Source of the DNA: Schoenoplectus triqueter
Taxonomy: Eukaryota > Streptophyta > Magnoliopsida > Poales > Cyperaceae
NCBI GenBank assembly: GCA_964058805.1
Contig: CAXKVV010000040.1
Span: 62,001 to 126,000 of the forward strand
Direction: 5' to 3'
DNA: 64,000 nucleotides
Each line of letters begins with the position of its first letter. Position 1 is the first letter of the stretch. The translations under genes and the position numbers were made by a program. The notes beneath the pieces are model-generated. The model did not search any database, was not told the origin of the DNA, and saw nothing but the letters and a program-made list of their open reading frames with translations. Of the stretch, positions 1 to 64,000 are shown piece after piece.

Positions 1-346
1 CACCCTACGGATCATCGGTTCCAAAGACGTGCAAATGCCCCTTATGGTCTCGGCCAACATGGCGCCTCTAATCACACTACAATGTATTGAAAAGAAAACT
101 ATGAGTTAATTATTTCCCCCTTGAACTAATAAGCATTGCATTTTCAGTGTTAATACTGATATAGAAGATGCCAGAATCAGAGAGGAGCTTGAACTCACGA
201 GAAGAAAGAAGGCGGCCGCTTCCGGCTCGTCTGGAACTGATCTTGGTCGGCAACCAGTTCAAGATCATCCCTTCGCCGCTTCCGGCCAATGTCCATGGTC
301 TCAAATCTCAACTGGGCCTGAAAATATCTTGGAAAAAGCAAAATAA
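1..346 (+). CDS. 3' end of an unrecognised gene (two exons)
   Basis: The window opens inside a coding exon. One frame is open from base 1 to base 83, where a GT donor follows with phase 2. It resumes at 148 after a T-rich tract ending in TTTTCAG and continues to a TAA at 344-346. The phases agree across the junction, giving about 93 C-terminal residues. The peptide is Arg/His-rich at first (RFQRRANAPYGLG), then has a charged stretch (IEDARIREELELTRRKK), a Ser/Gly linker and a Trp-containing tail ending ILEKAK. I see no catalytic motif or membrane segment and do not recognise the family. The gene body lies to the left of the window. A nucleic-acid-binding or disordered C-terminal tail is possible from composition, but that is inference. 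Confidence 0.5.
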
Positions 347-1578
347 ATCTTTTGAAAAGAGGAAATCAAGGGGGAGGAGTTGGGGTAAGTTAGAAGTTTG
401 GAGGGGGGATGGTTTATCATTATATATGATGTTGGAGTGACAAGAGAATATTCATGGAAAGAGCTTGGAATTTGAAAGGAAACTGTGTTCCAACATAGAG
501 ATGTTGATCTCTACAAGTTAACTGGGAAACATCTAGGATTTGATGGGTTAAGAGTCAACGGCCACATCCCACAAAGGTCAACCTCTGATCCAACGGCCTC
601 AAATTCTCAATTTTTTCTTTAAAAGAGAACAATTGTATATCTGTAGCTAGTTCTCCAGTTCATCCATCACCGCTAGATACTAAGTTTTCATCGTTTGTAC
701 GAAGCCGCAAGATAAGGATAGGAAATTAAAGTCTCTGGTTTATTAAAAAAAAATAAAGTAAAGCATCTACATACACCGATCATTAATTGGTTTAGTAATT
801 TTCCTTTCGTTCTCTTTTCTTTTATGATTTATTAGGTTTCGCGTTGAGCCCATTTTATCTGAAATGGAGAAAATGAGAACTGAGGGATTTGAACAAAAAA
901 CAAAGTAGCGTTGTAAATTTGCGGCGCTGTTGACGAGCGCTGGAGTTGATAGTTTATTTTCTGATCGTTGTTCTTTCGGGACATGTTTTGTAGGGGTGGA
1001 AATATATTGGGTTAAATCGGATTTTTTAGGTTTGTTATCGGGTTATAATAAATTTACCGTAACTAATCAATTAATATTGAAAATAATTAATTCGGATTTT
1101 AGATTAGACGGTTGTAGAAGTATTATGTAAAAATAAGTCATAATAAAAATAAAAAAAATCAGCAAACACTAATTATAATAAAATAACTTTAACTAAAAAA
1201 TGAACTTAAAAATATCATATCATTGAAATAAATAATTATTTAAAATAATATAACATGAAATATATGATACTGTATCTTGTCACTTTATGTAGTGGCGCAA
1301 TTCAAATCCTAAGAGATATTAAAAAATAATATATACCGAAGTTATTGAGAGCTCTATTTTTAAAAAAAAATTAACATAAAATAGTTGGAGCGGATTTTAC
1401 TCACCATTTTTTACAATAATTTTATCCAAAATTTAATTAATTATCAGGTTGTTAGAATTTAATTTAATTCATACCTAAACAATTACAGATCTAACGCGTA
1501 CTTTTTTTTTTACAGATTTAAACGATCGGGTTTAACGGGTCGGACTTGCCCAAAATTTTTGTATCGATTAGCTACTCT
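347..1578. other. AT-rich intergenic stretch
   Basis: I see no supportable gene here. The region is AT-rich with many A/T runs. Around 987-1030 there is a hAT-like terminal motif (TAGGGGTGGAAAT) followed by GGGTT/CGG-rich DNA, and near 1525-1550 another GGGTTTAACGGGTCGG stretch. These probably mark a decayed hAT-derived repeat next to the better preserved copy that starts at 1579, but its second end could not be found. Confidence 0.4.
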
Positions 1579-2000
1579 TAGGGGTGTCAATTATTGATTC
1601 GACCTGACGGGTTAACTTAATCCGACTTGATCCCGATCCGATCCGACATAACCTGAAAATAAATAGATCGTATATGGATTTAATTTTTTTGATCCGAATC
1701 GAGTTGGGTTGGGTTCGGATCAACCCGACCCGACCCGATTAATTATATATTTTTTTAAGTAATTTTATGATTTAGTACTAATTAAATCTTAAATATACAC
1801 TAGTTATACATTAATTAAAAATTAATTATAAATTAATTAATATTTTATTGCTGAAAATTATACGGTCAAGAATTTTTGATTATAAACTAATTAACACTAA
1901 TTATAGATCAAGATTTTTTGATCTGAATTTAATCAGATCGGGTTCAGATCAAATTAAGAAAAATAATAAAATAATATAACCCGACCCATTCACACCCAGT
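1579..2000. mobile_element. hAT-type MITE with 8-bp target duplication
   Basis: A 422-bp non-autonomous element. The left end reads TAGGGGTGTCAAT. The right end, reverse-complemented, reads ACTGGGTGTGAAT, an imperfect terminal inverted repeat of the hAT kind. It is flanked by GCTACTCT (1571-1578) and GCTACGCT (2001-2008), an 8-bp target duplication with one mismatch, as hAT elements make. The interior has the CCGACCCGACCCG / CGGGTTGGGTTCGG sequence common in plant hAT MITEs and no coding frame. Terminal repeats and duplication are read directly; superfamily assignment follows from their length and sequence. Confidence 0.7.
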
Positions 2001-2008
2001 GCTACGCT

Positions 2009-3672
2009 GCAGCTCAAATATACATCTTGGTTTTTAAGAAATGCTACATCTCCGGACTAAAGAGTAAAAATTGAGTATTGACACTCTCACCTTTGACCTT
2101 GCACTTCCCTGTCAAAAAAAAGATTTCTTGTTTAATGAATCATCTTCCAAGTATTTTCATTTCATTTTCTTGGGTTTTTCAGTTGGGAATTATCCAGGAA
2201 ATGTTGTGACCTCTCAGTTAGCACAGCTGTGCCAATTGAGCTCTCTTATTGTGCCTGTGAGTTTCTTGGAGCGTTCATGAAAAGAAGAACAAACCAAACA
2301 GAGAACAATAACAATTATTCCATTCAACGATTTCATATTGCGCAAAAGAAAAAAAAATAATAGTTAAGTTACATAAAAGAGGCCGGTTCGGATGTTAGCT
2401 GATTAATGCATATTTGGTCAAATACTAGTTTTGTCCCGGAAATATTGTCACCTCTGAGTTAGCATGGTTTTGCTAATTGAGCTCTCTTATTGTTACTAGA
2501 GTAAGTAGAATTCGATTTCGCTTGATTTTTTTTAAAAGTCAAATTGAAGATACTAATTGAATTAAAACATGATAAAAAGTTTTCAATTAGACCCAAAATG
2601 AGGGTGCACAACGGACACGGATCAATGATTTCTTCTATCAAAAATTAATCTCAATTTAGATATATCGGATTGAAAAAAAATTAGATAACTTATCAGTAAA
2701 TTAATCCAATTCTTATATATGTGGATTTTTATTGATTATATAGGTTAAACAAGTTGGCATTTTAATTAGGCTAATATATATAGTGTGTTCAAATAATAAG
2801 ATTTAAAATGTCATTTTATTTAAAAATTACAAAGCACGTGTCTGAGGCCATCGCATGTGGCCGAGTCGTAAGATGACTAAATCTTAAAGAATGTTCGTTA
2901 ATCTTATTTTTAAAAATTTTAATTGAATGATAAAATAAGTAGTTTATAAATGTATTTGTTGACAAATATATGTTATTGAATTCACATCATTATTTAACTT
3001 GAGTTATTATACATAATTTGAACTTGTATGATCAACATAACATGATTTGATTTAACATATTTAATTTGCTTTAACATAACATGGTTTGACTTTGCTTAAT
3101 CTGATATAATTTATCTTCATTTGACTTAAATTTAACTTAGGTTGACTTTGACATAAATATCAGACCCAACAATTTAAGCAGGTCACATAAGAATTTAGCA
3201 ATTTTTTTGTGTTTATTTGATGTGTAGATATAAAGTATCAGCAGAAGACTAGCATGAAGATCTCAAGAAAGTATTAAGTTACATTAAAATTATAAAAAAA
3301 TAAAGATAACTAAAGCAACCCACTGCATTGATGTCTGATAGTGGCAAATATGGCTTATGCCACTATAATTATGAGTATCATTCATTAATGGTACAGATGG
3401 TGAAGGTTGGTACGCATGTAAGACTTCACGGTTTGGATCTCAAAATGACAAGCAATAGCCACATCACATATGCAGTGACATGATTTAATGTCAGAAAACT
3501 CTTGTCCCACTGCCAGCTGGTGGTCTGGGTTCACTACAAGGCAATGAGATTGTATTACTAGAGTCGTCTGTCCAACAACTAGCTGATGCAATTCATAATG
3601 AATGTAATGGTAACCAATATTATTATTTCTCTTTTTTTGAGAAAAAAAGGTACCTTATAAAAGCTTTCAGTA
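2009..3672. other. intergenic stretch with small diverged duplications
   Basis: No gene is supported. Two short segments are duplicated: about 2203-2258 resembles 2444-2500 (both hold ACCTCT, AGTTAGCA and AATTGAGCTCTCTTATTGT). About 2134-2200 (ATGAATCATCTTCCAAGTAT followed by ATCCAGGAAATG) resembles 6664-6732. They may be relics of a repeated element or of an old segmental duplication. The remainder, including the TTTGACTT/ACATAA-rich tract at 2960-3160, is AT-rich and featureless. Confidence 0.35.
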
Positions 3673-3795
3673 CTAGTTACAAATGACAATACCAATGTCA
3701 GCCAACTGAAGTGTTGGTGCATCATTTACACCATTTTCAGTCATGGCAACAACCTCTTCATCTTCCTTGAGCAGCCTCACAATCTCCTGCTTATG
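3673..3795 (-). pseudogene. ER-type Ca2+-ATPase (ECA) fragment
   Basis: Read on the minus strand from 3795, the frame gives [11 protein letters not shown], then [13 protein letters not shown], then [10 protein letters not shown] and a TAG stop. This matches the cytoplasmic P-domain hinge of plant ECA-type P-type Ca2+-ATPases, where an [11 protein letters not shown] stretch precedes the TGDGVNDAP signature. Only about 40 of roughly 1050 residues are present. The catalytic GD of TGDGVND is changed to EN, and a stop replaces the following transmembrane region. It is therefore a dead gene fragment. I could not find the neighbouring exons on either side. Confidence 0.75.
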
Positions 3796-5401
3796 GTGAA
3801 ATTAGCAGTAAGAACATAAACTAAAAAGTGCCAGACAGATTATCAGATGGTCTATAGAAGTGAATCTGAATCCTCCACCTGATCTTTACCAGAAGAATCT
3901 ACTCAAGTACCTGAGATGATATGAACTACACTCCAAGCAAGTACCAGTTTCAAGTTGGAGGTAGAGAGACACACCTGAATCTTCATGTCCTTATTCTTGT
4001 AAGTGAGGCAAGAAATCTCATTTTGCATTCACTGTATCACACTTAGCAGGAACTCACTACTCCTCACTGTTACCTCCTCCTGTAATTGCTTGATTACATT
4101 ACTTGGCAAAGGACCTAAACAAACCTATTTAGTTTTTTCAATATATGCTAAACTTGAAGCTCCATAAAAACTCATAAAGAATTGTTCAAAGGAGAATATA
4201 TTTTATAATAGAAGTTCTAACGTTGATTCTTTTCAATATGTGACAACCCGATCAGCTTAAATTGAAGTTCTATAAGTTATAAACAAGCGAGCAACAAATG
4301 GTACTACTACTGGTTACCTTCTTGACACAGTTCTTAAAAAATGCTATATATACAGAAATAATTGTACTAAGAAAAACACTTTATATTTTATCAAAATTGC
4401 CCCTGAGTCTTAGCTAATGCATTTAGCCTATCCTAATAATGAGGATAAAGAACCAGTCAAACCGCTGCAAACTGACCATCCTAGTTAACTAAAATATATA
4501 AATTATGAATGATAAAATCATCAGAGTGAAACAAATAAAAATTTAATGCAATCATGGATATTTTCAAATAATAACTCTGATTGATAAAGTACAGAGAGAG
4601 AGGGGGGATCGTCAGAGGAACACATAATCAAAAGAGAGTGACACTCTCCAATTTCTTTCCTTCCTGATCAGAATTAATAACTTACACTATTTCAGTTCAA
4701 TTCAATAAAAAGAGTTGAATTGAATTCATTTGTGGTTGAATTTTGGTGATCAGCCATTGTAAACCAAAAAACGAGTTACTTGGACATGGATAACTTATAG
4801 GATGCTTACTGATCGGTACACCATAGTGATATACCAAATTGGTGAGATATTATGATAGTACAAAAAAGCCCTTTAGAAACATGGGACAACTATAGATACT
4901 GAGAGGAAAACGCAACAAGCAAATTCAACTGTGTACCTTTGATTTGTTTGATTTCTTGTATCTGACTTCTTGAATCATCATCGAAATACCTTCCTAAAGC
5001 TTGATGCTTGTAATGACAAATCTGTCAATTATTATAAAACTATTAATCCTTAAATCCTACAATCACTGAAGCCCATCTCTAACCATTGCCATCATTATCC
5101 TTAACTGAAAATTTTATCAATAATTGAAAAGAAGAATTGATTTAACATAGTATGCATGAGGAAGGATTGCACCAAGCAAGCACAAAGATGAAAAAAATAA
5201 CACAAATTGAAATAACATACTTGTTATAAAATGCACAATAAAATAAGTGAAACTGAAACAATGAAAAGCACATGAACTCGAGCCTAGCAAATTGATGGAT
5301 ACTTATATCACCCAATGCATCTCATTTTCGATAAATGTAGTTGTATTTGGTGTGACAGGGTCCGTTGAAAAAATTGAAATCTATCCAGCAATTACTATAT
5401 A
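3796..5401. other. intergenic stretch
   Basis: No gene or RNA is supported. A segment at about 4687-4760 (CTATTTCAGTTCAATTCA followed by GAATTCATTTGTGGTTGAAT) has a diverged partner at about 6190-6262, so a dispersed or duplicated repeat spans this part. Some CT-rich and acceptor-like tracts lie at 3780-4100, beside the Ca2+-ATPase fragment, but no open homologous frame could be recovered there. Confidence 0.35.
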
Positions 5402-5870
5402 TCTATACTATTATATAAAGCATCTAAGAATTGGAGGGTCCATTTTTGTCATGGTAAATTTTTATTATACCCATTTTATCCCTTAATTAGACGGATAATA
5501 TTTATTATTGATTGATCAAACATATGTGATCGCGTCCATTGATCCCCTCTTTCTCTCCATTTCTTTTCCTTATATACTATTATTTTCATAATTTTTATTT
5601 TTTATTTAGCAATCTTGTGCATATTTGATAAGAAATTAATGGTGATAATATATGTTAGAATAATTTACTTTTCTTGCCATAAAAATCATGAATTATTAAC
5701 TCATATTGTTCAAAAATCTCATCCAAGATTAAATATAGTCTTTATTATATATTTTCTCTATAATTTGGTGAATTTATAATTTAATATTAGATAAATGTGA
5801 ATTTTTTTATCTTATAATATTTTAAATTTTAAATAAAAAATTCTGCTGTAACGCGCGGGTATATAGCTAG
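5402..5870 (+). mobile_element. non-autonomous Helitron
   Basis: The 469-bp segment begins TCTATACTATTATATAAAG and ends GCGCGGGTATATAGCTAG. It lies exactly between an A (5401) and a T (5871). Plant Helitrons start with TC, end with CTRR, insert between A and T and make no target duplication, so all three hallmarks are present. A short GC-rich tract (AACGCGCGGGT, about 5850-5860) sits 10 bp before the 3' end where a terminal hairpin is expected. Only part of the stem is evident. There is no Rep/helicase coding frame, so it would depend on an autonomous relative. Confidence 0.7.
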
Positions 5871-7115
5871 TACTATCTTAAAAGGGTGCTACAAAGTGAC
5901 AGTGTCAAAACTATCACCAGTGGAGAAGATCTCTCTTGGTATTGGATGTTTTTACTGCATTAGGCTTATCTAATGCTGGTACAACTATGCAAGGACAATG
6001 AGAAAAGCTTAATCAAAAATCTAATCAAACAGTGAAATAATAAATAATCATAATAACCATAAAATTATGCAAGGACAAATGACAATAGCTGAATTAAAAT
6101 ATAACCTAACTAGGTTGTGAAATGACAAACAATCATAATTATCATAAAAGCCCAAAAGGAAATGAAACTCATATACACGATGAACAACTATTTCAGTTTA
6201 ATTCAGTGGAATTTAGTTAAATTGAATTCATTTGTGATTGAATTTTTATAATCATCCATTGACAATAACAAATGAGGATTCATTCATACTGATTAAAAAA
6301 AAACAACTCAACTTTGTCCCAATTTAACACGATTACCACTCAACCCTTGTTATTGTTTGATAAATCGACAACAACATAGACTTTGATTTCCTATTTACTC
6401 TCATCTTCATCTGCAAAAGTTAATTAATTAAATGAAATATCGTTTTATTATATAAAGGATAAAGGATAATATCAGCCGAAGAAAATTAACACGCTTATAT
6501 TTACTATTTTCTGCATGAAGGCGGCAGCTTGGTGTATGCTCTTGAAAGGTCAAATATCAAAATGAAGGATGCAATTAGAGAAGCTCAAATAAATTGCCAT
6601 ATAATTTCACCTTGCTCCGCCTGTCTAAGTGACCGAGTCTAACAAATACAAGTTATTAATTTCATGAATCATCTTCCAAGTATTTTCCTAATTCGTTTTC
6701 TTTTACTTAATTAGGAACTATCCAGGAAATGCAGCTACATATCATATCAGTTGACAATCTCATTATAAACTTTGATGGAAATGTTTTGTAATTAGATTTA
6801 AAACCCTATTCTTTTATTTCTGATCGAAGCCAATACACATTCAATAAATAACTCAAGAAACACTGATATTGATTTTATCTCAAAAAGGAAACATTTTCTC
6901 GTAAATATAATATACTTATAATTTTTCCAAACCCATTACAATACCGTCATTTTGATAATTAATAAAGCAACTTACTTAAAAATCCTTACAACACAGAACC
7001 AAACACTCATGAGGCATGACACAATTAATTTTACTAGAAAAGCAAAATTATTAGATCCCAACATACTTCAGAGCATCAGCCCCCACATTGACTCTAGTTT
7101 TCACGATTCGGCATC
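5871..7115. other. intergenic stretch downstream of the LTP-like gene
   Basis: AT-rich DNA without a supportable gene. It contains the second copies of two diverged repeats (about 6190-6262 pairing with 4687-4760, and about 6664-6732 pairing with 2134-2200). The part adjoining 7115 is probably the 3' untranslated region and flank of the minus-strand LTP-like gene. Confidence 0.35.
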
Positions 7116-7523
7116 TCAGATCCCATCGCACTCAAACGAAACATCACAACCCTTGATGGGCATCAAGGTCAATGTATGCTTGGGTTTGGTAATGAATTTT
7201 GGCAGACGTGACAGGATTTGGCACATGCACGCATTGTCGATCCCCATGAGGCGCCTGCAGCATGGTGTGTCTTGCGGGTCGTCATCATGAATCGGGTGGT
7301 GGCGGTGGGACCGGTGGTGCTCGTCTGTCGGCTCGATTTCATTTATCGACCATGTTGCATTTACATTTGCAGGGCCTGGTACTGAATAGCTAGCAGCGCA
7401 TGCCTCAGTGGCAAGTGCAAATTGTGAGAGGCATAGGGTTTGGGCCTTGACAATGGTCCCGCTTGTCATGCTATATGAAACTAATAAGAGCATTGCTATG
7501 ATAATTGGAGGGATCTTCTCCAT
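7116..7523 (-). CDS. secreted 8-cysteine (lipid-transfer/2S-albumin-like) protein with His-rich insert
   Basis: A 135-residue protein beginning MEKIPPIIIAMLLLVSYS, a clear N-terminal signal peptide. An in-frame ATG at 7577 would add 18 non-hydrophobic residues, so I prefer the ATG at 7523. After the signal, eight cysteines occur in the pattern C-x10-C-x45-CC-x9-C-x-C-x24-C-x5-C. That is the order of the protease inhibitor/seed storage/LTP (8CM) superfamily, whose secreted members bind lipids in the apoplast or act as inhibitors. The spacing is unusual: the gap between the second Cys and the CC pair is about 45 residues where 10-20 is usual. It holds a His/Asp-rich run (HHRSHRHHPIHDDD). The last spacing is short. 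No intron is seen. Family assignment is from the Cys pattern; lipid or metal binding is inference. Confidence 0.72.
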   Translation of the reverse strand: MEKIPPIIIAMLLLVSYSMTSGTIVKAQTLCLSQFALATEACAASYSVPGPANVNATWSINEIEPTDEHHRSHRHHPIHDDDPQDTPCCRRLMGIDNACMCQILSRLPKFITKPKHTLTLMPIKGCDVSFECDGI

Positions 7524-8129
7524 ATTTTGAAGCTGAATGGCAGTGGAAATGAATTGGTGTGGAGGTTGCGATGTCATGAGATTTGAAGGTGGTGGTGCAT
7601 AAATACAAGATTCAGAGAAAACTCAGGAGGGGTTTTGGTGGAAATTAGGGGAAGGAGGAGGTTTATTTTGTGCAGAACAAATTATAAAAAAAAATGTAGT
7701 TTTAATTTGTTAGGTATCAGATGGCTCACACTCCAGATGTGATCAATTTGTTGTGTCTCCATTACGTAAAGACCTCATGTGAAAAGTGCTTACATTAATT
7801 AATCCGTGTATTATGTATATAATCTAATTATTTACAACATCTGTGATGAAAATGTTATAAGTATATTATATTTACGAGTAAATGTTTATAAGTATATTGT
7901 AATCTAATTATTTACAACATGCAATTTATATTTACAAAATCATAGCATTTGATTTTATTGGGTGTGCTCAAGTTGCAAGGTAAACATTGTAAAGAAGAAA
8001 ACCTTTAATTCGTGGGGGGTCCAATGAAGTGAAGTCAAAAAAAGGCCGCTGTAAGCCCAATCCAATATTCAAATGTATGAATTATGATCCAATCCTCCAA
8101 AGCTATCGTCTCCTCTCCATTTGCACATG
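7524..8129. other. upstream region of the LTP-like gene
   Basis: Contains the presumed promoter and leader of the minus-strand LTP-like gene. A pair of diverged short repeats built on GTATATT and ATCTAATTATTTACAACAT occurs at 7818-7923. No other gene is visible and I could not place a convincing TATA box. Confidence 0.3.
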
Positions 8130-8480
8130 AACCGTGCCAACCTATCAATCCGGATCTTCTGTGACGCAGCATGTGGATTATTGAATTATTTTAAAATTTA
8201 TACCGATTTGAATCACGAGAAGATTCAATGGTTCAAGTGTTGCGCAACAGATGATAAGGATTTGTCTATGTAGGATCTAGATTTTTTGTTATTCAGCATC
8301 GTGCATCGCAGTACATGGGCCGTTAAATTACTTTGAGATTCATATCGACTCGAATCACAAAGATATTTAATGGTTCATATACTATGCTACATGATACTGC
8401 GCAGAAGAGGATAAAAATTCACCTATCTAAAATCTAAATCTTCTGCTGCTTGACACTGTGGCCACTTGACTGTTAATTAA
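8130..8480. repeat. diverged tandem repeat, period about 130-147 bp
   Basis: Successive copies are recognised by aligned landmarks: GATCTTCTGTGACGCAGCAT (8153), GATTTTTTGTTATTCAGCAT (8280) and AAATCTTCTGCTGCTTGACA (8437). Between them lie TATACCGATTTGAATCACGA (about 8200) and CATATCGACTCGAATCACAA (about 8341). That makes two full copies plus a partial one. A further small duplication, GTGGCCACTTGAC-GTTAATTA, occurs at 8458-8479 and 8500-8520. The copies are too diverged and stop-filled to be coding. Confidence 0.6.
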
Positions 8481-9528
8481 GACAATCATTGTTACCTAGT
8501 GGCCACTTGACAGTTAATTAACATCTCTATCTCTATGAGAGCGTGTGATATGATATATATTCAGGAGGCTTTATTGATTATCGTCAAGTTAACAATCTCA
8601 TTATAAACTTTCCAATAAATCAATGGTTCTAAAAATGAAAAAGTCCATAGGTATGATGTTGGTCTTAATTGTAAATTAACTATGTTTTAACTTTATGCAT
8701 TATAAATGATATATGTGTGTGTGAAGAAAATGATTAACAGTCTCCTCTGGTATCTCGAGGGTAAGCCTTATATAAGCTCCATCTCACGCTATATAGCCGT
8801 TAGACCGTTTCAGGCAATGTTTTCGGGATGACAATCATGATATTTATTACTACTCATGCACATTTAAGGTACGCTGTGCATGAGTATTTATGACGCTTAA
8901 TGTCACGACAGGGTGTCGAAGACATCGAGATTGAGCCTAGGAGATTGAACCCTCGAAGTTGGACTCTCGAAATTGGGCCTTTATGGCGGCTAAAAAGGAA
9001 TTATTGTCTTGTAGAAGACCCAAGCTCGACCTCCGAGGCCTACTCGAGTTCATAAGATGGTATCGAGTATGAGGTCCTATCATAAGCCCCTGAAGCCCTA
9101 AGTTAATTACTTAAGGGTTTGTAAAAAAATTTTCTAAGCGAGTTGTATGTTTAGGTCTCGTCGATTTAAGAATGTTGTTTTTTGACAAATGAATGTATAT
9201 TTATCTTTTTGGTATATGTATAAATGATATCTTTGTCCTTTGACAAGATCATGTATAAATGTAACATGGAAACTTTTCGTTCATTGCCTATGTATAAAAA
9301 GGATTTTCGTCGTTTCTTTTCGACGTCCAAAATGTCAGAGTGGAGACCATTCATAATATTCTAACATATTTCTGTTCGTTTATTATGAACGATTGCCACC
9401 CCTTGCTCTTATGAGCCCCGAGTCACTTATATATCTATGTATCTAGATGTAAATATCCTTTCTGAGATTAATGTTATGATCGGAACAACAACTATAATTA
9501 ATTCAGAGTAATCAATACGTTATTACTA

Positions 9529-9531
<3 letters not shown>

Positions 9532-9583
<52 letters not shown>
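9532..9583. repeat. (TTA)n microsatellite
   Basis: About 17 uninterrupted TTA triplets, followed by TATATATATA. It lies in the non-coding part of the Tat-like complex. Likely polymorphic between individuals. Confidence 0.95.
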
Positions 9584-9584
<1 letters not shown>

Positions 9585-10626
9585 TATATATATATCTCGA
9601 AATGTATTTTCAAGAAGTTATTCTTCGAGGTGCATCTTTCAATGATTTATTTCTCGAGAAATATTTTTGAGGAATTGTTTTTTGAAATATATTCTCGACA
9701 AGTCGACAATTTTTAATTTGGAAGGTTTTTTGTTTCTTTACCAATGATAATCCTAACTCTATGCCCTAATAATTGTTATTCTGTCAGAGTAGTGTTAGAG
9801 TAGGGTGACGTATCAAATCATTCTCTGACATTCCGTATATTTGGTGACAGAAGATGCTTCATTTTCTACGTGCGAGGTGCTTCGTCCTCCGTGCCTGATG
9901 TTTCGTTTGGAAGATTTAAAAATTACACTTTCATTTTTTACTACTTTTTACTTATTTTGAAATGATTCGGTTTAGCGAATGCCACATGGCTATACTACAA
10001 CTTATGATTTTCTACTTCCAAACCTCAGCTTTTATAAGGTCTAAATAGTTGCTTTATACGACTTTCATTTCTTTAACTCTCCTTCTATTTTCGCCTGCTC
10101 TTTAATTTCTGAACGTTGTTATCCTTCTTCTTCTTCCTCTACTTTCTAAGATTTTTTCAAGCACTTCTTCAACAAGCTTTTAAGCTTTCAAGGCCTCAAT
10201 ACTTCTTCCCAGGTATTTCGTTCTTCTATGCTTTATTTCTCTTTGTTTCTATTTAGTTTATGATGATTTGAGTTTTTCCGTTGCAAATTATAACGCATTT
10301 AGCAATTATTAGTAACTACTTATAGATCTCTTAGCAATTACTTGTAAGTTCTTTTTTAGCAGTTATTGTATAAATAATGTTGTCGTTCTATATTAGTTGA
10401 TATTTCAACTGTTGTTGGAGTTACTTATAATTCATATTCATTAGTAGTATAATTTCATGCAATATAACTTACAGTAGGTTCATTTACAATAACTGTATCT
10501 GTTTTCCTTAGATTACCTTAGTACACGTCCTTTGTTACTTGTTATTTATTTTACAGTAAAGAGTTAGACCAATTTAACATAGGATAGACTAACTTAGACT
10601 AGATTTTTCACCAGTTATGGTGAACT

Positions 10627-11153
10627 AAAAAACGCTAGAAGAAGATGCCTCAAAGGATATTCCGTTTCGAGGTCCTCTCGCTCCCGGTGCGACGTTGTCG
10701 TCCTCTTCGGGAGCGTCGTCTTCCGAATCGTCATCTTCAGATACATCTTTCTCAGATCTGGAAGAGAATGTCGAGAAGCCAACCACCTCAGCTCCTGTCG
10801 CCATCCGAGTTAGGGGAAAGAGGAAAAAAATCGCCAAGATTCGTGAAACTCGCGACGCTTCAACAGACTCGGAAGAGGAGGTACCTAAGAAGCTGAAGGC
10901 CACAAAGACGGAAAAAAATCATCAAAAACCGACGGCCATTGCTAGAGAAGGACATTCTCTCGACAAGTTCTTCCCTACCATCTCTCTAATCATGTCGTGG
11001 GTGCATATTCTCATAAATCAGGAGTGGGCCGACGAATTCGCCCATATATTAGTGCACTCCGAGAGGAGAGATGGTATCCCTAGGGTTGTAGCACCGGATA
11101 TTAGTGATCGGGCTCAAGACTCCTCCAAAGGGATGGTGATTTACTGGAAGATA
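10627..11153 (+). pseudogene. 5' part of the antisense ORF of a Tat-like retroelement
   Basis: One frame is open from just after a TAA at about 10626 to the LTR junction at 11154. It encodes a Ser/acid-rich N-terminus (SSSSGASSSESSSSDTSF), a basic patch (RVRGKRKKIAKIRE) and a region with HSLDKFFPTISLIMSWVH. The ORF is opposite in strand to the pol fragment at 15.8 kb, as for antisense ORFs of Tat elements. It is cut by the Athila-like insertion and resumes near 13345. No enzyme motif is recognised. An upstream in-frame ATG is not obvious: the ATG at 10645 is in another frame. Confidence 0.45.
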
Positions 11154-12529
11154 TGATAAGCCTCATTCATATACTATATTCAATTAGGGTTTTATCTCAA
11201 AAACTATGCATTTTATGTTAATTGTTAAGAATTTATTTAGTTTTTATGTCGAGTTCGAGATACTGCTGCATTTCTTGTTATATTGCAGGTCATTGAGTGT
11301 AACAAAGATGTTAACATGAGAAACAATGCTTGGAACGAGATGGGTCAGATTTACACGAAGAAATCAAGTTAAAAGCATTCCCATACCAAAATTACGGACC
11401 GCAATTATCAATTGCGGACCGCAAATGCTCTCTGGTTCATTCTGGAAAAAATGACAAAAATTGCGGACCGCAATTTGAAAATGTTGGACCGCAATTTTTG
11501 GGCTGGCAGCGCGAATTGGCAGTTTTAAAGCGGTTTTCTCATTGGAATTAATAGATTTTAATACCCCTTCGTCCCAGACATCTGTCAACTGTCTGAAGAG
11601 AAGTTCTAAAGCAAGAAAGAAGAGGAAGAACATCATTGGAGAGAGATTTGAAGGAGAACTCAAGAACCGGGCGAGAAATCGTAGATCTTCTTGGTTTATT
11701 CTTTTCTTTACTCTTTTCTCATGTTGTACTGTTGTTTAAACATGAATCTTGATACAAACTTTGACATGATTTGTGGCTAGACACCCTTCTAGGGGTCTAG
11801 GTGTAAACTCGATAACTCGAATGGTTTAATTTTCTCGTTTGTTGATCTTTTAGTTCTTATTGTTTGTGATTGCTGTTTTGTCTAAATTGTATGCCTAGTT
11901 TAATCAACTGCATGTTATCTTAGAAGTGAAAGCGGAAACCGAAAGGTGAAACTGAATCTTCTGACCCAAAATAGTGATCTAGGTTGTAGGCCAAGTACTT
12001 AATCGTGAAACTTATTACCTAAGGGAAAACCGAGGAAACCTTAGAAATTGTGTGAGGTACCGAAAGGCGAAGTACAAAATCTAGGTTATGCCAAAATGAC
12101 TCACTGATCTTAATGAGCTTAGACTTGTAAGGTGAAGTACTTAATCGCGAAACCCGAATTGTTTAGGTACGGTACCAAGCCACGAAAGTGTAAATTTGGT
12201 ACTAAAATCTGAGATTGAATCCCCGACAAACACTAGAACATATTAAAAGATCAAATTGAGTGAATTGACCAAACGAGTGAGAGTGAAGTCGAAAGCCCCT
12301 AGAATCCTCTATTTGATAAACTTTTCAGTCATTTTTGTTAGATTTATTTACTTTTAGTTTAATACAAAGCTCACTTTTGATTGTCTAGATTAGTGAAACT
12401 TGTTAGAACCGGTAATTCATCCTTGTCCTTATGGTTCGACACCCCAACTACTACTTGACTAGGCCGTGCGCTTGCGGTTGAAATTAAATATAAATTAGGG
12501 TATTTATTAGCTTAGCAAAATACACATCA
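11154..12529 (+). repeat. LTR of the Athila-like element
   Basis: About 1376 bp, TG...CA termini, deduced from the PBS position and the loss of the antisense-ORF frame at 11154. It contains four copies of a GCGGACCGCAA-type palindromic motif (11391, 11412, 11462 and a diverged one at 11485). Only one LTR copy is in the window, so the 5' boundary rests on the frame break and the TG start. Confidence 0.55.
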
Positions 12530-12536
12530 AGCTTTT

Positions 12537-12554
12537 TGGCGCCGTTGCCGGGGA
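12537..12554 (+). other. primer-binding site for tRNA-Asp
   Basis: TGGCGCCGTTGCCGGGGA is complementary to the last 18 bases of plant tRNA-Asp including CCA. It lies 7 bp after the LTR end, where minus-strand DNA synthesis is primed. Confidence 0.9.
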
Positions 12555-12784
12555 CAACGGTGTGAATATTGGTTCAACCTTTAGTAACTGAGACTAGATA
12601 TTTCTTTTTAATTTTTATTTCTTTTATTTTCTTTTATTTTCTGTGATCTACTTGTTTGATTGCTCTTTCAGGACTCGATCTGGCCGGGCAATCAGGACTC
12701 TTGGTATACAGACGTAGAACCAAGGAGATAACTTCTCTTCTTGAACAACTGTTTATTCATCTCGCCATCGAAGAAGCAACCCAA

Positions 12785-13330
12785 ATGGCGGAGAATGATG
12801 AAAACCGTCCTTTGAAGGACTTTACTGCCCCGAAAGCAATTGGAATTCAACTAGGCTACACGGTGCCTAATGTAGCAGCAAATAACTTCGAGCTGAAACC
12901 CGCTCTCTTGAACATGCTCTCTCAACACATGTTCAACGGTTTAACCCATGAAGACCCAAACCAACATTTGGCCATGTTTGAAGAACTCTGTAACACGGTT
13001 AAAATTAATGGTGTTGAACCCGAGGCCATTAAACTTAGAGCATTTCCTTTTTCTTTAGGAGATAAGGCTAGAAATTGGCTAAGGTCATTAGATACCGGTA
13101 CAATAAGAACATGGGACCAAATGTCTGATGCTTTTCTTTCTAAGTATTTTCCTCCATCTAAAACTTCTGCCCTTCGTGCTCAAATTACAAATTTCAGGCA
13201 AAGAGGAGGAGAATCTCTCAGCGAGGCTTGGGATAGATACCAAGAACTGTTGCGTCTTTGCCCACACCACGGGCTCGAGAAGTGGTTCATACTTCAGATT
13301 TTCTATGAAGGACTCGAGCAGTCCTCTAAA
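12785..13330 (+). pseudogene. truncated gag of the Athila-like element
   Basis: From ATG 12785 the frame encodes about 180 residues: MAENDENRPLKDFTAP, then the retrotransposon gag domain with LLNMLSQHMFNGL, KLRAFPFSLGDKARNWL, TWDQMSDAFLSKYFPP and GESLSEAWDRYQELLRLCP, typical of gypsy gag capsid. The domain is cut after FYEGLEQSS, where the flanking sequence changes. No zinc knuckle follows. The frame also stays open upstream to about 12656. Confidence 0.75.
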
Positions 13331-13344
13331 CTAATGAGTCGTCT

Positions 13345-14693
13345 TCTGTAAATCCTCTGGCCAAAAGTGATGGGAAGAAGCTCATCAAGGGAAAAACAAG
13401 AGCTTCTTCCTCGCTTCCCAAAAAGAGGACTCGTGGTGCCGAGACAACTGTGAGCAACCGCCCGAAAAAAACTTTGGGAGAAAGGTCCAGTGCAAACACA
13501 GAAGGCTCTTATCGCCAAATCTCCTCCATCATCGACGAAAGGGGATTTGGTGATTCTACATCCTCAGTACCATCATCATCTGCGAAAGAGCCTCACGAAA
13601 CTGGCTCTCCTCCTTTCAGGCAAGCTAAGTTTCTAAAAGGAACTCTAACAAGATTTTGTTGGAAGGAGGGTCTTCCGGCAAACTTCCCCGACAGCGTCGT
13701 TGTTTATCTCCCAGGACGCACAACCATCATGAAGTTGGGAGATGAGAGACCCGCTCCGGGTGAATATGCTCGGGAGGCGGTTTGTGTTGTTGAACCGCCT
13801 TACTTCGCCCACAACATTGAAGATATTCCTACTGCACTCACCACGACGATGGGAAATATCTTCGAGGCCTTTTCTCTCATGGGAAGCGTACGAGATGATT
13901 ACGCGGCTCGTGAAGGTAAGGTTACCTTCCCGAAAATTCAGTCAAATGACCTCTCGAAAGCATTATCGAGAGAGATTATTGGAGGGGTCAAGTGAACGGG
14001 TTAAATCGAGATTTGAGTCTGCTCAAGGGTGAGAACAAACAAATAAAAGAGTAGGCCTAAAAAATAAAGGAAGAATCGGCAAAATCTCTCGAGGAGGCTC
14101 TTCAGCGAGCGACAGCCGCAGAAACTCAAGCAGCTGAGGCGGAAGCCTCTCTTACCGAAGCAAGGGGTAAGATCACTCAAGCCGAGAGTGATCTTATAGC
14201 CGAAAGGGAAACTTCAGGGAGATTGCGAGCGTAACTTTCTGAGGCTTCTTCAAGCTTGGTGAAAAAATTATTGGGCAGTAATTACTTCAAGTATGTTGCT
14301 CAGTTCGTGGTCAGGGATTTGATGAAGTATACAATCTACCGCGAACTTAACAAACTGACAGAGCTTTATCCATTCACTCCCGAGCAGATAGGCTTTGCTT
14401 CAGTAGATCGGGAGTCGGCTATTCCTTCCGACATATCATCTTTTACTTGGGACGAAGTTAAGGATAAGATGTTCGATATGGAAGGTAAACCAATCGAGAA
14501 AAAGCCTAAGATCCACATTCATACTCCTACCAGAATTGTGCATCACTGGGATCTGACAAGATGGTCTAAGGACATCTACACCTCAGAGGACGTGGAAATC
14601 AAGACTACCATCCCGTCGACAGGCAACGCCAATGCTCCCGAGAATGTTGAGGTAAATTTTTCCCGAATGAATTTTTCTCGAATGAATTTATAA
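13345..14693 (+). pseudogene. 3' part of the antisense ORF of the Tat-like element
   Basis: The plus-strand frame resumes after the Athila-like insertion with a Lys/Ser-rich segment and a globular-looking region (TRFCWKEGLPANFPDS, VVVYLPGRTTIMKLG, YFAHNIEDIPTALT). It stops at 13993-13995. Beyond a frame change there is a heptad-like Ala/Glu coiled coil (EEALQRATAAETQAAEAEAS, about 14090-14230, with one in-frame TAA at 14232) and a C-terminal part (FKYVAQFVVRDLMKYT, WDEVKDKMFDMEG) to the stop at 14693. The gene is broken by a frameshift and a nonsense codon as well as the insertion. The function of such antisense ORFs is not settled. Confidence 0.45.
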
Positions 14694-15215
14694 TACTTTA
14701 CTTCAATTAACACTTATTATTTTGTAGGAGAATCCAACTATTGAAGCTTGATTGACAGCTTCTGATTGACAACTTCCCTTTTTTTTAATAGGATTTTTGG
14801 TTTTCGACAAAATATGTATTTTTATTTCTTTTGAGCTCTATTCCCTACATGTGGGAATATCTCCTCACTTTTTTGTAACGAAAGTATTTTTATCTAAATT
14901 GTGTTATCAAGCTTTAGTATTATTTTATTATGTTATCTCATTGTTCTTCCTTTCTTCGAGCTTTGCAATGCGACCATGTACACACTTCGAGGTCTGTGAG
15001 GTGACCTCACACATTCATATGTCGAGATCGTTCATTCGACATACATGAGTATAATTCAACTTGATATATACAGGTCATCAATGTGACCATGTATATATTT
15101 TAAGGTTTACGATATGACTTCGGATGTCGAATATAAGTTTATGTTCTCGATAAACTATCTCGTAAAATACACAGTATTAAAGGTGCCTCGTAAAATAGTT
15201 CAGCATCAAAGCTCC
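14694..15215. other. non-coding part of the Tat-like complex
   Basis: AT-rich DNA between the end of the antisense ORF and the first minisatellite. It has partly repeated motifs such as TGCGACCATGTACACACTTC (about 14968) and TGTGACCATGTATATATTTT (about 15081). No gene is visible. Confidence 0.35.
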
Positions 15216-15603
15216 AATTGTCTACTTTATAATTTTTTCGACAACTATGAATAATTGTCCACTTTATAGTTTTTCGACAATAATTTTGAGTAATTGTCTA
15301 CTTTATAATTTTTCGACAACAATGAATAATTATCTACTTTATAGTTTTTCGACAATAATTCTGAGTAATTGTCTACTTTATAATTTTTCAACAACAACAA
15401 ATAATTGTCTACTTTATAGTTTTTCGACAATAATTCTAAAATATTATCTACTTTATAATTGTTCGACAACGACAACCATTATTGACTATTGTCTACTTTA
15501 TAGTTATTTCGACAATAATTCTAAAATATTATCTACTTTATAATTGTTCGACAATGACAACCATAAATGACTATTGTCTACTTTATAGTTATTTCGATAA
15601 CTC
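15216..15603. repeat. two-part minisatellite, about 75-bp higher-order unit
   Basis: Ten half-units of about 36-42 bp alternate between two types built on TCTACTTTATAATTTTTCGACAA and TCTACTTTATAGTTTTTCGACAA, giving a higher-order period near 75 bp. Units at the right end are longer through an ACAACCAT insertion. It lies just beyond the pol stop codon on the minus strand, the position where Tat elements carry 3' tandem repeats. Open frames across it merely repeat one short peptide and are not considered coding. Confidence 0.9.
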
Positions 15604-15784
15604 TGTGTTGTATTATACTTTGTCAATACACTTTTTGATATTGTCAACACACTTTTTAATATTATTATGCCAACCAAATTATAGAGAATATGATAATATT
15701 CATATCATATAGCTAAAAATTATTTCCATTCAAATCTTTCAAAAAGGTATAATGCCATTAACAGACCAATTCTGTAAAGGAAAT

Positions 15785-15980
15785 TTACAAGTAAAATTTA
15801 CGCAAATGTCTTGCGTTCCATGACCTCGGGACTTCACGACCTGTCACAGTTTCTAATTTATACGATCCATTGTGGTTAGATCGCACAACTCGAAATGGTC
15901 CTTCCCACGCAGCATCCAATTTTTCAACTTTCTTTCATATTGCTTCGATCTTGCGCAAGATCAAATCACCTTACTGAAAA
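15785..15980 (-). pseudogene. C-terminus of Tat-lineage gypsy pol (integrase end)
   Basis: On the minus strand the frame reads GDLILRKIEAI, then an in-frame TGA, then KKVEKLDAAWEGPFRVV, YKLETVTGREVPRSW and NARHLRKFY before a TAA at 15785-15787. This is the characteristic end of plant Tat/Athila-type polyproteins (WEGPxRV ... GxxYxL ... PRxWNAxHLRxYY). Further upstream stops follow, and the sequence then runs into a 58-bp tandem array, so protease, RT, RNase H and integrase core are all missing. Family assignment is secure; exact lineage less so. Confidence 0.82.
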
Positions 15981-16001
15981 TGATTTGGTGCAATAGTTTT
16001 T

Positions 16002-17160
16002 TATGTTTTACGCTCCTGGACTCATTTTCAACGATACCGAGGACGTGGGGACCCATTTGCATGTTTTGCACACCTAGACTCCATTTTCGTCGGTACCAAG
16101 GGCGACGTGTCCTGTATTCATTTTTTGCGTTCCCGGACTCGTTTTGGGCGGTATCGAGGGCGTCGAGTCCTGTTTTTATGCTTTACGCTCCCAGACTCAT
16201 TTTCAACGGTACCAAGGGCGTCAAGGCCTGTTTTCATGTATTGCACTCTTGGACTCATTTTGGGCGATACTGAGACCGTCGGGTCCCGTTTTCATATTTT
16301 GCGCTCCGGCACTTGTTTGGGGCGGTACCAAGGGCGTCGGGGTCCGTTTTCATGTATTGCGCACCCGGACTCGTTCTGGGCGGTACCGAGGGCGCCGGGC
16401 CCTGTTTTCATGTTTTGCGCTCCTGGACTCCTTTTCGACGGTACCGAGGACGTCGGGTCCCATTTGTATGTTTTGCGCTCCCTGACTCATTTTCGGCGGT
16501 ACCGAGGGCACCGGGTCCCGTTTTCATATTTTCCTCTCCTGAACTATTTTTGGGCGGTACCGAGGGCGTCGTGTCTCGTTTTTTTTTTGCTCTCTTGAAC
16601 TATTTTTTGACGGTACCGAGGGTATCGTGTCTCGTTTGCATGTTTTGCATACCTTGACTCGTTTTCGTCAGTACCGAGTGCGACAGGTCCCGTTATCATG
16701 TTTTGCGCTCTCTGACTCATTTTGGGCGGTATCGTGGGCGACGGATCCAGTTTTCATGTTTTGCACCCCCGAACTTGTTTGGGGTGGTACCGAGGGCATC
16801 AATCCTATTTTCATGTTTTGCGCTCCCAGACTCTTTTTGGGCGGTAGGGAGGGCGCCGGATCTCGTTTTCATGTTTTGCACTCCCGGACTCATTTGCGAC
16901 GGTACCAAGGGCGTCAGGTCCTGTTTCATGGTTTGTGCTTCCGGACTCATTTTCGGCGGAACAGAGGACGTCGGGTCCCGTTTGCATATTTTGCGCTCCC
17001 TGACTCATTTTCGGTGGTACCGAGGGCGCTAGATCTCGTTTTAATGTTTTGCGCTCCCGAACTCGTTTGGACCGGTGCCGAGGATGTCGGATCCCATTTA
17101 CATATTTTACACTTCCGGATTCATTTTCGGCGATATCGTGGACCGGGTCCCGTTTTATAG
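16002..17160. repeat. 58-bp tandem array, about 20 copies
   Basis: Consecutive units of 56-59 bp carry the consensus blocks TTTTGCGCTCCCGGACTC, TTTTCGGCGGTACCGAGGGC and GTCGGGTCCCGTTTTCATG. Copies are diverged but in register for about 1160 bp. GC content is far higher than in the flanks, and most units keep a GGTACC (KpnI) site. Since 58 is not divisible by three, long overlapping open frames appear in all plus frames; I treat them as a by-product of the repeat. It stands where the body of the Tat-like pol should be. Confidence 0.93.
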
Positions 17161-18007
17161 TTTGAACATTTGTTTATTTGCAATAGTGTGGCAATGCTTC
17201 TAGAAACTGGCAAATGTGCTAATTTGGAAGAAGCAAACCATATAGAACGGAATCGTCTTCAAATTTAAATTCACTGTTCTCCATTTTATCAAATGGCTTT
17301 TCAGAATAACCTCTGGTTTGTGTGCTTCCAGTGAAAATGAGTCTTTGTGAGATTTCATCCCAATATGAATTAATATATGCTTAGTTGTATTTTGTTTAAT
17401 GAAAATTATCAAGGGCTCAATGTGGGACCTACAAAGAATTTGAACTAATTAAAGGACAACGATTCTATTCCCGTTATGCCTTCTATATCAAGTTATTTAA
17501 AAGAACTAACGATGAATATAATCATTAGATAGCTAGCTAGAGTGAATGCCGCAAGGATATTTGTTTATGATGGGTTAATAACATGGCCACATTTTGAAGG
17601 AAAAGATCTACGTTGTTCCTATTAAAACTCTGAATTGTTAATTAATTTATTCCACTTTTTGTTGTTTTAATTTTATTCTAATTTAGTTTTCATTATTACC
17701 GTTTGTTCTAGTTACCAGTTAAGAAATTAAAAATCTTTAATAATTCAAGTAGCCGACTCTTTTTAATTTGATTTAGTGAAATTATATAGTAGATAATTCA
17801 CCTGCTACAAAAATAATTCAAGCTTATCTAAAACATTTCATGATATTGAGACCAGTTAGGCATTTGGCCACAAAAAAACACATATTTGAGAAAACGGATA
17901 ACAACAATACATATTTGAGATTTGAAGATATTTGAGTCTGACAGCATATGTTATGTTAGGTAAAAACTACCAGTCTAACAATATGCATGCAAACTTGGTA
18001 GCATAAA
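17161..18007. other. intergenic stretch downstream of the first DUF674 gene
   Basis: AT-rich. The part next to 18007 is the probable 3' UTR of the minus-strand DUF674 gene. No other feature is supportable. Confidence 0.35.
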
Positions 18008-18880
18008 TCAGTCCATGTTAAGAACAAAATCAATTTCACTGTCAAGTTCAGTCTCTGCTTGATTGTTGTCTTCCTTCTTTGGCTCGTCTTTCTTTGGCAA
18101 AAAAACATCGGTCAGTACATTCTTTGACCTAAATGATGTCTTTAGAAGCTCCCAACCCTAACTCGTCACAAACAAACAAACAAACAAAAAGTTAAATGCA
18201 ATTACATTCACATACATTGGAGTAGAAATTAATTTAAAAAGAAAACGCAAGAAGAAATTGACCTTGTCAATATTGAGCCTGACTGTTTTTTCTTCAAGCA
18301 GATTTAAATCCTTGTGCCCCCATCTGTTAAGAAGCCCTATACTGGCTAAAGGCGTCATGGGCATGATCGAGAGATCATCCATCAGAGCATAGGTAAATCC
18401 TTTAACATATCCATCTCTCTCGACCTCCTCCTTGGTGACAATGGACCCCGCATACAATATTTCTGAATACTTGTTTATCTTGCGGCAGTTTGGGCAAAAT
18501 TTCTTGTACATGTCGTCAAAGTCATTAATGCAATTACAGATGTAAAGCTTCTCCCTCATAGTAGCTGGATTTGCACGAGAGAGGAGACGAGCGAAATTGT
18601 AAGAAGATGTAGGCGAAACAGAAGGGATTAGATTGCATGGTATCATTCGATCCGAAGAAAGGAAACGGGAATTCAATTGCTCCCAGCTGTTGTACGTGTT
18701 GCGTAAGCAATCAAAGGCTGATTCTTGGGTAATTAGTTTGGTCACTGATCCAATTGGCAGAGACAACAGATTCACGAGGAAATCGACCACATCTTTGCCC
18801 ACTTCGGCAAACAACAGTTTCTGGGATTCTTTCTCTATCAGAAGCTTGAGTTCAAACTCATTTCTAGTGGTTAAAGTCAT
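18008..18880 (-). CDS. DUF674 family protein (two exons)
   Basis: Exon 1 runs 18880-18263 (206 codons), an intron 18262-18158 begins GT and ends AG, and exon 2 runs 18157-18008 ending in TGA. The phases agree, giving 255 residues. Family hallmarks of the plant-specific DUF674 proteins are present: KLLIEKESQKLLFAEVGKDV near the N-terminus, LLSLPIGSVTKL, VERDGYVKGFTYALMDDLSI, MTPLASIGLLNRWG, and the final exon GWELLKTSFRSKNVLTDVFL. A Cys cluster (CNC at about 113-115 and CPNC at about 128-131) may bind a metal. Exon 2 ends in an acidic tail. The family has no established biochemical role and often occurs in tandem clusters, as here with 21.1-21.9 and 39.8-40.9 kb. This is a short, single-repeat member; some relatives contain two repeats. 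Confidence 0.9.
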
Positions 18881-18952
18881 TGATCATGTATAGAGTATAG
18901 AGTACAGATACAGATGCCAGTAGTGACTGTGAAATCAATTTCAATTTTGAGG

Positions 18953-18966
18953 AATATATATTTATA
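18953..18966 (-). promoter_or_regulatory. TATA box of the first DUF674 gene
   Basis: On the minus strand TATAAATATATATT lies 73-86 bp upstream of the ATG at 18880. The motif TGCCTATAAATAT is shared base for base with the promoter of the second DUF674 gene (40.95 kb), which supports both as core promoters. Confidence 0.65.
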
Positions 18967-19160
18967 GGCAACGAATAGTACTTGGTAATTAAGGCTAAAC
19001 ATACATTATCTGACTGTCCAGAATTCCAGATCTCATGCATAATCAAGAAATTAAACCCAGAAAATGACCCTTGGAATGTTTTTTTTTTCTCGTTTTGTGG
19101 GGGTGATTTCAGAGCACCTATCTGACTGACGGTTCAGTTAATTAGACCACAAAGTACTCT

Positions 19161-19218
19161 GTACTGATCCATAATTAGTATTTAATTGGAAATACAACCT
19201 TTTGACTGCCATCCCATC
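19161..19218 (-). promoter_or_regulatory. upstream element conserved with the second DUF674 gene
   Basis: The segment GTACTGATCCATAATTAGTA and AATACAACCTTTTGACTGCC resembles the duplicated block at 41004-41119 (ACTGATAAGTATTTAATTTG, AATGCAACCTTTGGTCTGCC). It is about 280-340 bp upstream of this gene's ATG. Sequence conservation between paralogous promoters is seen; regulatory function is inference. Confidence 0.5.
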
Positions 19219-19466
19219 TGGCCCCTCGTACGTGAGTCCGGTATTAATTTTGATCCGGTTAACAATACAATACAATACAATACAACTGATATTAAAAGTT
19301 TTCCAACTAGTTCATTAATTAAGAAGATCCTTAAGACAAGACAAGATAATGAGCATTACTGCTTTGCATTCAGATGTCACGGGAATTCTTCGAGCTGTGT
19401 TTTCCGGATTACAATACGAAAATTTTAAAGCCTGATGGTACATATATTATATATAGAGAAGGATAA

Positions 19467-20618
19467 GTTGATAATGAATTATTTTGACAGCCTTACAATG
19501 AATCTCTAAAAAAATACAAAAAAATCTTAAAAATAAAATCCCTCCTCTCTTTTCCCTTTTTTTTTAACAAACTCTCCATCACCCCTTTATTTTTATTTTC
19601 GCCTCTATTTCAATATTCTTTATGCTAATTATTAGTTTTACAAAACTCTATCCTCTCTTTAGACAAATTTCACCATACATTTGCCTTGATGTTTCAAAAA
19701 TAAAAATAAAAAATAAAAATAAGTACACCAACAAAAAGTTGAAAAAACTCTAAAAAAAGAACATTTATTGACATGTTAAGATAATACTTTCAATCATATA
19801 TGTATGCTATATCCATATAAATATGGTTACCCAATAACAATGGCTGATAATCGTTGCTAAGGGTAATCATATTTATATGAATTTAGAAGATATATGATAT
19901 ATAATAATGTTCTAAAATCGATAATTTTAAGGATATCACTATCCATCATAATTCTTAAGATAAAATTATCGATTTTAGAACATTACTATATATTATATAT
20001 CTTCTATATCCATATAAATATGATTACCTTTTAGCAACAATTGTCAGCCATTGTTATTGGATAACCATATTTATATAGATATAGTACACAGATATGATTG
20101 AAAGTATTATCCTATCATGCCAATAAATGTTATTTTTTGAGAGTTTTTTTTTTTACTTTTTGTTGATGTAATTTTTTTTATTTTTGAAACATTGAGGCAA
20201 ATGTATGGTGAAATTTATTTAAAGAGAAAATAGGGTTCTGTAAAATTAATAATTAGCATGGAGAATGTTGAAAAAAAGCGAAAAGAAAAATAAGGAGGTG
20301 ATAGAGAACTTGTTTTACAAATGGAAGAAAAGAGAGGAGGGAATTGAGGTACTTCTAGATTTAGATTGATGGTCATTCAAATTTTATATAATTTTATTAT
20401 TGTTTGATAGTTCATCAAAGATCATTAAATTTTTATATAATTTACAACGGTTTCAATTTAATGATTTTTGATAGACTATCAAACGATAATGAAATTAAAT
20501 AAAATTTAAATGATCATTAATCTAAAGTAAAAGAACATAACAATAATTTTTTTTAAAATTTTATTTATATTTTTATAAAGATCCATTATCAAAATTATCA
20601 AAATAACCCATTTTCAAC
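19467..20618. mobile_element. MITE (copy 1), carrying a nested foldback
   Basis: The left end GTTGATAATGAATTATTTTG matches the reverse complement of the right end (GTTGAAAATGGGTTATTTTG) over roughly 50 bp. A second copy of the family is at 42622-42969. Excluding the nested 804-bp insertion this copy is about 350 bp, the same as the other. The interior shares ATTTTATTATTGTTTGATAG with copy 2 and is itself palindromic. No target duplication is unambiguous. Confidence 0.75.
19539..20342. mobile_element. 804-bp foldback element nested in the MITE
   Basis: A near-perfect giant inverted repeat with arms of about 390-400 bp. The left arm begins TCCCTCCTCTCTTTTCC and the right arm ends in its complement GAAAAGAGAGGAGGGA. 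The arms meet around 19930-19950 (AAGGATATCACTATCCATCA). Internal matches include CAATCATATNTGTGNACTAT-type and CTAAAATCGATAATTTTA blocks on both arms. Transcription across it would give a very long hairpin RNA. It interrupts the MITE between 19538 and 20343. Confidence 0.85.
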
Positions 20619-20626
20619 TGCCCTTC

Positions 20627-20654
20627 TTATATATATATATATATATATATATAG
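20627..20654. repeat. (TA)n microsatellite
   Basis: An AT dinucleotide run next to the end of the MITE. A similar TA run lies at 21001-21028. The 20655-21107 interval otherwise shows no gene. Confidence 0.9.
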
Positions 20655-20996
20655 CAGTGCAAATGTGTAACGTAAACCGACTCAAGCGGAGAATAAAAGC
20701 TAATGACTGTTGTTTGCTCTTGGCCCAATTGATTCTCGTGTCGAGAGCCAACACAACGTGGTATGTAATCGTTTTGACTTCGTGGCGTACCAAGGAGGTG
20801 CCAGCCTGACCCAGCTCCCATTTGATTATTAGTTTTATATAATTTATGTTTAATATTTATAAGAGGCAACAACAAATATTTTTTGCACAAAAAATTCGAA
20901 CATTTTAGTTAATTACTTCCGAACACCACGCTAAATTACGAAACACGCCCAGCCAAATTAAGAGGAATTCCATACAATATAAAAATTAAACCCATA

Positions 20997-21034
<38 letters not shown>

Positions 21035-21107
21035 CACAACTCCAACATCAAGAGTAATTTCAAAAACTAATAACACTTCTACATATAAGGTGCTCCAAAA
21101 AGCTTAA

Positions 21108-21860
21108 TCATATAGCTTTTGTTTTTCTGAGTCGTTTTGTCTTTGCCAGAAAAACTTCAGTTAGTACATTCTTCGACCAGAGTGATGTCTTCAGAAGCTC
21201 CAACCCCTAGTTTTGCCAGAAGAAAATAAAATTAGTTAAAAAAAACATAAAATTTAACTAAAGAAGCTCCAACCCTCTGGCCTCTAGTGTATATATAATG
21301 ACTAATTAAATTGACTTCATGTCCTGTCCTTGGAATGCCCAATGCAAGTTTACTAATACATTCTTTGTTTTTGCTTTTTTTTTTATTTAATGTGAAATTA
21401 AGGAATAGGTGTCCGGCCACAACTAGTTTTCATTGTTTAAAATCTAATTGTTAATTAAATTAGTTTATAAATTAGGATTTAGTACATCAAAAAAACTTAA
21501 TTATTAGTCAGTAGATGGGGTAATAAGCAATTTAATTTCTACTTTTTTTTTAAAAAAAAAGTGGTATATACCACCTGTTTCATTTAGAGAAACAAAATTT
21601 AATTTCTACTTTTAAAGTAATAAAATATAATGCAGGCCAAGGTTGCCCTCTAAGAACATCAATATTCAATACTTGTCACTTGATGGTATAATAAAAAAGA
21701 CCTCTTGGTAACACATGTCCACAGTTTTCTCCTCAAGCAATTTGAAGTCATTGAGCCCCAGCTGGTTGAGAAGTGCAATAGTTGATGTAGGTGTCATAGG
21801 CACCACAGATAGATCATCCATTATTGAATAGGTAATGCTACCTATTACATATCCACCAGA
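21108..21860 (-). pseudogene. DUF674 pseudogene lacking its N-terminal half
   Basis: On minus, 21860-21702 encodes SGGYVIGSITYSIMDDLSVV, MTPTSTIALLNQLG and LLEEKTVDMCYQEV, ending at a GT donor. An exon at 21206-21108 encodes GLELLKTSLWSKNVLTEVFL and ends in TGA, with its AG acceptor intact. The N-terminal half of the DUF674 domain (LIEKESQKLLFAEVGKD in the neighbour) is missing: upstream of 21860 the frame runs into unrelated sequence and no family homology is seen before about 22400. It is a truncated duplicate of the flanking DUF674 genes and on the same strand. Confidence 0.82.
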
Positions 21861-24398
21861 TTGAGGGAAAGAATAAAAGATGCACGCGCGACTCTTCAGA
21901 TCGTTTTTTCTTAACATATATGTGACTGTTCGACTTTCACAATTACTGTTAATTAAATGTATCTATCCATGGCTTGAGATCTTAATTTGCTTGATTTGAT
22001 TCGAAGTTTCTCTTTCAATTAACAGAATTCATACTTTAGTACGACAAATGCTTCGAATGCCGCAGGGACAAATGTGTCCTGGTGATTCATTCAAGTCAAG
22101 TACTGGCCTATTGATCTTCAAGCCCTTAAATATTAATCTCTAGCACAACTAACTATGAAACGTTCTTCTTGATACAGCTGCTTGCGTGGAAGGCGAGGCA
22201 AGCACATTTACTTCCAAAAGGTTAAAAAATATTGTAGTTAGCCGAAATGACAAGGAAATGTACCTAGTTTGAACACTATTTAGTTGCAATATTCATCAAA
22301 GCTGGTAGCAATTCAGTGACAAGTGCCAATTAAGAACCACGCAAAGGAATCAATATATGATTGACGTTGAAGGCAGCAATGCACCTCTACTCTTTTATTA
22401 TAAAGAAGTCAATTGTATTGAACTGGCTTATGTATGTATGTATGTATAAGTTACATCAAATATAAATTATATAAAAATTGTAAATATTTACTGAATATTA
22501 TTTAAACTAAATCATTATAACTATTGTAACAACTAAGAAATAAAGTCTTAATAAAATTTATTTAAAATAATATTTTATATAATTTATATTTAATATAAAA
22601 TTTCATAAATAAAGTCTTATAATTTAGCATTAAGAATCTTAAAACCATTCATCTGATATCTTAATATATATTTACATAAGTCTTACTTTTAACTTTGAAT
22701 AATATATAATTAAAAAAATTCACCGAACACTCCTAGAGCCAAATCTTTATACCTAATTATTCTCGTCTTAAAACTTAATAATTAAATTCTTAATACTGAT
22801 TAATAAGTCATCAACTTTAAAGGATATAAATTTTTTAAATACAAATATTTTATTATCCTAACTAAAATTTTATAATAATTTTATATTTAGTACTTTTTTA
22901 ATATCTGAAAACTTTATAATTTATATTTTAAAAAATAATCTTAATAAATAACAAAAAGTATCTTTATATCTCATATCATTAAGTTATAATATTATAAAAA
23001 AAATATATAATAGGTACGTAACACAAAATAATATTTATAAAATAATTATGGCAAAAATATGTTTAATATTTAATATAAATAAGTCTTAATATCTATCTTA
23101 ACATATCTTAATGTATCATCCAAAATATATTTTTTAATTTAGTCTTAGTTTTCACTACTACAAAAAAATCTAAATATATACTACATACATATTTCAATAT
23201 GTATTATAAATAACTCTTCTTATTTACCGACTATAATTTACATTAATGTATCATTCAAAATATTAATTTATAGTTTAGTCTTAATTTTCATTAGTACAAA
23301 TAATAAAATCTTTGTTAGTTTTGTGTTGGAATTCCTTCAATCTCAGTTCTCAATATTATGATTCAAGTCTTTATACTTTGTATAATAAAATTTTATATCT
23401 AGTACAATTAAGTTTTTATATCTATTATACTAAGTCGAACGCGCATTTATTTAGCATAATAAAATACTCTTCTTGCATTATTTCTTATCTCTCAACCAAT
23501 TTATTCGAATGAATACTCAAATTTTATCTTCTTACTCTCAGAAATTGGTCTAGCTCCACTTATTGATCAACCGAGTTTTAAAATATGAGTTTTAATACAT
23601 TTTTTATGTATGAGAAGTGAAATAGTAATCTGAACACTTAGAACATTAGAGATTTTGCTTAAAGCTTCATGATATCATTTTCTTAGTCTAGAGAAAATAC
23701 TTGATCAATCGATTGAGACTCATCCACACTTAATCGCTCCAAACAAATTTTTAACTAAGATACCCATGATTTCTCTCAAAATGTTGATCCATTTCATTGT
23801 GCTCTCCTCATTTCTAACTTTTCAATGATATATAGTATAAATGATTACTCTAAAAAATGAAAGAGATATTATTAAGGTTTTAGTTCAAATGGGACAAATA
23901 TGTGATATATTTTTTTATTTTTTTCAAATCTAAATTGAATAATAGTTAGAAAGTAATTAGATTATTTAAAATAACTAAAATATAGAATGAGATATAGAAG
24001 TGGGGTATAAAATTTTTTTATTTTTGATATTTTCTCTATAAAAGTATTTGACCTCTCGCGACTCCGGAAGCTTGAGACCAAGTCGCCGACACATTGAAAA
24101 TAATCGGCCGTTCTAAAACGAGCTAGTTTTATTTCCTGTAGCGGGTTGAAATATGCTACGTTTTGACCCGCATCACAAAATCATATAGAAGTAATTGCAA
24201 ACCATAATTTATGTAAGCTTCTTTCTAAACAAACAAAGAAAAAGAAAATTGCACGCTGCCAATCGTCCCGCCACCTGGTCGAACCGAGGATACCACAAGA
24301 AAACAAAATAAAAACAAAATTAAGAGGAAAAAAAAGAGTCATTTTTCAATAATTCACTTTTATGTCATATTTTTTCAAAGGTGCAGGAAATTTTGAGA
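21861..24398. other. AT-rich intergenic stretch before the SPPL gene
   Basis: No coding or RNA gene is supported over 2.5 kb. A (TATG)n run sits at 22431-22447. From 22450 to 23300 the DNA is extremely AT-rich with ATATAA-type runs. The last 100 bp should contain the SPPL promoter and 5' leader; I could not place a convincing TATA box. Confidence 0.4.
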
Positions 24399-27300
24399 AT
24401 GGAGCTTATTTTTTCACCATTGATGGCTATTAGGAGCATTTCACCATTGTCCCGGTACAATGGCGCCTCATTGTTTGTGATTTTTCTTCTTTTAATTGGG
24501 TCGAATTTTGTCTATGTGCTGGCAGATGGTGAATCCATGGAAGACGGTTCTGGTGCCAAATTCCCAGGATGCAGCAACGAGTTCAGAAAAGTACGTTTTG
24601 CATTTGCGGGAATTTATCAATAAAATAATCTCTTTTTTTTTTGTTTTGTGGGTGTTGGGGGGGGGGGTAATTCAAAATCGTATCGTACAATTTGGAATAA
24701 AATTGAGTAGGTGAGAGATGGATCATAATATGGAGTTTTGGGTATATGAAAGTGAAAATGTCATTTTTTTATCCAGCTCAAGTGCATTTGATTGTAATTT
24801 AGATAGAATTAGAGATTGCTAACGAGGGAATATGCTTTAGTTTACAGGATATTGCGATAATTCCTTGTTTTAATGTGTTTCAAAAATAAAAACATACACT
24901 TCTGAATTGATACTATTAATATATTTGCTCATCTGCTCGGTCACATACCTAACTAGTAACTACTTATATTTTTTTTTGATATTGATATATCTGGAGCTAT
25001 ATAATGCGGGGCAGAAGCTGCCATTATAACAGAAATATAAACATAATAAATGTAAGAAGTGGGCATAGGCTAGGTTAAACTCAATGTAGTAATTTGATGG
25101 CCAGGTCTCCTTGCATCAAAATTTATTTTTACCAGAACTGTCCTATATATTCATAATTTTTATTTCAGGCTCAGATTATATATTTTTCTAGTTAATTTTT
25201 TTAGTTGAATACTCTTCTAATGGCTTAGGTTCGGGTAAGAATATGGTTGAAAGATGTAGAACAGCCAAGTGAACTCGGAATAAATGCCAGATTTGGACAA
25301 GTCTTGCCTGTTAGCCAATCTGATGCTGTGAGTAGGCAAATCCTTCTTGCAGATCCCTTAATTGGTTGCTCCAAAGCATCTTCGTTGGTACGTAACTATG
25401 TATATTCATATTTGAAGCATTTGTTTTATTTATGTACATCAGAAAGTTGATATTTTACCCCAACTTCTTAATCATATCCATCTTATAGCCAAGTGTTTAA
25501 AATTTATGTGCCAGAAACTTAATATTATGTTTAGTGCTTAATTGAGAGCATGGTGTTTATGTAGGAAGCGAAAGATGCTATAGTACTGGCAACGAGAGGA
25601 GAATGTACTTTCCTTGAAAAAGCTAAAAGTGCACAGTCATCGGGTGCAGCTGGCCTTCTCTTGGTTAACACTAATGAAGGTCCTTCCCTTTTCCTCTCTA
25701 TGAGAAAAAGATGGCAGTGGCTACCAAACCTGTCTCTCATTCTCTTTAGATACATATTCCCTCTCAAATGCACCGTACACATTTACCCATGTGCGCCCAG
25801 ACACAATTTTTTTTGCATGATCTAAGAAAAGCAGAAATGCATTCACATGCAAACACATATCAAATGAGTATCAAATGAGATTATCAGATAAGAATAATTT
25901 CATATATATTGATTACTAAATAAATACTTAGCGACTTACTAATGTGCTTCATTCATACATCAAATTATAAATACTCTGAAGCATAACTCACAGCACCTGG
26001 TCAGATCTAGGTTTGACCCTGCCAAAGCAGGACAGTTATCTGTTCTGCCAGTTAGGAATCAGCTTCTTAAACCTGTATGACATGACCACAAATCACTAAA
26101 ATTGTCCTATCTTGATTGATATTTCAGATCTTGAGGAGATGGTATGTTCAGCAAATGACACAGCATCTGACGTTAAAATACCAGTTGTAATGGTGTCATC
26201 ATCTGTTGGAAAAAAAGTTATTGATTCTTTGCATAATAAAGCACGAGGTGAGTGTCAGCACACCTCTTTGGTATTGTATCATGGCCCAGATAAAAGTGGA
26301 TACCACATGTACCCCTAAATAGTATCTACTTTCTCTCTCTCTATCTCTAGTTGATGTGCTGCTATATACACCAAACAAGCCTGTCGTAGACATGGCGATA
26401 CCAGTTCTATGGATCATGGCTGTTGGATGTACCGTCTGCGCCTCTCTTTGGGGAGAATACATTTCATGTGATGAGGCAAGATCCACAACTTTTTCTTTTA
26501 ATGCACATTAAGAAAATGGTATTTTCTTTCTAGTAAAGAATCAATTGAGACACACAAAAAAAACCCAGTAAAAAGATACAGAAATGGTGTAGCTGACCTC
26601 ATTCCATATTTAATCAATAGAAATTTTTGCGACATGATACTATGAATGGCCTAACAAAATTATAATGTTGAATAAATCCTATAAAGTATAAGAACTTATC
26701 CTGTATCTCTTCTCCATTTTCTTAATGGTCTAACCAAGAATGCCCCTCCTTTCTTTATCTTGTTATATCAGCATCTGTGGGGAAGGGTACCATTTTGAAA
26801 GACTTGGGTAATGCAGGATAGAAATGACGACTGTCTTGCATATGAACCAAGACTTGGGTACCATTTTGAAAGACTTGGGTAATGCAGGATAGAAATGACG
26901 ACTGTCTTGCATATGAACCAAGAATATGAGCACAATCATGGCAAATATATGAAAAGATGTTTTTCTTCATTTAGAAATACAGTAAATGTTAAATGCAATT
27001 TGAAGTTAGTTGACCTTTGTTTAATATTATTAGTTGACCTTTTTTTTCTAATGTATAGGATGATCCTGAAGAAGGTGATGATGGGGTCGTTGAAATAAAG
27101 GCATATGGAGCCGTAGTATTTGCAGTGGTTGCATCAGCATCCTTAGTAATTCTGTATTTCTTCATGTCCGCTGCTATTCTATGGGTGGTCGTCGTCTTAT
27201 TCGCCATAGCTGCTATTGAAGTTAGTTTTCTGTCTTTTCTAACCACTCTTTATTTTAACAGTACCTCACTAAACCCTGGAATATGATGCTTACCCATTGG

Positions 27301-30300
27301 CAAGCATCATTGATATGTTGCTTCCCACCTTTTACTTTTATTTTACAAAATGCCTGCAGTAGTATTATACTTGTACTCTTTGCATATAGGTAGAGGGGGA
27401 ATATTGAGGTACATCTTTATAAAATATATGTATTAGTAGGTTTGATATTTTCTGCGCTTTGGAGGGTATATGTAATGTTCCTCATGATGGGGGGTTCTTT
27501 CCATTATTTTCATTTTAAAAAATTATAATTTTGATTTTTTTTTTAATTTGTCAGGGAATGCACTTTGTTGCCGTAACTCTTATCACAAGGTATGTGACCC
27601 GACTAATAATAAGTATTGTCCAAATGATGATTACTTTCTAAAATTTATTCGTCATGACATTATGTTCAGTTCACAACCAAAATATTAAGTAAAAAATAAA
27701 CTGTGGAGCCAGCATGTGACCTGTGGTATATTATGCTCTACAAAGAGGTGTTGGCATTGATTATTGACTATGAATCTTGTCTGCCATGAAACCAATCATA
27801 GATTGATCTTCTAACAGAGTGTTGAGAAGGTACCTGACGTCGGGATAGTTTAAGAAGATAATAAGATGAAGAAGAGAAACACTAGGAAGGAGAAAAGAAA
27901 CACTCAAACACAATTTTAATTTTCAAAGTATGCCTTTCTTACAACAAGAGGGAAGTATAAATAGTAAAACCTGGTTACATTTTCTAGGCTGCTATTAAAG
28001 CAAAACTAATTAAAGCATTTAAAATAAAGAGAAAACCAAAGCATCACAATCAAATATGGTTGAATTCACACCCCTTGACCATCTGATTTCACAAGAAACG
28101 AAACACTCATTTTAATTACCGAAGCATCCAACTTAATTACAGAATTCATTAAATTCTGTTTCGAATTTTGTACCGTCATCATGCTCCCCTGGTTTGTTGA
28201 AGCTTGTCCTCAAGCTTGAATCATCACCATGATATTTATGAAGGTGACGCACATTAAAAATATTGGAGATATACATGTTGTCGGGAAGTTTGATGCGGTA
28301 CGCGTTGTCTCCAAATTTTTCCAAGACTTTGTATGGACCAAATTTTCGCCGAGTAAGCTTGTTGTATTGCCCTTGGGGATATCGTTCTTTAGAGAGATAA
28401 ACCCAAACAAGTTCTTCAACCTCGAATGAAACAAAACGCCTCTTTGCATCTACGCTTTTCTTTGACTCGCTCCTCGGCTGTTTTGGACTTTGCATTGGGA
28501 CTTGCAATGGGAATTAAGTCCAACAGACCTTTTGGTGTAGCGCCATACATGATGTAGAACGGTGAGAAATCGGTCGAACGGTTCACCGAACAGTTGTATT
28601 CAAACTCAATTTTCGGAAGTAAGACGTCCCATGTGCCAAAGGATGTCACTTGTGCACGAAGCATGTTACCTAAGCTCCGGTTGACCGCTTCGGTTTGTCC
28701 GTCAGTCTGCGAGTGGCAAGTAGTGCTAAACTTGAGCTCGGTACCAAGGCGATTCCACAACTCTTTCCAAAATATGCTCATGAATTTAACATCTCGGTCA
28801 TAAACTATGGAACTCGGTAGTCCCCGATGGCGCACCACTTCGATGAAAAACAATTCTGCCACTTTGCTAGCATCCAAGGTTGTCTTGCATGGTATAAAAG
28901 TTGTCATTTTACTGAAACGGTCGACAACTACATAGACACTATCATGCTTTTTGCGGGTCAGTGGTAGACCCACAACGAAGTCCATTGAAATGTCTTGCCA
29001 TGGTTTGGTTGGAATGGGCAATGGCACATACAATCCTTGGTTGGTGTCGGTGTCTTTGGCGGTTTGACAGATTTGGCAACGCTTCACGAAATTCTTGATG
29101 TCCTTGTACATGCCCGGCTAATAAAAACGCTCCTTAATGAGTTGGAGGGTCTTCTCGAACCCGAAGTGACCTTGTGTGTGCAACTCACGGATAATTAGAA
29201 ATCGCAATGATGTTTGCGGGATGCAAAAAGCCTTGTCTCGGAAAAGAAAACCATCACAAAGGATGTAATCATCTCGCTTCTGTTGTTCGACTTCATTAAT
29301 GATGGTCCCGAAATCTGAATCTTGTTGAAGAGTTTGGGGTAGCTCCTCGAAACCAAGAGTTAATGCTTTCATTTAGGCGAGTAGAGAGTGACGACGACTC
29401 AGAGTATCAGCTACTTTGTTATTTGTGCATGACTTGTGTACAATGGAGAAAGTGTACTCCTGTAAAGCCGAGACCCACTTGGCATGCCGGTCACTGAGTT
29501 TGCTTTGTTCATGCAAGAATTTAAGAGCTTGATGGTCGGTGTATAGTACAAACTCACGGTGAAGTAGGTAATGTCTCCAATGCTCGAGTGCTTTGACTAC
29601 TGCATATAGCTCAAGGTCATACACCGGGTATTTGACTCGCGAACCTCCAAGTTTTTCGCTGAAGTAGGCCACAGGCTTCTTCTCTTGGGAAAGGACAGCT
29701 CCGATGCCCACTCGGGATGCATCGCAATCAAGCTCAAACATCTTGTCAAAGTTGGGAAGAGCGAGCACGGGCGCTTGAGTAAGCAACACTTTTAACTTCT
29801 CAAAAGCTTGGTTGGCCTCTAGGTTCCATTCAAAAGAATTTTTCTTCAAGAGTTCAGTGATGGGAGCGGTAATGTTACTAAAATTCTTGATGAAACGTCG
29901 GTAAAAACCTGCGAGACCAAGGAAGGATCGGACTTCGGTCACGATTGTCGGTGTTGGCCATTTTTGGATCGCTTTTATTTTGTCGGTGTCGGGGCAGATA
30001 CCGTCAGCAGCTATAACGAAGCCCAAAAAAACTAGCTTGTCAGTCATCCAAATGCACTTCTTGGGGTTGACATAGAGACTATTCTGGCGAAGTGTTTGAA
30101 GGACCTGTCGCACGTGATCCACATGTTCCTCTTTATTGCGACTATAGATGAGTATGTCGTCGAAATAGACAACCACAAACTTGTTAAGAAACGACCGCAA
30201 TACTTGGTTCATGATGCGCATGAAAGTGCTTGGCGCATTAGATAGTCCGAACGGCATGACAAGCCATTCAAACAGTCCTTTTGTTTTGAACGCCGTCTTC

Positions 30301-33300
30301 CATTCATCACCCGGTTTGACTCGGATTTGATGATAACCGCTCTTCAAATCAACTTTTGAGAAAATAGTGGCACCGCTCAAACTGTCAAGCATGTCTTCTA
30401 AGCGAGGGATCGGGAACCGATATTTGACGGTAATTCGGTTGACGGCCCAACTATCAACACACATCCGGAAAGACCCATCTTTCTTCGGGACGAGAAGGGC
30501 AGGTACGGCGCAAGGGCTTATACTTTCTCACACAAAGCCTTTGTTCAGGAGTTCCTCGACTTGTCGCCTCAATTCTTCGTGATGTTGCGGTGTCATGCGA
30601 TAATGAGCCTTGTTGGGGAGGCTAGCACCTGGCACCAAGTCGATTTGATGCTGGATATCTCGAAGAGGTGACAGTCCTTCGGGAAGATCATCAGGTATTA
30701 CGTCTTGGAACTCCGTGAGAACTGTTGTAATCGAACTGATTGGTTTTTCGACTGTCTCAGTATGTGCAAAAGTCGTGGAGATCAAGGCATAACACATACC
30801 GAATTCCTTCATGTCAAACTCGAACTCATCTTGTGGCACACAAAGTTTTGTTGTAGCCTCTTTTGTCACATTCTTTTGAATAGGTGTTAAAAGAACCTTT
30901 TTGTGGCCTTGTCGGATTGTGTAGGTGTGCTCTCTTCCGTCATATACGGCATGGTTGTCGAATTGTCAAGGTCGACCTAGAATGATATGTGATGCATCCA
31001 TAGGCACGATGTCCGCTCGAATAGTTGTTGAGTAGTTAGGCCCGATAGAGAAAGCAATTTGACACCTCTTGTCGACTCGGATTTCGACTTCTCGGCTGAC
31101 CCATCCGAGTTTGTAGGGGTGCGGGTGGGGCGTCGTGGTCAAATTGAGTTTTTCGATCGTTTCTTCGGACACCATATTTTCCCAGCTTCCCGAGTCTATT
31201 ATGATGTTGCACTTTTTATTGCCAACAATGCAATTCGTCTTGAAAATAGTGTGTCGCTTCCAGTTTTCTTTTGTTGGTGGAGAGTAGCACAGACGCCTTG
31301 TTACAAAACTCTCGTCTTCAACATCTTCAGGGTCGGCTTGACAAAATTTCTCGTCGAAAGCCACAACAAACTCATCATTTACTTCCTCATTTTCATCTTC
31401 TTCTTCTTTGCTAATCAAACTGGGTTTAGGTTTTGGACATTCACGAGCATAGTGACCCATGGCTCGACAATTATGGCATCGGATGTTTGCTTTGTTGAAA
31501 TTGGAAATGGTGTTTGGTGGTGTCGGTAGAAGAGCAGGTTGTCGGGTAGGTTGCGAAGAAGAGGAGGAGGCGTGGTTGTTGGGTTTCAGGACTGTTTTTG
31601 GAATTTGCGAAGTAGTTTGGGATTGTAAGTTACCTCGGGGTGGTTAATAACTTCGAAAACGTGATTGTTGTTGTTCCACAGCTTTGACTTTGGCTTGTGC
31701 TTCTGACACATTATAGAATGTGTGAGCCACGAGAGCGTCTTGGATGGACAACTTGAGACCTGAAATATAGCGAGCAATTCTTTGATCCTCGGTCTCATTG
31801 AGGTGGTTGCGTGTCTCGAGCTTGTAAAAATCGTAGGTGTATTCATCCACACTACGGTTTCCTTGATTAAGTGCTTGTAACTGCCGATACATAGTTTGCC
31901 TATAGTTTAGCGGCAGAAACTCACGCGTCATCTCGCGCTTCAAATCATCCCACCGATTGATAGGCGGAATGTAGTCGTAGCAGCGTCACATTTTAAAATT
32001 TTGCCACCATACGGCAACTCTCTCCTTGAAACGAATAGTCAGCAAAGGTACTTGTTTGTCGGAAGGAATTTCCTTCAACTCGAAAATTTCTTCAACGGTG
32101 TTGCACCAATCCAAAAATTCATCGGGATTAAGGCTACCCGAAAATTCTGGGATGTCGACTCGCAAGCCTCCTTCCCATCGGTTTTCGCGAACGGGATTTG
32201 GGTTGGGTGGTGGAAGTTGATTGTTATGAGGTGGAGTGAATGGAGGGGTGGCGGCGGTGACTGAGGGTTTGGAGTGATACGGTTGATTAGTTGGGTGAGT
32301 AGCTCCATAGTTTACGCATGTTGCTGCTGTTGGTGCTCGAACATTTCGCGAAGGGTCGGTTCATCAGCCATTTGATTTGGAGTAGGGAGCTTCCGCAGAC
32401 CTTGCTCTGATACCAATTGACGTCGGGATAGTTTAAGAAGATAATAAGAGGAAGAAGAGAAACACTAGGAAGTAGAAAAGAAACACTCAAACACAATTTT
32501 AATTTTCAAAGTATGTCTTTCTTACAACAAGAGGGAAGTATAAATAGTAAAACCTGGTTACATTTTCTAGGCTGCTATTAAAGCAAAACTAATTAAAGCA
32601 TTTAAAATAAAGAGAAAACCAAAGCATCACAATCAAATATGGTTGAATTCACACCCCTTGACCATCTGATTTCACAAGAAACGAAACACCCATTTTAATT
32701 ACCGAAGCATCCAACTTAATTACAGAATTCATTAAATTTTGTTTCGAATTCTGTACCGTCATCAGTACCGTTGATTGGCTAAAGTCAGTTTCATCCTTTA
32801 TAGACTAGTTTAGCCTTTGGTTCTTGCAATCAGCACCTGCATTTGCAATATTGAATAGAGGTGTGCAATGCATGTTTAAACAGAGTATTCAAAGGATGTG
32901 GCCAAATGAAGGTGAAGCTGCCATTGATAGGAGAACAATTACTTTTAACTTTGTTTCTGTTACCAATCTGCATTGCTGTGTCTGTTTGGTGGGCCGTAAG
33001 TCAGGACTCTCCGAATGCCTTTGTCGGCCAAGACATTATGGTAATCTCTCTCTCTCTCAAAACCTAAAATAAATTTCACAATTGATGCAAAATGTGTATC
33101 ATTCTCTCATTCATGTTCTCTATTTCTAACAACAGTTCTTGTATTTGAAATTGCAGGGCATCTGTTTGCTAATAACTGTATTGCAATTAGCCCAATTGCC
33201 TAATGCCATGGTAATTTAACTTTTCATACTTGTTTATGTTTTAATATTTTCTTTCTTTTTATTTTAGATATATAACTTAAATGGTCCTTACATGAGGTGA

Positions 33301-36125
33301 TGTTCGCTTGAGGTTAAAAACATCTCAAATTGATCAGCTAAATTGTTACTTAAAATGGTCCTAGTGTTGTGATAAATCTGACTACAGAAATTCTACCTTT
33401 CCAAAGTAAAAAACCTAGAAACAGAATTAGGCTATATTACTTGTTGGAATGTCACGTTAGACTCATCATTTCAGGTATTAATCCCAGAACTTTTGGCATA
33501 GGAACTTAATTGTCACATGAACATCCATTCCAATAAATAGATATCTGAACTTGGGAAAAACAACTCAGCCTCTCCCTCTATTTTCTTAACATGCTGATGT
33601 GGACTGTTTGGCTTGCTACATAGCCCTCTCTAAGGGAGCATCAATTTACTTTTCTTCTCTCATTGCTCTGCAAACTTCTTTCTGTTCTGAAGAAAAGAAA
33701 CCTGGGCCCGCATGGTGGGGCACTTGGAAAGCCAAGCAGTTCACATCAGCAGAAGAGATAGTCAAGAAACTTCGAAAGAACTAGCTGAAATAATGGATTG
33801 TTTTCTCATGGTGCTGGGACCAATTTGTTGTAAATGGAAATTCAGTAACAGTGCATTCACTTCCCCTAAACGTACATCTAGGGATCAAAATGGGTGCTTG
33901 TAGATCTTCCTATTTTTACACCTCATACTTCTGAATCTTTTTATGCAGATAGAAGAAACTCTAATAATGGGTGAACTGGGTTACTTAATAATTTAATAAT
34001 CTTCAGTTCTTCAAATGTGGAGAATATCTGGCCTAACTTTTAAACCTAATTTCTAGTTTTTAAGTCAAAGCGTACTTAATATTTTATCCAAGAAGAACTT
34101 ATAATACAAGGCCGGGAGAGAAACAGACAAGTCACAAGATACTACATTTATTAACAATATGTTTTCATTGTTTTTCAGGTTGCAACAGCACTTCTTGGAT
34201 GTGCCTTCTTCTATGATATATTCTGGGTGTTTATTTCTCCACTTTTTTTTAAGAAAAGTGTTATGATAACAGTAAGTACATCTCCAACATGTAAATCCTT
34301 TTGTAAAGAAACTTTGTATTTGCCCTCAATATCAACATTTTCAATTTTAGTCTTTGAGAGGAGATGCATCATGCGTATGTAGTTTAAACAGTTAAAGAAA
34401 GGAGTACTCTGGGCACTTTGTGCAAAACTATTGGGAAACAAGGATATCAACATATTTTACTGGTACACATGATAATTCCCATGTTGGAGTTATACATGTT
34501 ATTTTTATACTTTTTTGAGGCGCAATTTTGAATTTTTTTATTAAATGCTTACTAAATCATAACTTTTGCAAGAACTACATTATATCTGTCTATTTTAGAT
34601 TTTTATGCAAATACATTTGTTTGATGTTACATGGTTATATAGCAATGGGGGCAGCAATTTAAATTGGCTTTTATTGTAGGTGGCAAAAGGAAATGAGAAC
34701 AGTGGTGGACCAGCCATACCAATGGTTTTAAAAATGCCGAGACATTTTGATTCATGGTATGGGTATGACATGATTGGATTTGGAGATATCCTATTCCCTG
34801 GACTTCTTGTTGCCTTTAGTTTCAGGTACGTTCTTATACCTGGATTACTCCTAGGACTACGTATGAACTGGTAAACTGTTTTTTTGGTACAGTTGCAAAT
34901 CCGGTGACAAAATCATTGCTACTACGAATTTTGGCTGTTTCAAATTCTTAAATTAATTGAGATTTGTTTCTACTATGTTTCAGATATGATAAGATCAGAA
35001 ATAAGGGATGGTCAGATGGTTATTTTCTTTGGCTATCTATTGGCTATGCCTGTGGTGTGTCTCATATCTCATTTCAAATTAATGTGCTTTTTGCATTTAT
35101 CCTTGATGCCAGTGAAAAATGCTACGGTTACATCACCAAATTAAATTCTTGTACTGTATTATTTTTCTGAATTGGAAAAACATGGGTTCTTATTGTTTTG
35201 AAGAAGTATAGATAGATTATCTAGGGCCTATCGTACTTGGAGTTCGGATCCTACTTAAGGGTAGTTTCAAGCTTATGGGAGTATACGTTAATTTCACCCC
35301 AATTCAGGTACATTGCAGAGACCAAAGTTAATAGATGAAACTGGGTTAATCAAGTATTAGAATAGAAACAGCTTTATTGAACATAATGAGGAACTAGTAC
35401 CAGCCAATCCAAATCACCATGTATCGGTATTTACGTGGTGACGTCATAATTTTTTGATCTTTGTGTTACGGAAAAATGGCAAAGTTGAAATAATAGACTC
35501 TCTACCGTTGAAATAATAGACTCTCGATGTACAGATGTGGTTTTTTAATTGTTTTTGTCAGGGCTTAAAATCTATGCTTCCTTCTTTATCCAGGATTAAC
35601 CCTCACATATATGGCTCTTTATCTAATGAATGGTCATGGACAACCCGCTCTTCTCTACCTTGTTCCATGCACCTTAGGTAAAAGCAAAGATTAAGATGTG
35701 TAGCTCTACAAGATTTAATTGGTGTTGAACATAAAAAGCAGGTTACATTTTCCATAGTGAACATTGAGAAAGCATAAATGTAAAGAAAGAAGTAGCTTAT
35801 GAAAATGAACTCGGAAGTTCATGGCCTTGGACAGCTGTGGTCTTGTGGAGTAGGGAAGTTCAAATTGGGTAAAAATTACCTCATACTGCTGATTACAAAT
35901 CAAATTGAGGTTTAAGTATTACTTGATTGCTAAATGGGCCTCAATTCATGTGTAAAGTTCATTGAAAATAATATTCCCAAAAACTTTTTGTATTATCAGC
36001 TGAAGTTGCATAACTTGTGTTTTGTGGAATTAACAGGACTAATACTTATATTGGGTGCAAAAAGAAGAGAACTGAAGGATATGTGGAGCTTTAAAGCTAC
36101 ACAAAATTGTGACACCAGCAAGTGA
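24399..36125 (+). CDS. SPPL: signal peptide peptidase-like aspartyl protease with PA domain (14 exons)
   Basis: Exons: 24399-24590, 25229-25387, 25565-25679, 26128-26247, 26351-26475, 27059-27220, 27555-27589, 32884-33040, 33157-33210, 34179-34271, 34680-34825, 34984-35054, 35594-35677, 36037-36125. Phases agree throughout, giving 533 residues, the usual length of plant SPPL2-5 proteins. It has a hydrophobic signal segment (about 20-42), a lumenal protease-associated domain (about 65-185) and a polytopic C-terminal half. Catalytic aspartates are in FYDIFW (D386) and GFGDILFP (D440), with the QPAL motif at 493-496. These enzymes cut type II transmembrane segments in endomembranes. Intron 5 uses a GC donor (26476-26477). 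Intron 7 (5.3 kb) contains a gypsy retrotransposon in antisense. All exons are intact, so the gene is probably functional. Exon 8 start at 32884 was chosen because it alone keeps the frame. Confidence 0.92.
26476..26481 (+). other. GC-type 5' splice site of SPPL intron 5
   Basis: The exon ends GATGAG and the intron begins GCAAGA, paired with ATGTATAG at 27051-27058. No GT in the following 40 bases keeps the frame before a stop. GC-AG introns are a known minority class, usually with a good AG|GCAAG match as here. Confidence 0.7.
26785..26926. repeat. 71-bp direct tandem duplication in SPPL intron 5
   Basis: Two copies begin GGGTACCATTTTGAAAGACT at 26785 and 26856. They are identical apart from the last few bases, so the duplication is recent. 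It is intronic and does not affect the coding sequence. Confidence 0.93.
27835..28181 (-). repeat. 3' LTR of the intronic gypsy element
   Basis: 347 bp, TGACGTCGGG...CCGTCATCA in plus orientation, preceded by the GTACC duplication. Six substitutions against the other LTR (about 98% identity). The last 49 bp inward (28133-28181) also encode the end of pol. Confidence 0.95.
28133..31435 (-). pseudogene. pol of the intronic gypsy element (PR-RT-RH-INT)
   Basis: In minus order: protease with a DSG active site ([14 protein letters not shown], about 31230-31190) in place of the usual DTG; RT with [14 protein letters not shown] and the catalytic YFDDILIYS (about 30160); RNase H with [14 protein letters not shown]; integrase with the HHCC finger ending CQICQTAKD, a DFVVGL start of the catalytic core, and [15 protein letters not shown]. 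The C-terminus ([18 protein letters not shown]) reads 49 bp into the LTR and stops at 28133. Disablements visible: stops at about 30527, 29373 and 29115 and frame breaks between 31000 and 30870. I see no classical chromodomain fold. Confidence 0.9.
28182..28192 (-). other. polypurine tract of the intronic gypsy element
   Basis: Minus-strand CCAGGGGAGCA directly abuts the 3' LTR, the expected priming site for plus-strand DNA. Confidence 0.8.
31436..32371 (-). pseudogene. gag of the intronic gypsy element
   Basis: Begins at ATG 32371 ([18 protein letters not shown]) and is soon interrupted by a TAA at about 32312. It continues in the same region through a Pro-rich linker, a capsid part ([18 protein letters not shown]; then [20 protein letters not shown] and [12 protein letters not shown]) to a CCHC zinc knuckle ([15 protein letters not shown], about 31490-31440). 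At least two in-frame stops lie in the first 400 bp. It would supply the capsid of an intact element. Confidence 0.85.
32404..32415 (-). other. primer-binding site for initiator tRNA-Met
   Basis: Minus-strand TGGTATCAGAGC lies 2 bp inside the 5' LTR, complementary to the 3' end of plant initiator tRNA-Met. Confidence 0.92.
32418..32764 (-). repeat. 5' LTR of the intronic gypsy element
   Basis: 347 bp, same termini as the partner LTR, followed by the target duplication GTACC at 32765-32769. Confidence 0.95.
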
Positions 36126-38017
<1,892 letters not shown>

Positions 38018-39836
38018 TAGGAAACATCGAATCTTGTGGTTGGTGGTTCTTTCTGTTGAAATTATTTTTTCTCTTTATATTTTGTTTTTGCTTTTGGATT
38101 TGATTTGTTGGAGCACAATCAGAAGATAGTTTTATGTTGGTATTGTAATTGGGAACTGGAAGTTCAAAAGAAATAATATTATATATCATGTAGCATGTGC
38201 TCTTCACTTCAGAACTAGCAGATATTGCTGATCTGTGTACAAAATTGTCTTGATTAAATGGGAGTTATGTGGAGACCAAGAGATGAATATATTAATTATG
38301 TTCCTCCAGCTGTTTGTGATATGTTCTACAAGTACTTGTACTTGAAGAGTATCTCACAAAATAATAATGAAGACTCTCTTTCAAGTAATGAGTATTAATG
38401 AAATTTACCCCAAAACTTTTTAAAACAAATAGAAGTCTTGGTTAAACTGAGCAATTAAGGCAAAAATATTATGCTGCTTTCATGGACCTAGCATGAGTGA
38501 TGGGAGTCTGTTTCTGTAAGCATTCTGCAACAATTAGGGCTCGTTCGATTATAAGGTTTTTGTAAAACATCGATCAACCAAGCTAGTGGTTTCCTCCATT
38601 TATATCTCTGCAAGCCACGACGGAGAGATAATAAGCTGTCTTAGTCTTGTTTTTCTATTAAAGTGGAGCCCACAGTGCGTGTAAGAACATGTGTTGTAAA
38701 GAATTTTATAAATATTGAAACTTTTACTTGTTGTGAATTGTTTATTAAATAAAGAGTCTCTCATTTTAGAAGCCCATGAAGCCACATAAAAATGTAGTCC
38801 GAGTGGATTTTTCTCAAGATTAGAAAATGCTATAACTCAAAATTAGAAAATCGATTGTTTTACTTTTCCGTTAGCTTGTTTCTTCTTGCAGTAAGTTGGC
38901 TTGTTCAAGTCAAAAGGAAGCTCATGTATTTGCCAACTATGAGAAGTGTTGTTATCTGTCACATCATAAATTACTTGTATTATTTTGCTAGTTGTCTCAG
39001 CTTCCAGTGAAGCCTTAATATTTACTTAGGTAGATTGTAATTTTCTGCTCAGTGTGGCTGTTGAAAGGCAAAACCTATACATTATAGAGGCTAATTCTGC
39101 TATGGATCGGATAAAATAACAAGCACTCTTTTTATGTGAATAGGATGGTCTAGATACTAGAATGATAGGCAAATTCTCCGTTAATATTGACATAGACTAC
39201 TTTATAGTATAATATTCCGTTCTTTATTCGAAGTTGAAATCATATGCTTAACATCAGATGTTTTAACAAAAACAGCAGTGCAAAAAGTATACATTTTGGG
39301 CTCATCCGCGTTTATAAGTTTCTGGGTCTGAATAAATTGACAGGCCTAACTCATTCCACCTTCCTATTGAAAAGAAATCATGAAATGGGTCCATCCCCCC
39401 CCTCCGTTTCCATACTACCATAAAACAAGACAACAAATAATCCCAATCAATTGCATCTGCTTTTCAATTCCAGTATATCAGTGATACATAACATATGGCA
39501 TTAACAATGAAAGGGTCATCATCTGCTATGGTCATCAGATAATAATTAACGACTGAGTTAAGGATCGAGCATAAATTATTGTCATGTACAACACTAGAAC
39601 ACAAGATTTAGAGTCATGAGCAAAAGTTGCAACTGCATAAACAGGCATTGTACTGTTCCATTTTCCAAATTTGCATTTTTAACCCTTAAGTACTGTAAAT
39701 TACTGCAGTCATAAGGAACAACATGCCAAAAAAAAAAAAGAAGAAGATGAAACATGCCATAACAAAGGTCAAACAAAATGCATATGTAGCCAAATTAAAG
39801 CACTCCGTCATGTTATGATTGTAGAAGCATCAGAGC
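38018..39836. other. intergenic stretch between PRISE and the second DUF674 gene
   Basis: The first 150-200 bp is probable PRISE 3' UTR and the last 100-200 bp probable 3' UTR of the minus-strand DUF674 gene. I see no other gene, repeat array or RNA. Confidence 0.4.
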
Positions 39837-40864
39837 TCATTTGACTTCTTTTCCATGGACTCCTTTTTTTGCCAGAAAAAGGTCAGTGAGTACATTCTTT
39901 GACAACAATGATGTCTTTAGAAGCTCCCAACCCTAATTAAATTGACAAAATAAGTAGTTAATATCCGCAAATCGAGATATTCTATTAAAAAATGAACTCA
40001 AACAATTCCTACCTATATAATGTGATATCAGCACAACTTCTATAGAACAAGCAATTCTTTTGAACTGGCCTATGAATAAATAGATAGATGACCTTTTCAT
40101 TTTTTTCTTCTCACATCAAGTGCAGTACAAAAAGCAAAATAATTTGGTCTCACATATTAAACGTCTTGGCTACCTATAAAACTATAAACAACAACAATAA
40201 CATTTAGAGTGAGAGAGAGAGAGAAACCGATCACCTCTTGGAAATCCAGGTGGACAGTTTTTTGTTCAAGCAAGCTTAAATCCTTGTACCCCATTTTGTC
40301 AATAAGCATGATACTGGTTAAAGGCGTCATAGGCACCACAGTTAGATCATCCGTCACAAAATAAGTCAATCCATCTTTTACATACCCATTTGTCTCTACC
40401 TGCTCTTTTGTGACACTGAGACCGACATATGATAATTTTAAATCCATAAAATGCATACTATTGGAGCTTTTGCAAGTACCAGCCCTAGACACATCGGTGA
40501 AGTAAGGGCAATTGTTATGGCATGTGTAGACAACCTCTTTTGCAGAAGCCAAATGTGCATGCGAGAAGAGCAGGGCTGAATTGGAGGAAGGTGCAGATGG
40601 AATGATGTTGGGGATAAGAAGAGTCGACTTCATTTTAGTTGAGAAGAGGAAGTTGTCATCGAGCTGGTGCCAGCTGCTGTAGGTGTTGCGTAAGGGCCCC
40701 AGCATGGATTCGTCAGTTATTTGTTTAATCACTGATCCAAGGGGTAGAGACAAGAGACTGAAGAGGAAATCGACCACATCTTTGCCCACCTCGGCAAACA
40801 AAACCTTCTGGGTTGTTTTATCTATCAGAAGCTTCAGACTCAGCTTGCGGTTGCTGCTAGCCAT
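39837..40864 (-). CDS. DUF674 family protein (two exons)
   Basis: Exon 1 runs 40864-40235 (210 codons) and exon 2 39932-39837 (31 residues plus TGA), with a 302-bp intron bounded by GT and AG in phase 0. The result is 241 residues. It is a clear paralogue of the gene at 18.0-18.9 kb: KLLIDKTTQKVLFAEVGKDV, LLSLPLGSVIKQI, VETNGYVKDGLTYFVTDDLT, MTPLTSIMLIDKMG, and exon 2 GWELLKTSLLSKNVLTDLFL. The intron sits at the same codon as in the paralogue. The acidic tail of the first gene is absent here (ends HGKEVK). It belongs to the plant-specific DUF674 family, whose function is not established. It is the third DUF674 locus on the minus strand in 23 kb. Confidence 0.92.
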
Positions 40865-40945
40865 GGTGGATGGATGGATGGATGGATACTGGATAGACAG
40901 ATGTGATTATGATTATGTGTGGACTCTCAATTATATAGGTGAGGG

Positions 40946-40962
40946 ATATTTATAGGCACGTG
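40946..40962 (-). promoter_or_regulatory. TATA box and G-box of the second DUF674 gene
   Basis: On minus, a CACGTG G-box (40962-40957) stands two bases from TATAAATAT (40954-40946), about 83-98 bp upstream of the ATG. The TGCCTATAAATAT core is shared with the first DUF674 gene, whose copy lacks the G-box. Confidence 0.65.
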
Positions 40963-41003
40963 CTTGGGGTAGCGGTGGGTCATTCACGGTTCAGATTTCA
41001 GAT

Positions 41004-41119
41004 TACTGATAAGCATTTAATAATTAATTTGCAATGCGACATTTGGATTGCCATGCCATCACCTCTTATACTGATAAGTATTTAATTTGCAATGCAACCT
41101 TTGGTCTGCCATCGCCTCA
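41004..41119 (-). repeat. duplicated upstream block of the second DUF674 gene
   Basis: Two direct copies of a 50-63 bp unit (41004-41066 and 41069-41119) share TACTGATAAG, TATTTAAT, TTTGCAATGC, ACCTTTGG and CTGCCATC. A single related copy lies upstream of the first DUF674 gene (19161-19218). The duplication is seen; a regulatory role is inference. Confidence 0.6.
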
Positions 41120-42621
41120 TAATAATCCTGAAGAGAGGACCCAACGCACTTTATTAATTTGCCTTTCCATTTCATCCGAGCAGTATTTGTTATGTGTGAA
41201 CTGTGAACTTAGCCATTAAGGAACGAAAGCTCATGCCCATTCGGCTGCTTTTCTTTTCCAAAAAGAAAAGTAATGGCATAGTTATTATAAGGGAAAATTC
41301 ATGCCACTCTAAAACTCTCAATTTAGCAAAATGTCACCATAAATTTTAATCTCCATCTAATGCCACCATTAATTATATTTTGAACCATTTGGACTCGTTT
41401 TATTATTTTTGAGTAGTGGGCTGAAGATTTTTTAAATTTGTGTTGATGAGTCGAACATCTGATTTTTAAGCGTTTATAACTTTTGATAGGAAATTCCGAT
41501 CGAGACTTTTAAATACAATCTAGAAAGCTCACAAAAAGATCTATGTGTTAGGTCAATTAAAGGGTATGAGTCGGACTTGCGCCCTTTAAGTTTGAAATGA
41601 AAGACGTGAGCTAGGTTTGTGCCCGATCAGTTGTCGGACACGAAAAATATATTTTGAAGGGCATGAGCCCGTGTTGCGCCTTTGTCATGATCATTTGTGA
41701 AAATAAGTTGGGTGTGTAATCATTAACGTAAATTAGTTATTGAAGAAAAAATTCCCACAAATGTATCCCATTGGAGCTGCAATGGCTGTGGCTCGCACCG
41801 TTACGGAATGTTATTGGGATAGCCATGGTCGACATTAGAAGACCAGCTTATTGTAGTATGGCTTTGAACACATTCTCATGGTCTAGATCCTGTATAATTT
41901 CTCAATTAGAGATCAGAGGGTGTGTTTGTCGAATCATTTCTTATCAGACGTGCATACTTTTTGATCGTCGAAAATCAAATAATTATTTGAAGACGCTCTC
42001 CATGATATTGATAACACTCCAAATTGACATAAATGTTCAACGATTGTATCGGGACATATGATGCGATGAATTTACTACGATCTTCTCCTGAAATACTTCA
42101 TCTCTACCTTTTTTATTTATTTTGTGATGTATCCGGCTCGAAGAAAGGAATTTTTGAATTAATTGCAACAATAACTTAGACAAACGAGAATATTACTTTC
42201 TTTTATGAAATCTCCTGATGCATGTTTAGCTCAAAAAAAGCAACATATAACTAAGAATTTTTAAGGGAGAATTAATTATGATTTTATTATTTTCCTGACA
42301 ACGGATGGTCAAAGATCCGTTACATGTGAATGAACGTATTTAGTGGTAAAGTGTAACGGATCAATTAGCTTTAATGCTAGAAGATATATGAGTTGGCAAA
42401 AGATGGCAGGTAATAATTCATTTCAATAATATTTAAATCAACAAAAATAGTTATGTTCACCGAATAAAAAAATATTAAAAATATATTTAGAATTACCACT
42501 AACGTCTCTATTAAAAGTTAAAACTGTAAGGCAGCAAACGGTAAACTCAATTACATTTGAATAGTTAAGATTCTTAATCACGGTGTGATTAATAACAATT
42601 AAAACAAGTGAAGGGATCGCT
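41120..42621. other. intergenic stretch
   Basis: No supportable gene. A 96-codon open frame at 41771-42061 has no recognisable domain. The part at 41390-41700 has a more even base composition, with CGGACTTGCGCCC and GGGCATGAGCCC motifs, and may be an unidentified repeat. Confidence 0.3.
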
Positions 42622-42969
42622 TGACAATGGTTATTTTGGCAATATTTACAATGAATCTTTAAATAAATACAAAAAATCTTAAAAAAAACTTAGGTATGTT
42701 ATTTTACTTATGATTGATGATGATTCAAATTTCATGCAATTTTATTATTGTTTGATAGTCGATCAAATATCATGAAATTAGAATCGTTATAAATTATATA
42801 ATATTTTGATGGTCTTTGATGGATTGTCAAATGGTAATGAAATTGTACGAAATTTAAATCACTATTATCTATAAGTAAAATAATATATCAATAAAAAAAA
42901 TCTATTTTTAAATTTTTTTATATTTATTTGAACATCCATTGTCAAGATTGTCAAGATAAGCCATTGTCA
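42622..42969. mobile_element. MITE (copy 2, uninterrupted)
   Basis: About 348 bp. The left end TGACAATGGTTATTTTGGCA pairs with the complement of the right end (GTGACAATGGCTTATCTTGA), with further matching to about 55 bp. The interior is a weaker palindrome around a central ATAAATTATATAATATTTTG. It shares ATTTTATTATTGTTTGATAG and AATGAATCT with copy 1 at 19467-20618. No coding capacity. Confidence 0.75.
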
Positions 42970-44158
42970 CGGGATCCTCCCTTAAAACAAATGGGATTTA
43001 ATTTATGAATTTATTAATTTTCTAACATATAAATCTAGCTGAAAGTATTTTTCACAATTCTTTTGTGAAAAATTGTGCATTCTTAAAACCTGAAACATGA
43101 ATTCCACTAAATAACATGGTCACTCAGTTTCTATGCAAATTCTTTTCCATAAGAAACAAAGCTTTTATTTATAAATTATGAATCAACAACAACGTATCTT
43201 TAATAAACAAAATGTATTTATTCTGTATGCTTATATTTTCTTTCCATTATTTTCGAAACTTGAAGATCTTGTTATTTTTACTCGGAAGCTAAAGTAAACA
43301 AAATCAATTATAACTTTTCATTAGCGAGAGCTGTTACATTCATACGCTTAATTTTGATATAAAACAATTAAGTTACTAGTTACTACGATATTTTCAATGT
43401 ACAACCAAATGTTAACTTTTATATATTTTCATATCTGATTCTGCATGTGTTCGTAATTATGTATGGAGATTTGTGTAAATTATTTTTTGTGAGTTTTTTT
43501 TTTGTTCACAAATGTTCATCCTAGACAATTAATTTGTGCTTTATATTATTATATTTTAAATTTATATAAAAATTTATATGTTAAATTTTAATATAAAGGT
43601 CATGTTAAGTATTTCATTAAGTTTGGATAAAACTATTAAAGTGACTAGATTTAGATAAACATCATAGAAATAAATAAACAAAAAATTAGCAATTAAGTAT
43701 AAATTTGAAATATAATTTTATGACATCCCAAAAAATTTACCTAATTTGTTGGGACAAACAGAATGTTGCTACTTGCTAAATAAATCTAATCATCGTTTCT
43801 ACTTTGTAGCATGACGAAGCAAAAATTATAAATGAAAAAAAGAAAAAAACGAAGGAAGGAAACGCAGCGCACCATCAGGGGATGCCATGCCCCGACCATT
43901 GAGGCATCGTCGCATCGATCTTCTACGACACGGGCCGCATCTTTTCCTCCTCATAAACCCTAAACCCTAAATGCACCATCTCTCTTTTCTCGCTGACTTC
44001 TCCACCACACCCATCCCAGTAGTTCTCTCTACGATGAGCGAAGCAGCAAAGCTTCCTTCACTCGGTACAATACCCACTCCTGTTTTACCAGCCTGGTCTC
44101 GCAATGCCCCCTGAGAGGTACCAGCGCTGATAGAATCTTTTGGTCAGTTCGTTTTTCG
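42970..44158. other. intergenic stretch and promoter of the broken ATX-like gene
   Basis: AT-rich to about 43800, then a more GC-rich stretch. A double telo-box AAACCCTAAACCCTAAA is at 43955-43971, a motif common in promoters of plant housekeeping and chromatin genes. An ATG at 44034 begins a short frame ending at a possible donor (CTCG|GTACAA, 44065) that could be a first exon, but I cannot link it to the next exon with confidence. Confidence 0.4.
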
Positions 44159-44873
44159 AGGCAGATTTACAAGGAGATATAGTGTCTTCTGTGCTGCAAA
44201 TGATGCTACGGTGCTTTAAATGGGGTGATTTGAGAATAAATGGAGTTGATTATGTGCCATCTGGAATCGTGGTTGGTATCATATTAGAGAGTTCAGGTGG
44301 CTCAAGTGCTCATGGAAATGGAGAAGATTACTGGGACAAACATTTCGTGAGGGCTTGACATTGTGAGTCAAGAAGTACTCTTCAATTTTGTACCTTCCTT
44401 ATATATTTCATTGAATGTGCAGAGGAGATGGTTGCTAGTTTTATGTTCTTTAAATATTTTTATTTCTTGGGTGAACTTAATAGACTGCAAATAACTTGGT
44501 TGCCTTCCAAACCAACAAACAAGTGTTACTAATACATAGGATTGTTTTAACCCTTTTTAGAAGAGGGAGCAATTATATACCATCATTATAAATTATGTTA
44601 TCACAAAGTAATATTTTTCTTTTCTCTTGGGTTTCAGAATTGTGTAATATGTGAGCAAACACATGGGGCATGTACTCGTTGTTTCATGTGTTCGACTTAT
44701 TATCACGCCATATTTGCATTGAGAGCTGGATATCACATGGAGGTATATATCATATTTTCATTATTATTTTCATCTTTATGTTGATCTTGAGTATTTGCAG
44801 CAGCTGAATATTTTATCAGGCAGTGCCAAATATGTGGCTGGTCTACTGTATTTTCCATATAATAGTATTATCT

Positions 44874-44918
44874 CCCCCCCCCCCCCCTTTGGGGTTACTT
44901 GGAGGGGGGGGGGGGGGT
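44874..44918. repeat. poly-C / poly-G foldback
   Basis: About 14 C, a 16-base spacer containing GGGG, then about 15 G, in an intron of the ATX-like pseudogene. It can fold as a hairpin or as G-quadruplex/i-motif. It may also be an assembly artefact of opposing homopolymers. Confidence 0.9.
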
Positions 44919-46448
44919 ATTATAGAATCTAGTATCATAAATATTAGCATTAGCATTATTTTGTGAGCAAAGATTCATGCTGAATGTTTTACTTTCCATC
45001 TTTTACTCGTTTATATTATTTTATTTTTGACTTTGATATATTTGCTGCTATTCAGGTGCCCTACTTAAGCTGGCATGGAAGGCTGACAACGCAACCTCAG
45101 TCATATGTTCAAATCACAAGTAGTCATCTGTTTTGTTATAACTGATTGACACATAATGTGCTAAAGTTGTTGTCTAATGGTTTAATTTCCCTGCAGGCAC
45201 ACTGCTTCAAATGCCGGACTGGTTGAGATTGATCGGAAAAAAGAAGAGATCTCTTCTAGTCCAGAATTACCATGCAACAGAGAGAGGTTGAGAACCAATT
45301 ATGTCGTGACAGATTTAGCGTTGACACGCTTTGAGGGTTCTTGTGCAAGATCCCGTGTTTATCAAAAGGGAGTCAAAAAGGTATGTATTGATTATTATTT
45401 TTATGGATATGGAAATTATTTCTGTATCTGATGACAAGTTTATATTCTTTATACTTGGAATGAATTCGTTGCTGAGTGCAAACTTTCCTTGTGCATAACA
45501 AATCAATATAATTATGGTCACAGTTGGATATTTTCTGGCATGTTTTTTACTATAAATGTTGTGGTTATTTTTGAGAAATGCATACTGCTAGGATACTTCT
45601 ATAAGTCTGTTTGAGCTGTCAAAAGATAGGGAGGTACACTTGGGGTGCTGCAACCTAGTATAAATAGGAGTGAAAATAAATCTACATAACAGCCACTTTT
45701 CAATTTCCCATTCCCAAATCAGAAAGAGAGGGGAGGAGTTTACACCAGAAGATTTGTCAATTTAGATGAGTCTTACCTCTGTACCTGGATCGGAATGGAG
45801 CCGTACTGGTATTAGCACACATAATTATGTGGTATTAACCAGTGCAGTACTAAAATCTGAGACTAAGCGCTGGATCCTAGCATATGACAGATAGGGTTTA
45901 CCTTTTCCAGGGGCATTTTGTAAATGAGATAGTATTAGCTTAGCTAAGTGTGTTTTACATCTTCCTTTCTATCTATTTCATGTAAACTCTCTTCTTATTT
46001 TTCATTAATAAAATGACTAGTAGGCAATTCGCCTACTACAAAAAAAAATATGACCATGAATTAGTTCTATAGCTCAGTCTGGCAAAATCCCTTTCATGTC
46101 TTTCATTAGTTATCATCTTTAATTTCAGGCAAGAGAAGAGTCAGATGTTCACCTCTTTATGGGGGCCCGTCAGGGACAAACTCCAGTAAATTTCTGCCCT
46201 TGATTATTTTTTTGTTTTGTTTTGCACTCTTTTACATTTGATGTGTATCTATGTGTTTGCTTGAGCCCTGTTAAATTGTATGACTTACAGCGTGAGGAGC
46301 ATGTGGAAGCTAGTAATCAGTGTACCAGAACCATGGCATATGAATCAGGGTTTAGGGGTAGTGGATAGGCATTTGGAAGGCTTTTGTTTCGAGATTAAGG
46401 ACATAGCGTTTAGAATTGAAGCTCATATGATCTACAGTTAAGGCATAT

Positions 46449-46560
46449 TATCATTATTGCTATTATTGTTGTTGTTGTTACTACCACCACTACCACCACT
46501 ACCACTACTTTTTCATTTATTATTACCATTAGTACTAGTACTATTGTTATTATTTATTAC
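46449..46560. repeat. compound trinucleotide microsatellite
   Basis: Runs of ATT/TTG, then ACC/ACT (TACCACCACTACCACCAC), then ATT/TAG triplets. Intronic, no coding role. Confidence 0.9.
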
Positions 46561-47314
46561 TATCTTTTTTTATGACTCTGGTTGGGTTTTATTTCCAACC
46601 TACCCAACTTGTTTGTTGTAACAGTGTGAGCAGCACCCGGTCGCTTTCCCCACAGTTAAGGAGCGTCTCCAGCTCCTGAAGGTGATCCTTTTATTACTTT
46701 TTTGGTACTTTTCTGAATATTTTGCATCATATATTCTTATTTATTTTGTTGGTTTGATGTATTACAGAAAAATGAAAATCACAAAATATGCCTCGGCGAA
46801 TCAGGCATACATGGCTGGGGGCTCTTTGCTCGTAGGGCCATTGAAGAAGGAGAATGGGTACAATTTATTTCTTTCTTTCTTGAATAATAAATAGCAAGCT
46901 TTTTACAAAACATTTAATAGCATTAATGGATGATCATTTTATATGGTATAATATTAAACAGATATAAGGACCATTAAATCTTGATACTGGGATTTTTATT
47001 AAGATCTGTTTTCTTAGTATTAAGAGGTCATAATAAAACAAGTTATACACTTGATCATAACAAATGAGAACAACCACAAAACAACAAAATAAACATTTTA
47101 GAAGTATAGTGCAGTTTACTAGTTCTTTAATTTGTTCAATATTACAAGATTTTGAACTTAGCAGTTCAATACAACATTATCAAAAGAGAAGATCAGCCTT
47201 AAGAAATATAATGGAGTTAATCAGGTTTGATTTCAGATCATAAATGATTAATAATGTTAAAAACAGATTTACAAAATGTTGGTGAATCTAAAAACCGATT
47301 CATTAGTGTGTTAA

Positions 47315-47747
47315 TGCTACGAATTATAGTTCAAATAAACAGAACTGGAAGAAAGAGGAGAAAAAAAAATAGAAATGAGAGAGGAATAATTTGCTAACTG
47401 GAGCTCACAAGCATCCATTTCATTATCAAATTTCACACACGGTCTTTACAATCACTCCTTTCTTTATATAGAGGATTCAAATAAGTAAATTGTAGTAAAC
47501 ACAGTTCAGTAAAACTAATTATTCCATAATAGCCAGCTGTGATGTAACAAACTGACAGTATAACAAACTAAGGAATCTCTACTTGCCCACACTTATTCAA
47601 TTCCCTTCATGCTGGCCCACATGTCATACTCTATTTTTAAAATATGCTTCTGCCCCGCGCCTTTGCCCGTTCTGCCCAGCTGCGCTTCTTTCTCCTTCTT
47701 CTCTTTCAGCTTAACGGTCACCCCAATTTCCCCAATCTCTCGTCGCA
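47315..47747 (-). repeat. 3' LTR of the chromovirus
   Basis: 433 bp with TG...CA termini, identical to the other LTR by eye. Its inner 155 bp (47593-47747) also encodes the last 51 residues of the polyprotein. Confidence 0.96.
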
Positions 47748-50700
47748 TTGCCCTCTCCTCCACAAAATTCGTGCCCACACGAATAAACTCCGGAAATTGC
47801 TGCGCAAAGCTGTCATAGTCCTCCCAAGTAGCTTCGTCAGTAGTTTGATTTTGCCACTGAACTAACCACTGAACTTGAGCCACATTATTCCGAGGAACAA
47901 TGCGACGACCCAATACCAATTGCGGCAGTAGAGTGTGAGGGTGGGTAGCACCACCAAGAGGTAGAGATGGCGAAGGAATGTGTTGCTGTCCCAATTTCTT
48001 CTTCAATTGGGACACGTGGAAAACGGAATGGATGAGTGATCCTGGTGGTAAGTTCAACTCATATGCTACAGCCCCAATTCTCCTGGTAATCTCGAAAGGT
48101 CCATAGTATTTTGAGCTAAGTTTATGATTATGCGTACCTTGCACAGTCACTTGGCGATATGGTTGTAGTTTTAAGTAGACCCAGTCACCAACATTGAACA
48201 CCCTCTCACTTCTATGTTTATCTTCATTCCTCCTCATGCGTTCTTGAGCTTTAGTCAAATTGGCTTTTAACTGTAAGAGTGTGGTCTGCCTGTCGCGGAG
48301 GAATTCATTCACCCCTTCAACTGAGCTGCGAGGGACACTACCCAGACCCAAAATTGGAGGAGGATAACCATATAATGCCTCAAATGGTGTGGTTTGCAAG
48401 GCACTGTGCCAAGAGGAATTGTACCACCATTCTGCAAGAGAGAGGTAAGAAGCCCACTGATTGCATTTATCAAATACCATGGCTCTGAGAAACTGCTCCA
48501 GACATTGATTAACCTTCTCTGTCTGGCCATCTGTTTGGGGATGGTATGCTGTGCTCATATTCAACTTAATTCCCAGTTTAGAGAGTAATTCCTTCCAGAA
48601 TCTGCTGGTAAATACAGGGTCTCTATCTGAGACAATAGAATGAGGTAGACCATGTAATTTGTAAACATAATCCATATAAGCTTGAGCCACAGTTGTTGCA
48701 GTGTAAGGATGTGTTAAGCCAATGAAATGAGCAAATTTGGTAAATCTGTCCATAACCACAAAAATCACTTGAAAGCCTTTGGACTTTGGTAAACCAGTTA
48801 CAAAATCCATGCCAACACTGGACCAAGCTCCATTGGGGATGGGTAAAGGTTGGATAAGGCCTGGAGAGGCTATGTGTTCACCTTTGTTCAACTGACAGTT
48901 GTCACAGTGTTGGACAAAGGAATGAATAGCATCTTTGAGTAAAGGCCAGTAAAAGGACCTCTTTACCCTGTGGTATGTAGCAGTAATTCCTGAGTGACCT
49001 CCCTGAGGAGAAGAATGGAGCTCATATAATAATTGATTTCTCAATTGGCCCCCAGAACCTACACAAATTCTGCCCTTGTATCTGAGAATACCAGAAGGCT
49101 CTAAAGTGATGTGAGGAACAGGAGGAGCATGAACCAATTTATGTTGTATACCTTCAATCCAAGGGTCCCCATCATAGCTCTGAATGACTTGCTGCATCCA
49201 TTGTGGGTAAAGTTCACTGACAGTGAGGATAGTTTGGTGAGAGGAGTCCAAATCATCCATTCTGGACAGTGCATCAGCTACTTTATTTTCACTCCCTTTT
49301 TTGTACTCAATCTTGTAGTTTAACCCTAAAAGCTTGCTTAATCCCCTATGCTGCATGGGTGTGTTGATCCGTTGCTCCAGTAGATATTTCAAGCTGATCT
49401 GGTCAGTTCTGATGATGAATTCCGTGCCAAGTAGGTAATGCCTCCATTTAGTGATAGCTGTGTAGAGAGCAAGCAACTCCCTTTCATAGGTGGACAGTGA
49501 TTGGTTCTTTGGACCCAACTTCTTACTCATGAAGGCTATAGGTCTCTGAGATTGCATAAGCACTGCCCCAATTCCACCAATGCTAGCATCAGACTCTACC
49601 ACAAAAGGTTCATTGAAATTAGGTAATTTGAGGACTGGAGCATTGGACATGGCCTCTTTGAGGTGGTTGAATGAAGTGGTAGCTTCTGGTGTCCAATGAA
49701 AGCTATTCTTCTTCAATAAATCAGTTAAAGGCTTTGCAATCATACCATAGTATCTGACAAATTTTCTATAGTATCCAGTGAGCCCCAAAAAACCTCTTAA
49801 TGCCTTAACTGACTTAGGAATTGGCCATTGAACCATGGCCTGAATTTTAGCAGGGTCAGTAGCTACCCCTTCCTTGGAGATTAAATGGCCCAGATACTCA
49901 ATCTGATGAACACCAAAAGAGCACTTGGAGAGTTTCACAAAGAGCTGGTTGGAACATAGTAGTTGTAATACTAATTTGAGATGAACCTGATGTGTTGGTA
50001 AATCCTTACTATATATCAAGATATCATCAAAGAATACTATTACAAACTTCCTGAGATAGGGTTTGAACACAGTATTCATCAGGGATTGAAATGTGGCAGG
50101 AGCATTAGTGAGGCCAAAGGGCATCACTAAGAATTCAAATAGGCCATCTTGAGTTTGAAATGCAGTTTTATGGATATCCTCTTGTTTCATTCTTATCTGG
50201 TGATAACCAGATCTTAAATCAAGTTTGGTGAAGTAATCCATACCTTCTAACTCATCCAACAAATCATCAATCAAAGGAATGGGAAACCTTGTTTTGACTG
50301 TGGCATCATTCAGTTGTCTGTAGTCTACACAAAGTCTCCAGGATGAATCCTTTTTTCTCACCAGCAAAACTGGAGAAGAAAAACTGCTTGTACTGGGTTG
50401 AATGAAACCTCTCTGGAGAAGATCATTTACTATCTTGTCCATTTCAATTTTCTGATAATGTGAAAATCTGTAGGGTCTGATGTTGATGGGTTTGGTATCA
50501 GGTGTGAGCATGATTCTGTGATCAACCACTCTTTGTGGAGGCAAACCTGAGGGTTCTTGAAAGACAGAAGGAAAGAGGTCAATGACAGACTGTAAAGCAG
50601 AAGGAATGAGAGGGGTGTTGAGAGTTTCTTCTTCCAACTGAAATAACTGTGCAATGTAGACCTGATTACCCTTCTTGGTTTCCTTGTGAGCATTGAGCTT

Positions 50701-52305
50701 ATTAGTCACTAGAATCTCAGGTTGAGAAGATGTGGTGCACAATTTGACATCCTTGTCACCTTGTTTTATGACCAAAATGCCCTTTTGTAAATTTAGTCTG
50801 ACTTCACCTAGAGTTGCTATCCAATCACAACCCAGAACTATATCATAGCCTGGTATTGAAAGGATTCTGAGATCAGCCTCAAAGGAATGGTTAGCAATAG
50901 AAAATTTCACCTTGGGACATATGGCATCAGTAGATAATTTCTCTCCACTTGCACTTCTAAAGATCTTAACAGGTTTAGGAACCTTGAGTAGGTGCAAGTG
51001 GTTGACAATTGTTGGACTGACAAAGCTATGTGTTGCTCCAGTATCAATGAGAACACAAACCTTGGTAGGACCCACTTGACCCTGATACTTGAGAGTTTGA
51101 ACTGCATCCACACCAGCAACACCACTGAGTGTTATTAACCCTGCTTCTGTAGTAGCATCAACTAGGTGGTCTGGAGGCTCTTCTGGTTGCTCTTCTTGCA
51201 AATGTAAACCTTCAAAATTGACATCTTCTTCAATAGTGTGAATACCACCTTTAGAGCACTTGTGACCAGGGACAAAGTTTTTCTTGCACTTGAAGCATAA
51301 TTTCAAAGCCCTCATCTCATCATAGGTTAAATTTTGTTTAGAGTAATCAGGTTGGGAGTTGTTAGCTTTGAAGATGGAAGCAGGGGTATTGGTGGGAATT
51401 GGAGACTTAAATGTGGATGTAAGGTCTGGAGGTTTGTAGGATTTATAAGTGGTTGGAGTAGTAGTTTTAGCCGGATGGAAAGTAGGTGTTGGAGTTGATT
51501 GAAAGAGGGAGAGAGATTTGGTGTTGGAGTTGATTGAAAGAGGAGTGAGTGCTGCCTCAATTTCTAAGGCAGTGTCAAAAGTTTCATTGAGGGTTTTTGG
51601 CTTGAACAGTGTAATGGATTTTTGAATATCAGGTTTGAGCTTAGAGATGAAACTCCATATCATGAAAAAGTCGGATCTAATATTAGTTTGCACTATCAAT
51701 CTGGCCTTGACTTTCTCAAACTCCCTGATCAATTCAGCTACTGTTCCATCATGAGATAGTTGCATGAACTGAATAACTGGATTGAGATGAGTTCTGGTTT
51801 TAAATCGGTCAAACACAGCTTCAATTAGTTGTAGCCATGATAAGATGGGGTTCTCTAACCTGAAGCAACTATACCAATCAGCAGCTTCCTCAACAAAACA
51901 TCGAGAAGCCATTTGAACCTTGTATCTTTCAGGGGTATTGTAATAGTCAAAATAGAAATTACAATTTTCTAACCAATCAACCGGTTTAGATCCATCAAAA
52001 TCGGCTAGATCCAATTTAGGTAGCATAACCCTATGGTGAAATTCCTGACCTGGAGCATCCTGATGGAAACTAGAAGAATTGTCACCATGAGGACTAACGT
52101 TGTTAGAACTATGACCTTGATTGTTACCGGTTTTCATGGAGGTAGTGAGTTGCTCGATGGATAGCATGAGTGCCTTCAAGCGTTCATCCTGCATCTTAGT
52201 CGAAGCAATCATAGCTTCATCTCTATTTTGCATATCGGTCGTGAGCTGATCGAGGCGGTCATGAAGAACTGCTAGTTCATCATCAGATCTAGTTCTGGGA
52301 GGCAT
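47593..52305 (-). CDS. intact gag-pol polyprotein with chromodomain, 1570 aa
   Basis: Starts at ATG 52305 (MPPRTRSDDELAVLHDRL), 60 bp inside the 5' LTR and 44 bp after the PBS. Domains by approximate residue: coiled coil 10-60; gag capsid 90-260 (KLDLADFDGSKPVDWLENC); CCHC-like knuckle near 340 (CFKCKKNFVPGHKC); protease near 420 (LIDTGATHSFVS); RT 600-780 with the catalytic FFDDILIYS near 758; RNase H near 903 (ESDASIGGIGAVLM); integrase zinc finger near 1133 (HCDNCQLNK) and catalytic core 1166-1290 (DFVTGLPKSKG, AYHPQTDGQTEKVNQ); chromodomain 1470-1510 (VQWLVQWQNQTTDEATWEDY). Residues 1520-1570 are encoded in the 3' LTR, and the polypurine tract lies in coding sequence. No stop or frameshift is present, and active-site residues of PR, RT, RH and INT are in place. 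The chromodomain would guide integration to chromatin marks, as in other chromoviruses. Confidence 0.97.
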   Translation of the reverse strand: MPPRTRSDDELAVLHDRLDQLTTDMQNRDEAMIASTKMQDERLKALMLSIEQLTTSMKTGNNQGHSSNNVSPHGDNSSSFHQDAPGQEFHHRVMLPKLDLADFDGSKPVDWLENCNFYFDYYNTPERYKVQMASRCFVEEAADWYSCFRLENPILSWLQLIEAVFDRFKTRTHLNPVIQFMQLSHDGTVAELIREFEKVKARLIVQTNIRSDFFMIWSFISKLKPDIQKSITLFKPKTLNETFDTALEIEAALTPLSINSNTKSLSLFQSTPTPTFHPAKTTTPTTYKSYKPPDLTSTFKSPIPTNTPASIFKANNSQPDYSKQNLTYDEMRALKLCFKCKKNFVPGHKCSKGGIHTIEEDVNFEGLHLQEEQPEEPPDHLVDATTEAGLITLSGVAGVDAVQTLKYQGQVGPTKVCVLIDTGATHSFVSPTIVNHLHLLKVPKPVKIFRSASGEKLSTDAICPKVKFSIANHSFEADLRILSIPGYDIVLGCDWIATLGEVRLNLQKGILVIKQGDKDVKLCTTSSQPEILVTNKLNAHKETKKGNQVYIAQLFQLEEETLNTPLIPSALQSVIDLFPSVFQEPSGLPPQRVVDHRIMLTPDTKPINIRPYRFSHYQKIEMDKIVNDLLQRGFIQPSTSSFSSPVLLVRKKDSSWRLCVDYRQLNDATVKTRFPIPLIDDLLDELEGMDYFTKLDLRSGYHQIRMKQEDIHKTAFQTQDGLFEFLVMPFGLTNAPATFQSLMNTVFKPYLRKFVIVFFDDILIYSKDLPTHQVHLKLVLQLLCSNQLFVKLSKCSFGVHQIEYLGHLISKEGVATDPAKIQAMVQWPIPKSVKALRGFLGLTGYYRKFVRYYGMIAKPLTDLLKKNSFHWTPEATTSFNHLKEAMSNAPVLKLPNFNEPFVVESDASIGGIGAVLMQSQRPIAFMSKKLGPKNQSLSTYERELLALYTAITKWRHYLLGTEFIIRTDQISLKYLLEQRINTPMQHRGLSKLLGLNYKIEYKKGSENKVADALSRMDDLDSSHQTILTVSELYPQWMQQVIQSYDGDPWIEGIQHKLVHAPPVPHITLEPSGILRYKGRICVGSGGQLRNQLLYELHSSPQGGHSGITATYHRVKRSFYWPLLKDAIHSFVQHCDNCQLNKGEHIASPGLIQPLPIPNGAWSSVGMDFVTGLPKSKGFQVIFVVMDRFTKFAHFIGLTHPYTATTVAQAYMDYVYKLHGLPHSIVSDRDPVFTSRFWKELLSKLGIKLNMSTAYHPQTDGQTEKVNQCLEQFLRAMVFDKCNQWASYLSLAEWWYNSSWHSALQTTPFEALYGYPPPILGLGSVPRSSVEGVNEFLRDRQTTLLQLKANLTKAQERMRRNEDKHRSERVFNVGDWVYLKLQPYRQVTVQGTHNHKLSSKYYGPFEITRRIGAVAYELNLPPGSLIHSVFHVSQLKKKLGQQHIPSPSLPLGGATHPHTLLPQLVLGRRIVPRNNVAQVQWLVQWQNQTTDEATWEDYDSFAQQFPEFIRVGTNFVEERAMRREIGEIGVTVKLKEKKEKEAQLGRTGKGAGQKHILKIEYDMWASMKGIE
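47748..47761 (-). other. polypurine tract inside the polyprotein gene
   Basis: Minus-strand GGAGGAGAGGGCAA adjoins the 3' LTR and is at the same time codons for VEERA-type residues near position 1515. It primes plus-strand DNA in this class of elements. Confidence 0.75.
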
Positions 52306-52348
52306 GATGTGGAAACGAAAATTGATTTTCCCAGCTGCAATCGCTAGG

Positions 52349-52360
52349 GCTCTGATACCA
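52349..52360 (-). other. primer-binding site for initiator tRNA-Met (chromovirus)
   Basis: Minus-strand TGGTATCAGAGC, 4 bp from the 5' LTR. Confidence 0.93.
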
Positions 52361-52364
52361 CAAT

Positions 52365-52797
52365 TGCTACGAATTATAGTTCAAATAAACAGAACTGGAA
52401 GAAAGAGGAGAAAAAAAAATAGAAATGAGAGAGGAATAATTTGCTAACTGGAGCTCACAAGCATCCATTTCATTATCAAATTTCACACACGGTCTTTACA
52501 ATCACTCCTTTCTTTATATAGAGGATTCAAATAAGTAAATTGTAGTAAACACAGTTCAGTAAAACTAATTATTCCATAATAGCCAGCTGTGATGTAACAA
52601 ACTGACAGTATAACAAACTAAGGAATCTCTACTTGCCCACACTTATTCAATTCCCTTCATGCTGGCCCACATGTCATACTCTATTTTTAAAATATGCTTC
52701 TGCCCCGCGCCTTTGCCCGTTCTGCCCAGCTGCGCTTCTTTCTCCTTCTTCTCTTTCAGCTTAACGGTCACCCCAATTTCCCCAATCTCTCGTCGCA
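52365..52797 (-). repeat. 5' LTR of the chromovirus, with TATA box
   Basis: 433 bp. On the minus strand it contains TATATAAAGA (52520-52511), a good TATA box for the retrotransposon promoter. Identical to the 3' LTR as far as I can see. Confidence 0.95.
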
Positions 52798-52977
52798 GTT
52801 AATTTGCAAGTTTAATGGGTTTTCTTGAAAGCTTCGATACTAGTTCTTATTTGTCATTTATGTGTATCTGGAAAGTTCATTAGACAAATGATACCCTGTA
52901 ATTCCTTTTTCAGAAAAGAAGAATTTTCCATCACCTGCAACTTATAACAAATTTAAATTTCCTAGGAGAAAAGGTAC

Positions 52978-53239
52978 TATTAACGTATATACAAATTACA
53001 GAACAAACAATTTCACAGATGTCACAGCAGATCCAGAGCGCATTCAAGAATAGAATTAGTTTCATTATGTAATAGATTAGATATTTAATCAAGATTCTGT
53101 TACAACATATTTAGCTGTTTCTAGAAGCCTCTTCTGTTAGGCGCTCCTCTATTGAGATCTATATATACATCTTCAGTATCTGTAAAACAATCAATCAATG
53201 AAATTTATTCTCCCAGTCTCTGTTCTCTCTGTTCTTATA
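52978..53239 (+). repeat. 5' LTR of the copia element
   Basis: 262 bp. Has a TATA-like CTATATATAC (53159-53168) and ends CTTATA directly before the PBS. Confidence 0.95.
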
Positions 53240-53250
53240 TGGTATCAGAC
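53240..53250 (+). other. primer-binding site of the copia element
   Basis: TGGTATCAGAC follows the LTR without a gap. It matches the initiator tRNA-Met complement for ten bases (TGGTATCAGA). Confidence 0.85.
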
Positions 53251-53320
53251 GCCAAAACGCTCCACAGCTTAAACAAGATCCGATAAGCCTTCTTCTCCAA
53301 AAATTCAACCATCCTCCACC

Positions 53321-54334
53321 ATGTCTATCTCTTCTCCAAACACTGAAGAGACTTCCGCCGCTGCTCAGTCAATTTCCTTCGACTCCATTACTCATGTCAA
53401 CACAACTATCCCCTCAAAACTCACCGAATCAAATTTCCTCTCCTGGAAAAGACAGATTCTTCTCATAGTAGAAGGTCATGCTCTTGACTCGTTCTTGCAC
53501 AAACCTCCACCAGATCCTTCCTCACAAAACACAGCAGGAGAAACTATTCTAAACCATCAGTACATTCTCTGGAAACGCCAGGATAAGCTGTTAAACGCAT
53601 GGATTTGCTCGTCTCTCTCAGACAGCATCTTGGCACAAGTTATGGATTCTCCAACCTGTAGAGATCTCTGGTTTAATCTTGCCAACTATTTCTCTTGTAA
53701 CTCTAGAGCAAGAATTCAAGATCTCAAAAGGCAATTGCAAAATGTTTCTAAAGGAAGCTTAAATTGCACTGATTACTTGACAAAGATCAAGCAGTTGGCC
53801 GATGAATTGGCCTTTATTGGGCATCCTTTGTCTGAAGATGAACTAGTTACAGCTGCTCTTCACGGATTGGGATCAGACTTCAGTTCTTTAAAAACCTCTA
53901 TTCTTACCTCAAGATGCCATACTAATTTCAACTTCTCCGATCTTAGAGGACTGCTTCTGTTCCATGAAACTGAGAACACCCCTTCTACTGAACCGTCAGC
54001 CTTTCATACTGGTAAATCAACTAAGAACAAGTATCAGTCCGCTAACAGCAAACCATTCTACGCAAATCAGAATAACTCTAAACCCAATTATAACAGCAAC
54101 CCGTCTACTGGATTCAACAACCCACAATCTTCCAATCATGATGCCATTCTTGCAAAGATTAACTCGGGTGAATTCAAAATACCTTGCCAAATCTGTTACA
54201 AGATGGGGCATCTTACCAGAAAGTGCTACAAGCGTTACAACAAGGACCCCGAGTGGAGAGCTCTCCTAAAATTCAATGCCTATCATACCACTGCACCTGA
54301 TGCTTCCTTTCAAAACCCTGATTCTAGCTATTGA
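53321..54334 (+). pseudogene. gag of the copia element
   Basis: ATG 53321 opens 337 codons: a retroelement N-terminal region (KLTESNFLSWKRQILLIVEG), the copia-type UBN2 capsid region (LWFNLANYFSCNSRARIQDL ... LKRQLQNVSKGSLNCTDYL) and a CCHC zinc knuckle (CQICYKMGHLTRKCYKR). It is ended at 54332 by a TGA where a Trp codon is normal for copia proteins (just before LLDSGAN), so gag is separated from pol by one nonsense codon. Confidence 0.9.
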
Positions 54335-57300
54335 CTCTTAGATTCGGGAGCAAATCAACATGTGACAAATGATATCAACCAACTCAACTCTTTTTGCTAC
54401 AAGGGTTCCGACAAGCTCAAAATAGGTAATGGTGATGGACTCTCTATTTCACACATCGGTTCTCAAGTATTTAAAGTTGGTGATTACACAATTAAATTGA
54501 ATAATGTTTTGTGTGTTCCTGAATTTTCCACTAATCTAATAAGCTTGTCTCAATTGCTTGTTGATAATCCATCTCTCCTTTAACTTTAATTCATTTTTTT
54601 GCTTGGTAAAGGACCATCTCCACACAATGATCCCTTCACTTCAAATCACTAGCAAAAATGGTCTATATACATTTAAGATGCTGCCTTCTTCTTCCAATTC
54701 TTCACCTTCTCAAGCTTTTTACTCCACTACTCCTTCCCGAGTTACAACATCCACTTGGCATGCTAGATTCGGTCATTGCTTCACTCCAACGACTTTGAAA
54801 ATTATCAATTCTAATAGTTTGCCATGTACTAGAACTCATTTTCAGTTTTGTAAAGATTGTATTCAAGCCAAGGCTCACACCTTGCCTTTTGCAAATTCTA
54901 CTTCTTCTTCTAAAGGTCCATTAGACCTAGTTCATAGTGATTTGTGGGGACCAAATCCAATTGTATCTCAAAAAGGTTATAAATATTATGTGATTTTTGT
55001 TGATGATTTTTCAAGATTCACTTGGATTTATTTTCTTAAGCAAAAATCTGATGTTCTACAAGCTTTCTCTCTATTTAAGTCTCAAGTGGAAAATTTATTA
55101 AACACAAACATTAAAGTATTGAGAACTGATGGAGGTGGAGAGTATAAACCGATCACTAAAACCTTTCCTCAAATTAAACATGAAACAAGTTGCCCTCACA
55201 CACCGCAACAGAACGGTGTGTCTGAGCGTAAACATCGTCATATAGTCGAATTATCACTTGCTACAATATCACATTCAGCACTACCTATAAGGTTTTGGGA
55301 TGAGATCTTTGCTAGCATAGTGTATTTGATTAATAGGCTACCGTCACAAAATTCTATCTCTTATAAAACACTTTTTAATAAAGAGGTTGATTATAATTTC
55401 TTGAGAGTATTGGGATGTCTTTGTTACCCTCTAACTCGACCTTACAATAAACACAAACTTGAGCTTCGAGCTTTGCCTTGTGTCTTCATGGGGTATGGCA
55501 TCAATCAAAAGGGATATAAATGTCTCCATATCCCAACTGGAAGAGTTTATATGTCACGAAATGTTCAATTTATTGAAGACGAGTTTCCCTTTGCATCACT
55601 CTCAAAGAATATTCAGATAACAGGATCCGTTGCAGAACAAACGACACCTCTTTCTATTCTCCAGTTGCCTCTCGGAAGAACAGAGCAAGGGGGCAACTTA
55701 ACAGACGCGAGCTCCATCTCAGCGCCACTGAATTCAAACTCAAATAACCAAGCCGAGCCCAACATCTCTTCGGCCCAACTCTCTGAGAATCCGAATCCAG
55801 CCCAACACGCCAAGGATCCGAATCCAACACTGATTCAATCTCCTCCACTCGTCTACAAGAGAAGGGTTTCGATTGTGCCACCTCAGCAAAATTCAAATTT
55901 AAATCCTGGAGCCAACGGTAACAGTACTGAACCCAACCCTTCTTCTTCCTCCAGCCGCACTGTTCAGGAATTACCACAAACACCTAATCTGAAACCTCCA
56001 TCCGATCAAAATGAACCTTCTCAACCAGCCCAACTTCAGATTCCATCATCTTCTCACCAAATGGTTACACGAACTAAAGATAGAACTTATAAAAAGCGAG
56101 TTTATCCTGAATTTGTGACTTACCATGTGCAAACCGACTCTGACCCGACAACCTTTGCACATGCATCAAAAACTGAGCACTGGAGAACTGCCATGGCAGA
56201 GGAGATTGATGCCCTCGCTCGAAACCAGACATGGACACTTGTTCCTCCCCCGAGCTCTCAACGTGTAATTGGGTGTAAATGAGTCTATAAAACCAAAAAG
56301 AAAGCTGATGGCTCCATTGATCGTTACAAAGCCCGTCTGGTTGCAAAAGGTTTTAATCAAGTTTCAGGCATCGATTTTGAAGAAACATACAGCCCTGTTG
56401 TGCGACCTACCACGATCAGGTTAACCCTTTCTATTGCTCTTACTTTTAATTGGCCCATACGCCAATTGGATGTCTCAAATGCTTTCTAAATGGTCACCTC
56501 CATGAAAGGGTATTTATGGCTCAACCACCTGGATTCATTGATAACACAAAACCAGATCATGTATGCCTTCTTCACAAATCTCTTTATGGCCTTCGTCAAG
56601 CTCCTCGTGCATGGTTTGAAAAACTTAGCTCTACCTTGATAAATTTTGGGTTTAAACCGTCAAGCTATGACCCATCTATGTTTATGGCACACCACCAAGG
56701 TCATATCTTAATCCTTTTGGTCTATGTGGATGATATTATTGTCACTGGGAGTGATTCTACACAAGTGGACCAATGTATCTTCCAATTAAACTCTCAATTT
56801 GCAATTCAAGACCTTGGTAACCTACATTATTTTCTTGGGCTGGAGGCTACTACTAATTCGGATGGAATATGCTTAACCCAAACTAAATATCTCACTGACC
56901 TTCTCAAAAGAGTCAATATGCTAGATTGTAAGCCTTGTTTATCTCCAATGACATCTGGAACTCAACTCTCATTCACTGCTTCCAATCCTTGCAAAGACCC
57001 TCATTTGTATAGAAGTGTGATAGGGGCGTTGCAATATGCAACTCTTACAAGACCCGATATATTTTTCACTGTCAATAAACTATCCCAGTATATGCACAAG
57101 CCAGTATATGCACAAGCCCTCTGAAGACCATTGGTCAGCAGCAAAAAGAGTTCTACGCTACCTTGCAGGGACTCTTGATTACGGTTTACAATTCTACAAA
57201 AATTCTTCTCTACAAATTCATGCATATTCCGACTCCGATTGGGCTGGAGATTCAATAGGCAGACGATCAACATCTGGATTTTGTGTTTATTTTGGTAGAA

Positions 57301-57692
57301 ACTTAATATCATGGTGTTCTAAAAAGTAACCTACGGTTTCGCGCTCTAGTATGGAGGCAGAATATCGTAGTTTGGCGCTATGCTACCAAGACGTAATGTG
57401 GCTGGAAAACCTGTTGAAAGAGTTGTGAATTTCCACTTCACATACTTCAATCCTATGGTGTGACAACATAGGTGCAACATTCTTGGCTTCAAACCCTCAA
57501 TTCCATACAAGAACAAAACACATTGAAATAGATTCCCACTTTGTTCGTGAAAGAGTTTGTTCAAAACAGTTACAAGTCAAATTTGTGTGTTCTCAGGATC
57601 AACTCGCATACTATCTTACAAAACCACTACCGCTGCCACATTTTAAGTATTTAAGAGGCAAGCTGCATGTGCTCCAGACCACATCCGCTTGA
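54335..57692 (+). pseudogene. pol of the copia element (PR-INT-RT-RH)
   Basis: Protease starts LLDSGANQHVTND. A frame change follows at about 54580. The integrase has the GAG-pre-integrase and zinc-finger HHCC part (HARFGH ... CKDCIQAK), core DLWGPNPIVSQKGYKYY and RTDGGGEY. It is ended by a TGA at 56280 in place of Trp before [12 protein letters not shown] follows with DVSNAF at about 56470 and a one-base deletion just after, then VYVDDIIVTGSD (catalytic). RNase H parts (YSDSDWAGD, STSGFCVYFG) and the end (KPLPLPHFKYLRGKLHV) run to 57692, with a stop at 57327 and a small duplication at 57091-57117 (CAGTATATGCACAAGC twice). Not functional. Confidence 0.9.
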
Positions 57693-59200
57693 GGGGGCAT
57701 ATTAACGTATATACAAATTACAGAACAAACAACTTCACAGATGTCACAGCAGATCCAGAGCGCATTCAAGAATAGAATTAGTTTCATTATGTAATAGATT
57801 AGATATTTAATCAAGATTCTGTTACAACATATTTAGCTGTTTCTAAAAACCTCTTCTGTTAGACGCTCCTCTATTGAGATCTATATATACATCTTCTGCA
57901 TCTGTAAAACAATCAATCAATGAAATTTATTCTCCCAGTCTCTGTTCTCTCTGTTCTTATAGGTACCATGCAATATCCTCTCTTTATGTAACTACTCGTC
58001 ACTGTATGTTTTCTGATTGCAGATCATTGAATATCTTGCCCATTACCGGTGATGCCAGAGAGGGCCACTACCAGAAAGACAAGAAAGATTGCTATGTGAG
58101 TTGACCTCTATATCTTCATTCCATACTTATGATAATTTCTCCGTATATTTGGGCTTAATAATCTTCTCTATTACTATATTTTGCCTTAGTTCTTCTAAGT
58201 CAGCAGTTAGGTAGTAATTGATGCCACCAAGAAAGGCAACTTAGCAATAATGTGGTATTTACAGGTCTAACTTCATGTGTTTTAACTAGAGATTTTTGTT
58301 TATTGGTGCAGTGCCAACCAAACTGCTTTGCAAGGAAACTGCATATGGGGGAGACAATCCGACTCGTGTTCTTAGCCAAGGAAAAGATCATTGCTGGTCA
58401 AGAGCTGACGTAAGTAGCACTTCGATTTTCTCCCTAGAGTTTTGTACTTCAGAAAGCAGTAGAAGTTAATTTTTACTAATTTGGAATATATTTTTCATGT
58501 ATGTGGACTTGACTATATGTTCAAAGTGGCAATGAATGAGGAAAATAGAGTGCCATGCTTGTAAAGTGGCCGATCTTCTCTCTGTATTAGGCATTTTATT
58601 CCCAATATTGATTTAGTTTTTCTTTTTTTAATTAACATTTTGTATCATTGTTTGTAATTCATAGACGCTTTGATGCTTGTAAGGTTTTATCAAAATTGTA
58701 ATTAACACTTAATGAAAATGTTTAATGTTGATCCTTCTTATGCATTGATTATGATTTATGAAAAACGTATCATTCTTATTGAGTTCTAGTAGCCTTAAAT
58801 TTGATTACAAGATACAACGAAAGAAGTTCGTCTTGCGATCTTATCCATGTAAACGTTGCCATTTATTTATGAGAAATTGGAGCGTTCGTACAGGCAATTT
58901 TATAGAAGTAAGAAAAATACCTTCCTTTCGATTTCCCCCCTTAAAAATCAAAATGTGCTTGCGGAGGTCTAAAATACTTGACGTCTTCATTTCTTCTACA
59001 ATGTTTTTTTGTTAAATTAATAATTCAATTTTTGTAGGATATTTTGTAGTAAATTAATAATTAGCTTTCTAATTTTACAATTCAAGAAATTATTTTCTTC
59101 ATTCCAAAATTTTATTATACTTTGGTAAATTTGCAAATTTAAGTATGGAAACTACGTTGCAAATTTAGATTGCCTGGAAGCTCCAATTATTGCAGTAATG

Positions 59201-60427
59201 GAGAGGAGCCTGATATCTGTGGCCCTGGGGGACCGTGCAGCGCCTGCATGTATGATACATACACTTGGTGTCAAACGTACAGATAATGTCCTCTGACCGT
59301 TCCCTTTAGTTCCTGATTCCTGTCGGTCTGAATGACAGTCTGTTTATTTCTTCTTTTATTTTGAGGACCATGTCTATACAAACAGTTCTTTCAAAGAAGA
59401 CTCTGATATAATCGTAGGAGATTCTCTGTGGAAAGGATTTCAAATTGACTGAGCTATTCTAATAGTATTATAGAAATGTATCCACACAAGATCCTGCAAA
59501 CTCTTTGATCCCCTCCACTAACGCTGATTTCTTCTCCTCTACGCTCAGGCTGGCCGATGCCTGGTTCTCTTCCTTTCTCAACTCGTCACATTTTTCATTT
59601 CAGTTTCATCTCTCTTTCTCTATTCTTTAGCCTGAATCAAGGGAAGAGATAGAGAGGAGAGATATATAGTCATATAAGAACCTGTGCTCCTTTTTCTCCG
59701 CACAAGAAGAACGCAGTAAATACGCCAAAGCACCAATCTTTTTAATGTTCTCTCTTCTAGAAAAGTCCAAGTTCACTATCGAAATACCAAACATCCTCCA
59801 TGCAGTACCGATTTTGCTCCAAAATGTTCCCAAACTGCAGCTCGATCTAAACTATCACTTCGACCACCCTTTCCGGGATTTTGATTGGGATAAAGCTAGG
59901 CAGGCTATGATGTATAATTCCTCTCTCCTTTTCTTTTCTTTTTTTGCTTTCTTTTATTAGTTTCCTTTTTTCCATATATAGTCTTATTAAGCTTGAATTT
60001 ACAGGGGAATCCCTGAAAACTGCATTTCCGCCTCTCCAAAGCTAGAATTGAAAATAACGAAAGGGAAGAACTTGCAAAATGTGAACATTTTTTTAAACAG
60101 GTGTTTCATTGGCATTATATTTTTCATACTTCTGGGGGGGTTAAAGTGTAATTTTCAGCTTTACTGACATTGAACAAAGTGGTTTCTAATTCGTTTTGTC
60201 ATCCTGAATTACGTTGTTCCCTTCTTTATTAGTTGGTACTTACCTGGTTGTTAGTTGTCATCTTGTCATTTATATTTGAGATTGAAGCTTATTAGAGATT
60301 ATATCCATAATTCTCATTTAATACAGTATTTAAGCATTTTTTTTCTTGTGTCTGTTGTATTCTGTAGATAGAAGTCTATTTAAATCCAATAATATTTATG
60401 ACTGATGCATAGTAACCGTTTAATTCA
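59201..60427. other. region between the ATX-like pseudogene and PEX3
   Basis: Contains CT-rich and TATA-poor DNA at 59500-59640 and an open frame from ATG 59745 (MFSLLEKSKFTIEIPNILHA). The frame could be a 5' leader exon of the PEX3 transcript but has no recognised homology. A CT-rich tract and TTTTTATT runs precede PEX3. I could not define the promoter. Confidence 0.35.
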
Positions 60428-63400
60428 ATGTCACTGAAATGCAGGGCGCTGTGGGGCAACCACAAGAGAAAAATCATGTTCAGCCTCGGTGTTTTGGGAA
60501 GTGGTTATTTTATGTTCAAGATTTATGAGGGGTATAGGAAGAAAATAACCAGTAAGGAGATTATGCAATTTGATGCTGACAAAGCTGTTGATGAGGCCAT
60601 TCGATCCCAGTAAACATTGAAATTCATGCCTCTTTTTTATTTGAAATACTATGATTTTTTTTTTTGTTTTGTGTATATTTTATCTGTTTACAAGTGTAAT
60701 TGCTTATGTTCCTTAAAATTGGTACAATTGTGTAATCACCTAAAAGTAAAAATAATTAAGACCAGCATAGTTGAAATAGTTTTCAGTAACAAAATTAACT
60801 TTGAACTAATAGTTCGGTATTTGATGTTAGAAAAAAAATGGGATAACTAATGATTGTTGTTCTTCTAACCATTAAATTGATATCTTGCCCTATTAGAAAA
60901 GGCACCTTTTGCATGGCCATACAAAGATAAAATAAACCTCGTCTTGTGATGTTAATTCTTCCCTTCTCTGGTGCTGCTACTGTAACTGGCACTATGTGCT
61001 TTCTTTTTTATATAGTGAAATTCAGAAAGATGACTTACTTTTTTATATAGTGAAATTATAGTAGCAAACACTGGTACTGCTACTGTAACTGGCACTATGC
61101 GCTTTCTTATATTGTGCCCACTGGGATTTGAATCCGAGTGACACACTAGTTTCTGTATCCTGTGCTATCACTCTGTACCACCTTTCTTTGCAAAGGGAAG
61201 TATTATGTCTGTTATTTGGATTAGATGGCACCTTGATTTGCAATTGTACCTGACAATGTCTCACATTTTTATTTCTCATTTTTCTCTTTTTTTAATAAAA
61301 AAATTATAGGCTAGAGACCCTTTTTGAGAACATTCAGAGGATATCAGATACCATCACACTTCCCTATGCAATGCACTCTTTGAGGGACCGTGTGTCAGAG
61401 AAATTGGATCTTACCTATTTCATGGAAAAATTAATGCAAAGCAAAGGAGAGACAAGCTTTCTTGCCGCTAAAGAGAGGTTCGAGCTGTGGGAAAAAGTCA
61501 AAGTTCTAAGTATGTCATTTAAACCTTGCACTGATTCTCAGTTTTTCCTACTTGAACTCTTATCCTGCCACTATACTGTACCTGCGTCAAAATCCCAGCA
61601 GTTCTTGCAATTGCAATCAATAACTGGCATTCTGTAATTGCACAAAGATGGCTAAGTTGCCTGTCCATTTTCATTTGTCAAAATAATTTATCTAATGTTT
61701 TGATGTTATGGAGTCTGAACATACTAGACAGATTTCTCTGACTCTGCAGGGTATTTTCACATTTTGTAATGGATAGCTGTATTAAATGTTTCTGATAAAA
61801 GACAGGTCACCATGACTTTTTCCAAAAAAAAAGAAAAAGAAAAGAAAAATCATTTCATAACCAATATCTAAAAGTCAGTTACCAGCATTATCTAAATATA
61901 TTTGGCTTGTAGGTTTTACAAGAGCGGCAACATCACTATGGTCCATGACAATGCTGACCTTATATGCAAGAGTTCAAGTCAACATTTTGGGCCGGCATCT
62001 CTATCTTGAGATGACCCGATCTGACGGCTATCAATTATTGGTGAGATCTCTCTCCTTCTCAGCGAATTTCTTCTAATTTCGTTTGTACTTGTACATTTGT
62101 GTTTTTGCTTATTTTGAACAATAATACAGGGTGAAGAATCTGATGCACTTAGCAAGATAGAGAAGCAAGAATATCTTGCGATGGCAGATTTCCTATCAAC
62201 TTATGGCCTCAACTCTTTAATCATGAACATGCGTAATGCTGCTTCTCAGGTTCTGAAAATGTATGCTCTCTCTTTCTTTCTCTCTCTCTCTCTCTCTATC
62301 TATCTCGAGCTTTAAACCCTAAAGTCCTTTTTAATTGTGTAACTTTACCTAAATGGTTTTGCTAGTTTTGGTTGTATGCCTGTATCTGATGGAACATTGA
62401 AGTTCATTCATTTGCAAATAGCACCAGAATTTTTGTCAATACTTAGTGGCATATAGCACACAATGATGAATTAGAAGCAACAATTGTTGCAAATATACCT
62501 CAAAAGAAAATAATGTTACAAGTAGAACTCACATCTGTTGTGGCATGCAGGCAATCCAATTAAAATTGTTGGATTGAATCTAATCAGATAGTTTATATTA
62601 GCAGTCTAATCAAATTGAACTGCTTGATAAAATAATGGAATAGCCATGCCATAACTATAAAAAGCAATTGTGCTGTCTTGAAAATAACTATCTTTTTTTT
62701 TAAGAAAGCCCATAAGCATCAAATGTTAACTGTGTCAAGAATAAATTCTGCAAATAATAACAATTTTGCCCCTCAAATTGAGCTAAAATCATTTTATGCA
62801 TATTGGCAGGTAATGTTATTACCAAAGTACTGAAGATTTGTAAATTCTTTAATGCAAGTATAGTAAAATTGTCATGGTTTTTTAAAATGCATTACAATGC
62901 AGAATAGACATTCAAAAGGGCACTAGTTTTTAAACTTAATGAGCTAAATATAATAGCCAACAAAAATTTCAGGAAGCAGCTAAACAGTAAGTTCAGCATG
63001 GAAACACTTCAAGAAACAATGATGGAAATACTGGACTTGTTCATGGGTGTTGGATCGGATCTGGTTGTGTTCAATTGGGTTGACTATATCTTGCCAGAAA
63101 CTGCAGCCCAGTATAGGGAGATGTCAGCTAGCGCTGATGACTCTTCAACTCTTCTCATGGACTTCACCAAGCTTGAACAGCTAATTTCTGAGACACGTGA
63201 AGTTCTTTCAAGGTTTTCTTCATCTCGTTAATTGTTACAAGTGATTTGTTTGTTCTCTTTTTTTGAGTAAAATGAGCGAGGGGTGTAGAAATGATATTCC
63301 TTTCTTTTTAATAAGAATACCTAAGATATTTGGTATTCTTGTAGTACAACTGTACAAAGTCGCCTTTTATTTTCACGCATCTCCCTGACAAGTATAATTA

Positions 63401-63803
63401 GAGCACTATACCGACTTTATGATATACAAAAGCATGCAGAACAATAATAGGTGAACAATAATTGGAGAAACATGTTTTTACTGTAGTACAAATTTTGCAA
63501 ACCACACTAGAGATTAATCCTTCATAATTTCATACTCATCACCATTATTACACTTGCAGCTCGGATTTTAAGACGGTTGTGGAGATTTCCCTTAGAAAAG
63601 GGGTCGACTTATTGGTAGAAGAAATGAAGGGCACCCAAGTCAATGAGGCAATTCCATTGGCCAAGCTGTTGCCACGTGTTGCCCAGCTAAGCACACCACT
63701 TCTAGAAGAACCTAATAATAACAAGTTCATTCAATTGCTAAGAAATGCACCTGAAGTGCAGCTTTTCTACACTTTTCTTTATGCAGATATTCCTCGTGAA
63801 TAA
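60428..63803 (+). CDS. PEX3: peroxin 3 (peroxisome membrane biogenesis), six exons
   Basis: Exons: 60428-60609, 61310-61509, 61913-62040, 62130-62260, 62973-63212, 63560-63803. Phases agree and give 374 residues, the size of plant PEX3. Family landmarks: N-terminal basic segment and membrane anchor (HKRKIMFSLGVLGSGYFMFK, about 13-32), FENIQRISDTITLPYA, SLWSMTMLTLYARVQVNILG-RHLYLE, WVDYILP, and the C-terminus LLRNAPEVQLFYTFLYADIP. PEX3 sits in the ER/peroxisome membrane and docks PEX19 carrying peroxisomal membrane proteins. All splice sites are GT-AG. The start is less sure: ATG 60428 keeps the frame, but the AG at 60441-60443 could be an acceptor joined to an upstream first exon. Gene looks intact. 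Confidence 0.92.
60968..61110. repeat. direct duplication in PEX3 intron 1
   Basis: GCTGCTACTGTAACTGGCAC (60972) recurs as ACTGCTACTGTAACTGGCAC (61077), and TTTTTATATAGTGAAATT recurs at about 61005 and 61040. This gives a spacing near 105 and 35 bp. It borders the SINE-like segment. Confidence 0.7.
61060..61200 (-). mobile_element. candidate tRNA-derived SINE
   Basis: On minus, TAGCACAGGA (61167-61158) resembles a pol III A box. GGATTCAAATCCC (61135-61123), 32 bases on, resembles the B box GGTTCRANNCC. The spacing is right for a tRNA-derived SINE head. The tail and target duplication are not clear, so this is a candidate only. Confidence 0.4.
62269..62302. repeat. (CT)n microsatellite in PEX3 intron 4
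   Basis: A CTCTCT run directly after the exon 4 donor region, with TATC variants at the end. Confidence 0.85.
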
Positions 63804-64000
63804 ATATAAGTAAGAATTTCAGTTTGTGGTGTGTGTGTATGTGTGAGTGGATTTGTCAATTTTGTGGGAAATTTTACTTGTATACAGAAAGAAGTGATTA
63901 ACTTATGTCAGTTTTAAGATAAAATTAAAACCCTTGTAAAACAGCAGCTTGATGGTTTCGTTTGGAATGCGTCAATAGATATTATTCAATCTGGGGGATA
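63804..64000 (+). other. PEX3 3' flank
   Basis: Probable 3' UTR with a GTGTGTGTATGTGTGAGTG run at 63829-63848. No further gene before the end of the window. Confidence 0.5.

What the first reader, a model, noticed from the sequence alone, without database searches (positions are those of the whole stretch)
47315..52797. Chromovirus with identical LTRs and a complete 1570-residue polyprotein
No difference between the two 433-bp LTRs, exact 5-bp duplication, PBS, PPT, TATA and every catalytic motif are intact. This is the best candidate in the window for a currently or very recently active mobile element, and its chromodomain makes it a targeted integrator.
Basis: partly seen in the sequence, partly recalled or inferred. 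Interest (0 to 1): 0.75.

Follow-up and report, generated by a model that had tools for sequence, protein, structure and literature searches.

The report
Young intact plant LTR retrotransposon
This is a complete, recently inserted copy of a well-known kind of plant jumping gene (most likely a Reina-type chromovirus) in a sedge-like plant; it looks young and intact, but it is ordinary for its kind and nothing here shows that it still jumps.

Summary
On the minus strand lies a 5,483-bp Ty3/gypsy element with identical 433-bp LTRs, a 5-bp target duplication, tRNA-iMet-type primer site, polypurine tract, TATA box and one open 1570-aa Gag-Pol frame with its catalytic residues. Its anatomy matches published Reina-clade chromoviruses of beet: size, LTR length, chromodomain upstream of the polypurine tract, frame ending inside the 3' LTR. 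One host gene points to a sedge or close kin. Zero LTR differences mean an insertion probably younger than about 0.2-0.5 My, not proof of present activity. Searches of the held 82-Mb assembly showed no second copy, solo LTR or donor; the best other DNA match is 72%. That assembly may be incomplete. "Targeted integrator" is not supported: the chromodomain is group II (1 of 3 cage aromatics), and the element lies between two weak SET-domain matches of a likely decayed ATX-like gene. Four relatives examined here are also young (LTR identity 97.5-99.8%), as in beet. New member of a known kind; low interest.

The parts
47310..47314 (.). target-site duplication GTTAA (left)
47315..47747 (-). 3' LTR, 433 bp, identical to the 5' LTR
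47593..47747 (-). part of the 3' LTR that is coding: the last about 51 residues of the polyprotein and its stop (155 bp)
47751..47761 (-). polypurine tract GGAGGAGAGGG, lying inside the ORF
47593..52305 (-). single Gag-Pol ORF, 1570 aa
51520..51936 (-). Gag capsid (Pfam Ty3_capsid, residues 124-262)
51256..51297 (-). CCHC zinc knuckle CFKCKKNFVPGHKC
50815..51063 (-). aspartic protease (RVP_2; LIDTG)
49885..50361 (-). reverse transcriptase (RVT_1; FFDD)
49411..49695 (-). RNase H (RT_RNaseH_2 match; D-E-D present in the RNase H region)
48895..49017 (-). integrase HHCC zinc motif
48538..48834 (-). integrase core (rve; D1167, D1227, E1263, D,D35E; E1263 lies just past the Pfam match)
47782..47916 (-). 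group II chromodomain, upstream of the polypurine tract
52349..52360 (-). primer binding site TGGTATCAGAGC (tRNA-iMet type), 4-nt spacer from the 5' LTR
   Evidence: tRNA assignment recalled
52365..52797 (-). 5' LTR, 433 bp; TATA box at 52515-52520
52798..52802 (.). target-site duplication GTTAA (right)
44635..46866 (+). target locus, left part: PHD-like zinc finger (over Pfam's cut-off) and first SET piece (profile 1-19, below cut-off) of an ATX-like gene remnant
   Evidence: ATX identity recalled
58309..58410 (+). target locus, right part: last SET piece (profile 68-101, below cut-off)

Best explanation
A full-length, recently inserted, structurally autonomous Ty3/gypsy LTR retrotransposon of the chromovirus lineage, most likely the Reina clade, in a sedge or close relative. 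Life cycle (inferred from the family): the LTR promoter drives one RNA; a single Gag-Pol polyprotein is made and cut by its own protease; tRNA-iMet primes minus-strand and the polypurine tract plus-strand synthesis; reverse transcription gives both LTRs from one template, hence their identity; integrase makes a 5-bp staggered cut, hence GTTAA twice. Shown here: structure, catalytic residues, LTR identity, duplication, no other copy found in the held assembly. Inferred: competence to move, the Reina name, and the age (0 of 433 differences; 95% upper bound about 0.7% divergence, about 0.23-0.49 My at 1.5e-8 to 7e-9 per site per year).
For: Identical LTRs, duplication and full ORF. Pfam capsid, protease, RT, RNase H, integrase, SH3 and chromodomain in order. 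Catalytic residues. Group II chromodomain. Anatomy equal to beet Bingo/Reina elements: 5.26-5.81 kb, LTR 293-503 bp, 5-bp TSD, frame running into the 3' LTR in Bingo1-4 and 7, most recently inserted clade there (PMC3605345). In the RT-RNase H tree it lies in a 12-row starred set (96) of 5 sedge, 4 own-genome (itself included) and 3 unnamed rows. Host gene 36821-38017 is 87% identical to two Rhynchospora proteins and 71% to Juncus and Typha. Four related elements in the same genome have LTR identity 99.8, 97.9, 98.3 and 97.5% and 5-bp duplications; 3 of these 4 have a frame running into the 3' LTR.
Against: No labelled Reina reference sequence was in any call, so the clade name rests on anatomy and recall. 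The chromodomain scores 23.5 bits, under Pfam's cut-off of 25.1. No second copy was found that would support mobility directly. LTR collapse during assembly is untested. The LTR ends TGCGAC...GTAGCA differ from the TGTCAG...T(T/A)ACA type of the four relatives examined, so it is not a close copy of them.
Confidence: 0.95

Rival explanations
1. Fresh arrival: the family entered this lineage recently, for instance by horizontal transfer, and this is its only copy. (Not exclusive of the best explanation.)
For: No other copy or solo LTR found in the assembly; best other DNA match 72%, yet the LTRs are identical.
Against: The nearest listed protein is 72% identical over RT-RH (P0023, an unnamed protein from the JGI source) and sedge proteins reach 71%; it nests among sedge and own-genome lineages, so no foreign donor is indicated. 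Low-copy relatives in the same genome show a similar pattern. The assembly may be incomplete.
Confidence: 0.05
2. Currently active and steered by its chromodomain to heterochromatin. (Not exclusive of the best explanation.)
For: Intact ORF and identical LTRs; LORE1, a Reina-clade element, is active in Lotus, and group II chromodomain-YFP fusions go to heterochromatin (PMC2832683, passages).
Against: No RNA, circle or polymorphism data; single copy found; group II chromodomain with L-W-Q at the cage; target is a gene remnant; LORE1 shows no strong preference.
Confidence: 0.2
3. The LTR identity is an assembly artefact: the assembler used one LTR sequence for both ends.
For: Two identical 433-bp stretches 5 kb apart are easy to collapse; no reads available.
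Against: Only these two LTR copies were found in the assembly, with different flanks and a perfect duplication; four relatives were assembled with 1 to 11 LTR mismatches.
Confidence: 0.05

Closest known systems
Bingo1-7 (Reina clade), Beta vulgaris (PMC3605345; passages and sections 5 and 7 seen)
   Same: Length, LTR length, 5-bp duplication, tRNA-Met primer site, chromodomain upstream of the polypurine tract, ORF running into the 3' LTR (5 of the 7 Bingo families), very young LTRs, one or two full-length members listed per family
   Different: Host is a sedge-like monocot; PBS spacer 4 nt against up to 3; sequences not compared, as no Bingo sequence was available
LORE1 (Reina clade), Lotus japonicus (PMC2832683; passages seen)
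   Same: Chromovirus with group II chromodomain and a long ORF; about ten preexisting copies in the accession studied
   Different: LORE1 is proven active; nothing of that kind is known here
CRM clade, group A (PMC3059260; passages and figure legends seen)
   Same: ORF extends into the 3' LTR
   Different: There the LTR encodes the CR motif; here the chromodomain lies wholly upstream of the LTR and only a poorly conserved tail is LTR-encoded
Unnamed JGI-source protein P0023 and Rhynchospora/Carex polyproteins
   Same: Nearest proteins listed: 72% and up to 71% over residues 600-1000; P0023 is 68% over residues 1100-1570 and has a similar protein stretch around the polypurine tract
   Different: Well below any usual identity rule for one family

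Membership tests
LTR retrotransposon, Ty3/gypsy | two LTRs, TSD, PBS, PPT; order PR-RT-RH-INT | tested here: met
Chromovirus | chromodomain at the integrase C-terminus | tested here: met
   Pfam Chromo E 5.1e-5, 23.5 bits, below the cut-off of 25.1; PDB chromodomains, best E 9.5e-7
Reina clade | group II chromodomain upstream of the PPT | tested here: met
   (L-W-Q at the cage columns; HP1 letters recalled); chromodomain match ends at 47782, PPT starts at 47761. Shared with Tekay and Galadriel, so not diagnostic alone
Reina clade | small element, LTR about 0.3-0.5 kb, ORF often running into the 3' LTR | tested here: met
   5,483 bp, 433-bp LTR, 155-bp overlap; comparison with PMC3605345
Reina clade | RT-RH-INT phylogeny with reference Reina elements | not tested
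   no labelled reference sequence was available; no row of the tree bears a clade name
CRM clade | CR motif encoded downstream of the PPT in the LTR (group A) | tested here: not met
Group I (H3K9me-binding) chromodomain | three cage aromatics Y-W-Y | tested here: not met
   L-W-Q
Currently active element | new insertions, transcripts or extrachromosomal DNA | not testable with these tools
   no reads or individuals

The most novel reading that the evidence does not exclude
This family exists as a single, brand-new insertion with no donor in the genome, i.e. a fresh arrival (possibly horizontal), and its subclade has changed both LTR ends together (TGC...GCA instead of TGT...ACA), which would mark a switch in integrase end recognition.
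Probability: 0.05. Interest if true: 0.5.

Novelty: new member of a known kind. Interest (0 to 1): 0.15.

Why it matters
It adds an intact, young Reina-type element, single-copy as far as the assembly shows, in a sedge-like genome where several divergent lineages each seem to keep a few young copies. It is useful as a dated insertion marker and for comparing the chromoviruses of sedges, but it changes no idea about the group.

Tried and rejected
Foreign origin: the nearest listed relatives are sedge, own-genome and unnamed rows, none above 72% (in 29 and 54 only the best 120 are listed and only candidates sharing most words were scored); not supported. CRM membership because the ORF enters the LTR: rejected, since the chromodomain lies upstream of the PPT and the same overlap is published for Reina. 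Conserved function of the LTR-encoded tail: unsupported, since the tail differs in length and sequence between relatives. Empty-site allele in the assembly: none found; each flank has one full-length match, and the left flank also has one 56-base match at 82% on another contig. Relatives in IMG/VR: no match. Intact ATX paralogue: the one exon searched (45186-45428) matched only itself; inconclusive. A paper search on ORF-LTR overlap wording found 0; this says nothing about print, as one search shows it published. The first motif patterns missed the integrase HHCC, the RNase H aspartate and one RT motif; re-reading showed HHCC with wider spacing, ESDAS in place of TDAS and MPFGL in place of LPFG.

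Full report
What is there. The element runs on the minus strand from 52797 down to 47315 (5,483 bp). Its LTRs are identical, 433 of 433 bases, and are flanked by GTTAA on both sides. The frame 52305-47593 gives 1570 aa with one stop at its end. Pfam finds capsid, protease, RT, RNase H, integrase zinc domain, integrase core, SH3 domain and chromodomain in that order (the frame was scanned in three pieces). The residues needed for catalysis are there: LIDTG, RT D and FFDD, RNase H D-E-D, integrase HHCC and D1167, D1227, E1263 with 35 residues between the last two. The primer site, polypurine tract and TATA box are in place.

Host. The genome held for this window has 82.09 Mb in 2,086 contigs; the window is C39:62001-126000. 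One host gene in the window (36821-38017, PRISE family) was searched: among the listed hits it is 94% identical to an unnamed protein, 88% to another unnamed one, 87% to two Rhynchospora proteins, and 71% to Juncus, Typha and Ananas. The host is therefore probably a sedge or very near; this rests on one gene, supported by the sedge kinship of the retroelements. The Rpb2 family search found 6 matches on only 2 contigs, from 3 candidates scored. Four or more nuclear genes are expected (recalled), so the assembly may be incomplete, although introns also lower such counts.

Copies. The LTR as DNA query found only its own two places, 2 of 2 candidates. The RT-to-integrase DNA found 28 places, none but itself above 72% identity; the integrase end found 13, none but itself above 72%; gag-protease DNA found one other place, at 66%. 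By protein, 150 of 349 candidates were scored and all 150 matched: the ten best others are 63-71% identical, 4 of them with a stop inside the match. So the family appears single-copy in this assembly, with no donor and no solo LTR found. These searches skip very common words and score only the best candidates, and the assembly may be incomplete, so 'single copy' is provisional.

Relatives in the same genome. Four related elements were examined out of those found (C882, C568, C100, C583). Their LTR pairs are 99.8, 97.9, 98.3 and 97.5% identical. Their duplications read CAACC, ATAAT, GGTAC and TCATC, the second and fourth after setting the LTR end one base further in than BLAST did. In 3 of 4 a frame in the same register runs into the 3' LTR, with its stop codon starting at LTR position 90, 144 or 231 (153 in the window element); none was found for the fourth. 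LTR searches for three of them gave, beyond their own pair, one match at 97% (C606), one at 94% plus a partial one at 71%, and none; the fourth was not searched. The pattern is several divergent lineages, each low in copy and young. The beet Reina families look the same: the published table lists eight Bingo members of seven families with LTR divergence 0.23-1.80% (PMC3605345, section 5 read), and the paper says Reina elements inserted most recently (passage), although its one Galadriel element also has identical LTRs.

Place in the tree. RT-RNase H tree of 113 rows, quick method. Of the 120 listed hits, 22 were left out beforehand by hand (algal, animal and two grass rows) and 2 more for short or missing matches. 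Of 33 own-genome loci 9 gave no open segment long enough, and 8 of the remaining 24 were dropped as duplicates or presumed near-copies. The window pairs with P0023, an unnamed JGI-source protein at 72% (support 97), inside a 12-row set (support 96) of 5 sedge, 4 own-genome (window included) and 3 unnamed rows. Long branches are many, and no row bears a clade name. The tree shows kinship with sedge and own-genome lineages and gives no sign of a foreign source.

Clade. The anatomy fits Reina as described for beet: the chromodomain match ends at 47782, before the polypurine tract at 47761, unlike group A CRM elements, where the LTR encodes the CR motif (figure legend). No labelled Reina sequence was at hand, so the clade is probable, not proven.

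Chromodomain and target. Against HP1 (letters recalled) the three cage positions read L, W and Q; only the second aromatic is kept, which defines group II in the papers seen (passages, section 7). PMC2832683 (passages) states that group II domains do not bind H3K9me, though YFP fusions go to heterochromatin, and that new LORE1 insertions were frequently genic without strong preference. Here the left flank carries a PHD-like finger (30.3 bits, cut-off 27) and SET positions 1-19 (15.5 bits), and the right flank, beyond a copia element, carries SET positions 68-101 (18.0 bits); both SET matches are below Pfam's cut-off of 22.4. The middle of SET was not seen in the frames printed, and a zinc-ligand cysteine of the PHD part seems replaced (reading against ATX proteins is recalled), so this is likely a decayed ATX-like copy. 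A genic remnant is no evidence of targeting.

Age. With 0 of 433 differences the 95% upper bound is about 3/433 = 0.69% divergence; at 1.3e-8 and 7e-9 per site per year (recalled rates) that is 0.27 and 0.49 My; at about 1.5e-8, the rate implied by the beet table, about 0.23 My. 'Very recent' is fair; 'currently active' is not shown.

LTR ends. The window's LTR begins TGCGAC and ends GTAGCA, while the four relatives begin TGTCAG and end in TTACA or TAACA. The change at the third base is matched at both ends. P0023 has a similar protein stretch where the window's frame crosses the polypurine tract and LTR start; its DNA was not seen. This may mark a subclade difference in integrase end recognition; it is a lead only.

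Verdict. A clean, young, intact member of a known kind. Interest is low; the useful corrections are the group II chromodomain, the lack of any donor copy found, and the genic-remnant target.

Noticed in passing
52978-57961 (+): Copia element 175 bp from the chromovirus's right duplication; LTRs about 97.4% identical, ends read as TA...TA instead of TG...CA, apparent target duplication GGTAC.
   Followed up: partly
44600-58500 (+): ATX-like (PHD/SET) gene remnant split by both retroelements; the one exon searched has no paralogue match in the assembly.
   Followed up: partly
G000, many contigs: 48 places with the same RT score (108.8 bits, 35-36% to the query), many in open frames of 2,000-3,144 aa: a much larger gypsy family, perhaps near-identical copies (sequences not compared), and a better candidate for recent amplification. 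Lower bound: 150 of 349 candidates were scored.
   Followed up: no
G000 C2081, C101, C234, C413, C505 and others: A second group of Ty3/gypsy copies, 9 rows nearly identical over RT-RH in the tree (48% to the query), with open frames up to 1,622 aa.
   Followed up: no
27835-32764 (-): Another gypsy element in the window with 347-bp LTR-like repeats 98.3% identical and coding split over several frames.
   Followed up: no
15998-17164: Tandem array of about 58-bp units (from the offsets), 73-76% alike.
   Followed up: no
18158-18880 and 40157-40864 (-): Two DUF674 gene pieces sharing a stretch 80% identical, a duplicated locus.
   Followed up: no
G000 C39:154730-155196: A single LTR match, 94% like that of the C568 element, on the same contig as the window but outside it.
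   Followed up: no
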